The translations under genes and the position numbers were made by a program. 64,000 nt of DNA from Thozetella sp. PMI_491 (taxonomy: Eukaryota; Ascomycota; Sordariomycetes; Chaetosphaeriales; Chaetosphaeriaceae): positions 310,001 through 374,000 of the forward strand of contig MU270057.1 of assembly GCA_021432635.1 (NCBI GenBank), read 5' to 3'. Shown here piece after piece: positions 1-64,000 of the stretch. The stretch's first letter is position 1. Each line of letters begins with the position of its first letter. The notes under the pieces were generated by a model, which was not told where the DNA came from, did no database searches, and worked only from the letters and a program-made list of their open reading frames with translations.

Positions 1-844
1 TGAATACTAAACTATTTCACCCCATTTACTGTTTTTAAACTGGAAAAATCTAAAGTATTATGAACGACTAAGATTTCCCGCAGTCCCACGGGATCCCGCG
101 CGGGAATCCCCTCATTTCCCGGGGGTTTTGCGGGACGTCCCATTTGGCCCCACGAGACCAAATGGGACGGGTTCCCGCACGGTCCAGTTGGGAATGCCCT
201 GGCCTAGTGCAGAGCTTGTCATTTACAACGAGGCAGTCATCCTGGAAATTCAGCATACACAATTGCACAGTGCGAACGGCGTGTCAGTAAACCATAATCC
301 AAATTGAGCCGTTGCTAAGGGCTGGCGGCTATATTAGCCCTACAAGGCTTCTATGGGTTGTCCTGCAAAACGATTCTCATATGTTGCTGGTGTTGCCGCT
401 TTTCACTTCTGGCGCCCCTTACTGGACTTGCGGTCTGCGTAGGTTGCGTTTCTGTTGAGCCGACACTACACGTGTGTCCACGTTCAAAGTGCCCAATGCG
501 CACCTAAGGTAGTCTTACGTGACACTGGGTGGAACCCTTCTATCTAAAGAGGAAAATTCGCAATCCAGGTCTTGATTAGCCACGGCGGGCTTCACGTTAT
601 CTGCAAGGAATTGATGATAGGTGACGCTGATAGAGTAGACCAACCAGAGAAATTGATATACAGTTGGACTGTTTTTTATGTCCAGAATCCAGTTCGGGTT
701 TTCTCGTTGGTGCTGCTGCTCTGCGATCAAACTGAAAAGCCATCCACGTCCCTCGGTGCCCCCCATTTACGACTCATCACGGAGCTAGATGGCGAGCCGC
801 ATGAAGTGCTAGTGTATTAGCTACACTATACACGTACCAATGTC
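1..844. other. Gene-free left edge
   Basis: I see no supportable gene here. The open frames are short and match no family I recognise. The notable structure is a GC-rich hairpin near 137-168, listed separately; the surrounding G/C-run composition is reminiscent of fungal hAT-type transposon ends, but no transposase or terminal repeat pair can be shown. Confidence 0.5.
137..168. repeat. GC-rich perfect hairpin
   Basis: GTCCCATTTGG (137-147) and CCAAATGGGAC (158-168) are perfect 11-bp inverted arms around a 10-base loop. The stretch lies in an unusually G/C-run-rich patch (about 80-185). It may be a relic of a transposon end; no partner copy is visible in the window. Confidence 0.5.
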
Positions 845-2261
<1,417 letters not shown>

Positions 2262-4247
2262 ACTGGGATATTAAATTCACAGCCGTCGCGAAGATCCACA
2301 GTCCTACCGGCAGCAACAGTGTAAAGACTTGGAGAGCCTCCATATGATCTGTCTTGCTGTGCTAGGGAATTGATAGCTTAAATACACTTCTTCGGAGTAG
2401 TCCGGCAAGGATTATTTCCATGGCTTTGGACTCCAGCTTTCCCTCCCACCCGAGTCCCGAGTCCCGAGTCATCGAGTCACCAAGTCACCGAGTCACCTGG
2501 GGAACGCTATCGTGGGGGCGGGGGTACCCACTTTGGGGGAGCATACTCTGTAGATGGCGCCTTCAGTGGGGATACCTAGGCCCTAGCTCCGCAATACCCC
2601 GGAACTCCAAGGCGCTTGCCCAGACGACGTGCGGGGTAGCGTAGCCTCTACGGTCTGCCCCCACCGATAGCCTTGTCGAAGCGCGACACCGTTTTCGCCT
2701 AGCATTGGGGGTGCGCGATTTGCAAGGTGCTAGGTGCTAGGTGCTAGTCCAGGAATCCGGGAAACGCGTACGCAACGCCAGGGTAGAGCCCTTGCATGAT
2801 GTTACCGGAGCTGCTTGTACTTCATCCAATCCTCCAGAGAAGAACGAGCGCGGAAGTACTCCACTCTACCGCAGACATGAGCTCATAATCCCTAATGGGC
2901 TCGAAACGAATGCTACATATCCTCCCTAGGGTCCACGGGCGGACTCCAGTGCGATTCTTACCGTGCAATACCTCTACTACCCAGCTTCGACTTAGCGATT
3001 TACCAACTCATCTCAGAGTCGTAATTCCCGCGTTTCATGGCTGCAGATAAGGCCGCGGCTAAATGAGATCTGCTAGCGAAGCCACCTTAACGGACTTGGC
3101 CTATCCTCACTCCTGTGATAATCAACACCTTTATAGCAAGACGAAGCCGTGTGCTCAGGGTAGCGATTGCTATAAGATCGGTATATATCATGAAACCGCT
3201 CCCAAGGGCACGAAGGCCATGCCATGGCTTGGAGTACATGAATGATCTCGCTCAGGCTAATGAGTTAAGAAGAAAGTATTCGGATCTAGGCCATTCTATT
3301 TGAAGCGGACGGGTGCAGTCTTCGTCATTTCAACCATAAGGATAGGGTATGACAGCGCTGGGTCTTTCAAAACACAGTCACGCGGCTCTTGGATTTAGCT
3401 TCGATACGCTCCTCCAACGGACTTTCAAATCCTGGACAGGCTGGCGAATTCTTCAATAACCAGGAATTCCGCAGATAGCGGCGAGCTTTCTATCATACTA
3501 GAGACATACTAAGCCTAGATTGATTATAATTGTGGACACTGCAGATGACTAGGAGAGAGAGCGGCGGGTTGATAATGCAAAATTTGCTGTGGGGGTGCAA
3601 CTGGAGGGAAAGTGTGGAGTACCGGGGGAAAGACGGGGGCACAATGGGGGCACGGCATCGACACGGCGGGGGCAAGTCAGGGACACTAAAGGATACCACA
3701 GGGGGTAGAAAATTTACTTAAGGATAACAACAGTTGATATAGTCGCAGCCTCGCGTAACATGGTACATGAATGACAAGGTCCCGCGTAGGGCTATTCGGA
3801 TAAGGAAGTTGGCACAGTATACCGCCGGCCAAAGCTTCTGACACCTACTAGATCCTCAGTCTTTGCTCCATGCTAGGTACCCTCCGAAGAAAACAGTTAC
3901 CAGCAGCCCTAACTGCTACTGGTACTTTCCTCCCAGACACTTGTTGTGAGATACTGCCTAGGGCATCATGGCCACGGTCCGAGCGGGTACAAAAAGGAAA
4001 GCGAGCGAGCCATTGGAGTTGCCAGCGGATGCCGGATAGCTCCTCCGTGGACGGGTTAATTTCGTCGAGGACTACATTATTGCGGTTGTCTCAGCCAGTA
4101 GTTTATGCACTGCGCAGCAACTGCATAAACACCCAAAGGAACTGCTACACACGAAAATATAGTCCATCGGCGCTACTCATCGTGGAATGGGGTTGTATTT
4201 CCAAGAGGATGTCGCAGTCTTCTGTAATAAGCTTCAATCATCCAACT
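2262..4247. other. Gene-free stretch with small repeats
   Basis: No supported gene. The first part is promoter for the amidohydrolase. It holds short tandem repeats near 2453-2500 (degenerate CGAGTCAC/CGAGTCCC units) and three head-to-tail copies of GTGCTAG near 2725-2747. A 158-codon open frame at 3870-4346 overlaps the regulator antisense and looks incidental. Confidence 0.5.
2453..2500. repeat. Degenerate CGAGTC tandem repeat
   Basis: Successive CGAGTCCCGAGTC / CGAGTCACC units repeat about six times with small changes. It is a simple local repeat upstream of the amidohydrolase; no function can be read from it. Confidence 0.6.
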
Positions 4248-5868
4248 TTAAGCCATCCTATCCATCCTTTCAGTTGCTCGTCGAGCTTCTGGAATTCCAC
4301 CTTCGTTCCCCATGTACTTAATCAACTCTCGTGCCTTGACCCTTAGATGGGCCGGTGCTAACCCCTCGTTCGCTATCGTATAGAGCTGAAATATTAGATA
4401 CTGTGAATTCAGCGTGACCTGTGAAGCAAGTATCTCCGATGCCGCCTCTAAAATCTCCGTCCCCATCGTCATCATGACCTCTTCTGCTCGGCTATATAAT
4501 GACATGTAGTCATCGGGGTCATCGACGTGAGGTGAAGTGGCTATCTTGGCTAGGCATGCTTGTACATAACCGCTTAAGATAAATCTCACGATTCGCAGCG
4601 AGTTGCATCTTCGCATTGCCTTAAGATCTGGCTGTACTTCCTTTGGAGAATCATCAGCCCGGGAGCTCTTTGCACCGAGCTTTTTCATGTATGCGGAGAC
4701 GACTTCGTCAAGTTGTAGGCACTGCAGTACTGTCTCTATTGGTGACGCGATGTCGGCAGCCCGCCGGAATTGAATATCTGCGATGGCTTCAAGAACTAGA
4801 GAGATGTGGTATACGTAGTCGGAAGGACGGAGCACCTCGGCGCTCCGAGATTCGAAGTCTACAAGCTCCTGCGGTACTCTGACCTGGCGCTGCGCCGAAC
4901 TGAATCGGATGCCCAGAGCCACCGCCTTAAAGAGCTCTCGACCGAGACATGTGTCAAACTGCCGTAACCCTCGGGCCTTGAGCAGTTCCAGAGCTCCAAG
5001 AACGTGGGTAGTCCAATTTAGTTGAACCGCTTCGTCGAGGAATGCAATACTTTCGAAGAAGCCGAGGTGCAGCACGGAAGCCAGCGTATCGTCAGTCGTG
5101 CGTTCCCGGGGGTCTCTCAACGCTTCGTTGGTTCGGTGGAGGGCACGGGTATATTGCGATTGCGCGAGGAGCATGATTGCCTGTTGCCCACTGTCGACGG
5201 CTAGGGACGCAAGCGCTGGGGCGTATACTGCGAAAGAAAGCGCAGACCCTGGTGGGACGTTCAAGTAGAGAGAGTGGAGTTGAAATTCACCCAACACGCT
5301 ACCCGGCAGGTATTTGGTGATAAAACAAGACAACGCGGCATCCAGAATGGATATGGATATGTGTTTGCTAGTAATTTTGTTCGCCAAATCCAGAGGCAAT
5401 CCGTGTTGGTTGCGATTTAGAGGCGTAGAACGGTCGGCAGAGAGAGCGGCATTCTTCGCCTCTAGCTGTTTTCTCTTCCTAGCCTCCACTTTCCTAGCAG
5501 CCTCTTCGCTCTCATCTTTGAAGTTGGGGGAAATCGTGGGTCGGTAGCCAGAGCATCTGATTGATCTCGACTGACACTCCGTGCAAGAAGGTCTCTCTCT
5601 GCTACACTTGATCGGGATCGAGATCAGTCTACGGAACAGTCGTGTCGGCGGACGGCCGGACGCCAGGGATTGATGTCGTAGAAGTAGGAAGGCGACAAGA
5701 AAAGGGAAATAAAAAAAGGATAGCTAGGCAGGTATCTACCTTACTAAAGGTAGGCGCCTCCATGTGGGTGGGTTATTTCTTGGGGAAATTATGACGTACC
5801 TTGACTCGTCGCTGACGACACTGATGGCAAGAAGCCAGAGGGCGGCCAAGAAATTGATTGCGAGTCAT
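4248..5868 (-). CDS. Zn(2)Cys(6) fungal transcription factor
   Basis: A fungal binuclear-zinc-cluster regulator, presumably nuclear. There are two exons, 5800-5868 and 4248-5606 (1428 bp, 475 residues). The split recreates a perfect zinc cluster: Cys14, 17, 24, 31, 34 and 41 in CX2CX6CX6CX2CX6C spacing, with the intron falling just before Cys24 (RRVK|C), a common intron site in this family. After a basic linker rich in Arg and Lys, the remaining ~400 residues are helical and resemble the fungal-specific Trp-dependent / fungal_trans_2 regulatory region. The start is the first ATG before the first Cys pair, 22 codons before the intron. It is transcribed divergently from the carboxylesterase at 6666, so it may regulate that gene; this is inference. 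Confidence 0.85.
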
Positions 5869-6665
5869 ATTTCCCGAAGGTCGCTGAGTCTACGGCTGAA
5901 GCTCGCATGTTCGTGAGGACAAAAAACAATGGAATGTGAAGATGGCGACGGTATCGATCGAATGGGTGGCGAACGAGGCGGAGCAGGTCGAGATCCCTAC
6001 AGAGGAAAAGTCTACCTAAACAGGCCTAGCGCTGCGCCACAGCGTTAATTTAGACCGACCGTGAGAGGCTACTTGCATGAACCCGGTTAGTACCCTTGTT
6101 ACATCCCACCGAACCGGCCGCTTGACACGGAACAGGGCCTGCATTGGCCCCTCGTTGCCATCTCCGGATTGCTCCACCCTTACCACTCTCCGGGATTCGT
6201 GTAGTGTCCATGTGTAGAAGCCTCGCCAAGGAGTTCACCAGTCTCGCAAGATATGCCCGGGTTTTACCTAATAAACTATTTGCTTTGCCCTGATTAGGTC
6301 GAATAATAAAAAGAAGGGCTAAACCCTAGGCGGCCCTGTTGGCGAAAACTGGATGGGCGCAGTGGAAAAGTCTACCGTAATAGGCACGGTCCTGCCTTGC
6401 ACGTCAGGAGTAAGAGTGGTTTCACGCGCTCCTCTTCCGGGTCGATTTTGGATAATGGCCCTACAAATATGTATTTCCTCCATAAGTATTTCGCCTGCTC
6501 TTCGTCACCCTCTCTCTCCTCTATCTCTGTTCCTATCCGTGACCTTGTCACATCTCCTCACATTGCTATTTTCTTAGTTTGAGGCTCCACTCATACGTGT
6601 TCGAAATATTTTCTCTCTCTTCGTTTTGGCGTCTAGTTCTGTTCTGAGGCATATTAGTCGCTGAG
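5869..6665. promoter_or_regulatory. Divergent intergenic region, regulator / carboxylesterase
   Basis: About 0.8 kb between two divergently transcribed genes. The last ~150 bp before 6666 are CT-rich, as is common just upstream of fungal start codons. No specific operator stands out. Confidence 0.4.
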
Positions 6666-8611
6666 ATGGGTAGATTCGCGGCCTTTGTCTTCAGCATCTT
6701 TGCGTGGTTGAGTGGGATAGCTCGGGCTGCTTCTCTTTCTCATGAGATGGCAATACCCACTGTTGACCTCGGCTACGAGATTCATACCGCTGCTACAGGT
6801 GTAAGTTTAGTTTTTTTTCCGGCGAATGGAGTCTCTCATGCTATGATTTCATACCATACACAGTGGGGACACTGACACAGCCTCATAGACAGGCGATGGG
6901 CTATACATATTCAGCAACATACCCTACGCTGATCAGCCTGTGGGCGCTCTCCGGTTCTCGGCTCCGGTCTTGCCCACTGGGAAAAGCTCGCATACTAACA
7001 ATGGGTCTACCAATGTGATATGCATGCAAGCGGCATCGAAGCAGCTTTTAGAACAGAAGGCTGCCTTGTATGGAATCAGCCTAGAAGAAATAACCGCGTT
7101 GCTTTACGGTGCAGCGGCTCAAACGGAGGCCTGCCTAGCGTTGGACGTGTATGTTCCAGAGTCCGTCTTCAACAACCGGTCAATTTCTAAAGGTGTGTAA
7201 CGCTTTTGTGTACGGCAAATTCCAAATTCTAACAATCGAGATAGTGCCAGTCCTCGTGTGGATCCACGGCGGCGGTTTCACTTCTGGGTCCAAGAGTGCT
7301 TCCAGCAACCCTGTAGGGCTAATCTCTCGTTCTATTCTCAATGGCGAGCCAGGATTGGTATATGTGACGATAAACTACCGCCTAGGTCTATTCGGCTGGC
7401 TAGGAGGAAGAAGCGATATAATCCCGAATTTAGGCCTCTACGATCAGGCTATAGCCCTGCAGTGGGTGCAAAAGTACATCTCTTTGTTCGGTGGCGACAA
7501 GAACCAAGTGACGGTCATGGGCGAGAGTGCCGGCGCCTCGAGCATCCTACACCATGTTACAGCGTATGGTGGCACCCCCCAGCCGAGTTTTGCGAGGGCA
7601 GTTATGCAGTCCCCATCATTCCAGTTTAGCCTCAACGCAACAGCGAACTATAACCTGGTCATGACCAAGGCGACGAATATGACGGGTTCGGCCATTTTCG
7701 ATGTAACGGAATTGGCGAGGCTAGACTCGGTTACGCTGAAGGCCATCAACGAGGCGATTGTGTATGACGAAAGCCCACTAGCGGCTACGTTTGGGCCAAT
7801 TCCAGACGGTTCCTACGTTCCAGCAATACCACAAGTTCTCCTCGCACAGGGAAGGTTCAGCAAAGATATTGAAATCATGACAGGTCACAACTCAGCCGAG
7901 GCGGTGCCATTCATGCCCGCAAACTTTAGCACCACAGGCGATGCTGTCGCCTTGTTAGAACCACTCATCCCGACAGCTTCTAACGCGACTCTCGAGTATA
8001 TAGTTCGCGTACTATATCCCAGTGAAGATTATTCAAGCGAGCTCTTACGTGGTGCGCAAATTGCTACGGATTCTAGCTTCTCATGCTCGACCAGGTATCT
8101 TGGGCTCGCTTTCAAGAATGCAAGCTACAACTATCTGTTCGCCATTCCGCCTGGCTACCACGCCGAAGATCTTCCATACACGTTTTTCAATGGAAGCACC
8201 TCCACAGTCAATGGTAGCGTCGCCATCGACGCTAACACGGCACATGCGCTTCAGGACTACCTTGTAGGGTTCGCTTTATCCGCTGACCCGAATAAAAGTC
8301 CTGCAGGAGCTTCGGAGACGTTTCAGAGGTACGGAAGCACTGCGCAAGTCATGGCCTTCACGACAACTGGTTTGGTGATGACTGCGGACGATATGGATAA
8401 CGTGCGATGCACATGGTGGCAGAAGGCATTCGTAGAAGGGCTTGTCACAATGCCACTTCCGAACATCAATACATCGACTACACGGCGGAATTCCACTCCA
8501 TCAGGGGTTAGCTCTTCGCTTGGGAGTCGTGGATCTCCCGAAGTCTCGCAGCGGACTATCTTTTTCCTAGCAATCTTGCTCTGGCCACTGGTTGTCTTCG
8601 TCATAGCTTAG
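6666..8611 (+). CDS. Secreted type-B carboxylesterase/lipase, probably GPI-anchored
   Basis: An alpha/beta-hydrolase of the carboxylesterase type-B family, hydrolysing carboxylic esters outside the cell or at its surface. Exons 6666-6800, 6889-7192 and 7245-8611 give 1806 bp (601 residues). A classical signal peptide (MGRFAAFVFSIFAWLSGIARA) leads into the conserved NIPYADQPVGALRFSAP region. The oxyanion-hole motif HGGGF lies at 154-158 and the nucleophile elbow GESAG has Ser241. There are many N-glycosylation sequons. The C-terminus is a Ser/Gly/Thr-rich stretch followed by a hydrophobic tail (TIFFLAILLWPLVVFVIA) that ends the protein, the usual form of a GPI-attachment signal. The donor at 6801 could shift by a few bases without changing the frame. 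The specific substrate is unknown. Confidence 0.88.
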
Positions 8612-10079
8612 AAAATGGTGGACTAGTACGCTTTCTTACCAACTCGGGACCGACTAGGGTGATTCGACGCCGATCTTCTCTAAAATAGAGCTTTACAATT
8701 ATCAGGGGAAAGAAGGCCAAAGAATATTAGGGCAGGGCAATAGGGTTGTTTTATCTCTCATGGCACGGGTATTAACTATTCTGTATTCCCTAGAAATCGC
8801 TATGTGGCTAGATCAATCTCATGCTCTAGTCTTCGTAGTAGCGGATGATGATATGTTGCGAATCGACCCACCTTTTCCATAGGTCCTGTTTTTGTCGCCC
8901 ACCGCTTAAGCCAGAACCTAGTATTTTGCCAAATGGATTTTCAGCTGTCCAATGCCCCCCCTTATCTGATTAGAGGGGCTGCGGTAGGCGGGAGTGGGGC
9001 AGTGCCAACATGGAGCGCCAGTGTGCCTAGCTGGGCGCCCCAAATAGCGAAGCACCTTCTCACGCACCTGAGTACTGGCTATGTAGTCAAAGCCAAATTA
9101 ATACTATAAAGCGCATCAAAACCTCTCCATCTTTACATGTTATACGCACTTCTGTATCGTATAGCGTTTTTGAGTTTGGTTAGGGTTGTCATCCTGATAT
9201 GGACTGTCGTCCAATGTATTTACATTTTAAGCCAGCTATTTAAAATCTTCGATAGCGATAGGAGGAGGTTGAAGTTATAAGTTAAATGCTAGTAGGAGAA
9301 GATGTAAAAGTCACGGTATAAACGACAATAACGCAACGCTGCACCAAGTGCCATATCCTTTACTGCAACAGCCAGGTTGCCACTACATAGATTTATTAGG
9401 CGCAGATGCGGATGTGGCTTATTTTTGTTTTTTTTTGTTTTTGGAAACCGGATCTCCCGACCTAAGAGTGAGATATTATCTCGAGTGAGCGGATGTTTTA
9501 ATGTCTCCCCCTTGAACTTTTCCTGTTGTGGCCGTACATATGATTGTATGCCAGATCTGGCGAAGGATCTGGATCTGGCGATCTCAATTTCGAACCTTGC
9601 GAGTAAGCCAGCCCCGCACATCTCTCCTAGAAAGCAGTCAGTTAACAAAAACAACAACAACAACCAATTAGGTGGCCCCCAAAGACTGCCAAGGAATGTG
9701 ATAATGTTTCACATGTATCAGTGAAGTGTGTGGTTTTGGCTAGCTACAGCAATAACAGCTGCAGGAACCCTTGTCGCCAGTCCTCATTGCCTCCTTTTCC
9801 CTCCTGCCTAAGTGGGCCTAGGTAGTATTGTACGAACAAATTGGTCCTATCTGACTGCAGCTGCGTATGCTCAGGACAGGCACCCGATGACCCTGTGCTC
9901 ACTGCGGCAATGCCCTCAGCGGGGAGGAACGTTGCATCAACCTGAAGTAGTAGATTTGCCCCTTTGCGGATACCTCAGTTGAAGTTGCATATAAAGCCGA
10001 TAAGACCATACGCGAAAACTAGCTCCTCATTCTTTGTATTCACAATAACGGCGCTCCCTGGCGCTTCTTCTACGTCAAT
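8612..10079. other. Gene-free stretch before con-13-like gene
   Basis: Nothing coding is supported. It includes a CAACAA-rich simple repeat near 9646-9665 and, at the right end, the promoter of the con-13-like gene. Confidence 0.5.
9990..9995 (+). promoter_or_regulatory. TATA-box candidate
   Basis: TATAAA about 85 bp upstream of the ATG at 10080, with a CT- and CA-rich leader between. The position fits a TATA element for the con-13-like gene. Confidence 0.45.
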
Positions 10080-10955
10080 ATGGCTTTGATCACTCGACCG
10101 CTTTTCACTCTCCTGCTTTCGACTCCAATGGTCGCGGGAGCTTGGACTGCTCTCCTCAAGGACTTTTCAGGTTTCACTGGCGCTAATCAGCCAGCCATAC
10201 CTACGTATACGTACGTGAAGTGGGACGCCGGCCTCTACCCCGAGTTCTGCTACGATGCCGCCAACTGCGATATCGCCGACCTCGAGGTCTACAACGTGAC
10301 ATACAGCGACTGTGCGGGTTATGATCCATGGACCGTCTGCAGATGCTCTGACGCCCAGCTGTCCACCACGAGCATGCTGGATAAGTTTGGCCAAATTCCA
10401 CCAGGCGTTCGCAGCTATGTCGTACACATGATCACTGTTTCTGCCACCCAATGCTCCGGAGGAAGCAACAACGACCGATTCCAGATCAGTGGCAACTGCA
10501 CGGACCGGGAATACATGCACGAGTCCATGCACAGTGTTGACCAGGGCTTCCACGACAGTATCACCTTCTCCACGGCCTACAACGCCGATACCTGCGTTCC
10601 CGACAACTATGCACTGTCTAACTGGGCAGAAGACTTCGCTCAGGTAGGTGTTTGGATGAGTTACAACATCAATGGTCACCAGGACATGGCTGCGTATCTA
10701 GGCGTGAACGCAAGCTGCATGGACAACCAGTACGCCGCGATCAAGACCTATGCTGGCACGAAAATCGATCAGAGCACGAGCGTTTGCTCTACTCGCCGGC
10801 CAAATGACGGCAATGTCGATGCCTCTGGTCAGTCTGTCAACGCCAAGGGCGCGAGGATCAGCTCAATTCAGTCGGCGAGGGCGCCTATTCAGTGGGAGTT
10901 TGAGGATTACTTCGACCAAGGTATTGCGAAGATCAATGGGACCACGGCTGCCTAA
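10080..10955 (+). CDS. con-13-like secreted protein with HEXXH motif
   Basis: A 291-residue single-exon secreted protein resembling the conidiation-specific protein 13 (con-13) family of Neurospora and relatives, whose biochemical role is not settled. The leader MALITRPLFTLLLSTPMVAGA is a signal peptide. The body is Cys-rich, with family-like stretches such as FCYDAANCDIADLEVY and DPWTVCRCSDAQLS. At 147-151 it carries HESMH, an exact HEXXH zinc-protease signature, followed seven residues later by His-Asp. The order HEXXH then a downstream acidic residue recalls aspzincin-type metallopeptidases, so a protease role is plausible but inferred. Several N-glycosylation sites are present. The codons are strongly GC-ending compared with the surrounding DNA, as in highly expressed genes. 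Confidence 0.8.
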   Translation: MALITRPLFTLLLSTPMVAGAWTALLKDFSGFTGANQPAIPTYTYVKWDAGLYPEFCYDAANCDIADLEVYNVTYSDCAGYDPWTVCRCSDAQLSTTSMLDKFGQIPPGVRSYVVHMITVSATQCSGGSNNDRFQISGNCTDREYMHESMHSVDQGFHDSITFSTAYNADTCVPDNYALSNWAEDFAQVGVWMSYNINGHQDMAAYLGVNASCMDNQYAAIKTYAGTKIDQSTSVCSTRRPNDGNVDASGQSVNAKGARISSIQSARAPIQWEFEDYFDQGIAKINGTTAA

Positions 10956-11789
10956 ATCGAGGACCAGGGTCTTCTGTCTGGGGACCGCACAACGAATAGC
11001 GTCTATTCTGCTCGAGCGGAATCAAGCTAGATATATCATAATACTTATAGATTCGTTGTCAGGAAGTGTATATCTTGCCGTGCTGAAGCGGAGTGCCCAT
11101 TTTAACTCAGTCCAGGTCGGAAAGCTCCTTCCCAGTTCGAACCTAGGCATTGATGAATCGACATTGGTAATATATAAGGTAGCATCGCCGCGTACATGTA
11201 TATGCAAACAAATAAGCAAGAAGGAAGTTCGTTTAACTATCCTTATCAAACTAATGTGGTCAGTAGTACGCCACGGAGTTGTAGAATGCAATGGCCCTGT
11301 ACCGTATCCAAGTCGATCATCAAGAGCGCATTATTCCCTAGCTAGAAAGGTACTCAGACGCGAGTTACATAGACCTATGTACCTAAGCAGGGTTCAACTA
11401 GTAAAGCAGGAGGAGGTCGCCATAAAGATTCTCTGATCTTCCAAAAAGACTTCATTCATATATAATCATATAAGGAATCGACCTCCTCTGAAGCATTTTA
11501 TTTTCTACCCACCATAACTTAGGAGGGGGGCCAGTCATGATAGCAAGGGACTATGTCAGGGTATAGAGGGCGCCAGCCAGTAACTAGCCAACAACACCCG
11601 GGTCTTGAAAGCTTACGGGATATCTGAAAGAAGAACTTGTGCAATTCACGGCACTGGATAGGATGTGAGCGTAGTGGGTAATGGGTTGAGATCTTGCCTC
11701 GCCATGGTACATTGCCTGGGCCAATCATATTCGCTTTCCCCCGCTAGATAGCCGACTAAACCCAAGCTTTCATCTCCCCGTCATGCTCA
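10956..11789. other. Gene-free stretch
   Basis: 3' flank of the con-13-like gene. A long open frame continuing from the alternative frame of that gene (to 11436) shows no domain and poor codon pattern, so I treat it as chance. Confidence 0.5.
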
Positions 11790-11972
11790 TCACTTCTGCC
11801 TCTCTAACTTAGAGCCCGATGTGCTGTGGTCGACAAGAGAAGGATCCGGATCTCGTTTCGAGCCAATGCATCGTTTGTTTTTCCAGGGACAAGTGTCTGC
11901 AGATATATTTCCCGGGGCAGGAAGCCCCTGGATTGTTATCGAACCAAGTAACACAGCTAGAAGGAGTTTCAT
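11790..11972 (-). CDS. Possible small secreted peptide
   Basis: A 60-residue frame starting at the Met that opens a plausible signal peptide (MKLLLAVLLGSITIQGLPAPG), then a short polar tail with two Cys (DTCPWKNKRC). I do not recognise it. The 36-codon in-frame extension upstream has no leader character, so the internal Met is preferred. It could be a first exon, a small secreted protein or chance. Confidence 0.3.
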   Translation of the reverse strand: MKLLLAVLLGSITIQGLPAPGNISADTCPWKNKRCIGSKRDPDPSLVDHSTSGSKLERQK

Positions 11973-12941
11973 CTTGTGGAATCTAGAGGCTCGGTCAAGG
12001 TAAATGGAGATACGACACATTAGATGTAGAGACTTAGCTTCTTACAGACTATATGTATCTCGTTAATCTTTTAGCGGAGATTGATGGTTCGGGGGAGATG
12101 CTGGGGTGAGGGAATATTCACAGGGTGCGGGAATTATTTTATAAGTAATCTGTTGAGGAATACATAGAAACCGCCGAAGATTCAGCCATTCGATAGCAAT
12201 ATTAAGCCCAATTCGGAATTACATCTCCACCAAGAATATGGCATACCGATATTGCTGCAACCATATGCCAAGTCACGCCAGCTGTTGCGGGTTCGGCAGA
12301 GAATGCGAGGTTTTCGGAGCGGGGTTAAAGGGAAGGGAAGGAGAGAGAAGGGGACGGGAGAATCAGTCGCATGCAAAGTTCGTGGGAAATGCGAGGTATC
12401 TAGGGCTATTAAAGAATGCGAGACACTATTACCGCAGTGCGGAAATTGAAAAGGGGGAGTGTTCGGAGCAAATCCAGTTGATACATGGTCCTTGGGACTA
12501 TAATTAGTAAGTTTACTGACGGAGGAACAAATTTAGCTCTCCTCTCTCGTATTATAGAAGACTTTAGAATACTTCCTAAACGAAAGCAACGCGAAGGATA
12601 ATTCTTCGTATGATAAGTTATTGAAATTGGATACTGAGAGGCCGGACGGTTCAGATCTGTAGTTCTAGGCGGTCAACAGCGAGTACCGTAGAGATCTCCT
12701 CGATGCATTTAACACCGTATCCACAGGGCCAACTGTCAGGGCCATTCTGCCGACGCGCGTACTAACTATCCGTTGTTATCATCTTTGAGTCATTTACAGA
12801 CGATGCCGGCCTTACTCCACGCGTGTATATAGTTGACTTCGCTATCCTAATCTCCGATGTCGAAAAGGAGACTAGAGGACGTCGTCTTAAGGCAACAGTG
12901 TCCGGATCTCGTGGATAACTAAAGCTGAGGAATCGACAAAT
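11973..12941. other. Gene-poor stretch with epimerase debris at right end
   Basis: No intact gene. From about 12690 a stretch that reads like AFNTVSTGPTVRAILPT resembles the middle of the epimerase family whose C-terminal half follows at 12942, so the right end probably belongs to that relic. Confidence 0.4.
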
Positions 12942-13460
12942 ATGGGGGCGGCATCTCATCAATCAAGAAGGCCGACCAATCCACGAAGTCGCCAAATTCC
13001 CATGATGATCGCAGCCACTCTCGAGGATGGGTTCGGCCCCATTAGTGGCCGGGGTCTTGCCGAATGGGATAACATCCACGTTCACGACCTTTCCGGCCTG
13101 ATCATGCTTCTCGTTTCGCGGGCAGCTTCATCGGAGATCGACATTGACGAAACAGAGATCTGGGGTCCCAAGGCATACTACTTCGCCGAGAATGGAACCC
13201 ACCGATGGAGCAAGATGGCAGAGGTTATCGTTAACGAAGCACACAATCAGGGACTAGTTAGTGGCACTGAGACTCGAGAATTTTCTTTGGGACTTGCAAG
13301 GCAAAAGGGAACATTCGATTGGCTGTCATGGGGGTTAAATAGCAAGGGCGCCGCCCGTCGGGCTCGGAAGTATCTCGACTGGGAGCCCAAGTGTCCAAGC
13401 CTGCAGGATTGCATTCCCGAGATGGTGCGTGCGGAGGCTACTAGAAAGAAGCAAGCTTAG
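12690..13460 (+). pseudogene. NAD(P)-dependent epimerase/reductase relic (C-terminal half)
   Basis: The open frame 12942-13460 (172 residues) matches the second half of fungal NAD(P)-binding epimerase/dehydratase-like proteins. It carries PTNPRSRQIP, the hallmark EWDNIHVHDLSGL, YYFAENGTHRW and the closing ARKYLDWEPKCPSLQDCIPEM. The N-terminal Rossmann half with its glycine-rich NAD(P) loop is absent upstream. Only a short resembling piece (about 12690-12770) remains, separated by sequence with stops that could be an intron or decay. It is most likely a 5'-truncated host pseudogene; a short functional protein is less likely. Confidence 0.6.
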
Positions 13461-13899
13461 CTTCGGGCGAGACAGCAGAGTGTTGGATCGTGAAGTCCTG
13501 AAATTGGAGATCATTGCATAAAGGCCTAGAGAAACTCCTTCGCCGAGAGAGTGAGGATAGATTTCGGATCATCGTCTTGATATCAACTATAGTCGTATGC
13601 TCAGCTGATGTTGCTTGGTTTTGAGTCCAAGCTGCTAGCGGTCTACAATACGACCCATCATTCACAGCTTGTATTCTCCTCCCAAGCTTTCTAGCAGACA
13701 TTAGGAAATAGCACGGCTTATGAGATTCTATTCAAATTTCCCTTGATAATCTACACCTAGCCTATTGTTCTCTGAAACCAAAGTCATTTTTAAATCTCTT
13801 CCGATCCATGAAGCCCCCTATCCCGCAGAGCCACAATGGAAAGTGGACAAAGTCGATTAAAGAATTTAAAAGACCAACTCGAATACAGCTCTAACTAAG
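13461..13899. other. Gene-free spacer
   Basis: Tail-to-tail spacer between the epimerase relic and the heat-shock gene; nothing recognised. Confidence 0.5.
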
Positions 13900-14586
13900 T
13901 TACTGTTTCAGGACCTGCACGTGGCGGCGGAACTGCTCTTTGGGGGTCTTGGGCAGGTGGATAGTAAGCAGGCCGTCCTGGAGATTGGCAATCACAGCAT
14001 CTTGCTCGATAAGATACGGGAAGTTGAATGTCTGGCTGAATTGCCCGATATTAGCCTCCGTGATCCGGGACTTTGCGTTACCAGCAAGCTTGGCCCCTGT
14101 CTCGACCTCCTTGGTGGCAGGAGTCGCGGCGGCGCTGCCATTAGCGGGTGAAGCAGAAGCAGCCGCCTCCACGGTCACATCCTCGAGATCGTCCTCGACC
14201 GTGGGCTGGCGCTGACGCTGATTAAACTTCTCTGTATCCTGACCCATCTCAACTGTGGCATTCGGTGGCTGCGCAGCACTGCTGAGATTAGATGGCGCAG
14301 ATCCGGAAGCGTATGGCCGTCCAGCTTGGCCGCGAATGCGAAGCGTACGAGGGCCTGTGAAATCTATTTCGATATTGTCCTTGCTCACACCGGGGAGCTC
14401 GCCGAACAAGTCGTAAGCATCTTCATCCTGACTGATGTCAAATTTGGGCTGGAATGGTTGAAACGGGCTACGGCGACTGCGCCGATCGGATGACTGCTGG
14501 GGGTAACTCTCGAAGTCGTCCAGGAAGTGGAAGAGGGGAATCCTGGCAGGCTCCTGGGCCCATAAATTGCGAGTGAAAAAAGCCAT
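13900..14586 (-). CDS. Small heat-shock protein (Hsp20/Hsp30 type)
   Basis: A 228-residue intron-less alpha-crystallin-domain chaperone like the fungal Hsp30 proteins, which bind unfolding proteins in the cytosol under heat or other stress. After a 46-residue N-terminal arm, FQPKFDISQDEDAYDLFGELPGV starts the crystallin domain. A long charged, Ala/Pro-rich insert (about residues 90-170) interrupts it, as is usual in fungal Hsp30s. The domain closes with FNFPYLIEQDAVIANLQDGLLTIHLPK, including the conserved GLLTI(H)LPK end. A heat-shock-element-like TTCTAGAA sits about 200 bp upstream (14786-14793). Confidence 0.9.
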   Translation of the reverse strand: MAFFTRNLWAQEPARIPLFHFLDDFESYPQQSSDRRSRRSPFQPFQPKFDISQDEDAYDLFGELPGVSKDNIEIDFTGPRTLRIRGQAGRPYASGSAPSNLSSAAQPPNATVEMGQDTEKFNQRQRQPTVEDDLEDVTVEAAASASPANGSAAATPATKEVETGAKLAGNAKSRITEANIGQFSQTFNFPYLIEQDAVIANLQDGLLTIHLPKTPKEQFRRHVQVLKQ

Positions 14587-14785
14587 TTCGTTTTATTGCG
14601 AGGGAACAGTAGAATTCAAAGTCTATTTTGAGCTAGAATCGCGTTGCTGGTCTTAGAAAATTGGGCCTTTTTTCGCTGGAGGCGAGGCAGTTGGGTGCTT
14701 TTTATGTTGTTGCGCGAGACTTGGCAACATTTTCGCCACGATACCAGATTGCTTATGTATTAGAGATTTGCTATTGAAGAGTATA

Positions 14786-14793
14786 TTCTAGAA
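14786..14793. promoter_or_regulatory. Heat-shock element-like site
   Basis: TTCTAGAA forms the tail-to-tail unit nTTCnnGAAn recognised by fungal Hsf1, about 200 bp upstream of the Hsp30-like start. Another GAA lies 10 bp away in phase with 5-bp spacing. This is a candidate only. Confidence 0.4.
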
Positions 14794-14953
14794 TCTACTT
14801 ATCTGACCCCATGGCCTTGCTAGTTTTGTTTTACACCAGGCAAATTCGATGATGTGAGCGGTTGTTGGAATCCGCTAGAACTAAATCTGGCTTACGTAGC
14901 CCCGGGCTCACCTATTAGTTAACGTGGAAGACGGTCCAACTAATTTCAAAAAT

Positions 14954-14970
14954 CTAACCCTAACCCTAAC
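14954..14970. repeat. Interstitial telomere-like repeat
   Basis: CTAACCCTAACCCTAAC, just under three units of the fungal telomere repeat. This is too short for a telomere; such teloboxes occur in promoters and at old repair sites. Confidence 0.7.
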
Positions 14971-16469
14971 AAAGCTCAGCAGCGCGAGTTCGTGCGAGTC
15001 TCCCGGACGCGATGCCTCATTTGGACTAGCGGAACCTTCCGGGATCCAGCTCGCATCCGGATGTGGAGCGAAGACGGATAGCTTGGAGTTCCCAGTTGAC
15101 AACCAACGCTCATCTGTGGCGGTCAGTAGATCGTTCATCATCGCCCTCCGCGTCACCACACTGCAGTTGCCAGCAGTGTTGGTTTATTAACATCAGAAAT
15201 TGCCCGGGTTTGGCGAACATATGTGGCCGCGGTCATTGCTACAAAAGGCCGCCGGGACTAACGAACGCTTTGGATGTCTCCAACCTAGAGATCCCTGAAG
15301 TTTGACTGAGTCATCCTCCCCCAGGGACAGTATCCTTTCAAATCAAGCTGCTTCCCAGTCGTTGTTTGGCCCAACGCAACCAAACCTCATTGTTATAGCC
15401 ACGAAGAGCTAGGGTTCCTGCAGGATATAGCTCGTATCGCGAGAGCGGCTACTATCTAGCTGCATTTTTCGGAGCAGATCCTTTCTCTTTAAGGACGAGA
15501 TCGAGGCGATAGCCTCCGCTTCGACATGAAAGAGTTGCGATGCATCACCTAGTAGGACTCATCGTGCTTTTATCGTGTCGGTTGCTCTGCTAGATAAGGA
15601 CGATGACGATTCAGAGCTATTGTGATGCTCAAGGGAAGCACACCATGGCAACACCGGTACTTCATGATGAATATGTTTAGGATGGTGAGTGAACCCATAT
15701 GATACCTGACCTACCGCTGTAAGTTACTGTAAACTGCAAGCATCCTCAAACTAGAACAGTATTTTGACTTTGGGGACCAAGCAGTAGAATTCGTGGAGAT
15801 AAGGCTAGCCTATCGATCTATCTAAGCGGTCTTCAAAGCCATCGGCTATTAGAATTTGTCTGGATTGCTAAACTCAATTAGGTATAATCCACAATTAGAA
15901 TTCACGAACCGTCTCTTCTCTATTCCATTTAGGCACTAGATAATAGACAGAGACCTCGCCAGCTGTAAACTAGTAATAGCGCCTACGGCCTCTAATTGTT
16001 CTAAGGTCGAGCTGAACTGTGTACGTGGCCTTATCGTCTCCCCTTACATAAAACGCTGCGCTGATACGGCTAAGGACTGTGCATGACTACGAAATCCCGA
16101 GCCTTGTTAGCATGGTACTTACGGCTGGCGGGACAACTGCTCCACCAATACTTCATGTGCAATCGCATGCAGCCAGCGCCGACGCTGCGTATATGCCGTA
16201 GGCATCGGCAGTATAATTAATCGTTGCGGCAAATATCTTTTGTCACGCAAATCCATATGAAATCAGGGCTAAAAGACGAATAACCCAGAATCTTGCGGGC
16301 GAGGAGGTCCAGCATAGCCAAAACAGGCCAACCACGAAGATAGGACCGCCAATGCAAGCGAGTGGAAGTCGTAGAAATTCGGCATGCCTTCGAGATACTT
16401 GGACGCTAGACGTGGGGAGATGCGATCATAGAGAAGCCCAGCGGGTATAGACAAGAAGCTACCTACGCC

Positions 16470-18100
16470 CTATACTACAATACCACCGTTTGTCTTGGGG
16501 TGGGATTGCTCCGTAGCAACTCTCGTCTCACGCTCTTCGCGGCCTTCACCCTTAGAGTCAAAGTATGCTAAAAAAAAAAAGGTATAAGTTTCCGATCATC
16601 TACGAATCGTGAAGCGTGGTACTCACGCTTTTCCCCAAATACAGTTGTCCGCACTCCTTGGCGACTACCGTTTGGGTACTTGCCAGGGATAGCACGATGG
16701 ATTGTACATCGGTTATCCCACATTGCAACTGACCCAACTGCCCACTTCCAGCGGACGAGATGATCATCTGCCGAGTGAATGTGGAAGTTGGCAAATTCAA
16801 GCAATTTATCTGTGCTGCCGTTAGGATATGTTCGTAAGAGCTTCCGTGGGAATCTCAGATACCAGACTCAGCCTTCTTAAGCTCTGGGAAGGCGGTTACG
16901 AAGCCTTCGTTGATATTTAGAGCATTGAGTCCCGTAACGGGGTGCGTACGGACAGCAGGATGATGCGTGTCAATTGGCGGTCGGCTAGGGCCCACACCCC
17001 AGAGATCGAGAATAGTATCGTCTAGTCAATGACTCTGTCAACTGCCTGCCCGAGGAAATACAGTAGAAAAAGTGCTTACATTGCAGTCGAGACGTATGAA
17101 CTGCGTGAAGTTTGTCGAAAAGCCTTTTGTATGTGTCGCTCAATGCATCGTATAGACCGTATTGGGAAACCTGCCATATTGGGTCTTATTATCACTTCAG
17201 CCGTACGAATGGATGACAGCACCGAATTCCTACCCATGCAGTATCGCCTCCTACAGGAGGATGATTTTCCATTCTGAGCATAGAGTAGGACGGCGCTAGA
17301 TTGTGTTAGCTCCCGAATATTACCAAGGATATAGTTAACACGCGATGTTTTATGTGAACACTTACGGTTAATCTCGAAGGACGTGTCCGCATGCCAGCCT
17401 ACTAATGGCTGTGGAAGAATAAGCCTTCAAACTTCCTAGAACTAGCCTAGACCTAGAAGCGCGGGAGTGCTATCATACCCACGGAGTGTACACTGCATCT
17501 TGCCGGTAGTCGGAAGTGCTTCCCTTGATGGTAATATGCTATTACCTTAGTCACAGATCTGTAGGGAGAAATCGGGGACGTGAACGAACCCGAACTTCCT
17601 GGGAAAGGTTAGTCCAAAGTATAGTGGTTAATGAGAGAGCGAAGTCATGCCTTTTGGACGGGATGTTTGTCCAGGATTCCAAAATGCTCGAAGATTTTGA
17701 CTTGTTGATCCGTGGTCAAATCTTGATCGCGAAAGAACACAACCCCTCGCTCAGAAACCAACAGTGCCAGTTCATCCAGTTGTTGCTCACTGAGCATCGA
17801 GAGTTGTACATCTTCCAGGAGGGTGCCAATAGATTCAGTTAGGTCGGTTCGCTTGGCTGTAGTGAAGAGAGCTTTCTTCTCTGGGTCAGCGAAGAATGCG
17901 CGGTCCTTGGGTGGCTCAATCGGCTCTCTGGTGGGCTCGAAGGGAACCCAGTTTTTTATCTTTGGATTGAAACTCTGCATATGTCTAAGTAGTAGGTTCC
18001 GCCATTAGCTCAAATGATTCGGCTGATCACTCACGGAATGAATGACTGTTGGATATCCCGAGTCTGGGGAGATGTGCTTGTGAGCTTCAAGAGTCGCCAT
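16470..18100 (-). CDS. TauD/TfdA-type Fe(II)/2-oxoglutarate dioxygenase
   Basis: Nine exons are inferred: 18035-18100, 17651-17974, 17479-17538, 17366-17408, 17234-17295, 17080-17170, 16863-17021, 16627-16809 and 16470-16567. They total 1086 bp and give 361 residues, the normal length for the family. The iron-binding triad is present: His156 and Asp158 in GWHADTSFE, and His306 in WDNRCTIHRA. Arg322 (RQGVRTTV) sits where 2-oxoglutarate is held. Other family stretches include ERGVVFFRDQDLT, GGDTAWVSQYGLYDALS and HAVHTSR. The intron at 17539-17650 fits best with a GC donor; all others are GT-AG. The family includes taurine and sulfonate oxygenases, xanthine dioxygenase and several natural-product tailoring enzymes. 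Its place beside the triterpene cluster makes a tailoring hydroxylation possible, which is inference. Confidence 0.85.
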
Positions 18101-19153
18101 TATATCTGTACTACCTAGCTGCGGAAACAATCGTGTCAGAGAAGGCGTGGTGATATTGTCAGTCCAAATATAGTATTCTATTTCAAGGAAGTACAAGTTG
18201 AGAAGATCAGTTGAAAACTGTTTTAGAAGTGAGGACCAGCAAGTATGAGCAGCCTTGTAATAAAAGGATTACTCCTTTATACTATTCCTGTTGAAGTGGC
18301 AGAAATACGGTAAAGTGTAAAGTGTCGGAAATTTGAGGATAATACCACGGATCGGGTCAATCAAGGCGATGTCTATAGTATTGAAAGAGTAATGGTCGGC
18401 TGCATTATGTTTTATTCGGTATCTATATTTGGAAAAGGAGGTAGAGGCTATGGTAAAGCTGTGTCAGCCGGGAATGTGATAGAATGGGTGTGTTCGCATT
18501 AGCTTCCAATAGGGCGAGATGCAATGCAACATGTGCATCTTTGCGGGTCGCGATACCTTTGCATTCGCAAGAATCTAGCCACACAAGAGGTATTTGACTT
18601 ATCTTTGCTGACTGCTGATATGCTTACGATATGCTGCTGGTACTTTTGTAAATACCGTGCGCTCAATACTTGAAGTGCGTGAGAGGCGTAATATGGAGAC
18701 AACATCCTACAGATACCTAGTTGAAAGGTTACTGTCGGGGCACACCGAAGGTAGAGGTAGCCATTATCGAGCATCAGACAGTTAGTTTAGCGCACCTAAT
18801 TTCTCCGTCGCAACTAGCGTCGGGGCGCAGCTCATGTGCGATAATGTCTAGGATGCAAGCCGTGGTAGCAGAATCAGCGTGCCAAAGGCGTGAAGATAGG
18901 CAGTCAGCTAGGCAACACTACCCCTTGCCACTGTCCATGTCTTTGACACAATGGTAAATGAATTTTTGGGTCTCTCTATCTGTGATTTTGTCTAGATCTG
19001 TGCATCGGCATACCAGCGCTCCGTGGCCGGCCTCTCTTGGCTTCATGGAACAATTTGATAGTGTATTACTAGCAAGTGATATGGTCTAACAAGCGTAGCC
19101 TTTCGGGATCAGCAAGTGACATGATTCAACATTAACATGATACGTTGAACAAA
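18101..19153. other. Gene-free spacer
   Basis: Promoter side of the dioxygenase gene and 3' side of the sulfotransferase-like gene. No coding evidence found. Confidence 0.5.
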
Positions 19154-20117
19154 CTAATTAAGGCCAGTGCCTCTAAATCCAATCCCTAGTACAAAGGCAG
19201 CCACTAAAACGGCACTCCCGCCTAGCCGCCTTAACCTGTTCTGCCTCTTCCGGCTCAGAAGTCGCTTCACGGCGAACAAAAACTCATGCTTGTCAAAAAC
19301 ACGAGGGAACTCGTGTTGCGGAACAGGCTTCTGCAGAAATTGGCAGAGCGGATTCCATCCTTCCCTGGCATTAAAGACAAGTAGTCTGCCTTTCGGTATT
19401 GCAACCTTCACGGACTCATTGTGTTCTTCGTACCATCTTTTCGTATCAACTTCATCGCTCCCATCAGGCACATACTCATACTGCTGGCGGATCATATTGA
19501 GGAATGGCGAGTATTCGTAGCCCCAGAGCCAACCAAGCGGCCACAGCCAGCGGAGGAGTGATAAGGTCGGTCTAACGCTACGGGCAACGAGTCCTACCGT
19601 ATCTCTGTAAGATACGTACCACACCTCTGGTGAGTCACGGACCGAAAGAATGAATTTCGCGTCGGGGTATGCTTCTGCGAGCTCGCGATAGAATAAGGCA
19701 CAAGGTACATCGGTGGCTGCCTGTGCTCGACACCGTTAGCTCTCTAATAAGACGTAGATAGATGTTGGGTTTGGCGGAAATATTCACATTGTAATCGCCC
19801 AATACATTGTCCCAGCGGCTCCTAGGGATAGACGTTTTGTCCCTGAATTTTTGATTGAGAAACTCGATCCATTTAAATGCATCTTCGGGTCTTTCAGTGG
19901 GGATGGTTCGTGTGTGGTATACTTTGGGATACCCGAGTTGAACCAAAGCTTGCTGGAGAGCTGGTCCATGGAGTAAGCAGATCAGTATGGTCCATCTTGG
20001 TTCAAAGTATGGGGATAAGGGATAAGTACACGAAGTTCCTGTTCTCCCAAGCCCAACAACTATGACTTCAAGCGGCCCTGGCTGGCCTTGGCTCTGAGAA
20101 AACGTCTTGTTCTCCAT
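19154..20117 (-). CDS. Sulfotransferase-like P-loop protein with C-terminal anchor
   Basis: Exons 20030-20117, 19788-19960 and 19154-19720 give 828 bp (275 residues). It belongs to the fungal sulfotransferase-4-like P-loop family, often mislabelled in databases as an NAD-dependent epimerase. Seen are VIVVGLGRTGTSS, the 5'-phosphosulfate-binding loop expected to hold PAPS, then LQQALVQLGYPKVYHT, the LAEAYPDAKFILSVRDSPEVWY core and the C-terminal EGWNPLCQFLQKPVP motif. The last ~20 residues are a hydrophobic helix (GSAVLVAAFVLGIGF), suggesting tail anchoring in a membrane. Its neighbours are oxygenases and, 6 kb away, the cyclase-glucosyltransferase gene, so sulfation of a hydroxylated terpenoid is a possible role. 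The family is clear; activity and substrate are not known. Confidence 0.8.
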
Positions 20118-20728
20118 AGAGCTCGATAGGTACTACTAGAACTGTTTCTTAATAAAAGAAAGTCTTCCGAAAGCTCTATGTTCAAATGCTGAGCAAGAAA
20201 GATGCTGTGAAAGAATAACCGTATGAATAAGAGTAGAAAGCATAGGAACATGCCTGAGTTAGTTTAATTGATCAAGATAGTTCCAAGAGAGTTCCAAGAA
20301 TTTGACGATTTGTCACCCTGCATGGAATTTTGTTGTTCGTAGCGGCGATGTGTGAATAGAGCGCATTGCTTCGTTCCCCACGTAAGCGCTAGCGGACTTT
20401 TGACAACCCCATAACTATTTTATTTTCTTATCTTAGATGTTACAAAAGCGCAACTTTGGTACATATATTACCATGCATTTACTCTATTCCCATTTAAGAA
20501 GGTATGCTTACAGAAAATTGAGGTTCCGTTTTGTCACAAACGGTGTACACAATTCCGTTTTGCAAGAGAAATAGGATATGGGTATCTATAAGATTATTTT
20601 GCCAGGTACGCGGGGGAGATACTGTATTAGAAGTTTACACTGCTAAACCTGCAACACCTCTTCATTTAGCAATAAAGTGTTGACTCTAATTTACATTCCA
20701 AGTAACAGTCTCCAGGGCTATTGTCGTT
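20118..20728. promoter_or_regulatory. Divergent promoter region, sulfotransferase-like / P450
   Basis: About 0.6 kb of AT-rich DNA between two divergent genes, so a shared control region is possible. A duplicated 'TTCCAAGA(G/A)' stands near 20281-20300. No clear operator was found. Confidence 0.4.
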
Positions 20729-22590
20729 ATGTCGTTGGTCGAACCGCTCTTGTCTGATGGGCTGATCGCGAAAGCGACAAGATCCGTATTCTTAGCAGCC
20801 GCTATTGCACTCACTATCACTTGGACCAGCTGGCTTTTTACCTCCTGGAAGTCATGGCGTGACCTGGCTGCTGCTGAGCGAGCGAAGCCTGGAGAGAAAC
20901 GCCCACCTACACTACCGTCCGCTGTCCCTCTTATTGGACACGTCTTTCAGTTCATGCAGGACGGACATGGCTTCATGTCAAATGCAGCGTAAGTATTCAT
21001 CTTAACTTGCCTTTCCCTCGAGGCGTTTAGTTAATATGTATATTGCGACAGGAGGTACTTTGGACGCGGCGTGCCTGTTCGCGTGAGCTTGCTCACGTTC
21101 CCCAGCTATATGATATCAGGATCCGAGAGTGTGTCCGCCTTTCTCAAAGACCAAAGGAAACAGTTGTCGAGAATTCCGCGCGGCCTCAACTACATGGAGT
21201 ATGCTTTTGGTTGCCCACGCGAGTTTCTTCATGAGTTTAAGCCGCGCAAAGAAGTTGAGATTGAGCAGCAGATCCACACGGCCATGCAGACTCTGCTGGC
21301 CGGTCCTGGACTTGAGGTTCTTGCCGACAGGTACCAGGAGGAAGTTGCACGACAAGCGCTTTCTTCTAAGCAAGTAAGCGATGGTGACGGATGGACTGAG
21401 ATTCCAGATCTCTGCGCGTTTGTTGAGAAGCACGTCCTTGAGGGGGCAACACGCGCCTTATACGGTCCGCATCTTCTGGAGTTAAATCCAAGTCTTGCGG
21501 ATGACTTCTGGGATTTCAACAGTCGTGTTAAATCTATGTTCATGGGCGTTCCCAAGTGGATGAACCCATCCGCCGTACGGGCGCGGGACAAGATGACAGC
21601 GAACGTCAGAAGGTGGCAGCGCTTCGCTGCCAAAGAGTGCGATATCAATGAAATTCCCGATGATGTCGAGTGGGAGCCGTACTACGGGAGCAAATTTACC
21701 AGAGTTCGCCAACAGCTACTCACTAAGCGCAACATTATGGATGAGAGGGCTCGAGCCGCCGAGAACCTTGCGTTCATATGGGCGTATGTTACTCATGTCT
21801 TGTTGCTACGGTGATGTTTTAGATTGACCTTGGCCATCAGCTAATGCCTTTGGAACCCAGGACAAATGCGAATTCGGTGCCGGCTGCCTGCTGGTTTCTC
21901 CTCGAAACCCTCCACGACCCCTCTCTATCGAAACGCGTCCAGATAATCCTAGATGAAGCCAGAATCAAGTCCATGGCAGGATCCAACACGACCTTTGAGT
22001 TTGATATTACCAAACTCACCTCGGATACTTTGCTGCAGTCTATTTTCGCTGAAATCCTCCGACTTCGTGTAGCCGCGCTGGTGGTACGCGAACCTACCAC
22101 GGCAGACTTTTCACTGCCCGGAGGGTGGCACATTAAACCTCATGAGACAGTTAGTATGTCTACCCGTACCGAACTCATGGATCCAGGTATCTGGAACGCT
22201 GGCGACGTCAATGATCCCCATCCCCTGGACCAATTTTGGGCCGAACGCTTCATTGTGTACCCCGATGACCCAAGTAGTGGGCCTCTCAAGGAGCCTAAAC
22301 ATCGCGTCAAATCTAGAATCAACGGCTCCACCCCAACGAAGAGCGAACCATTCTTTTCTCTTGATGGGTGCACATGGAGCTGGGTGCCTTTTGGTGGTGG
22401 ACGGCAGCTATGCCCCGGCCGCCACTTCGCTAAGCGCGAGATCTTGCTCACTGCAGCCATCTTCCTGACGGCCTTTGAGATTGAGCTTCTCACAGATACC
22501 CTCCCAATGCCAAACAAAGGATTCTATGGCTTTGGTACTTTGCCTCCAGATGGCAAGGTACCTTGCCGTATCCGTCGGCGGCATCACTAG
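20729..22590 (+). CDS. Cytochrome P450, CYP7-like
   Basis: Exons 20729-20988, 21052-21783 and 21861-22590 give 1722 bp (573 residues). An N-terminal membrane anchor (VFLAAAIALTITWTSWLF) is followed by a Pro-rich hinge (RPPTLPSAVPLIGHVFQF), so this is an ER-bound class II P450. The ExxR of the K-helix is in FAEILRLR, and the haem loop FGGGRQLCPGRHFAK places the axial ligand at Cys515. The I-helix stretch reads NANSVPAACWFL, in place of the usual acidic-Thr pair; this replacement of the oxygen-binding Thr by a Pro/Ala pair recalls CYP7/CYP8-like P450s. The general look is of fungal CYP7B-like oxysterol or steroid hydroxylases, fitting a triterpene or sterol substrate. The specific reaction is unknown. 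Confidence 0.88.
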
Positions 22591-23384
22591 TTAGTGCGCA
22601 CTGAATTTAGTTCGGAAAGGTGCCCAAGCTCTTAGCCGGTATATGGTTATAGGTCACTTATCAAGCTGACATCCGGCCTTCATATTTCAATGTTAGGGAA
22701 TTTGATGCTATTATTGAAGTTTTCGTGAAGGACTATAGTATTCTATCAATCACGGCAATACCAGCATAGTAATGACCTAGAAATATTCTCTGTCGTAGAC
22801 ATTGCTGCCTATGGAATAGGAGACAAAAGGGACACTAGGTTTACTATATCCGCAATTCGAATTAATTATCCCGGCGAATCTCCTAACCATGTTGCCGTGG
22901 ACTATAAGATCTGCAGATAGACTAGAAAGTCCGTGTCCTTTCTGAAGTAGAAACGCTGAGCTTGGAACTTATCTTATGCCTCTAGACCGAAGCTCCATAC
23001 CAAGTATAGACAGCGAACATTTAATCCTACCGGAGTATTTTTTATAATAACTTAGTTACTGGACTTGATGTATGATGACTGAGTGCATCACGCCCCTAGC
23101 ATGAGATGGTATATTACCTCCTTCATTTATCACGGTACTCATCACAGTGCTCGGCATGAAATTCACAGAGTTGTTTATATGCTCGCTATCAAACTATTTC
23201 TATGAGTATATGAGTGTGATAGAGCTCCCTCTCTACTAACACAGATATCATAATGACTTTACTCCTATAGGAGATCTTTTCCGTAAATGTACCGACAAAT
23301 AACAATATACGTCTTGTTCTAGTACAAACAGACAAGATCTAACTATCCCATAGAATTATTTGATCCAACTGCATAAACCGGATG
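22591..23384. other. Convergent AT-rich spacer
   Basis: About 0.8 kb of AT-rich DNA between two convergent P450 genes. No gene, terminator or repeat stands out. Confidence 0.5.
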
Positions 23385-25264
23385 CTACTGGGTGCTAGCT
23401 TTAACAATCTTTGATCTCCGGCGAATTTTAAGAGTGGCCCAAATTGGAGGCAATGCTGCATCTCCTAAAACAAAGGTCTCCGGCGATGGGCCAGTGCATT
23501 CCATATCATAATTAATCGTCATATAGGAAATTATCATCTTCAACATTAATACAGCAATCCAGCGCCCTGGGCTGGCAATGGGAAGTTAGCGTTCCTAGCT
23601 CAAGTTTTGCAAACAAGTCACATACTGAAAGGCTTTAATTGATTGGAATGTACTTACCAAGCATGTCGGCCGTAGCCAAATCCAAGATATGTAGTAGTTG
23701 GTTTGCCGGCTTCTGGCTCGTCCTCGTACGACGTAGTTAGACTTCCAGAAGCAGTCTCAGATTCGTAACGAGCAGAATTCTCTGAATTGTGCCTAGGCTT
23801 CTTTACGAAACGAAAAGGCTCATATGTCTGGGCATGATGATAGAATCTTTCGTCTTGATGAATGCCAAGCACGGGAACTCCAATCCAGCCGCCTCTGGGT
23901 ATGTGCGTACCGTCCGGGAGCTGGAGACCTGTTGGAGGAATCACCTCCTTTGTTAGTCCTTTAATGAGAATCGGGTGAAGACGAAGGCTTTCTCTAATAG
24001 CACTATCGGCCAAGGACTGCTTCCGGAAGGTTGAAGCTTTCTCCCAGCTTTGATCGTCGCCCTGGAGAGTCGCCTCAGCTTCAGCACGGAGTTGCTCAAA
24101 GGCATGAAGCTCAGGTGCGCAGTTGGCCAGGTCAATCAGGAGATTGGTTGATTGGATAATGGTCGAAGATGAACCAGCAAAGCCCTTTGTCAAACGAGGT
24201 TAGTGCTTTGTCCAGAGAATAGATTTGTATATACGGAAGGAGAACCTGCCAGCATCATTATCCACTCAGCTATTACCGCCGGAGAAACTTGGTTTCCGAT
24301 CCCGCCAACATCGTTCTTTTCAGAAAGCTTGGCACAGTGGCGGATGAAGTTAGATTTATCGTCAGCCTCATCGCCCTCCTTCGTCAGGTGTTGAGATAGC
24401 TGCGAATGCACTATGGGTGTCAGGATGTTCAGTGTTTTCTGGCGGTAATATGCTAGAGGCATCCTAACAAGGAATGCAACTACCCCTTTAAGTATGCGAG
24501 GTAGTTCACCGACGAAGATTGTGCATATGCCTAGAACCGTGAGGTACCGCTGAAAGGCGGTTAGCATGCGCGGATCAGCATCCACGCTCCCCAAAAAAAC
24601 TCGGCACAAAGTTGGGAAGACCACGTCCTGCATGCTGCTGTAGACATTAATCTCGCTCCATTCGTCTTTATTGGACGATTTATTAAACACTTTGTCAATG
24701 CGATACTGTAGCTCCCGGTATAGTATGCCTTGTAGCGCCTCTAGGTGTCGGTTCAAGCGGTCATTCGATATGTGTCGGATGAAGTGCGTGGTAGAGTCCA
24801 GCTCAAGGTCAGGACCAATGTGCAAATATCGCACTGCATGCCGCTCTTGTCGAACTCCATAGCTACTCAGCTTTGAATCAGGTTGTTCCGCAAACCATTT
24901 TATGTGCTCTACTGGAAGGAGCAGTTCTTGTTGTGCACTTGGGTCGTAGACAACAAAAGGCCGGCCGTGCTTGGCATACTAATCTGCTTTAGAGACTAAC
25001 AATTCCCTAAATGGTTCTGGAGAGCTTGATTCCTACCTTTTTGTAACCCTCCAGGAGTGTTGTGATGCCGTTCGTTAGCTGTCGGAAAGACGCCCGAGCT
25101 ATCCCAAGCGCCTCTTTGCGTACGCCCACAACAGGTAAAGTGTCGGGAAACGTTGCTTCATGCCGAAAGATTACTTTCACAGTAAATATGAAACTCAATC
25201 CAGATACCGCTATCAAAACAATTCCGGCAAGTTGTTGAATGACCATCATGATCCTGATTCTCAC
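23385..25264 (-). CDS. Cytochrome P450, ent-kaurene-oxidase-like
   Basis: Exons 25037-25264, 24235-24978, 23658-24184 and 23385-23571 give 1686 bp (561 residues). The N-terminus is a membrane anchor (LAGIVLIAVSGLSFIFTV). Other features are the I-helix region AGSSSTIIQSTNLLIDL, the K-helix ExxR in SAIRESLRLHP, and the haem loop FGYGRHACPGRW with Cys500. The haem motif is split by an intron immediately inside the Cys codon, a placement also seen in the P450 at 37123-39179. The style matches fungal terpenoid P450s of the ent-kaurene oxidase / CYP503-CYP68 type. It is transcribed divergently from the cyclase-glucosyltransferase gene across ~0.8 kb, good context for oxidising that enzyme's triterpene. 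Position of oxidation unknown. Confidence 0.88.
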
Positions 25265-26065
25265 TTGCCCGATAAGCTATGCTCGACGGTCGCCGTAGTC
25301 AAAAATACAAGCGCGGAAGAGTATCTTCCCAGGTTGGTTGATTTAGCCGTTGAGTAATTCTGTCACTCTACCGCGATCTTAGAATTGAATGGGCGCAAAA
25401 TTTTCAACGTGTTCAACACTGGGGCATAGCCTCTCCGCGGGCCATCTGGGCTTCGGGGGTCAAAACGTAAGGTCTACAGGCTGTAGACTTAACGGTTGTA
25501 CGTACATCCGTTATTATGGGGTCTAAACGGTATGCGAACACTTTATCGTTCCACATCGGGGGGGGCCATTGGCTGCGGCATTAACTAATGATGACCATCC
25601 ACACTTTGGCTGGCTGACTAGTCTGAAACCCCATTCACAAAATAAGACCTCCTCCGGAAAGTGGCATCCGATATAGCTATTCCGTAGGAATGCATATGCA
25701 TGGAATTATTGATATCAACAAGAAGTATGCTGTTACTCAACCGCGCAAACGTGTATCTGGTTGACACAGTCCAAATAGTCTGCGTCGCCCTGCGGGACTT
25801 ATGTCAACAGGAATCGAGCATGACCGCAGCCCGACCAATCATATTATCCTCTGGGACAAGAGACGTGGATGCAACTTCATTAGTTCAGTATAGGTCGTTC
25901 AGCAGGTGTTAAGATAGCGAAGTCGAGAGCAATGGTTAACAGTCTATAAGGATGGAACCAACACAACTAAGCCGTCAGAGTTAAGTGTAATCAGACTCCA
26001 AATTTGAGGAGCCGTGGTAAAGCCAGCTGCTAACGCTCAGTCCCGGATCTCGAGTATCACCCATC
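25265..26065. promoter_or_regulatory. Divergent promoter of P450 and cyclase-glucosyltransferase
   Basis: The ~0.8 kb between start codons of two divergent cluster genes. A near-perfect palindrome at 25472-25488 is the standout element, listed separately. A G-run lies at 25558-25565. Confidence 0.5.
25472..25488. promoter_or_regulatory. Palindromic operator candidate
   Basis: GTCTACAG-G-CTGTAGAC is a perfect 8-bp palindrome around one base; allowing a single G bulge the arms extend to 11 bp (TAAG...CTTA). It lies ~210 bp upstream of the P450 start and ~580 bp upstream of the cyclase start, so it could serve a dimeric cluster regulator. No second promoter copy was noticed. Confidence 0.4.
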
Positions 26066-29000
26066 ATGACGCAGCATCAACCTGACCACCCCAAAGAGGA
26101 TGAAATGGACAAACTTCAGCTAGAAGGCCGTCGTGCCATGCAGCAGGCTATCGACTTCTCATTCAGCTGTCAACAGCCTGACGGACACTGGGTAGCCCCT
26201 GTGTCGGCTGACGCGACCTTTACGGCACAGTATGTCATGTTCAAATACGCCATCGATGGGCTGTCACTGGCAGATGATGGCAAAGAGATCCAACGTTGGC
26301 TCCTGGGAAACCAGAATATCCACGATGGTTCCTGGAGCCTAGCTCCCGGTCTGCCAGGGAACTTATCCACAAGTGTAGAGGCATACCTCGCGCTGCGGAT
26401 CTTAGGCACACCGCTCTCTCACCCGGCTATGCAAAAGGGCCGAGCTTTTATTCTCGACCATGGCGGTGTTGCTGGTGTACGTTTCTTTACACGATTCTTC
26501 CTCGCCACTTTTGGTCTTTTCCCATGGAGCGTCATTCCCCAAATGCCAGCTGAACTCATCCTCATGCCCCACTGGCTTCCCTTAAATATTTATGTGCTCT
26601 CCTCATGGGCACGTAGCACTTTAATTCCTATTCTCGTTGTACGACACCATGAACCCGTATACGCACTTCCCAACGGTCTGAGTCCGGACAACAACTTTTT
26701 AGACGAGCTCTGGGTAAATCCGGCATCCAAAGAAATTCCCTATACACGCCCACTGTGGGACCTCCTCTTCGGGCGTGATCGTGACATCATCGAACTCCTG
26801 TTCACGCTGGCAGATAAAGCTCTAATCGGCATTGGCGGCCTGCGGCATGGGCCACTGCGTCAGTTAGCACTTCGCCGGTGTATTGAGTGGTTATTAGAGC
26901 ATCAAGAGGAGCAGGGCGACTGGGCCGGTTTCTTTCCCCCCATCCACGGCAGTGTCTGGGCGCTTCTCCTCGAAGGCTTCACACTGCGAGACGACAGAGT
27001 ACGCCTTGGGCTAGAAGCACTCGAGCGATTAGCTGTCAACGACGAGAGTGGAAAATGGCTTCAGTCGACAATATCGCCGTGCTGGGACACGGCGCTCATG
27101 GTCAAAGGGCTCTGCGATGTTGACCTATGTCGGCATGATACCCGCGTTTCTGCGGCAGTCGGTTGGCTTCACAAGCTACAGCTCATGGTTCCCCACGGAG
27201 ACTGGCGCATCTACAGCCCTAATCAGCAAGCAGGCGGCTGGAGCTTTCAGTACTACAATACGTGGTACCCAGACGTTGATGACGCCGCTGTTGTTGTCAT
27301 GGCGCTGGTGGGACACGATCCTGCTGCCATCGAGTCTCAACGAATCGAAATAGCTATTGAATGGATTCTGGGTATGCAGAATCATGACGGCGGCTGGGGG
27401 GCTTTCGACATAAACAACGACGCACGTTGGTTGCACAAAATTCCATTTAGCGATATGGACAGCCTTGTTGATCCGAGTACCTCTGATGTAACGGGTCGTA
27501 TGCTTGAATGCTTTGGACTCCTCCTGAATCATCGAAAAGACGGTCGACATCTTGACAAGGGTCTTGCCAGTCGTGTGAGAGAAGCGTGTAACAGGGCTCT
27601 GGCGTTTTTATGCAAAGAACAAGAGCCATCGGGGGCGTGGTGGGGACGTTGGGGAAGTAATTACAATTACGGCACAACCAACGTCCTTCGCGGCCTACGA
27701 GAGTTCTGCGATAAAAGCCCAAAGGGCGTTATTTACACGAAGTCTGCAATGCGGGCCGTGCTTTGGCTAGAGCGGTGCCAGAACGATGACGGTGGTTGGG
27801 GCGAAACTTTGATGTCCTACAACAACCCAGATTTAGCCGGCCTCGGCCCCAGTACGGCTGCCCACACATCCTGGGCTCTCGATTCCATACTACGCTTCCG
27901 ACCTCCTTCTCATTTAACAATTCAGAAAGGCATCCGCTGGCTCATAGACCAACAAAACCCCACTGGAGAAGAACAGCGTCACTGGTCCTCTTGGCCCTCA
28001 GACCTATACGTCGGCACTGGCTTCCCGAAAGTACTGTATCTTGGATACCCATTCTACCATCACCATTTTCCTATTTCCGCGCTGGCTAGATTTCTGGACT
28101 GCAGCAATTATCATTCATCATTCAGCCAAGATAAAAAGCCAACAGATCAACTACAAGAGTCACAACTCCTAAGACTAGATGTCGTCAAGAAACTACGGCG
28201 TCCTGACGTACTTCTCATGGTGCTTGGGAGTCGCGGGGACATCTATATGTTCATAAATATCGCCAAGAAGCTGCATCATTGCCGGGTACGCATCGCCACA
28301 CATCCGAAGCATCGCGATATCGTACAATCGCACGGCTTTGAGTTTTACAATGTTGGAGAGGATCCCGATGATGTTGCCCGAACTCTTGGGCAGGAACCAA
28401 ATTTGCTCCTAAGCATAGTTAAAGGAGATCTCACTAAGATGGGACGATCGCTCTGCCTGTCATTTGCAAGGTTTTGGCAGGCATGCTACGATATATCTGA
28501 GAATTCAGATGAGGAAAAGCATGTTAGCGAGCGTCCATTTTTGGCGGACGTGATCGTGTCAATCCCAGCCCTCACAGTACAGGTTCATGCGGCAGAGAGC
28601 TTGCAGGCTCCTCTTGTACTTGTCTCTGCCCAGCCGGTTCTACCCACGCGCGAGTTTCCCCATGTCTTCACTATGACAGAGCCGCGAATAACCCAGAGGG
28701 ATTGGTGGAACTATGCATCATACTTCTTCTTGGACCTTTTGTTAGTAGCCGGGGTGTCCGCTTTTTACAATATGTCTTGTCTAGAAGCTAACAGACACTT
28801 AGGCAATGGCTAATGTTGGGACGGTTCATCAACGATCTACGCACCAAACAATTTTCAATGCGACCCATGTGCTGGGTATGGGCAACGAAAGATTTCTTTC
28901 AGTCTCAGATACCACAGGCATGTCTATGGTCCTCTCACATACTCCCAAAACCAGCCGAATGGGACAGACATGAAGTGGTTATCGGTGGCTTTACAACCCT

Positions 29001-30078
29001 TGAGCTGGGCAGCAGCTATATGCCTCCAAACTCACTAGCTGCCTTCCTTAATACAGAGGAGCCTATCATTGCTATCAGCTTTGGATCCATGAACATTCCT
29101 AATCCTGTTTCGTTGATCCAGGCGGTGGCATCTGCCGCGGAAAGAGTTCGTGCCAAGATTGTCTTCAGCCGAAGCTGGTCCGCCAAGCTGGAACTAGGCC
29201 CTTCCGGACCGCTTCCGTCACACGTATACGTCATTGATACTGTTCCGCATGATTGGCTTCTGCCGCGCGTTAACGGTTTCGTCCACCACGGGGGTACCGG
29301 TCATATGGCGGCAGGCCTTCGTGCTGGCGTACCAATGCTAGTCATGCCATTCTATCTCGACCAGCATCTTTGGGCGGCAAAGTTGTCCCAGCTAGAATTG
29401 GGACCGCCTCCGCTCGAGTTGATGCGAGCTAACAACCAGGGAAAACCGATAGACGTGAATAAGCTTGCCGAAAGCTTGGAAATTTTATTGTCTGGGCGGT
29501 ACCGGGGACGATGCAGAGAGATGGCAACGCGAGTCCGTGCCGAAGGGGACGGTGCAACTGTTGCTGTTAACCTGATCGAGAGCCAGCTTGAGAAATCTCA
29601 AAATGGCATCGGGTCATGTGTGGTGATTCCAGAATTGCAAGCGCAGTGGGAACACACTGAGTCTGGATTGAGCCTGTCAGGCGCGGCCGCAGCAAGTCTC
29701 GTGGCATCTGGAGTCCTGGGCTGGGATGACTTCAAAAGCCAGCCTCGCATGGATTGGACCGCTCGGTGGCGAAATCAGACGCCCAAGTCACGCCTCCATA
29801 TGCTCTGCCATTTGGCGAATTGGCTTGTCTATGTGGTCCGCTTTATTTTCACTGTTCTTGGGCTTGTTTTGGGCACGCCCAGATGCAAAGCTAAGGCGGA
29901 GCTTGCAGATCCGATACAACAAGCTAGAATCAGAAAGAGTGTACTGGACCTCCAAATTGTCAGACAGGGCTTTGATGATAGAGGTACTGTCATCCTAGGC
30001 GAGGAACTTGCTAAAAGATGGCGGGCTATCACGGCAGATGAATTTAGCCGACGATGTGAGTTACTAAGTAGTATATAG
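26066..30078 (+). CDS. Chimeric triterpene cyclase-glucosyltransferase (EfuA-type)
   Basis: One gene of two exons, 26066-28744 and 28795-30078, 3963 bp (1320 residues). Residues ~10-680 form a squalene-hopene-cyclase-type class II terpene cyclase. They carry repeated QW motifs (QQPDGHW, QNHDGGWG, QNDDGGWGE) and a catalytic DVDDAA at 403-408 in place of the canonical DXDDTA. Residues ~715-1150 form a sterol-glucosyltransferase-like GT1 domain with SRGD at 722-725, PHDWLLP at ~1044, HHGGTGH at ~1057 and PFYLDQHLW ending the sugar-nucleotide site. A membrane-like segment follows near residue 1240 (LVYVVRFIFTVLGLVLG). The two halves lie in different frames; a 50-bp GT-AG intron (28745-28794) joins them in phase and restores the sterol-GT helix. 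Enfumafungin synthase EfuA has this same two-domain plan. Expected role: cyclise squalene and glucosylate the resulting hopane/fernane-type triterpene. Confidence 0.92.
28745..28794 (+). other. 50-bp intron linking the two domains
   Basis: Begins GTAGCC and ends GCTAACAG. Removing it joins ...YFFLDLLL to TLRQWLMLGRFINDLR, which lines up with the usual sterol-glucosyltransferase sequence (L-x-WQGLGDxINxFR). Without it the frame stops 15 codons later. The branch-like CTAAC sits unusually close to the acceptor, so transcript evidence would be decisive. Confidence 0.7.
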
Positions 30079-30806
30079 ATACAACCGACGACAATCTTTC
30101 CTATTGCAATTTGATACTGGCATATGAATAGTCTCTTAAGTACGACAAATTCCCACTTTACCAAGAGTGTAACTGACCGTGGGGCTCTCGTGCGTGTATA
30201 TATAGCCGCTAGATAGATCGACTGCTTTCCTTCGCTTTAGAGGCCACGTATAACACTAATCATTGAATATGACCAGCCCTACTACCGTATTTTAGTGACA
30301 TTTTCACCTTCGGACTTTCTACCTCGTGATACCACTTTCCAGTCTATCGATCAAACTATGTTTAGGTAAACATCTCTAGGAGTAGGGAGATAAACAAGCT
30401 AGTTGGGTCAGTGCTGTCGAGAAAAGTACGTATCGACATCCAACGCAGACCCAATCTGTCCGAGATATACTCTTCGTGTCCTACCAAATTATGAAATCAT
30501 ATCTATAGCTTTGTCCTCAGATTACTATGCTAACCAACACGAAGAGTTAGAATCACCTTAATTCACATTAGAGTATGAAGCTTTCATTCTTGTACACTTT
30601 TCGATACCAAATCGGTTGCAACTACCGCTTCTTCCTCCCTAAGTCGCTTTCCTGTCAGTTGCAACGGAATGGACACCCCAATCAAATTCTCTAGAATACG
30701 TCCATATTCAAGTCAATCAACTTCAACGCTCATTATGCTCAAATTATTAACTCGTTAGCCATGCGGAGGTTGCTTTATGTTCGCGCCTCTCTTTTGTTGG
30801 GCAGGA

Positions 30807-31025
30807 TTAGTAGTCATTCTGTACAATTTCGATCTCTATATCGACCTTCCGTCCCGCTGAGAGAGTAATGAGAGCCTGGTCAAGGATATTACTTGCGGAG
30901 GTTTGGCGAAAGTATTCACAGGACGCCAACTTCGCCGCAGCTTTTAAGTATGCTGGACAGAGGTCGAAATCGACGCCGAGTTCCTCCATGATACAATGAT
31001 ACCTTTCATTCACTAGCGTCCGCAC
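30807..31025 (-). other. Unrecognised protein-like fragment
   Basis: A 72-codon frame with a natural-looking composition (ELGVDFDLCPAYLKAAAKL, SAGRKVDIEIEIVQNDY). I recognise no family. It may be the last exon of a decayed gene or chance. Confidence 0.2.
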
Positions 31026-32604
31026 CGCGCGTTAGTATATCAATATACCCATGTGTCTCGATAGGTATCTCGTCAAATGTTCAGGTCCCAAAGTTCTGCT
31101 ATGGGAAGTAACTCCGTAATCAGGTCCAATCTCTACGCAGATCCGGGTACACTAGCCTCTGACATATAAGCAGCCCTGGTGTGGTCTATCAAGGAGTGCT
31201 TGGCTATCTTAATCAAGATAACGAGACCGAGGTATTACTTGGGCAGCCCACAAACTAAGGCAGCGGGTATCGCTGCCGTCCCGGCCGGCTTCTTGGAAGG
31301 GAACTATCGTCTCAAGCCGCTAGAATTGTTGCAAACAGGCCCAGAGCGCACGCCAGCTACATTGACAGAGCCACGCAATTCTCCATTGGCCGCAACTACT
31401 GATATTCTCAATTTCCTGCATGACGATCCTCTGTATTTTTACCCTAACACACGGAACAGCAGTGACAACCACTACAACTTCGGGCGCCGAGATTCTTGTA
31501 GATATTCGCGGTCGGTTCCGGGGCATAGGTAGTCCTACCGCTATCTGAAAGATGACAAAGTGTTGTCCAACGGATTTCAGGACATGCTGATCTCCATCGT
31601 TGAATTCCGAGTATTGCCGACACATTACTACCGATCTGCCTCATCACGATAAAGGTAACAGAAACGAACGACTTCGAGAGGGTTCCCCAGCCACTCTTTC
31701 ATTCGCCTCATCCCGTTTTCGACAGATTCATATCCCTGTCTCAAACATCACTTCTCTATGCCACCCGAACAACATATGCTAAACCCAAGGTCCTTGAAAC
31801 AGGTAATGGGCAAGCGGGGCCACATAGCAAGGGACTGTGGGGTAGTTGCACGAAGTCCTACGAAGCCTGCCATTCACCTCGTAGGCCTACGAGCGCGACA
31901 CCTGCCATATTTACTATAAACGATATACCTCGGGTAGTCTAGTTTCTCACTGAACTATCAGTCGGCTCCGACATCCCACTATAGCGCTACAGCTAACAGT
32001 TGCCTAGCGAGCGGCGTATGAGAAACACGCTAAGTCTAAATCGCGGCCTTAGAACGCCGTATCCAGATTATGTGATGTAAAGCTTGTCGTCATCGTAACC
32101 GCCACAGGCAAAAGCGTAGAACAAAGCCAAATTTAACTAGCTAGTATAACACTTGGTTGCCCATATTAGACGTGGAAGTCAAGGACAAAGGGGCTTTTCC
32201 GGAGAGCTTTGGATGGTCCCCTTGGTGACCCGTCAAGCCTAGGAGGTGTATATCAAAATGTATGTTTCGTATGCGAGGGCACTGAAAGCTATGCTAACTG
32301 TTGCCTCGCAAATTTAGAGGAAATTGGATGAAAGTTTCTGCCTAAAATCTGTGCTTGCTGTGCAACTCTTTCCAGCCCCCAAGAACCATGTGTTACACAG
32401 AAGCGAGCATCTGATTCTCATTCGCCTGTACACCCCGATGCGACCATCCTGCATGCTGAGCCTTCTATCTACTTTTCACCTGAAGCCAGACGAAGCCAAA
32501 TTAATATTACTGAAGGATGAATGAAACTGTATAATCAGAGTTGACGCCAATTATTATTAGCTATGGCATGCAAGGTTCTTGGAGTACCTAAACGATGTTG
32601 TACG

Positions 32605-32621
32605 AAAAAAAAAAAAAAAAA
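32605..32621. repeat. Poly(A) tract
   Basis: Seventeen consecutive A residues about 185 bp upstream of the membrane-protein start. This is a homopolymer tract, possibly nucleosome-excluding or an old retroposed tail. Confidence 0.8.
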
Positions 32622-32805
32622 CGGCAGTTAATTAGAAAAGGGTGCCTAGAGCCATGCTAGGTACAGCAATGTAGAGAATGCAAAGGGCACGCCTCCTCTA
32701 TAAGTCAGCCGACTCGACCGAAAAGCACACAACTGAACCCACCCCTTGCGTCTTTTTTATACTTCCGATGTCATCAAATTAAAGGAATAAACAAGACGTG
32801 ACACG

Positions 32806-33587
32806 ATGAGAGATGAGCAACACCTAGAAGGAGACCAGTCCCGAAAACCACCAAGTTACCCGGATCTCGGAAATAGCTGGGGTATTGAGATCGTTCAGAG
32901 CCATGGACTTGAGGTGGTCTTCCATACCACGACTACATCTCGGTTTCCTGAAGTAGTTGCAGCGTCCGAGCTACAGACCGTCTATCCTGATTATCATGAA
33001 GAGAAGGAGGTTACTTTTCCCGAGCCACCGGAAAAGACGTACCCTCTATTGCTTCCTCGACTTTTCTTCCGAGCAATCGTCGGCTTTGCGATTGTTCTAT
33101 GCCTTGGACTTGGGTTGGGTATCGGACTTGGCATCGGGCTGAAGAATCGCGATTTTAACCTATCTAACAGTGCACCATCGTCATCTTATACGTCGACCTC
33201 AACTACGATAACTACCATGGCTTCCTTTAATTCAACAACGACATCAATGTCGATACCCACACAGACCATTCTGGACTATTCCGGCACTTGTAACGAGGGC
33301 ATCAACTACTGTGGTTGGTATCTGATGCAGAACGCCAGTAAGCAAAACGTTCCTAGCTTGACCAGTTGGATTCGAGAAAAATCAGACTTATGCGTATCTA
33401 TTTAGATTATACGCAAGCGAATCTTACCAGCGATGGAAGCAAAGATCCATTCAACGACTTGTTCTTATGCGGCAAGAACAATGCCCTCACCTTGAACCAG
33501 ACGTGTGGAGGGATGGACCACTGCCAGCCTCCAGACCATATCGGTGGAAATTGTAGCTTTGGACTTGGTCAGTCATGCTGTAGCTGA
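32806..33587 (+). CDS. Single-pass membrane protein with Cys-rich ectodomain
   Basis: Exons 32806-33337 and 33406-33587 give 714 bp (237 residues). There is no signal peptide. A ~75-residue Pro-rich cytoplasmic N-terminus (RKPPSYPDLG...) precedes one strongly hydrophobic Gly/Leu-rich helix at about 87-111 (AIVGFAIVLCLGLGLGIGLGIGL). A Ser/Thr-rich stalk then leads to a small Cys-rich outer domain (CNEGINYCGWYL ... CGGMDHCQPP ... GLGQSCCS). The layout is that of fungal type II cell-surface proteins related to those that carry lectin-like ectodomains. The join at 33338-33405 keeps frame and ends the protein in the typical CCS. Function unknown; it neighbours another membrane-anchored surface protein on the same strand. 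Confidence 0.65.
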
Positions 33588-33633
33588 CAGAGACTCTCTC
33601 ATGTGAATTATAATTGGCAGAGCAAGAGAAATA

Positions 33634-33669
33634 CACAGCAAAATATTGATGAGGTGCGCGCACGGAAGC
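33634..33669. repeat. Short dispersed repeat, copy A
   Basis: About 36 bp starting CACAGCAAAAT and containing GATGAGGTGCGCGCACGGAAGC, closely matched at 42003-42039. The other copy has TG where this one has CG, as RIP would give. Probably the end of a decayed transposable element. Confidence 0.5.
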
Positions 33670-34380
33670 CCACCTAGTTATGAACGCAGATAGCAGGTAG
33701 TCTGACTATATTAATCCCCCTCCGAGTCTACAAGAGTACTAGGGTATATGCAGATATTGCGTAAAGATATTTCAAGACGCTCCAACCAGTTTGAGCCGCG
33801 CTGTGCGTTCCTTTACATGGCCCTGGTTCGTAGTCTCAAGTGGCTCTCGAAGGTTATCCGCTTCAACAATTTGTGGTTCACAAAGGTTTTACCGCTGCGA
33901 ATTTAGATTCTTTTACAGCAAAGGTCAAGACTATCTACGTTCGGAAATCCAGCGACGTGGACTCCATCAACGCCCTTTGGACGTCTTAGTCCTGTTGAAA
34001 CTGTTAGGAGGGAGGACTCCTTGATAATTGTACCTCGACGCGCACGATACGGAACTGGAGTCCATGAAAACTAGAGACCAGTTGCACCAGATTTTCGTTC
34101 TCGTCTCTCGGCAAGTTTTTCACGAGCCCTCGGGGAAGCGCTCCTTTCTGGGCTAAAGCATTGTACGGAGTATAACAAAGATAGTAAGTGAGGTGGGTTA
34201 TCTGTTGTGCGGACCCACAGACCCAGCCACCCGGTTTCCCGTGCAGTTTAACCACTAACTAGAAGATGGACCCAGCTTCGGACCAAGCAGCACCTATGTC
34301 GGGAAATAATAATACTAAAGAAAGCGGGGCATTGTGGCATTTTGCCTTGCTACGGTATGCATCATATTTAGTCTAAGAAT

Positions 34381-34392
34381 CCCCCCCCCCCC
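34381..34392. repeat. Poly(C) tract
   Basis: Twelve consecutive C residues in the spacer. Simple homopolymer; length may be unreliable in sequencing. Confidence 0.8.
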
Positions 34393-34968
34393 ACGCCATA
34401 CTAACTATCAGCTTGAGCTTAAGCCCGAGCTGGCTGCTAGTGCGAAAGCTGTCTGCCAATCATGGATGCATCCCAATGGTTGGTCTGGGGAGCGTCCCCA
34501 CCCCCATTTTAAGGGTTGACTGGCAGTCCCGCTAGGACGAATCTGGCAGAGTTTCTCGATTTCAACCTTTTCCTCAATTTTTTTTTCCCTTCCTTCCCCT
34601 CCTCTTGCTCCTCAGCCCCGCTGGGTATCTCGCCTCTTTGTACCAAGCATGTTCACGCCGCACTGACTCATCCGAGCCTGTCTGCTTTACATGTCAACCG
34701 GTTTCCACCAATCGCGTGGGTTCTGCGGACCCTGGTGCAATTGCTAGTTGGTTCTTGCTAGGCCCTACTCCTTGCGTTAGGTCTGGGCTCGAATCCACCC
34801 AGCTTGCAGCAGTAGCGATATCTGCCGCCTCTCTCTGCATGAATTGGTAACCTTTTGTTACCCGTGGTGCTTGTTAGCAACATTCGAGACTTTGTCCTCC
34901 TTCAAAGTAACTGCCAGCCTGTTACTAGTGACGCATGGACTTGGCATTGGGGCCGCATAGCTATCCCG

Positions 34969-36654
34969 ATGGCCGTCCCGCTGTTCCGGTGGCAGGCAGT
35001 TTTGCTGGCTCTTGCCGGCATACAACCGGGTTGTACAGCGCATGCCATCTCTACTTGGTGGACGGTATACGGCTTTGGCCCCCAGCTACTAGTGCGCAAC
35101 GACACTACAGGCGAGTTTCGCTACAGCGACTGCAACAGCAATAACAATCCAATCTACTCATATGTGGGCGATAAGGTCTTAGACTTTAAGTATCCGCCCA
35201 GAAATGGCAGCGCATTTTCAGGTACGGGCTACGTATCAAACGGCAACGTGACAGTGTAAGCTCCCGAATCCGCCCTAGGCGTCCCAGCGCGCTCAGCACT
35301 TTGAAGCCCGATGCTGACTTGGACGTGTAGAGCCTCGATCTACTATCAAGGCAACAACGGCTCTATCTTCAACTCGCTTTATTCGTGTGACATGACGGCG
35401 GGTAAGTTTATTTTGACGTACAATGGATGTGCCAGCTTGGCAGCCCCGTCTATCCACAACGAAACAGGCATCTCGTCAATACTGCTGGGGTCCATTGCCG
35501 GGTACAGGACCTTCTACCACGATGAGAATATGGTCATCAACATGATTGGCTATGATTTTCAGTCCGGCTATCGGTACTTGGGCATCGTCGACAAGGATGT
35601 CCAAGAGTCGCGCACGTTAACGTCATGGTACATTGGCGTGGACCAGGGCATCTACGATGCCAACACGCAGAACATCACCGTCGCAACCCCTCGAGACAAC
35701 AAGACTATTGAGGTTATGCAATGGAATTCGGACAAGTCGTGGCACGTTTGTAAGCACAAACTCCTAGTCTCATGTGATGCACCGCTATCCAATACATGGG
35801 ACTGAGTATTGAATTCCCCTACTTTAGCAACATTTCCAGGGACCCTTACTAGTGAGCGCGTTAATTCTACCGCCAACGCGTCGGCCATATCTCCATCATC
35901 TGATCGACCGAGCTTTGAACTGCCAGCCTGGGACGGCCACCCGGCGGGCTTCGGGCTCAGTATGGACTACCTCAACAATCGTAACCTCTGGTACCTGGGT
36001 AACGACTCCAATTTATACCAAATCTACAGCCCTGCTACAGGCGGCTGGGCCTTGCAGACAAGGCAGCCAGCCGCCTTTTGGCCCGCGGCTGACCCGGGAT
36101 CTCCGCTTGGCATAATTCCAAATCCCAACACCGCTAACGTATGGATCTACTACCTCGTCGATGGCAAGCTCGGCTCGACCACATATGGATTCAACAATGA
36201 GAATTGGACGGAGTGGGCATCATTACAGACCGAATCTGCAGTGGGCTCATCATCCGGTCTTTCTGTAGCCGTCCGCGCTGGCATCGGTGTTAGCGCTGCT
36301 GTAGGTGGCCTACTGCTCACATGCGCCGCTTTTCTCCTCTGGTGGCGCCGCAAGAAGCGGAAGGAGCCCATCGACCGGCCACTCGCCGCAGCGGGAACCT
36401 CGTCGGCTGCGGGCAAAGCCGAGGAGACTGCAGATGGCAAAGGCACTCCACCCCTGGACGGAAACCATCTCATGCTAGCGCCGCAAGAAATGGAGGCACC
36501 GAAGGGATTGCACGAAGCTCCTGTGGACACGGATATATACGAGCTTCCGGCCATAGGAGACATTTATGAGCTTCCAGCTGGGACAAATACAGATGCAGCG
36601 TTAGACATACGAAATGAGGAATGTGAGAAAGCTGGGCAGGTTGCTGGGAGCTAA
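34969..36654 (+). CDS. Type I membrane protein with lectin-like propeller and YELPA tail
   Basis: Exons 34969-35255, 35331-35749 and 35828-36654 give 1533 bp (510 residues). A signal peptide (WQAVLLALAGIQPGCTAHA) is followed by a ~340-residue ectodomain of repeated strands with Trp/Tyr and sugar-site-like turns (LWYLGNDSNLYQIY, SIYYQGNNGSIFNS), resembling the fungal fucose-specific-lectin beta-propeller. Many N-glycosylation sequons are present. A single transmembrane helix (VSAAVGGLLLTCAAFLLWW) precedes RRKKRK and a ~110-residue cytoplasmic tail. The tail ends with two near-identical IYELPA units (DIYELPAIGDIYELPAG), a motif seen at the ends of several fungal surface receptors and sensors. 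Start chosen at the Met opening the signal peptide. Ligand and role unknown; the lectin assignment is tentative. Confidence 0.75.
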
Positions 36655-37122
36655 TCAGGCTATACAAATCTGATGAAGCATTACATCAGCGGCGATATCA
36701 GGTTAGCAGGAGACAGTTTACCCTTTAGGCGGTAGATATAATACTGTTCGCATAGGCTGTACGTACCCTCGCAGTCTCGCTAGTACAAGCAAACCTGTAG
36801 CTCGCACAGTGGATGCCGTATCCGATATCCTGGTCACATTCAGTATATCAAAAGATCGCATAGCAAAAGCTGGCCATTCCACTATCTTTGATGCTCGCCC
36901 CGATAGGCCTAGCTATTAGAGTTAACTTGGAACAGAATGAACGGCCTGTTGGCCACAATGCACGAGCTCCCCCAGCAATAGTTCTCTAAGCATCTGGGTA
37001 TTTATCCCCAGCTACCTAGGGTTTGAGATCATCCCGAATAAGTCTGGATAGGTCGTGACTTTCCGGCCCCTGGCGGTAAGACTTGCCAATCCTGCATTCT
37101 TAAACTAATATAACCCAAGTGG
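36655..37122. other. Convergent spacer
   Basis: Tail-to-tail spacer between the lectin-like gene and the P450. Nothing recognised. Confidence 0.5.
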
Positions 37123-39179
37123 CTAGGGACTGTGGTGTAGTTGGCTTGGAAGCGCTGTACGGACTAGTATTTTCAGCCTGGTCTCTGGAAGGAAAAACAT
37201 CGTAAAAATGGTCCGCTGCGGTTTCGTGTCCGGAATAAGTCTGATATCATATCTCTGTATCAGTTCAGCCAATATCAACTTCATCTCAGCTACAGCGAAG
37301 AATCTGCCTGGGCTTCTCATTGATTAGTAATAAAATTCCCCTCTCATCAATGATCTATATCGGTAAAGTCTACTCCGTAGGCTTGAGCTTACCATGCATG
37401 CCTGCCGTGGCCAAAAAAGGAGTGCTCCACTGACGTATTGATCATATATCTTTGGTTTTTCGGCCTTTGATTGAGAAACCGAAACCCATCGAATGTGTCA
37501 GGTTCATTATAGATCTCAGGGTCCCGCGTCAGGCTATAGTGTGTAGCGGCGATCATGACTCCGGGGGGGACCTCAGTGCCGTCGCTGAAGCGGAAGGGTT
37601 TCGCGACGAAGCGGTTCAAGGAATCTGTATGAGAAGGGAGCTGAGGTCAGTTTTTTTTTTTTATGCTGTTTGTAAAAAGTATTAGTTATCGTATATGTCT
37701 TAAGACGTACAGAATGCCATCGGAAAGTATCGTGCTGCTTCAAGAAAGAAGCTGTCCATCATCTTCAGCTGCCCAAGCGCCTGCTTCGTTATGTCATTCT
37801 CGCCGTTCGAGCCAAATATATGTGCGATTTCTTCTCGGAGTGGCTCCATATACTTTTCGTGCTCCGAAGCTAATTGGTAAACGATGCTCGACAACGTCTA
37901 GTCACGTTAGTCCTAGCTTTCTTTAGGCTGTACATGTCGTTTACCGTCAAAGTGGTATGAATCCCACCAAAATTTACCATCAAGATACCTGATATTACGC
38001 CTTGGAAGACGGCAAGGTGAGAAGGGCTATCTTGGATCAGCCATCGCATCATGTCGTCGTTGAGGACTTCGCCCCTTCTCGAGGCGTCCATAGAACGCCT
38101 GACGTAGGGTCCGAGGATCTCCTCCATATGCTTTCGACGTTTGTAGACCGGAGTCAACCGGAGGATCCAGCTATCCACGGGTAAGTCCGGATCGCAGCAG
38201 GAAGATATTTGCGGACTCACGGCTTGATAAATTCTGGAAACAATCGGATAACAGCCGATGAGATCAAAACGTCCCAAGTGAAAGCTATGGTGCTCTGGAG
38301 ATGCGCTTCATTATTGCCTGATACCTAGAGAGTTAGGGCTGTGATAAAGATGTCACAGGTGGAGATACGTGCTCAGCTCTGGGCCGAACATAGCCCTGTT
38401 CGTCACCTTAGCGATCGTCTTAGTGAGCACGTCGACAATTGAAACTTCGACCCAGTCTGTCTATGGTATGAGTACACCAGTTCGTGTAGATAGAAGGCCT
38501 CGTGACCAGCTTACTATCAGGCGCACCGATCTCCCGATCTAACGAAGCTCGAATTTCTTCCCTCATAGCTGGAATGCTACGGCCGATGTGTTGGGTCAGT
38601 TTTGTTCGCACTAGCGTCGCTGTCAAGGTCGAAGAGGCTAGCTCTCCAAATGTGTATTTCATCTGAGTGATCTAGCCCGTGTTAACCCAGTTAGTGGTAC
38701 CAGCCGTCGGAGCTTAGTAAACCGCAGTACTGAAGTCCACTGCTCGCAGACTTACATCATCCTGGCCTTTGCAGGCATCAATAACGTCTTCTGGCGCGTC
38801 TAGATACTCCACGACCTTGGCCCGGTCAGGGACCATGACCACCTCAGAGTCTAGTGTAGATATTCGAAAGCACGTCCCCTTGTGGTCAGAATACCCAGCA
38901 GACATGCATTCTACAGGGTATAGCAGGAATGCAATAGCGCCACACCATCGGCCGATAAAGTCGACCGGGACCGGCCCATACCCGATGCCTGTAATCTTAG
39001 ACTATAGTAGTGGGTTAGCTAGGGCATAAAACAAGGCACTCTTGAGCAATACCTACAGATGACGAGTATAGAAGGACCCTTGTTGCCGTAATTAGCGCCG
39101 CTGCCAGTCCAAGAAGCAGGGCCATTTGTGGCCAACCAGTGCTCCCAGGGAGCCATTCAAATAAGACCGATACCCCCAT
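37123..39179 (-). CDS. Cytochrome P450, ent-kaurene-oxidase-like (many introns)
   Basis: A full P450 spread over about ten short exons. The first is 39057-39179 (membrane anchor MALLLGLAAALITATRVLLY after a short lead), the second 38756-39001 (VPVDFIGRW ... CFRISTLDSEVVMVPD), and the last ends at 37123. Also seen are an exon reading WVEVSIVDVLTKTIAKVTNR, the I-helix region SGILMVNFGGIHTTLT, the K-helix ExxR in FFLEAARYFP, SLNRFVAKPF and FRFSDGTEVPPG. The haem loop FFGHGRHACPGRFFA is split by an intron inside the Cys codon. The closest look is fungal diterpenoid/triterpenoid P450s (CYP503/CYP68 type). One junction near 38310-38390 has no clean GT-AG solution in phase, so that join may be a GC donor or a real defect. 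It lies beside the FAD monooxygenase on the same strand. Confidence 0.8.
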
Positions 39180-40039
39180 TGACTTGGTAAAATTTCGTTC
39201 GACTAGAAAGAGGACGAGAAGTCTAGAAAAGTAACTGAGACAAAATCTTCAGATATCTGGGGTTAAATGAGGGGTATCCCATTATTTTCCTCTGGCTTGA
39301 GCCACAGCCAATTAAGTGAGCCAGCCCCCAATGAGAAGTTCTAGCCGGGGTTACAAAAGGATTAGCGCACCACACTTTAGGAAATTGCACGAAGCATGGG
39401 TGCGGTGAAGTACTTATGTCTACTTCAGAAATAGACGCAACTTTTCCGTGATCTGTCGCTGTCGCTCTCCGGGATTGATTACCTAGCCGTCGTCATCCCA
39501 TGACGGAAACAGCGCGCTATCACAGCGGTAAGAGACATACTGGAGTACATCAATGTTCATCAACTAGCCAGAGATTGAAGGAGGGCGAGGGGGGGAGGGG
39601 GTGGAGGGTGGGCAGTGTCTTCCTCTAACAACCATATTAAAAGGAAATAGGCGCCCGCATGTTGAAGAGTCATTTTGGGTGTGCTCTAATGGCGTTTTCT
39701 GCAGGATCCTGCATGTTGTGCCTCTAGTTTCATCGCCATTTCGTATCAAGAACCTGCTGACTCCCTCAATGATGGTCATTGCAATTAGGTCTTGCGTCTA
39801 TAGTGTTTCGACACTTCGACACAAAATCTTTTCTCATTATCTTATAGCTATGAACTATCTTGCCTTGGGATTTAGTATTTAGGTAAGGAGCAGATCGTTA
39901 ATGTTTCCTCTGTTGTCGTATGGCATACAGCCTTCAAAATTGTCCTTTCTTGCAAAGATCGCCATAGTACTTATTTATTTGACCTCTTCTCTCGGTGATC
40001 TAGTCTTCAAGGCGGGCTTTACGACAGTGTGGACACAAC
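39180..40039. other. Spacer between P450 and FAD monooxygenase
   Basis: Promoter side of the P450. A G-rich tract (GGGGGGAGGGGGTGGAGGG, about 39588-39608) could form a quadruplex. No gene seen. Confidence 0.45.
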
Positions 40040-41361
40040 TTAAGAATTAAGTAGCCCTTGGAATATTTCGACCGCTTCTGCCAGGTGGGCTTGTATATCC
40101 ATATTCCAGATCCGTCTCGGTTCTGTGTCCAATTCCTCTGCCACAACTTCAAGGTTGTCTCCACTGGTGGCGCCTTGAAAATCCATACGCTTTCCGTTCT
40201 CGAAACTCTTAGCGGCAACCTCTGAAGCTCGAGGAACTCGGACAAAGTCATATGCGGTCAGTGCCCGGGGCACATCTATTCTGGAGGAGCATTTCCCTAG
40301 GAGGGCCGAAAGAATATACGAGTCTTCAATCGCCATTCCGGCCCCTTGCCCAAAATGTGGCGACATTGCGTGGGCGGCATCTCCAAGGAGACATATCCGG
40401 CCTTTATGAAACGTTGGCACTCGGGGGTTTTCGAATATGGCCCAAATGTCTGGTTTGAGGAGCTATAAGATGGTGAGAAATATCCCGTGCTACCATACCC
40501 CTGGCAGTAACTCACCTTCATTATTTTCCTCACGCTCGATCCCCATTTAGATTCACTAAAATCCTTGTCGACATTTTCCGTCTGAGCTTGCTGAACCCAT
40601 TCGCCTTCCCATGTATCTGTAATACTGTCATGAAAAGCAACTACGTTCATGATCGCGCCACTGGCCACAGGGAAGGTTAAGACATGGCCGCCGTGGCCCA
40701 GGTACATGATTCGGTTGTTCGCATGTTCCTTGCCCAACGCCTTCTCGGCTATCTTCATCGGAATGAGACCTCGATAAGCAACCTTCTTGGTAAACCTCGG
40801 GACGACTAAGTTTGGATCGTCGAACACAAGTCCTCGGCAAGTGGATCGAATGCCGTCGCAGCCCACTACCAAGTCGACCAGGCGCTCGCTGCCGTCCGCA
40901 AAGCTGCAAACTATCTTCTCTCGGCTCTGATCAATAGATACCAACTTTTTGTTAAACTCGGTAACGTTGGATGGCAGTAGCTTCACCAATGCGTCTAGCA
41001 AGTGAACGCGATGAGAGCCACTCATTCCTTTTGCCTCGTCCATTTGCACCTCAATAATTCTCTTCCCTTCATTCTCACCTTTCTCCCCGCAGAGGAAATC
41101 AAACCATACGGTCTGCTTTGACTCCCAGCTATTGAATGCAGCTATTTTCAGATAGCTATCCCATATGCGCGGATCAATGAGACGCATGGCAGAGGGGGCA
41201 TTGGCGAAGAAACTCACGCCGGCGCCGATTTCGCCGTATGCACCCCGCGATTCGAAAATTGTAAAGATGGTGTGCTCGAATTTGGATAGAGCGATACCCA
41301 AGATCACGCCGCCGATGCCTCCACCTATAATCGCGATGTGAATCGGTTTCCGCTCCGCCAT
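40040..41361 (-). CDS. FAD-dependent monooxygenase (salicylate-hydroxylase-like)
   Basis: Exons 40516-41361 and 40040-40462 give 1269 bp (422 residues). It is a group A flavoprotein monooxygenase that uses NAD(P)H and O2 to hydroxylate or epoxidise. Seen are the N-terminal FAD dinucleotide motif (IIGGGIGGVILGIAL, Gly13-Gly18), the DG motif (LVVGCDGIRSTCR) that binds both FAD and NAD(P)H, and the second FAD motif (RICLLGDAAHAMSPHFGQGAG). The length and order are those of fungal salicylate-hydroxylase-like enzymes, which recur in terpenoid and polyketide clusters. It neighbours the P450 at 37123-39179 on the same strand and marks the right margin of the putative triterpenoid cluster. Substrate unknown. 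Confidence 0.9.
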
Positions 41362-42541
41362 GTCTAGTCTGTCAAGAAATCGCTCTCTAGTTTAGGTGGA
41401 AAGTAGTTTCACGGGGTGAGTGCGTCATTGAATAGGAGATAGATTATGTTTTCTAGCTCGGTTATCTCCAGACAGGCGATACGCTGCTTATTTAGATGTA
41501 ACCTAGATTTTGCTTTATAGCCGTGAGTGAATCCCACCCCCTCTCATGCAAGTAAGCTTACATCCTGTAGCACACGAGTATCTTGCTTGGCCAGCGGAAC
41601 AGGTTCTGCTGCAATGTCGGTAGTCGATATTGGGTGGCCAGCTTTCATATATATTGCTTAAGGTGTGTCGTACTATGACCGAGACTGCTGCAATATATTG
41701 AAAATGTGCATATAGGGTCCTACGGAAAAGAATGGTGTTAATACCAGTTTGAACGCCTTGATGGCTACAGTTCGCTTCAGACCTCCTTCCTATTTTGAAC
41801 TCTGCCTTCTCTGGAACCTTGGATGCACCGTTCGAGAAAACACCAAATCCAATACTCCTTTCTTCCGAGACTCTATCTAATAAAGGTAAGTCAGTTCCGT
41901 ATGGCGTTTACTCGCTGATATAAATAAGCATATTTAGCTCGCATAGCGTGCTAGCCTCGGCCTCTTAAGCGCCGCTATACGGCAAATGAACCAAGCAAAT
42001 CGCACAGCAAAATGATTTATGAGGTGTGTGCACGGAAGCGTTTTAATTATAATATCATATAATACATATTTTTCTAATATACAGACATTCTATTTTCCCC
42101 GCTTCTTAAGGCGTGCTTCGCTCGTAGCCCACGGCGCTACAAGCTTTGGTGGGACACTAGTTTCTCCTGCATAGATCGCATACTGAACTGCGGCCTGAGT
42201 AACCTTATATAGTTAAGTCGGATAAGTTAGTTTACGTATATATACCTTGGTAATCCTTTTAGTGCGCGTTTTTATTGATTTATTAATCATGGGCAGGGTT
42301 TCCGTATAGATTCTACTATGCAACTTCTATGTCTCCTGGCAATAGCCCTAGCCACGGTATATAACCCGTCACGATAGTAGTTCAACCTGTCGAGAAATTT
42401 CGCATAGCGGTTTAGTTTGTTAGATTTGGTACGAACATACTCAAGGAGCTTGACGGGTTATTCTGCGGTGATCTTGCTATTGGCTACCTAAACACTAATC
42501 AGTTATAAAAGAAACGAAGAGTCTTTCAAAAAATAAATAAA
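41362..42541. other. Gene-free, increasingly AT-rich flank of the retroelement
   Basis: Promoter side of the FAD monooxygenase, then AT-rich DNA with a copy of a dispersed repeat (42003-42039). The base change toward AT before the LTR suggests that RIP or an older degraded element reaches outside the retrotransposon. Confidence 0.5.
42003..42039. repeat. Short dispersed repeat, copy B
   Basis: GCACAGCAAAATGATTTATGA..GCACGGAAGC region matching 33634-33669 over ~36 bp with CG-to-TG differences and small indels. Likely the end of a decayed transposable element. Confidence 0.5.
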
Positions 42542-42546
42542 AGGAC
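42542..42546. repeat. Target-site duplication, left
   Basis: AGGAC directly before the 5' LTR; the same five bases follow the 3' LTR (49931-49935). This shows that the two LTRs bound one insertion. Confidence 0.9.
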
Positions 42547-42801
42547 TGTTGGATCGTGGGTTCGTAGCGTTGCTCGATCTAGTATGGAGGATCCAGAGCT
42601 CTGACGAGCTCTGATTGGACCACAGCCGATCTAGTGCAGAGAGTTACATGATTGGCTAAGGGCTATTTAGGGGCTCGTTCGAGCAGTCAACTTAGCTTAT
42701 AGAGAACACATCTAGACATATACCAATACAGAGGATCTTTTACCCAGTTGTTTTACGTTTATTTGTTTTACAGTACTAAGATCTTGTAATACTAACCAAC
42801 A
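42547..42801 (+). repeat. 5' long terminal repeat
   Basis: 255 bp, TGTTGG...CCAACA, matching the copy at 49676-49930 at about 94% with only transition differences. Orientation follows the internal order of coding traces. Confidence 0.93.
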
Positions 42802-45800
42802 CTAATTAGTGTTGCTTTTAAAAGCAGTACAGATAAGCTAGGCAAACTTATAAACGCTACTTAGGAGATTCTGTTCTTATTTGCTTTAGGGCTCCTTTAA
42901 AGTGGTGATTTCGTTGGAGGATTCTGTTCTTCTTTGCTTTAGGGCTGCTAATGATTATATAAACGACTATCTAAAGCGTATTATAAGTACTATAACTAGT
43001 ACTAGCTAATAATATAAGGCACTATTCTTATTGTATTAAGACCTTATTAAGAAAGTATTAAAATAAATTAGTATGCCTATAAGTATAGTAGCTAGTATAT
43101 AAGTATGTTAGTAACACATTAAAATGCTGATAAGGAGCGTAAGGATATAGAGCTTATAGTGATACTTATTTGCCTAGAGCTTTAGCTTTAAGACTAAGAT
43201 ATTATAGATTAAGTAATAGTCTTAAAACTATACTAGGAGATTAATCTGGATACTACTCTAACTAAGCTGAGGAATTTATAGGCTATATCTTAATTACTTG
43301 GTTATTATAACCTAGGGAAACTACTATGTAAAAATAAACTACTAAGCTATTTTTAAGAGGATTTTTAAAGCTAGTAGATTAAAGACTTTTAAAGGCTGGA
43401 TAAGCTGATTGTATAAGTATTATATAGTTACCTGTATAATTATAGACTGTTAGTAAAACAGGCTATATAACTTCCTTTAGCTATTATTCTCTTTAACTAT
43501 ATAATAAAATAGTTTAGAGATAATAAGGATAAAAGGGCTGTTTTATAGATTATTTATCTAATTCTAAGGATTGCTTAAAGCTTGGCAAGCAGTAAAAGCT
43601 TAATCCTAACTAGGGACTAGTAAAGACCCCTAATAAAAATACTCTTAAGTTAGCTTTAATAAAAGAGTAGTTTTATATAAGGCTAGGAGTAGGTACTAAA
43701 TAATATAGGGGAGAGTAGAGCTTTAATTAACTAATTAACTGCTTTAAACATCTCTAAAAAGCCCTATAAATAACCCTTTAATAAATTAAACCAAGCTAAA
43801 ATACCTATAATCTACTAGGATTAACCTGGTTAAAATAAAGGGACTAAGTATAGCTAATAGCTGTTTTAAAGAGCTTAAAGATAGTAAGAAAGGGGATTTA
43901 ATAAGCCTAATCCCTATAGTTAAGACTAGTTATTATATTAGACGCTTAGATAATAAGGATTTTAGAGATTATAAAGTATATATAACAGGTAGAATAATAT
44001 ACCCCTAAGTAATTAAGAAAGGGGTTTTAATATATCTATAGCTATTAATAAAGACTGGCAGAACTAGGACTAGTATATTCTATTATCCCTAGTATCTCTT
44101 ATTAAAGAGATTAATATAAGCTTATTATAAGTATTTATAAAAATCTAGAAAGATAGGAATATATAGACTAGTGTCTAGTATAATATCCTAGACTTTAAAG
44201 TTAAGTAGTTCTTACTATATATATAAAAGCTTAAGATTAGACTATTATAGCTTTATATAATCTTTAACTACTTATTAAAAGGAGAAGTATTATAATACTA
44301 CCTATATTATATAAACCCTAAATAGCTATTTATAATATTATATACCTAGATCAGACAATATTATAATATAAAAATTATATAAGCTTTATACTATAGTAAT
44401 TAGAGCTTACTAATATTTTTAATCCTAAGAAAGAGACTAGAGATAACTGGAAAAAATAAATTAAAGGTGTTATAAGTACTTTTTAATAAGCTATAGCTAT
44501 GTTAGTAAGCTTTTAGTAATATATATAATACTAAATAATAACTAGTAGATACAACTTTAAGAGTAGTCTTAAGAGTTAGAGAGTTATTAATAGTATTTAT
44601 AAGGCTAGAAAAGAGTTTTAAAGTACTTTGTTTAACACTTAAGAGTATTTTATAGATTATAAAGAATATATAGTTATTAACTAGGAAAAGCTTTTTTATA
44701 AATTAATAATTTTAATAGATAGGGAAGTGTTAAAAAGGCTATAAAAAAAGCTTTAAGTGCTTTTTATTAGATAATTAAAGATCTAGTATAAAATAGACTG
44801 GTAGATACTAGGTATGTAAAAAAGAAGGCTGTTTCTTAATAAACTATATAAAGGAGGATTAGGTAAAGGTAAAAGAGGATTAGAAGTATGACTAAGCTTT
44901 TTATAATAAGCTTAAAGAGACTTTTTAAGTATTTTTTATCTTATATAAAGGCTTGATTTTAAAGATTATGTTTTACTAAGATAAAAATTATAATAAGGCT
45001 AATGGGAAAGTTAGTAATTATAATAAGCTTTTTAAGAGTGATAAAAGTAATTAAAAAAGTAGTTAATAGTATGAGACAGTTGTTTAACTTGTTAATATAT
45101 TATTCTAGTATATATTATAAGTTAGAATAAGAGATGTTTTACTAATAGACTAGAACCCTAATTATAATAAGTATAAAACAAATGTTTTTATACTTGATTA
45201 ATATTTTAAAGAGGTATTTTAAGGTATAATATTAGATACTAGTATAGCTAAAAAATCAACCGCTAGGAAAAGCTAGTTTTAAGTACTTTATAAGTAGATA
45301 TTAGGGATTATATTAGACATTAGTAGAGCTAGGGAAGTATATATAAAGTTTAGCAGTGGAGCTTTTATAAGCTTTGTAGAGAGTATTAAGCTGGATATAC
45401 TGGTTGGCTGGGTAATATTCTATATGGTTGATATATTAACCCCCTTTCTTTTTTGTTTAAGAGATATAGATAAGCTTAGGGTAGAGCTATATAATATATA
45501 TAATAAGCTGGTAAGTGCCTTTAGAGTATGTATACTAGTATATAGGAAATAGGGCTATGTATAGCTTTATCTAGACAACCTAGGAGTATAGTAAATAAAT
45601 AGTTTAAATAGATTAAGTGTAATATTCCTGACTAAGGCTGAGCTAAGGTATATTTATTTATAATTTAGCTATCTATCTGTAGGGAAAATGTATAAGTTTC
45701 TTAAGAAAGTAGGTTATAACGTTAAGATAAATACTTTTAAGCTTATAAACTACTTTTACTATTTCTATTAGATATATTAAAGTATATTAAAATACTTTAA

Positions 45801-48399
45801 GTTTAAGCTATAAAAGGAAGCTAATTTTAACTATAAGATTTTGGTGGATATAGTATATTTTAACAGTAAACTAGTGTTTTATATAATCTATATAAGTATA
45901 AGATTCTAGGCAGGGAGCTTTCTTATAAATATAATAGCTGAAACGATATAGAAGACCCTAAAAAGGTGTTAGATAGATATATATCTAGGACTATTAGATG
46001 TCTTAATAACTAATTTAAGTATTAACTTTATAACTAATTATTTTAAAGCTAAGGCAAAGTTTATAGGGATTATATACTATTAAGTCCTAGTAAAAATATA
46101 TAACTTAATTAGAAAGATTAAAAGGGTATATAAGATACTAAAGAAAGTATATAATATTATACTTATAGAGAGTAGAGAGAGTAGAGAAGAAGTGCTATAA
46201 GCTACTCTTAACATAATAAATACCACAGCTAGACTAGACAGATTAGTCTTAATTCTCTTAGTTTTTAAGGTATATCTATAAATCTCGATGGATTTACCCC
46301 TTTTTATAAGCTAGATTTAGTATATAAGAGCTTATAGTAAAGCCTTAATTAAGCTTTAGAAGATCTTTATAAACCATTAGATTTAAAAAGTACTTTATAT
46401 ATAAAATAGGCTAGATACTAAGTATATCCTACTATAATTATTAGCTCTTAAGAGTTTAGTACTAGTATAATATAAGGGCTTATAAGTATAAAAAGGATTA
46501 TTTAAAGTGCTTATTATAATTAATAAAGACGTTACTATAGAAATAATAAATAAACCTACTATATTTAAAAGTACTATAATTAGGCCTTATAATATATAGA
46601 ATAATTAGTTAATGCCTTAGGAAGAGAGTAAAGAAATAATTATATTTAAGTATTTAAAACTATTAAAGTAATAAAAGTAAGGTTAACTAATAAAATAAGA
46701 GGTAGTTATATACTAAGTAAAGAATTATAAAAATAGATAAGTTAATAAGTAGAGGACTTAGAGTAATAAGATTATTATAGCAACTAACTACTAGACTAAG
46801 AAAAAGTAGTATAGTTATAAAACCATTATTAAGATATATATAGTAGAGACTATTAAAGTATTAAAAGAGCTGTTTAAACTCTTTAATTAAGCTAAAATTA
46901 AGTTACTAATAGCTATAAGTGTGATTAAGCTGATTACTTTAAGGCTAGAGTATAATTAGGCTAGGATCTTTAATTACTAGCTTATTTATAAAGTAAAAGG
47001 GTAAGGTACTAAGTATTTATATAAAAAATTATATTTAATTGCCTAGGGCTATAGTAATTATAAGAAGTATATTCTCCTTACTTAAGTATTAATAATCTTA
47101 TATTATAGCTAATAATTAATCTTAGTGCTTATATTAAGCCTTAGATAATAAAGACTTAAAGTTATACTTAAAGATATTATATAAGCTTATACTTAGTTAA
47201 GGTCTAATCTCTAGTGTATTATTTTACTATATTTATCGTATAAATTATATAGTTAATACCCTTTAAACACTATTTTAAAAGTAATAAAGCTATTTTATAG
47301 GCTTATAAAAGTAGGGCTGTACTAGTTTATAATATATAGCAAGCACTATAAAGAGTATTTAGGGATAGAAACCTCTAGATATAATCTATATCTCCTAATT
47401 ATAAAAGTAGGAGAATTATTTAGTATAATTGGTTTATAAACTAATAATATTATTAATATTAATAGCTTAAAGTTCCTTAGGAAAGAGGAATCAGAGCTTT
47501 AAAGAGTAGGTTTTAAAGCTAAACTAAGATTATTAATAAATCCCAGGTCTGTGAGAGATTTTAACAATTACTACCTTAAGATTAATAAAGACTTTATAGC
47601 AATCTACTAAAAAGGCTAAGTAAGTAGGCTTAAGCTAGTAAACCCTAGCTTAAAGAGTATAAAAAAGTAATATATAGAGTAGAGAGTATAAGGCGCTTAT
47701 ATTACTTTTATCTACTAGCTAAAAGTAATATTTAACTATACTATAGCTATTTAAAAGCTAAAACTAAGGAAGTAATAGATCAAAAGGCTTAATAAGTATA
47801 TTACCTAGTAGATCTATAAGTAGTTAAGGGGTATCTACTATATAAGCCTTAACTTAAATACTACTAGGCTATATATTTTTATAAATAGATTATTTACTAA
47901 TAATAAAGACCTTAGTTTATAGATCAGATTTATAATTATTTTAGGGAACAAGAGCTCCTTAAAGCACTTAAAGAGCTTCGAGCTAGTTAAAAACATAGTA
48001 TACTAGTCTTTAACTAAGTATAAGTATATAACACATAGTGTTCTTACTAGTAAGATTTATAGTATAAACTCTAGCTTTAATATCAGCTATATGCTTAACT
48101 ATATACTTAGAACAATCTATAATCACCTATAGATAAAAGCTTTAGAGCTAATAGTCTATATAGATTTACACTTACTATATTAATACTTAGTATAATTAAA
48201 AAGCATAATAGAAAAGCACCTTATAATTAATCTTATAGTTTTAAGGCAGTCTTATAAAGCTTATAAGATTACTAAAATCAAGTAGATAAATAAAAATAAT
48301 AATCTAGCCGACACAATAACTAAAGAAGTACCTAACAATATATTAAAAGTACTTATATCAATAAATAAAGCTTTATTTTATATTAAAAACTAGGTCTAA

Positions 48400-49675
48400 C
48401 ACTCTTAAGAAAGAAGAAGAGTTAGGGAAGGGAGTATAAGGGAGAGTATAAGAGAAGTATAAAAGAGTAGTTAGGAGAGTAGGGAAAAGTGTATAAAGCA
48501 TATAAGATTGATTTAAGGAGATGTATCCCTTAGCGACTAAAAAAGAGTAAAATACTACCTTAAACATTAAAAATAAAATAATAACAATCTTATAAGGGTA
48601 GGAATAATAACATGCCAAGCTAGGCAAAAGCCTTTTAGCTAGTAGTAGCCCTCTCCTCCTTTATCATAGCCTTTACAGCTACCTCCTCCTCCCCCTCCTT
48701 AGCTAAGTGTAACAACCCCCTAACTATAGGGCGCTAGTAATTACTCTCTTAAGTATTAATTAACTAATTAATAAAGCACTAGAGTATATAAACGTATATA
48801 TTACTTACTAAAAGGTTAGTATTAACTATAAGTATATATAAGAACTGCTTAATAGTGGCTTAGGTAATTACTAGACTATATATATAGTTAGTATACCTAA
48901 TTATAGTTTAAGAGCTTAAAGGATTATACATAGTAATATAAGAGTACCTAGAGGTATAGTAAAAGTAATAGTTACTACCACAGCTGGGATCCTTATAACA
49001 GTTATACCTGCTATCCTTACCCATAAGGATGCTCTTTAAACAGGGCAGGCACTAGCTCTTATAAGCTGGGCCAGCTACACTTTAATCGCGTGGAGCATGC
49101 CTGGTACTATAAGTAGAGCGCCAACCGCCCTTAGTAGTAGCCTTCTTCTTCTTAACTACTATACTACTCGTTAGTACTTACAACCATGCAACTAAAGGCT
49201 TATAAGTACTTACTATACTTAAAAGGTATAGTAAATATTAATTTATTATCTAGCAGCGCTCTGTTAGTCCTAAAAACACTAGCAACTAATTAAGTGATCT
49301 CACTATTATTATTACTGTTACTGTTGCTGCTATAGTTGTTATTAAGGCTAAAAAGGAAAGGGGTAAAAATAATACGATAAGCTAGTAAAATAGTCCCTTA
49401 TATAATTGTGGAAGTAGCTGTGGTTGATTTGAGAGTGTTTTCCTATTGTCCTTACAGCTATTGTTTATTACTTATTATTCCTATTGTTCTTATTATTCCT
49501 TACTTTTCTTATAAAGCAGCTGTTTTGCTATTAAGAGCTTAAAGGAGCGTATAAAGAGCTATATAATAAAGTAGTGATCACGTAAGAGCTTAGTATGCTA
49601 TTTTTAGAATAAAATGCTTTTAATAAGCCGTTTTAAGTGATCTAGTCGAGTGCTACAAAAAGAAAAGAGAGCCTA
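48400..49675. other. Unassigned 3' part of the retroelement
   Basis: Between the RNase H trace and the 3' LTR. It is less AT-biased than the rest and holds Cys-codon-rich short frames on the minus strand near 48.95-49.1 kb. It could be an extra element module, captured DNA or a nested insertion; I cannot decide. Confidence 0.4.
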
Positions 49676-49930
49676 TGTTAGATCGTGGGTTTATAGCGTT
49701 GCTCGATCTAGTATAGAGGATCCAGAGCTCTGACGAGCTCTGATTAGACCACAGCCGATCTAGTGCGGAGAGTCACATGATCGGCTGAGGGCCATTTAGG
49801 GGCTCGTTCGAGCAGTCAACTTAGCTTACAGAGAACACATCTAGACATATACCAATACAGAGGATCTTTTACCCAGTTGTTTTACATTTGTTTGTTTTAC
49901 AGTACCGAGATCTCGTAATACTAACCAACA
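49676..49930 (+). repeat. 3' long terminal repeat
   Basis: 255 bp copy of the LTR at 42547-42801, ending 34 bp before the aminopeptidase stop codon. Confidence 0.93.
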
Positions 49931-49935
49931 AGGAC
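49931..49935. repeat. Target-site duplication, right
   Basis: AGGAC immediately after the 3' LTR, identical to 42542-42546. Confidence 0.9.
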
Positions 49936-49963
49936 CCCTAATCATTCTGTATATATATGCCTT

Positions 49964-52718
49964 TTATTGACAGAACCCGTGCTCTTCTAGCCACCCTTCT
50001 ACCCCATGCTGATCTCGTTCTACCCAGGTCAATCTAGCTCTGATCCCTTTGATGGCCTCTTCAAACGCAGTCTTGTACTTTTCCTAAGTTTCTCATTAGC
50101 TCACTTATGCTAAATGCAGTCTAGTATTCTCAGCCGACTTACCTCAACAGATGAAGCAAACTCTTGCACATCATGCATCTGACCAGAGGTTGAGAGGCTG
50201 CTAGTGCAGCTAGTAGTATACCGTGAAATGGTAACAACATCGACATTACCAAACTCTCCCCATTTGGCTTTTAGCCAGGGCCACGAAGCTTCTGCTCCGG
50301 CTCGATGCGTCTGAAGAGCATTTAACAGAAACCATTTTTCAAGTCGGGAGAACGGCTCTCCTTCACGCGTCACTAGCTCCAACGCCTGTTGAATCAGGGT
50401 TGGACTTTCTGCGTAGCCAAGGGAGACGAATGCATCGGTACGCAATCCCGGATCCTGAGTTTTGCGCGACAGCGCTAGCATGGCTTTGTACTATATGATT
50501 AAACAGAAACATTAGCGCTCCTAGTCGCCCTTTGTCACGTTTGCTATCGACCTGAGCATGCACTGGTTATACTTACACGACCAATGTCCTCACTTTTAAC
50601 AACAGCCTGGAACACGTACTTCCGAATGTTTGGATTGAGTGCATTCTCGTCTCCGGCCACGAACTTGTCAAAGAGGTCTGACGCGACAGTATTGAGGTCA
50701 TCGTAGCCAGTCACTTGTGAAAAGAATAGCGCTTTGGCGTTCTGAATATGAACAGGGTCGTCCAGATCGATTTTGTTAACTTCGTTTGAATAGTGGGGCA
50801 ATATTAGATGACGATGGAAACGCTGCAGCGCAATGGTGATTCGAGAAGACGAGAAAAGGAAGGCTTGTTTGAGTTTAGCCAAGGTGAAGAAGATCTGCCT
50901 CCAGACGAGGAAGTTCTGTTCGTCCTGGAAGTTGAACAGTAAATTGAGTAAGTCGGCACTCTTGATAGATGTATCCAGAGGTGAGGCGACCAAGGCGTGT
51001 GCGTCTGAGACTAGGCCAACACGATCTTCTGGTGATAGATTGCCACCTAAAACCTGTCTTCCAAGTTTCCGTAGACGCGCTGAAGGGTAGGAAACTCGAT
51101 ACAGCCCGATCTGTTCTGCATTGAGCTTGTAGAATTCAAGATCGGCTGTGTAGGTCTGTTTGCGTGAGGTGAGCAAAAGGAAGTTATCCCATTCACCACC
51201 TGTCTTCAGGTTTAAGGGGACGTGATACAAACTCTTGTCCTCCTCGGGTGTGACTTCAACAGATTGCATATATCTGTGCTGCTCCAGAGTGATGGTGCTG
51301 GAGACATGGTCTTCAGACACAAGAAGGACAGGATACCCGACATGTTCAGTCCACTCCTGCATTAGTCTCTTCACGTCTCTACCACTGGCGGCAGTCAAAG
51401 AGCTCCAGAGATCACCAGTTGTAGCATTCGAAAAAGCGTGCTGTTTCAGGTAGTCTTTCACTCCATCGATGAAAGTCGTCGTCCCCAAGTATCGGCAAAG
51501 CATCCTCAGTAGAGAAGCGCCTTTCATGTATGTAATGTTGTCAAAAAGCTCCCCCATACGATCGGGTGACGCATTCGGGTTATAAACAGGGTGGCTTGCC
51601 CGTGTCGAATCGAGGTCCAAAGCCCCTTGGTAAAATGCCATGGCGTCGGGATCGGGATCAGCAGCAACAAAATGTAGCCAGTACTGCCATTCGGGAAACA
51701 TCTTATCGACAATGTAAAACCCAGCCCATTCCGCAAATGCCTCGTTCAACCAGAGATCATCCCACCAAGTCATCGTAACAAGATTACCGAACCACTGATG
51801 AGCGATCTCATGGCATAGGGTTTCCACTGCCATTTGCCAGAATTTGGTAGCCGTAGTTTTTGTGTCGAGTAGGATGAAGCGGTCTCCGAAGACGATGCAG
51901 CCCCAGTTCTCCAGTGCACCGGCATCTGGCAGAGCGATCAAGTCTAGCTTGGGTAGGGGATAGTCTAGACCGAATATATGCTGATAGTGATCTAGAGCTT
52001 GGACAGCTACTTCCAACATGTTCGATGCATGTTGAATCTCGGCACCTCGTACAGCATAGATCCTCACTGGGAATTTGAGTCGAGTTGATTCGATGAAGTC
52101 GAAATCGCCAATTGCAAAACAGACCAAATACGTGGATGTACGTGGCGTAGTGTTAAACACAGTTCGCTTAGAAATTAGCGATCCTGAAGTCACTACCTGT
52201 GACGAGACAATGTCCATATTGCTCACACATGTGAGGTCTTGATTGATCGTAAGGGTGGAGGAAATGGTAGCTTTGAATTCGGGTTCGTCAAGACATGGAA
52301 AAATACGGCGTGCTCCTATGGGTTCGCAGCTTGTCGAGTACGCCCGCCTGAGTTCTCCATTGCTGGATTTATAGCCAGTCCATTGAAAACCAGGGGTCCC
52401 ATTCTCCTTTACTGTGCCGTGAAAGGATTGGTGAACTAGAACGTTGGAGCCGGCTTTGAGCGGCTTGTATAGCGGAATGGTGATCGTCTGCTGGTCAGAG
52501 TCATATTGAATTGAAGGAATCTGAGTCACTTCGCCTGAAGCTTGCACGATCTTGGTGGACGTTATCTCCAGGTCTTTCGAATTAAGGACGATGGACGTCG
52601 TTTCATCTAGTATCTCCAGATGAATAACGACAGAACCTCGGAAGGTTAATTTATCCAAGTCTAGATCGAGATCCAGCTCATAATGAGTTGGTTTCACACT
52701 TTTGGGGAGGCGCGCCAT
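49964..52718 (-). CDS. M1-family zinc aminopeptidase
   Basis: Exons 50577-52718, 50143-50490 and 49964-50083 give 2610 bp (869 residues), the full length of fungal puromycin-sensitive-type/Aap1-like aminopeptidases. It removes N-terminal residues from peptides in the cytosol; no signal peptide is seen. The exopeptidase motif is GALENWG (267-273), with Leu where most members have Met. The zinc site HEIAHQWFGNLVTMTWWDDLWLNEAFAEW starts at His303, with His307 and the downstream Glu (about 326) as ligands. The C-terminal helical ERAP1-like domain is complete, and the last exon ends in IRARLTWVERDQHGVEGWL, normal for the family. A copia element sits just past its stop codon, so its 3' UTR and terminator are probably altered. 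Confidence 0.93.
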
Positions 52719-54090
52719 GACAGAATATGTGAGAACGAGGTGACGCTTCGGCTGGAGTTAGAAAGGGATACCGCGCGGCGACTCGAGGGTTTAAGAATCC
52801 AATGATAGCTTACGCAGCCCCGCAAAAATAATCTTGTCGGGCGGAGTCCGTGCCCTGTTTGCGACGAACTTTGGGTCAATAGCACCCCTTATCAAAGGAT
52901 GTTTTGCGGTCTACCTATCTAGGCAGGTACATACTGTACATGTTTTAGCCGGCCTACCTTATTCGTCTTCGGCGAGATGCTACGCCGTGCACCAAAACTG
53001 CATATTAATTAACTTGTGTAATATAGGTCCATTGGGTTATGATCACGAAACCGCTGTGTTACTGTTGTCGCTGTGCTGACCTCTAAATCAATAAATTAAA
53101 ATAGAGAAATCACGCTAGGCAGGGGTAGGCTACAGTTATTATACCGCTGTCAGTAAATAATTTTAGCTCTACTACCACCGGCACATGCCGTCCAGTTTAT
53201 ACAGGGTTTTCTTTACATCTTAAGTGAGGATAGGTTAAAATCATTGATTTAGTTCTAAATTCTCCTCTTTTAAATACAAAAAAGGTAGTGTAGCGGCCTA
53301 TTACACCACAGTAAGGAATTGGCTGTTTGCTTGTAAAAGTGTGGTGTCTGGTGGTTTATACCCAATACCTAGTTTTTTTACGAAAAGCCGCTAAGTGTTG
53401 AAGATGGGGAGCACGCAACGAAGCAGCGGACGAGACCACCCCCACAAAGCACACATTTCCTTAGTCTAGTAGCCGTAAGGCGGTACCAACGCCATAGCCA
53501 CACACATACAGCTCTAAGGCAGGGCTGGAGCATCATAAGTCCAGGGATGGTGGGAGAGAACGGCTACGATATTAGTCAGGTCGAATATGTATCGGCTTCG
53601 ACTAGGGCTAAAAGAACGTAGTAGTGGATGGAGTAGACCCCGGTGATGATCACGATAGCTTAGAACGAACATAGAAGAAGATAGTCTAAGATGCTAAGAG
53701 AACGCCTTGATAACTGTATCAACTAGTTGATTGATAGATCGCTAGATGGATAGGACGATCCCCCTTCTATAGCCGGAGCCAGCGAGCTTCTTCCTACTTA
53801 TAGCTGGCTTAGGGGGGCTTATCGGTCCAATATAAGAAGCTTTACCACTTACCCAGCTTAACCACCCCGGCCAGCGAAAGAAAAATCCACCATATCTCCC
53901 CGATTGCAGTATCCCAGCACGACCACACGACACATCGGTTTCATACTCACATATTTTTATTTTGTATTTCACTTTACAGTGTATTAAACAAAGCACGCCC
54001 TCTAAGCTATTTAATGAGTACTGCGGACAGCCAACATGCTTTTCTTCTCGCCTAGTATCATATGAGGTTACTTTCCAAGGTTGGTACCTG
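52719..54090. other. Gene-free stretch
   Basis: Promoter of the aminopeptidase, then about 1 kb with no recognised gene. The part from 53400 to 53900 is dense in purine-rich, stop-laden sequence and could be an old transposable-element tail; no ends could be defined. Confidence 0.4.
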
Positions 54091-54551
54091 TCATTGCTTT
54101 CCCACTTCTATTCGCACAAGCACCACTCGAGGCTCGTCGCTGTGGCCGACGTCTTCGAATGGGTCGGTTACATCCCCTCCGGCGACGTCCAAATCAATAT
54201 CCGGGCCGCCACTAAAATTTTTGTTGATTAGTTAAAGTCTAGCCGGTAGCGGCGGTACAATACCGACCGCTGTTTGCTCGTGAAGTCGCTAACGTCGTAA
54301 ACTTTGCCGTGTATCCTAATGTAGAGGTCGCCTTCTGTCTTGTGGCAGGAAACATCTTGGTAGGTAAATTCATTCGTCACGGTGATAAGAGAATCTACTC
54401 TAGGTTTTGCTACAAGAGAGGGAAAGCGGCGAGAAGGGTGTACAACAGAAGCACTGCATAATATATTCAGTAGTCGCAGCTTAGTTTCCATTACCATTCT
54501 AAGTCCGCTCGGTAGATATTCTGGAGCGATGCCAAAAACCTGCCAGAACAC
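54091..54551 (-). CDS. Cytochrome b5-like protein lacking one haem ligand
   Basis: Two exons, 54268-54551 and 54091-54211 (405 bp, about 134 residues; the start is uncertain and the true Met may lie in another exon). The cytochrome b5 fold is plain: FTYQDVSCHKTEGDLYIRIHGKVYDVSDF, then GGPDIDLDVAGGDVTDPFEDVGHSDEPRVVL. The second axial His (VGHSDE) is kept, but the first, normally in the HPGG turn, is replaced: the turn reads SKQRGGPD across the splice. The C-terminal membrane tail typical of ER cytochrome b5 is also missing. Either the donor used is different and the loop lies elsewhere, or this is a decaying gene unable to bind haem normally. It stands near P450s that could use a b5 partner. 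Confidence 0.6.
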
Positions 54552-55506
54552 TCCCCTATCTTCAATCTAACTCGCACTGGAAATTTACGCTGTGCCACTC
54601 ATGCCTATCGTATAATCTATCCCCCGCCGGGCATTATGCATCGACATTATTAAAGAGAGACAGTTTAGCGAGCCTCATACTAGTCCATCTATTGCTTATC
54701 AAGCACAAAGCATAATCGAACACACCAGCACGAAGATGAAGTTTATGCACTCAAACGACGGAACTATAATCTTATACCAAGCCGCCGATCCAATGGACTC
54801 ACGAGACCGGCAGGAAAGTAGCCCTCAAATGATGCTTTACCATCCCGTACACGAGACGACTCCATCCTCACAACTAGTTCCAGAGGCTTTGGCAACGTGG
54901 CTGGCTCGTGTAAACAGCCTTATCTTCTCCCCCGCACACGTTCGGGTATGTGTGTCGGGATATTCGGGCATGTGGACACGGTGCAATCTCTCTAACAGAC
55001 CCACATTCCCGAATATCCCGAACGCCATACCTGGCTGTAGTGAAGATTGAAGCCACACGCCGGAGCTGGGTCTTCGGCTTGTGCCAACGCAAGCTCATTG
55101 ACTGTCATGGTATGCTGATGAAAATTCACTGTATTTAGTGCAATGCTTGTGGTTTTCAAGCGAATGGGATTGAGAAACCCCATGGGACACAGGCACGATT
55201 AGGACGGTACTAGTTCAGCCTGCCAGGTAACAAAACCCTACCTAGACGCCGAGAGATTCTCATCATAGAAAGGACCTTTCTTGACGAGGGAATTTGAGAA
55301 CTTGTCCTATCTAACGTGGGAATAGCATCCCGACTATCAGACTAAGTAACGCTGTAACATAGAAGTGTAGAGCAGCCTCTTTTCAGAAGATTTGCACGAT
55401 CGCAATAATGCTAGTGCAAAGGTAGTGATGCACCCACCATGAGACTAACTCGTTCCCAGGTACCCCAAGAAAGTTGAATTAGCTTCATCGGGTAGATATG
55501 CCACAC
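54552..55506. other. Gene-free stretch with a long hairpin
   Basis: No supported gene. A near-perfect 20-bp inverted repeat lies at 54956-55020 (listed separately). Confidence 0.5.
54956..55020. repeat. Inverted repeat / hairpin
   Basis: CGGGATATTCGGGCATGTGG (54956-54975) pairs with 55001-55020 with one mismatch around a 25-base loop. TTCGGG sub-repeats occur on both sides, so the arms look built from a short repeated unit. It could be a transposon end or a structured transcript. Confidence 0.6.
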
Positions 55507-57133
55507 CTAGTTGTTTCTGTTTTTAATACCTAGCCAGCATTCATCTGGCTTCTTGGAGAATCCTTCATGCGACTCGAGCTGCTTCTGGTACAGGCTGAAG
55601 TCGTAGCGGTGGAAGGCTGTGCCGATGATCAAAGCGAGCTCCATGTAGGCCACATTTTGCCCTACGCACGCTCTCGGTCCGTAGGAGAACGGGTTGAAGC
55701 AAATCTTCTGGCGCGGGGTTAGGCTCAGCCAGCGATCTGGGCGGAACTCGTTCACGTCGCCGCCCCAGACATCTGCATCATGATGAATGGTGTAACTGGG
55801 CACAGACAGCACTGTCCCTTCTGGAAAGAGGTCTTCGCCATAAGAAACGCCATTCTTTGCCGTTACGATACGTGGCAGCCCTATAGCAGAGGTCGAGTGC
55901 AGCCTCATGCCTTCGTCGATGCATTGTCTCAGGTACGGCAAGTTCTTGACCTGGGCATGGGTAGCAATTGTCGCGCCTGGTGGTATGGCAAGGTCCAGCT
56001 CCGCCTGAAGCCTCGAGACGATGGTTCCAGGATCGTTACGCTCTCCGTGCAGGATCCAGTAGATGACAGCGCACGCCGTGTTAGAGACTGTGTCACTCCC
56101 AGCAATAAGCTGGGTAAGTGCCTCTGAGATCAGCTCTTCGCGCTCTATAGGCTTTCCTTCCGGATCTTTGGCGTGAACCAGCATCTCCAAGATGTCGTGG
56201 CGCTTCTTTTCGGTGGTAAAGTGCTTCTCGCCAGACTCGAGCCTCTTCGCAACAGCGCTTACAGCGATGCCGTGGAGATTGTTGACTGACTGCAAACCCC
56301 GGCTAAAGAAAGGATCGGGCAGGAATTTTGCAAAAGGTCGGATCTCAGGGAGAAGGCCGAGCGTTGAGCTAACTTCGCCCCGCCGGTTGAGGGTCTCTGC
56401 GCCCTGGACGTAGGTGACAGGCTGGCCGGGAAGCGTTGCCTCGCATTCGTCGCGGCCGCGCACCACCATGCCGAACGGCGCGCCGAAGGCTAGATCACCA
56501 ATGATGTCGAAAGCTAAGAATGTGCACCAAGGCATCATATTCATCCGCGAAAAGCCATCAGGGCCTGGTTTAGCAGCGATGTTGTCTAGCTGAGTGACCC
56601 ATCGCTCCAGATTCGCGCTCATGTGTGGCTCAAAATCATGTACCGCAGCCGGAGAAAAGGCGTGGGAGATGATTTTGCGCTTCCTAGTGTGCTCCGCACG
56701 ATTGCGTACATTGAAGACTCCAGGGACTCCTGAAATGAATGCTTCGTAGAAGAAGCTATGGGGGGTCTGTCAACGACGTCGCATTCTGTTCCCTGCGACG
56801 AAAAGGGAGGGGGATTCACTTAGTTACTTACTCCTTCAAGAACCCATTTCCGTGCGCATATACAGTATGAAGACCTTCGGGCGTGGCAATGGAGACGTGG
56901 TTAAAGCCTACGCGGACGACCTCTCCATATTTTCGGTGGGCCCAGTCCACCCAGGCGAATTTCTTGCCATTTCGTGCACCGAGAGCCAGCCAAATATTGC
57001 TGAACTTTCCGAAAAAGGGTCCGGGGTACTTCTGCAGGTGCGCATAAGTAGTAAAGTATGGCATGATCCAGTATGAAACGACCCATACTGGCAAGAGTAT
57101 GCTGAATAGGATGAGGTAGTGAGTGAGCTCCAT
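55507..57133 (-). CDS. Cytochrome P450, CYP53 (benzoate 4-hydroxylase)-like
   Basis: Exons 56832-57133 and 55507-56755 give 1551 bp (516 residues). It starts with a membrane anchor (LTHYLILFSILLPVWVVSYW) and PYFTTYAHLQKYPGPF, which is strikingly like fungal benzoate 4-monooxygenase. Also matching are HGNGFLKDFFYEAF, NRAEHTRKRKIISHAFSP, the I-helix LIAGSDTVSNT, the ExxR in CIDEGMRLH and the haem loop NPFSYGPRACVGQNVAYMEL with Cys464. CYP53 enzymes para-hydroxylate benzoate and similar aromatic acids for entry into the beta-ketoadipate route. The Met at 57133 was preferred over an upstream in-frame Met because it opens the anchor. It is divergent from the Zn2Cys6 regulator at 58157, which may control it. 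Confidence 0.9.
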
Positions 57134-58156
57134 TATAATTTGGACGAACTCGTTAATAGTAACCAAGAATGATGAATGAAGGGACAAAACAACAGAGGTC
57201 GTTCCATTATATCCCATCCTTATGTACTACGGAAAAGGTCACCGGCGTCCGCCATGTTCGGGAAAGTCTTGCCGTGTCAACCCTTATCTATGATGGAGCT
57301 TAGCGGGGTTCAAGATGCGGCCGCATAGTGCTGCTGCAGCAACTAGACTTTGGGCTAAGCCAGTCACAAGCCAGTTACCAAGCAGAGATAACCCTGATGA
57401 TGTTTCACAGTCCCGCCACACCCAGCCCTCCGCTCCCTGCACTCCATAACACGAAAGATATCCAACTACCTAAGCCTCATTTGCCTGTAAATTTGAATTG
57501 CTCTAACAGTCCTTTCCGGGAGGGAGACTACCTCAGCACGTAGCTCTGTAGTAGGGTCGCTGCGTTTTCTTTTCTGGAGAAATTGATAGCTATGCCGAGA
57601 ATTCGCTCTTTGATTTTGGGTCTAGAGCCTAGGGGATCACAACCAATTCGTCGAGCAGTGAATACTCCAGCCCCAAACCATGTGATATCTCCGTCCCCGG
57701 TATGCCACCCACCCATTGCCAGGCGGGAAACGTTTGGGGGTGAGAGTGGAGATGATAATAGCTGCGCTGCGTTTAGCTCGCCTCGGCGGAAACATCATAA
57801 CATGCCGAATAGGGCATCCCACTTGCGGAACATTGGAAGGGTCTTTCAATCTTGATGTTCCCCAGCGTGTCAAAGTCTACCGAGATTTCGCGAGCTAACC
57901 TGCCTACAGCCTTCGGCAGCATGTCGGGTGCCGTATGTCTGGGCGAGAGGGTCCGAACTCCACATCCCCGCTCCCATCTTGCGCCAGTCCAGATTGGGCA
58001 TATCAGCAGGTTCCTAGTCGCGCTTCGGCAAAGTGGCTACAGCGTTCGGGAAAGTATCCAGAATTTTGCGAATCTGGCCGCCAAAGCGCGACTTTACGAT
58101 AGAGTTCGTCTCTCACAATCCCATGAGAGGAGCACCCTCTTCCAGGGGCCTGAGGT
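57134..58156. promoter_or_regulatory. Divergent promoter, CYP53-like / Zn2Cys6 regulator
   Basis: About 1 kb between two divergent genes. Several mutually overlapping open frames cross it on both strands without any domain. A CGGCCG occurs near 57318. A likely shared control region. Confidence 0.45.
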
Positions 58157-60514
58157 ATGATTGGACGACCGCGAAAAGCATGTCTGCAGTGCAGCAGCCA
58201 GAAGGTATCTGTCCTTCGACAGCAGCATGGCATCACTGCATCGGCTGGGCCGCTCGGTTAACTTATCGCTAGCTTCGCTGCGTCGGAGAAAGGCCCCGTT
58301 GCAACAGGTGCAAGCGACTGGGTCGCCCATGCAGCTGGGGAGACAGGAGGGTCAGAGAGGCGGGCCAGTATGAGAGAGACTCACCGGCCTTGACAGCAAT
58401 CTCTCCGTCATCCCAAAATCCCACAGCCTCAGTACGGCACTGGGAATCGCTTCAACATCTCCCGGTTCCCCATGAAGCTCCGCCGCCGCGGCTCAGTGAG
58501 CATGACCTCCGCTACACCGGGATCCCAATGAGCGCGGTGCTGCGCCTCGTGGATGTGTACTTCACTGGCGTCTACAGTGCGCGGCTCCTTTTCCACAAAC
58601 CTGCATTGCAAGATAGCATTAGGTCAGGGACTGCGAAACCACATGTGATACTGAGCATTTGCGCCTTGGCATCGAGGTACGGATTACTTCCCGAACTCGT
58701 AGCTCGTCCTTTACCTCACCTGACGCCTTGCTCCTAGTTTCTCCCTCGGCTCCCATTCTCACAATGAGCTTCGGGACGACGGCTTCAGCAAGGAGTGGGC
58801 CGAGCAGGCCGGAAAACTAGCTCTGTTAGAAGCCGATACACCCAGCGAAGACACAGTCGTGTCGTTCACCAATCTAGGGCTTTTCTGGTACAGCCAAGGC
58901 CAGTGGCGCCGGTCTCTAGTCTACGAGGGCTATGCTGCGTTGAACGCCCGTCTGCTGCGTCTGTCACAGCCCGAGGCCGGTACAGAGTTCTCCTTGGAGG
59001 CTGAGATCAAGCGTCGACGTTTTTGGGCGTCCTTCCTCGTAAACCAGTTCGTGTCGGAGCCATCATTCCCCAAAATCACCGGCAACGATGTTCTAGACGT
59101 CCTCCTCCCGATCCCTGAGGACGCCTATGAAAAAGGGGTCGTTTCTCCTCATAAAGTAACCTTGCGCAGCGGCGAACGAAACTCGAGCGTCTTTGCAGAG
59201 CTCATACGCATATTATCCTTGTGGCATGTGCCTCGTTTCAGATTACGCAGCTATCGGTGCTAACAACTGCCCAGGACGGACATATACGAGATGAGCAAAG
59301 ATGCAACCAACGCTATACCGACCAGGCTCTCTGCCCTCGAGCTCATAGATGCGAGGCTCAGACAGTGGCACTCGAAGCTTCCAGCAGAGTTCCATTTAAC
59401 TGCCGAGAAGACCAGCTGCTGCCAGGATGGCATTCGCCCCCAAGTCCTCTTGCTGCATGCCACCTACCACCAATGCATGTGCGCACTCCACTCGTCCATC
59501 ATCCCGCTTTTTTCTCTATGCGAGACGGACGGGATTGAGTTTTACGAGCATGGTCAGCGTATTTCTGCACAGGTAGCATACGACAACGCTTCCGAGATAT
59601 CTGATCTTATCCGGGCCAATGTCAAGCAGGATTCTGGGGACGCATACAGATGGCCCGGATTTGTAGGGTTCGCACTCTATTGCTCCTGCGCCATCCAACT
59701 ACCGTACTTGTGGGGCACGCAGGCAGCCTTTCGGGAAAAGACCCAGAGAAACATAAGGGATAACCTCTCTACCATGGCAATGATTGGCCGGAATTGGAGA
59801 TACGTGGCTAGCTTGGTAAGCGGCGACCATAGTGACTCAGAACACACAGCATCCTTCGATCACCTTTGCTTTTTAGTTGTGTTCGCTAACTTCCCCGGCG
59901 CTAGGTCATCAGCGTGAAGGTTCTCTACCAGCACCACTCGTCCAATGCGATTCCTTTGCAAGGGCCTCCGTTGAGTTTGTCTGCGACAGAGTTAGCAGGA
60001 AAGAAGCAGACACCGAAGGGGGAGAGTTCCTCGATTGTCGGAAATAACGAGATGAGCTGGGAGCATGGTCAATCAATGGAGCACGATGAGCTGGCAAACA
60101 TCGCACCGGAGCAAGCCGGTGAGAGTTCGCAGCCGTCTAGTGCAGCTAGGTGGACTGGTAAGCAACTCGGCAGAGCATTGTCACCAAAGGAATCTCAGCT
60201 GACACTAGGTTCTATTTGCCGCAGACGATCATTTAGCACCCATTCTTTGTTCGAATTTTGACAACCAGGCAGCTGGAGATGTCTCTGGCACGAATCAGGG
60301 ATCGTTGCAACCCAGGCCAATGGCGCTACAAACCGAGCTCGCGCAGCCAAGTATTACCCCAAGGTTATCGTCCATGTTCCCCATCGATGAATTTACAAAC
60401 TACAACCTTGACTGGGCGGCAGAGTATGAAGTATTTCTATCTGCTATGACTCAAGCAGAGGGTATTGAGACTTTTGCCCAAGATCAAGCCCTTGCGGCTT
60501 GGTTCAATCGATAA
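58157..60514 (+). CDS. Zn(2)Cys(6) transcription factor with fungal_trans domain
   Basis: Six exons, 58157-58204, 58273-58676, 58738-59220, 59275-59815, 59905-60157 and 60225-60514, give 2019 bp (672 residues). The first exon encodes only MIGRPRKACLQCSSQK. The splice completes a perfect zinc cluster with Cys9, 12, 19, 26, 29 and 36 (CX2CX6CX6CX2CX6C). The middle region matches the fungal-specific regulatory domain: VLRLVDVYFTGVYSARLLFHKP, ILSICALASR, the KRRRFWASFLVNQF helix and NAIPTRLSALELIDARLRQW. The acidic C-terminus (FPIDEFTNYNLDW ... WFNR) may activate transcription. Two introns carry clear CTAAC branch sites. It is divergent from the CYP53-like P450, suggesting an aromatic-acid regulon; control of the triterpenoid cluster is possible but less favoured by distance. 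Confidence 0.88.
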
Positions 60515-61050
60515 GATACAATCTCACCAACTCGTCTTGAGGAGAGTGAAGGTCATCCACCGGCTCACAAAATTAGTGCAAACTGTGCCTACCGCCAAAA
60601 GATACTGCTCATCGTTTCTTTGCTAGTGCCGTGGTCAAACGTTTACGGAATGCCAATAGGCAAGGTTAAGGGGGCGGTAATAAGATGAATCCCAGTGGCG
60701 TTAACATATCGGGGGTTTTACACGGAAAGCTAAGTCTGAGAATTACATGACCGAAATCTATTTATTCACTTTAGGCCTTCCTCCTTGTAGTATATCTTAA
60801 ATGCCGAGTAGCTGCGTGGCACTACAGCGTCTCTCCACTGTCTTGCTCGTATAAAGTGGCCGAAGGTTAGGGGACACTGTTGCCCTCTGTCGTCTAAATC
60901 CCCTCAGAGCAGCTGGCATTATAGATCTGGTAAGCCTTTATAACTATACCTGTTATATCCAGCGGAAAGCTAGTGAAAGCAAAACCAGGTTTTCCACCCC
61001 GGTTCTTTTGTACCATTTAACACAGCCCAGCAGCCTACTTAAGGTAGGGT
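60515..61050. other. Convergent spacer
   Basis: Tail-to-tail between the regulator and the membrane protein. Nothing recognised. Confidence 0.5.
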
Positions 61051-63096
61051 TTAAACATTTACCGCATAGCTATCCTTAAGGAGAGATTGTCTCTCCTGCA
61101 CTTGATGAGACTGATGATTTACTGCCATCTTGGACAGACTATACGGTTTGGACAAGACACCAAAGAGCCTACTCCAGCGCCAGGTCCGTGAGAGTCTCTT
61201 CACGCACCGACCCTGAACGATAACGTGTCCATTGATTTCGCACGCAACGTCATCAAGCTTGAAGATGGCCTGGAGATATTTCCCCGCTTCTTCCCGGTTA
61301 TTAACAACTCGGTGGAGTACCGGCTTATGCCGCATCATCGTTGATGCCATCCACATCGCCTAGCAATTCTTGTCAGCATTATGGAAGTTAGAACGGGAAG
61401 AAGGGCTCCATGTGCACTACAGATTATATAGGGAATGAGAAATGCTCACAGTTACTCGTCCAAAGATACCGGCGCAGAGAATTAGAGAAGCTGTAACCAG
61501 AGCCTCCATGATCGTGATTAGTGTTGCAGAGGCAAATAGAGCCGTACCGACGGCGAAGGCCCCGATGGAGATGACTTTCGAGAACACTCTTAGAAAAGCG
61601 TGCGGAGTAGAAATTCCTTTAACGGATAGAAGTATGTAAAAGGCATCATAGCCCTGAGAATATGGCCTAGAGTGATCCATCCATATCATTGCGTCGCTGG
61701 AGTAGCCCTTTTCAATGTTCATCAACACGTTGACAGGGTCATCAAATGTTGCATGCTGACGCTCCGACGCAGTCATACGTCGTTGAAGTGGCGGATGGAT
61801 GGGCGATAGGGGTATGTGATATGCCTCTGTCTGTATCTGCAAGTCGTCCATCTCGTGGGTATTTTCACTGTGATCGCCTGGGGGTCTCACCCATGGAGAC
61901 TGGTCGTCAACTACCACCGGGGGAGCTCGCCAAGCGCGAATCGTGTATGTCTTGGTAAACGGAACGCCAGCGAAGTTTTCTGCTGAGTGGTCAGAGATCG
62001 TGCTGTGAATGCACAAGGGAAGGGTGGGTGCAAACTTCTTACCAAGAATGGATGAGAATGCCACACCGAGGTACCATACAAACATCCAATACCCGGACTG
62101 CAGCGACAGCCACAGTGTCAATCTTGACTACGAGCTGCAACAAGGAAGTGTTGGTTCCACATACCTCACACCACCAGACCAAAATAGCACCGGATTCAAG
62201 AAACCAGCATGCTACTAATATCGCTGCGATGGCACAGCATTGGAAAAGCATCCCTAATACGATACTGGAGATTGGTCGACCACCGGTATGGCTTCTCGCG
62301 CGCTGAAGAACCTGGTTCGCAAACAGCTCCGCTTCCGTCTTCCCCTCGCCGGCGTCCCCACTGTCGTCCACGTGGTCGTGCGCGCTGGGCATCATTCCCT
62401 GGTATTGAAACTTGTCGATGTTCTCATAGTCGTTCACTTCCATAGGCACAATGTTTCCGCCGAGTGAGAGGAGAATAGAGAGGATTCCAGCTAGTGGACA
62501 GAGCTTAAATCTGAGTCGTGGCGCACGATAGGTCAGACATAGTCGGGGTACTTAATCCTGAAACAGACTTACAAGACCCAAAGTTCTTTGGCTGGCGCTC
62601 CAATTAGCACACTGGCAGTCGGAATCAGACTGAGAATAGTATTGGCACCGGCCATGCCTGCGGAGTACGCGGCGCCGACATTAAGTGCCACGGAGAGATT
62701 ACCGACGCAATAATCTCGTTGGCCCGAGGAGCGAATCTGTTGTGCTCTATCTACCCATAGGCGGTAGTATATGCTAGAAGAAATAAAGTTATTTATGTCC
62801 GCTTCCACCTTTTCTGTGTCGTTTGGAGACTGGTCAGATAGCGGCTCCGCTATAAAGGTGTTGTAGTTCGGGTTGCTGGATTTGCCATCTAGGTCAACAT
62901 AGGCAGAATGGACTCCGGGAAGCTGCTGGATTATGTGTTGAAGCGCGAGAATTCTGGTTGCCGGCTTGGATAGCAGCCTGGTTCCTCTCTTGATTGCCCC
63001 TCGTAGAACTAACCCTAAGGCATCGCTAATCATGAAGGTGTCCTCCGCCGTTGAGGACGCCATAGCGCTCGGCTGCTCTGTTGGCATGTCGATCAT
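61051..63096 (-). CDS. Multi-pass membrane protein of unknown function
   Basis: Exons 62573-63096, 62165-62510, 61450-62097 and 61051-61359 give 1827 bp (608 residues); all joins are in phase. Hydrophobic segments are visible at LSVALNVGAAYSAGMAGANTILSLIP, LCPLAGILSILLSLGG, IVLGMLFQCCAIAAILVACWF, WMFVWYLGVAF and ISIGAFAVGTALFASATLITIMEALV, giving about five to seven helices. A conserved-looking soluble C-terminus begins MWMASTMMRHKPVLHRVV and contains EINGHVIVQGRCVKR. The overall pattern is that of a fungal-specific integral membrane family seen as hypothetical proteins in many ascomycetes. I cannot give a function. A roughly 100-residue polar loop (about 350-450) contains no recognised domain. 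Confidence 0.75.
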
Positions 63097-64000
63097 ATGG
63101 CAGTGGAGAACTCACAAGAGAAATATGAGGTAAACTGGGCAAGGTAAAGCAGTCTAAATACTGGGAAGCAGAAGGATTTCGCTATATTGTGAGGACAACT
63201 GAACAAACCCCTAGGAAATAGCCGATAACCGCGCATCGTCCCGACCTTTTCAAGTCTTTTTTTCCAACACGCCAAATGCATGATAATGTGACAGCCACAT
63301 TTCAGCTCCCACGGCTGCTCTTTGACCGAAATTTATAATGGATGGAACCTTCCATGTTGGTAAACAAGGCTATGAGAGGAGGCGATTTGGTTGGCTCCGT
63401 TTTACCAGAGGCTGGGGCTAGAAATGCAGAGCTTTCGGACGACAACGCTCGGCCCCCAAGTAGGATTGCCAATATATGCTTATCACGGCACTATTGGGTA
63501 CCGGGATTACAAGATTGGCCAGATCATACAGCCTCACGGAAAAGTATCTCCTAGCCCAATCTCCTCGGGGGCCGGCACCTGGGCGGTCCAACGGCTCCTT
63601 GGCAGCGTTACCAATAAAAGAAATGTGCCTATCAGGCTCTATTATGGGCTCCAGCTCATGCACCTTGGTGGTAAGTTACATGACAACAGGCCAGCCCCGA
63701 CGCCAGCAATCAACTTAGCTGCTTCACCTGGGCACACCAGTACCGAAACCACTGCGTTGATGTTGCCCATTGGAGACAGCATCCTCGACGCATCTCCGAA
63801 TGCCCCACCGAGCATTTGGAAACATCTCAGGAAGGGGATGTAGTGTGCGTGTTAGAGGGCCAGGTACCAATAGGTAAGATAAGGGAATCATCCGAGTTCG
63901 GCTGATAGGGAGGTTAGCTTTTCAGTCACCCCCTACTTCAGAATGCGGGGTTCGCTCAATCAATCAAACATCACAAGTACCCATCTATATCTAGAAACCT
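63097..64000. other. Right edge, one unrecognised open frame
   Basis: A 150-codon frame at 63391-63843 (+) begins MAPFYQRLGLEMQSF and includes IYAYHGTIGYRDYKIGQIIQ. I recognise no domain; the composition is Pro/Ser/Thr-rich late on. It may be a real small gene, an exon or chance. No other gene is seen. Confidence 0.3.

What the first reader, a model, noticed from the sequence alone, without database searches (positions are those of the whole stretch)
26066..30078. EfuA-type cyclase-glucosyltransferase fusion at the heart of an oxygenase-rich region
The sequence shows a squalene-hopene-type cyclase (QW repeats, DVDD) fused to a sterol-glucosyltransferase-type domain (SRGD, HHGGTG, PF..DQ..W). 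Among known enzymes this plan is that of enfumafungin synthase, which makes the fernane-type glycoside scaffold of a glucan-synthase-inhibiting antifungal. Three P450s, a 2OG dioxygenase, an FAD monooxygenase and a sulfotransferase-like gene lie within 16.5-41.4 kb, suggesting a related but possibly new triterpenoid glycoside pathway.
Basis: partly seen in the sequence, partly recalled or inferred. Interest (0 to 1): 0.88.

Follow-up and report, generated by a model that had tools for sequence, protein, structure and literature searches.

The report
Fungal fused triterpene cyclase–glucosyltransferase
A fungal gene appears to encode one protein that both folds a C30 terpene precursor into rings and attaches a sugar to it, the same plan as the enzyme behind the antifungal enfumafungin, but its neighbouring genes differ and may point to a new compound.

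Summary
One predicted 62-nt intron (28741-28802) joins two overlapping ORFs into one 1,316-aa protein: a squalene-hopene-type cyclase (aa 23-677, DVDD kept), then a sterol-3-glucosyltransferase-type domain (aa 717-1165). The predicted cyclase fold matches A. acidocaldarius SHC (TMt 0.93), and the GT aligns to yeast sterol glucosyltransferase straight across the spliced junction. This is the plan of EfuA and FsoA, a published fusion family described as not rare: a new member of a known kind. No fungal sequences were available, so placement in the EfuA clade and the product are untested. Main difference: no acetyltransferase was found in the window, although the enfumafungin/fuscoatroside route acetylates 2-OH before 3-O-glucosylation. 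The sulfotransferase-like gene has no counterpart in the text I saw on known fernane clusters, whose full gene lists I did not see. Boldest reading not excluded: the two domains act consecutively here and the product is a sulfated, non-acetylated fernane glucoside.

The parts
26066..28740 (+). exon 1 of the fusion gene: whole cyclase domain, linker, first part of the glucosyltransferase
   Evidence: open frame; SQHop_cyclase_N/C and Glyco_transf_28; gene model
28741..28802 (+). predicted 62-nt intron, GTTAGT...GCTAAC...TTAG
   Evidence: UGT51 alignment of the spliced protein runs through the junction without a gap
28803..30078 (+). exon 2: rest of the glucosyltransferase and C-terminal tail
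   Evidence: EryCIII-like_C and UDPGT
26132..28096 (+). cyclase domain, aa 23-677
   Evidence: PDB 1gsz 6.2e-120; TIGR01507 568 bits, cut-off 431; predicted fold matches 2sqc, TMt 0.93
27272..27283 (+). DVDD, aa 403-406, catalytic-acid motif
   Evidence: aligns with SHC D374-D377
28097..28201 (+). linker, about 35 aa, between the two domains
   Evidence: between the aligned domain ends
29284..29301 (+). HHGGTG, sugar-donor-site motif of the glucosyltransferase (role recalled)
   Evidence: aligns with HHGGSG of sterol 3-beta-glucosyltransferase; position checked
29623..30075 (+). C-terminal tail of about 150 aa with a hydrophobic stretch
   Evidence: sequence reading; beyond the UGT51 match
16568..18100 (-). 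TauD-type Fe(II)/2-oxoglutarate dioxygenase, several introns, ends approximate
   Evidence: PF02668 8.7e-47 on a hand-joined model; HxD...H and R aligned with TauD
19154..20117 (-). Sulfotransfer_4 family protein
   Evidence: PF17784 1.4e-65; solved sulfotransferases, best 7.1e-27
20729..22590 (+). cytochrome P450 A, haem motif FGGGRQLCPGR
   Evidence: PF00067 7.1e-15 on the 3' piece; the 5' piece 21035-21811 alone had no Pfam match; splice options
23385..25249 (-). cytochrome P450 B, haem motif FGYGRHACPGR after splicing
   Evidence: PF00067 2.8e-14 on 23657-24199; the 5' piece 24193-24978 alone had no match
37100..39156 (-). cytochrome P450 C, haem motif FGHGRHACPGR, ends approximate
   Evidence: gene model, PF00067 9.2e-23
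40040..41361 (-). FAD-dependent monooxygenase, salicylate-hydroxylase-like
   Evidence: spliced model: PF01494 4.7e-14, 6bz5 2.6e-74; the unspliced ORF had no Pfam match

Best explanation
It is a bifunctional triterpene cyclase-glucosyltransferase of the EfuA/FsoA kind, core of a roughly 25-kb fungal gene cluster (about 16.5-41.4 kb). Shown by sequence or model: one spliceable protein; SHC-type cyclase fold with its DVDD acid; sterol-3-glucosyltransferase-type second domain; six linked tailoring-type genes. Inferred: the middle Asp of DVDD (aa 405) protonates the epoxide of 2,3-oxidosqualene, a cation cascade closes a pentacyclic fernane-type 3-alcohol, and the second domain moves glucose from UDP-glucose to 3-OH. 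The P450s, dioxygenase and FAD monooxygenase then oxidise the skeleton, and the sulfotransferase-like protein may sulfate it.
For: Splice and domains. Cyclase is SHC-type: hopene_cyclase model 568 bits (cut-off 431) against 231 bits (cut-off 851) for the oxidosqualene-cyclase model; 39% identity to A. acidocaldarius SHC; fold pLDDT 88.5, pTM 0.91, best PDB match 2sqc. GT: best solved relative sterol 3-beta-glucosyltransferase 5xvm, 3.4e-38. Neighbours. Published precedent: the EfuA cyclase domain makes fernenol and FsoA makes isomotiol and its glucoside (PMC12667498 introduction and sections 2.2-2.3); a TC-GT with FAD monooxygenase in H. rubiginosum (PMC8403587 passages).
Against: No fungal EfuA-type sequence could be compared, so 'fernane' rests on the domain plan alone. 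The efu, fso and H. rubiginosum clusters are reported with an acetyltransferase gene; none was found here. Two near-invariant SHC positions differ (I261 to F, F605 to L), so the product could be another pentacycle. Substrate is unproved: the cyclase scores as hopene cyclase, not as oxidosqualene cyclase. Even native EfuA gave no detectable glucoside in A. oryzae (PMC12667498 section 2.2). No expression data.
Confidence: 0.72

Rival explanations
1. The cyclase domain acts on squalene like bacterial SHC and makes a hopanoid or other 3-deoxy pentacycle; the GT then sugars an OH added later by a P450.
For: TIGR01507 hopene_cyclase above cut-off, OSC model far below; DVDD and most active-site residues shared with bacterial SHCs.
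Against: I261 (53 of 53) and F605 (51 of 53) are changed to F and L. The EfuA cyclase, described as SHC-derived with DXDD (PMC11371599 passages), makes fernenol, and the FsoA cyclase is reported to use 2,3-oxidosqualene (PMC12667498).
Confidence: 0.15
2. It is an ordinary enfumafungin/fuscoatroside-type pathway whose acetyltransferase lies elsewhere or was missed.
For: Same core: fusion, P450s and a 2-oxoglutarate oxygenase (the efu cluster has efuI; PMC12667498). Only 64 kb were visible, and genes can be unlinked.
Against: No acyltransferase family among the 35 entries given to Pfam (some overlap); no match to D[FW]G[WFYRKL]G in six frames of the window (a motif split by an intron would be missed); in 14-43 kb the segments scoring 10 or more are all assigned to a named gene except those of the 32.8-36.7 kb membrane-protein region, and a few segments of 7-9 remain.
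Confidence: 0.25
3. Two separate proteins, or a decayed gene: the TAA after aa 915 of ORF 1 is real and not spliced out.
For: Without splicing, ORF 1 stops at 28813 in the middle of the GT; nine intron choices restore the frame, so none is forced.
Against: ORF 1 already holds the GT N-terminal half and ORF 2 starts mid-domain, so neither would be a whole GT. The chosen intron has good signals and the UGT51 alignment runs straight through. Coding signal is strong on both sides.
Confidence: 0.04

Closest known systems
EfuA (enfumafungin synthase, Hormonema carpetanum) and EfmA
   Same: N-terminal SHC-type cyclase with DXDD fused to a sterol-GT-derived domain; cluster with P450s and a 2-oxoglutarate oxygenase (PMC12667498 sections 1 and 2.2, PMC11371599 passages)
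   Different: efu has acetyltransferase EfuH1; none found here. Sulfotransferase-like and FAD monooxygenase genes are not named for efu in the text I saw, but I did not see the full efu gene list (figures not held). Sequences not compared.
FsoA (fuscoatroside, Humicola fuscoatra)
   Same: TC-GT fusion with three P450 genes fsoB/D/E (PMC12667498 introduction)
   Different: fso has acetyltransferase fsoF and glucose oxidase fsoC, and no 2-oxoglutarate oxygenase is named; here TauD, FAD monooxygenase and Sulfotransfer_4 instead
Hypoxylon rubiginosum fernane-type cluster
   Same: fusion plus P450s plus FAD-dependent monooxygenase (PMC8403587 passages)
   Different: it has an acetyltransferase and an O-methyltransferase, neither found here; no dioxygenase is mentioned in the passages seen, and the word sulfotransferase does not occur in the main text
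Alicyclobacillus acidocaldarius squalene-hopene cyclase (2sqc, 1gsz)
   Same: fold, DVDD, most active-site aromatics; 39% identity
   Different: not fused; E45Q, I261F, Y420F, F605L here (E45Q and Y420F also occur in sampled bacterial SHCs)
Yeast sterol 3-beta-glucosyltransferase UGT51 (5xvm, 5gl5)
   Same: GT domain alignment over about 440 residues
   Different: solved chains carry no cyclase; different tail

Membership tests
EfuA/FsoA-type TC-GT fusion enzyme | SHC-type cyclase with DXDD at the N-terminus of the same polypeptide as a GT | tested here: met
   single polypeptide rests on a predicted intron, no RNA
EfuA/FsoA-type TC-GT fusion enzyme | GT of fungal sterol-GT type | tested here: met
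   best solved relative is yeast sterol 3-beta-glucosyltransferase, 3.4e-38; origin by phylogeny not tested
EfuA/FsoA-type TC-GT fusion enzyme | cyclase branches inside the fusion subclade with EfuA | not testable with these tools
   no fungal sequences held; one scan of the prokaryote genome collection with two peptide patterns gave 54 loci, all titled as bacterial
EfuA/FsoA-type TC-GT fusion enzyme | makes a fernane-type 3-alcohol from 2,3-oxidosqualene and glucosylates it | not testable with these tools
   needs expression
enfumafungin-type gene cluster | acetyltransferase (FsoF/EfuH1) for 2-OH | tested here: not met
   not found in the window; could lie outside; not a profile scan of every frame
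enfumafungin-type gene cluster | P450s for C2 hydroxylation and E-ring cleavage (FsoD, FsoE) | tested here: inconclusive
   three P450s nearby; FsoD and FsoE sequences not available
enfumafungin-type gene cluster (efu branch) | Fe(II)/2-oxoglutarate oxygenase like EfuI | tested here: inconclusive
   a TauD-type enzyme with metal ligands is present; EfuI sequence not available
bacterial squalene-hopene cyclase | hopene-cyclase model score and fold | tested here: met
   but it is fused, on a very long branch (2.0 against median 0.16) and nests in no sampled bacterial group, placement weakly supported

The most novel reading that the evidence does not exclude
In this cluster the fused domains work consecutively: the cyclase product is glucosylated directly at 3-OH with no 2-hydroxylation/acetylation detour, and the sulfotransferase-like protein adds a sulfate, giving a sulfated, non-acetylated fernane-type glucoside. 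That would supply the case missing from the published puzzle of why two domains that act non-consecutively are fused.
Probability: 0.17. Interest if true: 0.65.

Novelty: new member of a known kind. Interest (0 to 1): 0.4.

Why it matters
Enfumafungin gave the approved antifungal ibrexafungerp. A further fusion with a different tailoring set is a possible source of new analogues. It also offers a natural test of whether the GT domain needs a 2-acetylated substrate: FsoA makes a glucoside of unhydroxylated isomotiol, but with C2 hydroxylated it acted only on the acetylated form (PMC12667498 sections 2.2-2.3).

Tried and rejected
Idea that H451R marks an oxidosqualene cyclase: rejected, because 45 of 53 bacterial SHCs with a letter there also have R. 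C435S (A 36, N 7, C 6, S 4 of 53), Y420F (F 47 of 53) and E45Q (Q 6 of 54) are not distinctive either. I261F and F605L are 2 of 7 departures among 90 conserved columns. A median bacterial row departs at 1 and the largest at 15, so the window is not extreme overall.

Idea that bacteria carry the same fusion: the GT domain had only chance matches (E 4.9 and 7.8) in 54 SHC loci with up to 3 kb flanks. This was not a search for fusions in general.

Idea that the Sulfotransfer_4 protein might itself be a terpene cyclase (a relative is named SgdX2, 8y9p; the link to terpenes was only recalled): a search for SgdX2 matched unrelated strings (10 of 368 listed), and searches for sulfotransferase with terpene terms listed 2 and 7 papers, of which I opened one for its sulfotransferase passages. 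Nothing useful; left open.

Human lanosterol synthase did not align over SHC position 261, so no claim is made there. tRNA scan: none. Taxonomy of the fungus was not pursued: no genome is held for the window.

Full report
Observation. They are in different frames and ORF 1 ends (TAA) inside the glucosyltransferase, so the gene is a fusion only if an intron is removed. Intron 28741-28802 has a GTTAGT donor and a GCTAAC branch site ten bases before the acceptor, and it gives one 1,316-aa frame; eight other listed GT...AG pairs also restore the frame. A gene model scoring codon usage and splice signals chose the same intron. That model also called two further introns near the 3' end that are not needed for the frame and that I do not adopt. 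The alignment to yeast sterol 3-beta-glucosyltransferase (5xvm) passes through the joined residues without a gap. No RNA was available.

Cyclase domain. Residues 23-677 match squalene-hopene cyclase 1gsz at 6.2e-120 and human lanosterol synthase at about 2e-31. The NCBIfam hopene-cyclase model gives 568 bits (cut-off 431), while the oxidosqualene-cyclase model gives 231 bits (cut-off 851). An AlphaFold2 model using 38 bacterial rows has mean pLDDT 88.5 and pTM 0.91, and its best solved match is 2sqc, TM-score 0.93 by target length and 0.85 by query length, rmsd 2.6. DVDD and most active-site aromatics are kept.

Comparison with bacteria. One scan of prokaryote genomes with two peptide patterns gave 54 loci that encode relatives. 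L053 is partial and was left out of the counts. In a 55-row tree the window protein sits on an end branch of 2.0 (median 0.16), with weakly supported placement (90/74), inside no bacterial group. It departs from 7 of 90 conserved bacterial columns (median bacterial row 1, largest 15); among the seven, I261F (I in 53 of 53) and F605L (F in 51 of 53) are the ones I recall as active-site positions of SHC. Human lanosterol synthase also lacks Phe at the 605 position (Cys in the alignment). This fits a product other than hopene but does not identify it. My first idea, that Arg at position 451 marks an oxidosqualene cyclase, failed: 45 of 53 bacterial enzymes have it.

Glucosyltransferase domain. 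Residues 717-1165 match UGT51, with GSRGD, HHGGTG and PFYLDQ. NCBIfam models of bacterial glycosyltransferases match only far below their cut-offs. A tail of about 150 aa with a hydrophobic stretch follows.

Neighbourhood. Minus strand 16.57-18.10 kb: TauD-type dioxygenase, PF02668 8.7e-47, with HxD, distal H and R aligned to TauD; my model of it is hand-joined and probably lacks an exon. Minus 19.15-20.12 kb: Sulfotransfer_4, 1.4e-65, solved sulfotransferases 7.1e-27. Plus 20.73-22.59 kb, minus 23.39-25.25 kb and minus 37.10-39.16 kb: P450s with complete haem motifs after splicing; the 5' pieces of the first two had no Pfam match on their own. Minus 40.04-41.36 kb: FAD monooxygenase. Right of it lies an AT-rich, RIP-like stretch of about 43-49.5 kb, then a family M1 aminopeptidase. 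On the left an HSP20 gene lies at 13.9-14.6 kb, and the next coding segment above threshold begins at 16.86 kb. The limits 16.5-41.4 kb are an inference.

Missing gene. I looked for an acetyltransferase because known enfumafungin-type pathways need one. None of 35 entries given to Pfam (10, 10, 5 and 10; some overlap) hit an acyltransferase family, and the pattern D[FW]G[WFYRKL]G does not occur in six frames of the window.

Literature. EfuA was found by Kuhnert et al. 2018 (not held; known here through later papers). Passages of PMC9476466 say that a subclade with EfuA holds further fusions from unrelated fungi, 'not rare'. Passages of PMC8403587 describe a fusion cluster in H. rubiginosum with two P450s, an acetyltransferase, an O-methyltransferase and an FAD monooxygenase. 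PMC12667498 (introduction and sections 2.2-2.3 read) reports: EfuA cyclase domain makes fernenol; FsoA makes isomotiol and its glucoside; when C2 is hydroxylated by FsoD, the GT acts only after 2-O-acetylation by FsoF; EfuI, a 2-oxoglutarate oxygenase, forms the hemiacetal; native EfuA gave no detectable glucoside in A. oryzae. The authors ask why domains that act non-consecutively are fused.

Interpretation. The enzyme works like EfuA/FsoA and meets the testable parts of the definition of the fusion family. As seen in this window the cluster is not a complete enfumafungin-type cluster, because the acetyltransferase was not found. The simplest reading is a related fernane-type glucoside pathway with a different set of tailoring enzymes. 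The bolder reading is direct consecutive cyclisation-glucosylation with a sulfated end product. Neither product is shown. The word sulfotransferase does not occur in the held main text of PMC12667498, PMC8403587, PMC9476466 (first 300,000 characters) or PMC11371599, and a five-term search listed two papers, one opened, whose sulfotransferase passages concern phenolic polyketides. I did not see the full efu gene list, so this is not proof that such a gene is absent from known clusters or from print.

Verdict. Real, well formed, and a new member of a published kind, with a testable difference in the surrounding genes.

Noticed in passing
42000-49900: AT-rich stretch (GC 0.21-0.35 in 43.0-49.5 kb) with TpA/ApT up to 1.98 and (CpA+TpG)/(ApC+GpT) down to 0.18 per 500 bases, as in repeat-induced point mutation (recalled signature). 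In 43.0-48.4 kb G (790) exceeds C (520), so the change looks strand-biased, which would be unusual for RIP. By eye it resembles a Copia-type element; not tested.
   Followed up: partly
32806-36654: One or two genes for a membrane-anchored, secreted-type protein (strong coding segments; by eye transmembrane stretches, Ser/Thr-rich and Cys-rich parts) with no Pfam match for the pieces tried. It lies inside the putative cluster; a cell-wall-type protein (EfuJ) was proposed as a resistance factor in efu (PMC9476466 passage).
   Followed up: partly
55507-57217: A fourth P450 (PF00067 3.9e-54; model), beyond the AT-rich stretch.
   Followed up: no
4251-5723: Fungal_trans_2 transcription-factor domain (1.6e-9) with a Zn_clus hit just under its cut-off; a possible regulator.
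   Followed up: no
58273-59914: By eye a second Zn2Cys6-type regulator; the three pieces given to Pfam had no match.
   Followed up: no
7139-8608: Carboxylesterase family gene (COesterase 5e-50).
   Followed up: no
54231-54566: Cytochrome b5-like domain, 31 residues, 1.6e-6.
   Followed up: no
845-2261: Amidohydrolase-like gene in several exons (Amidohydro_2, below its cut-off in both pieces; model).
   Followed up: no
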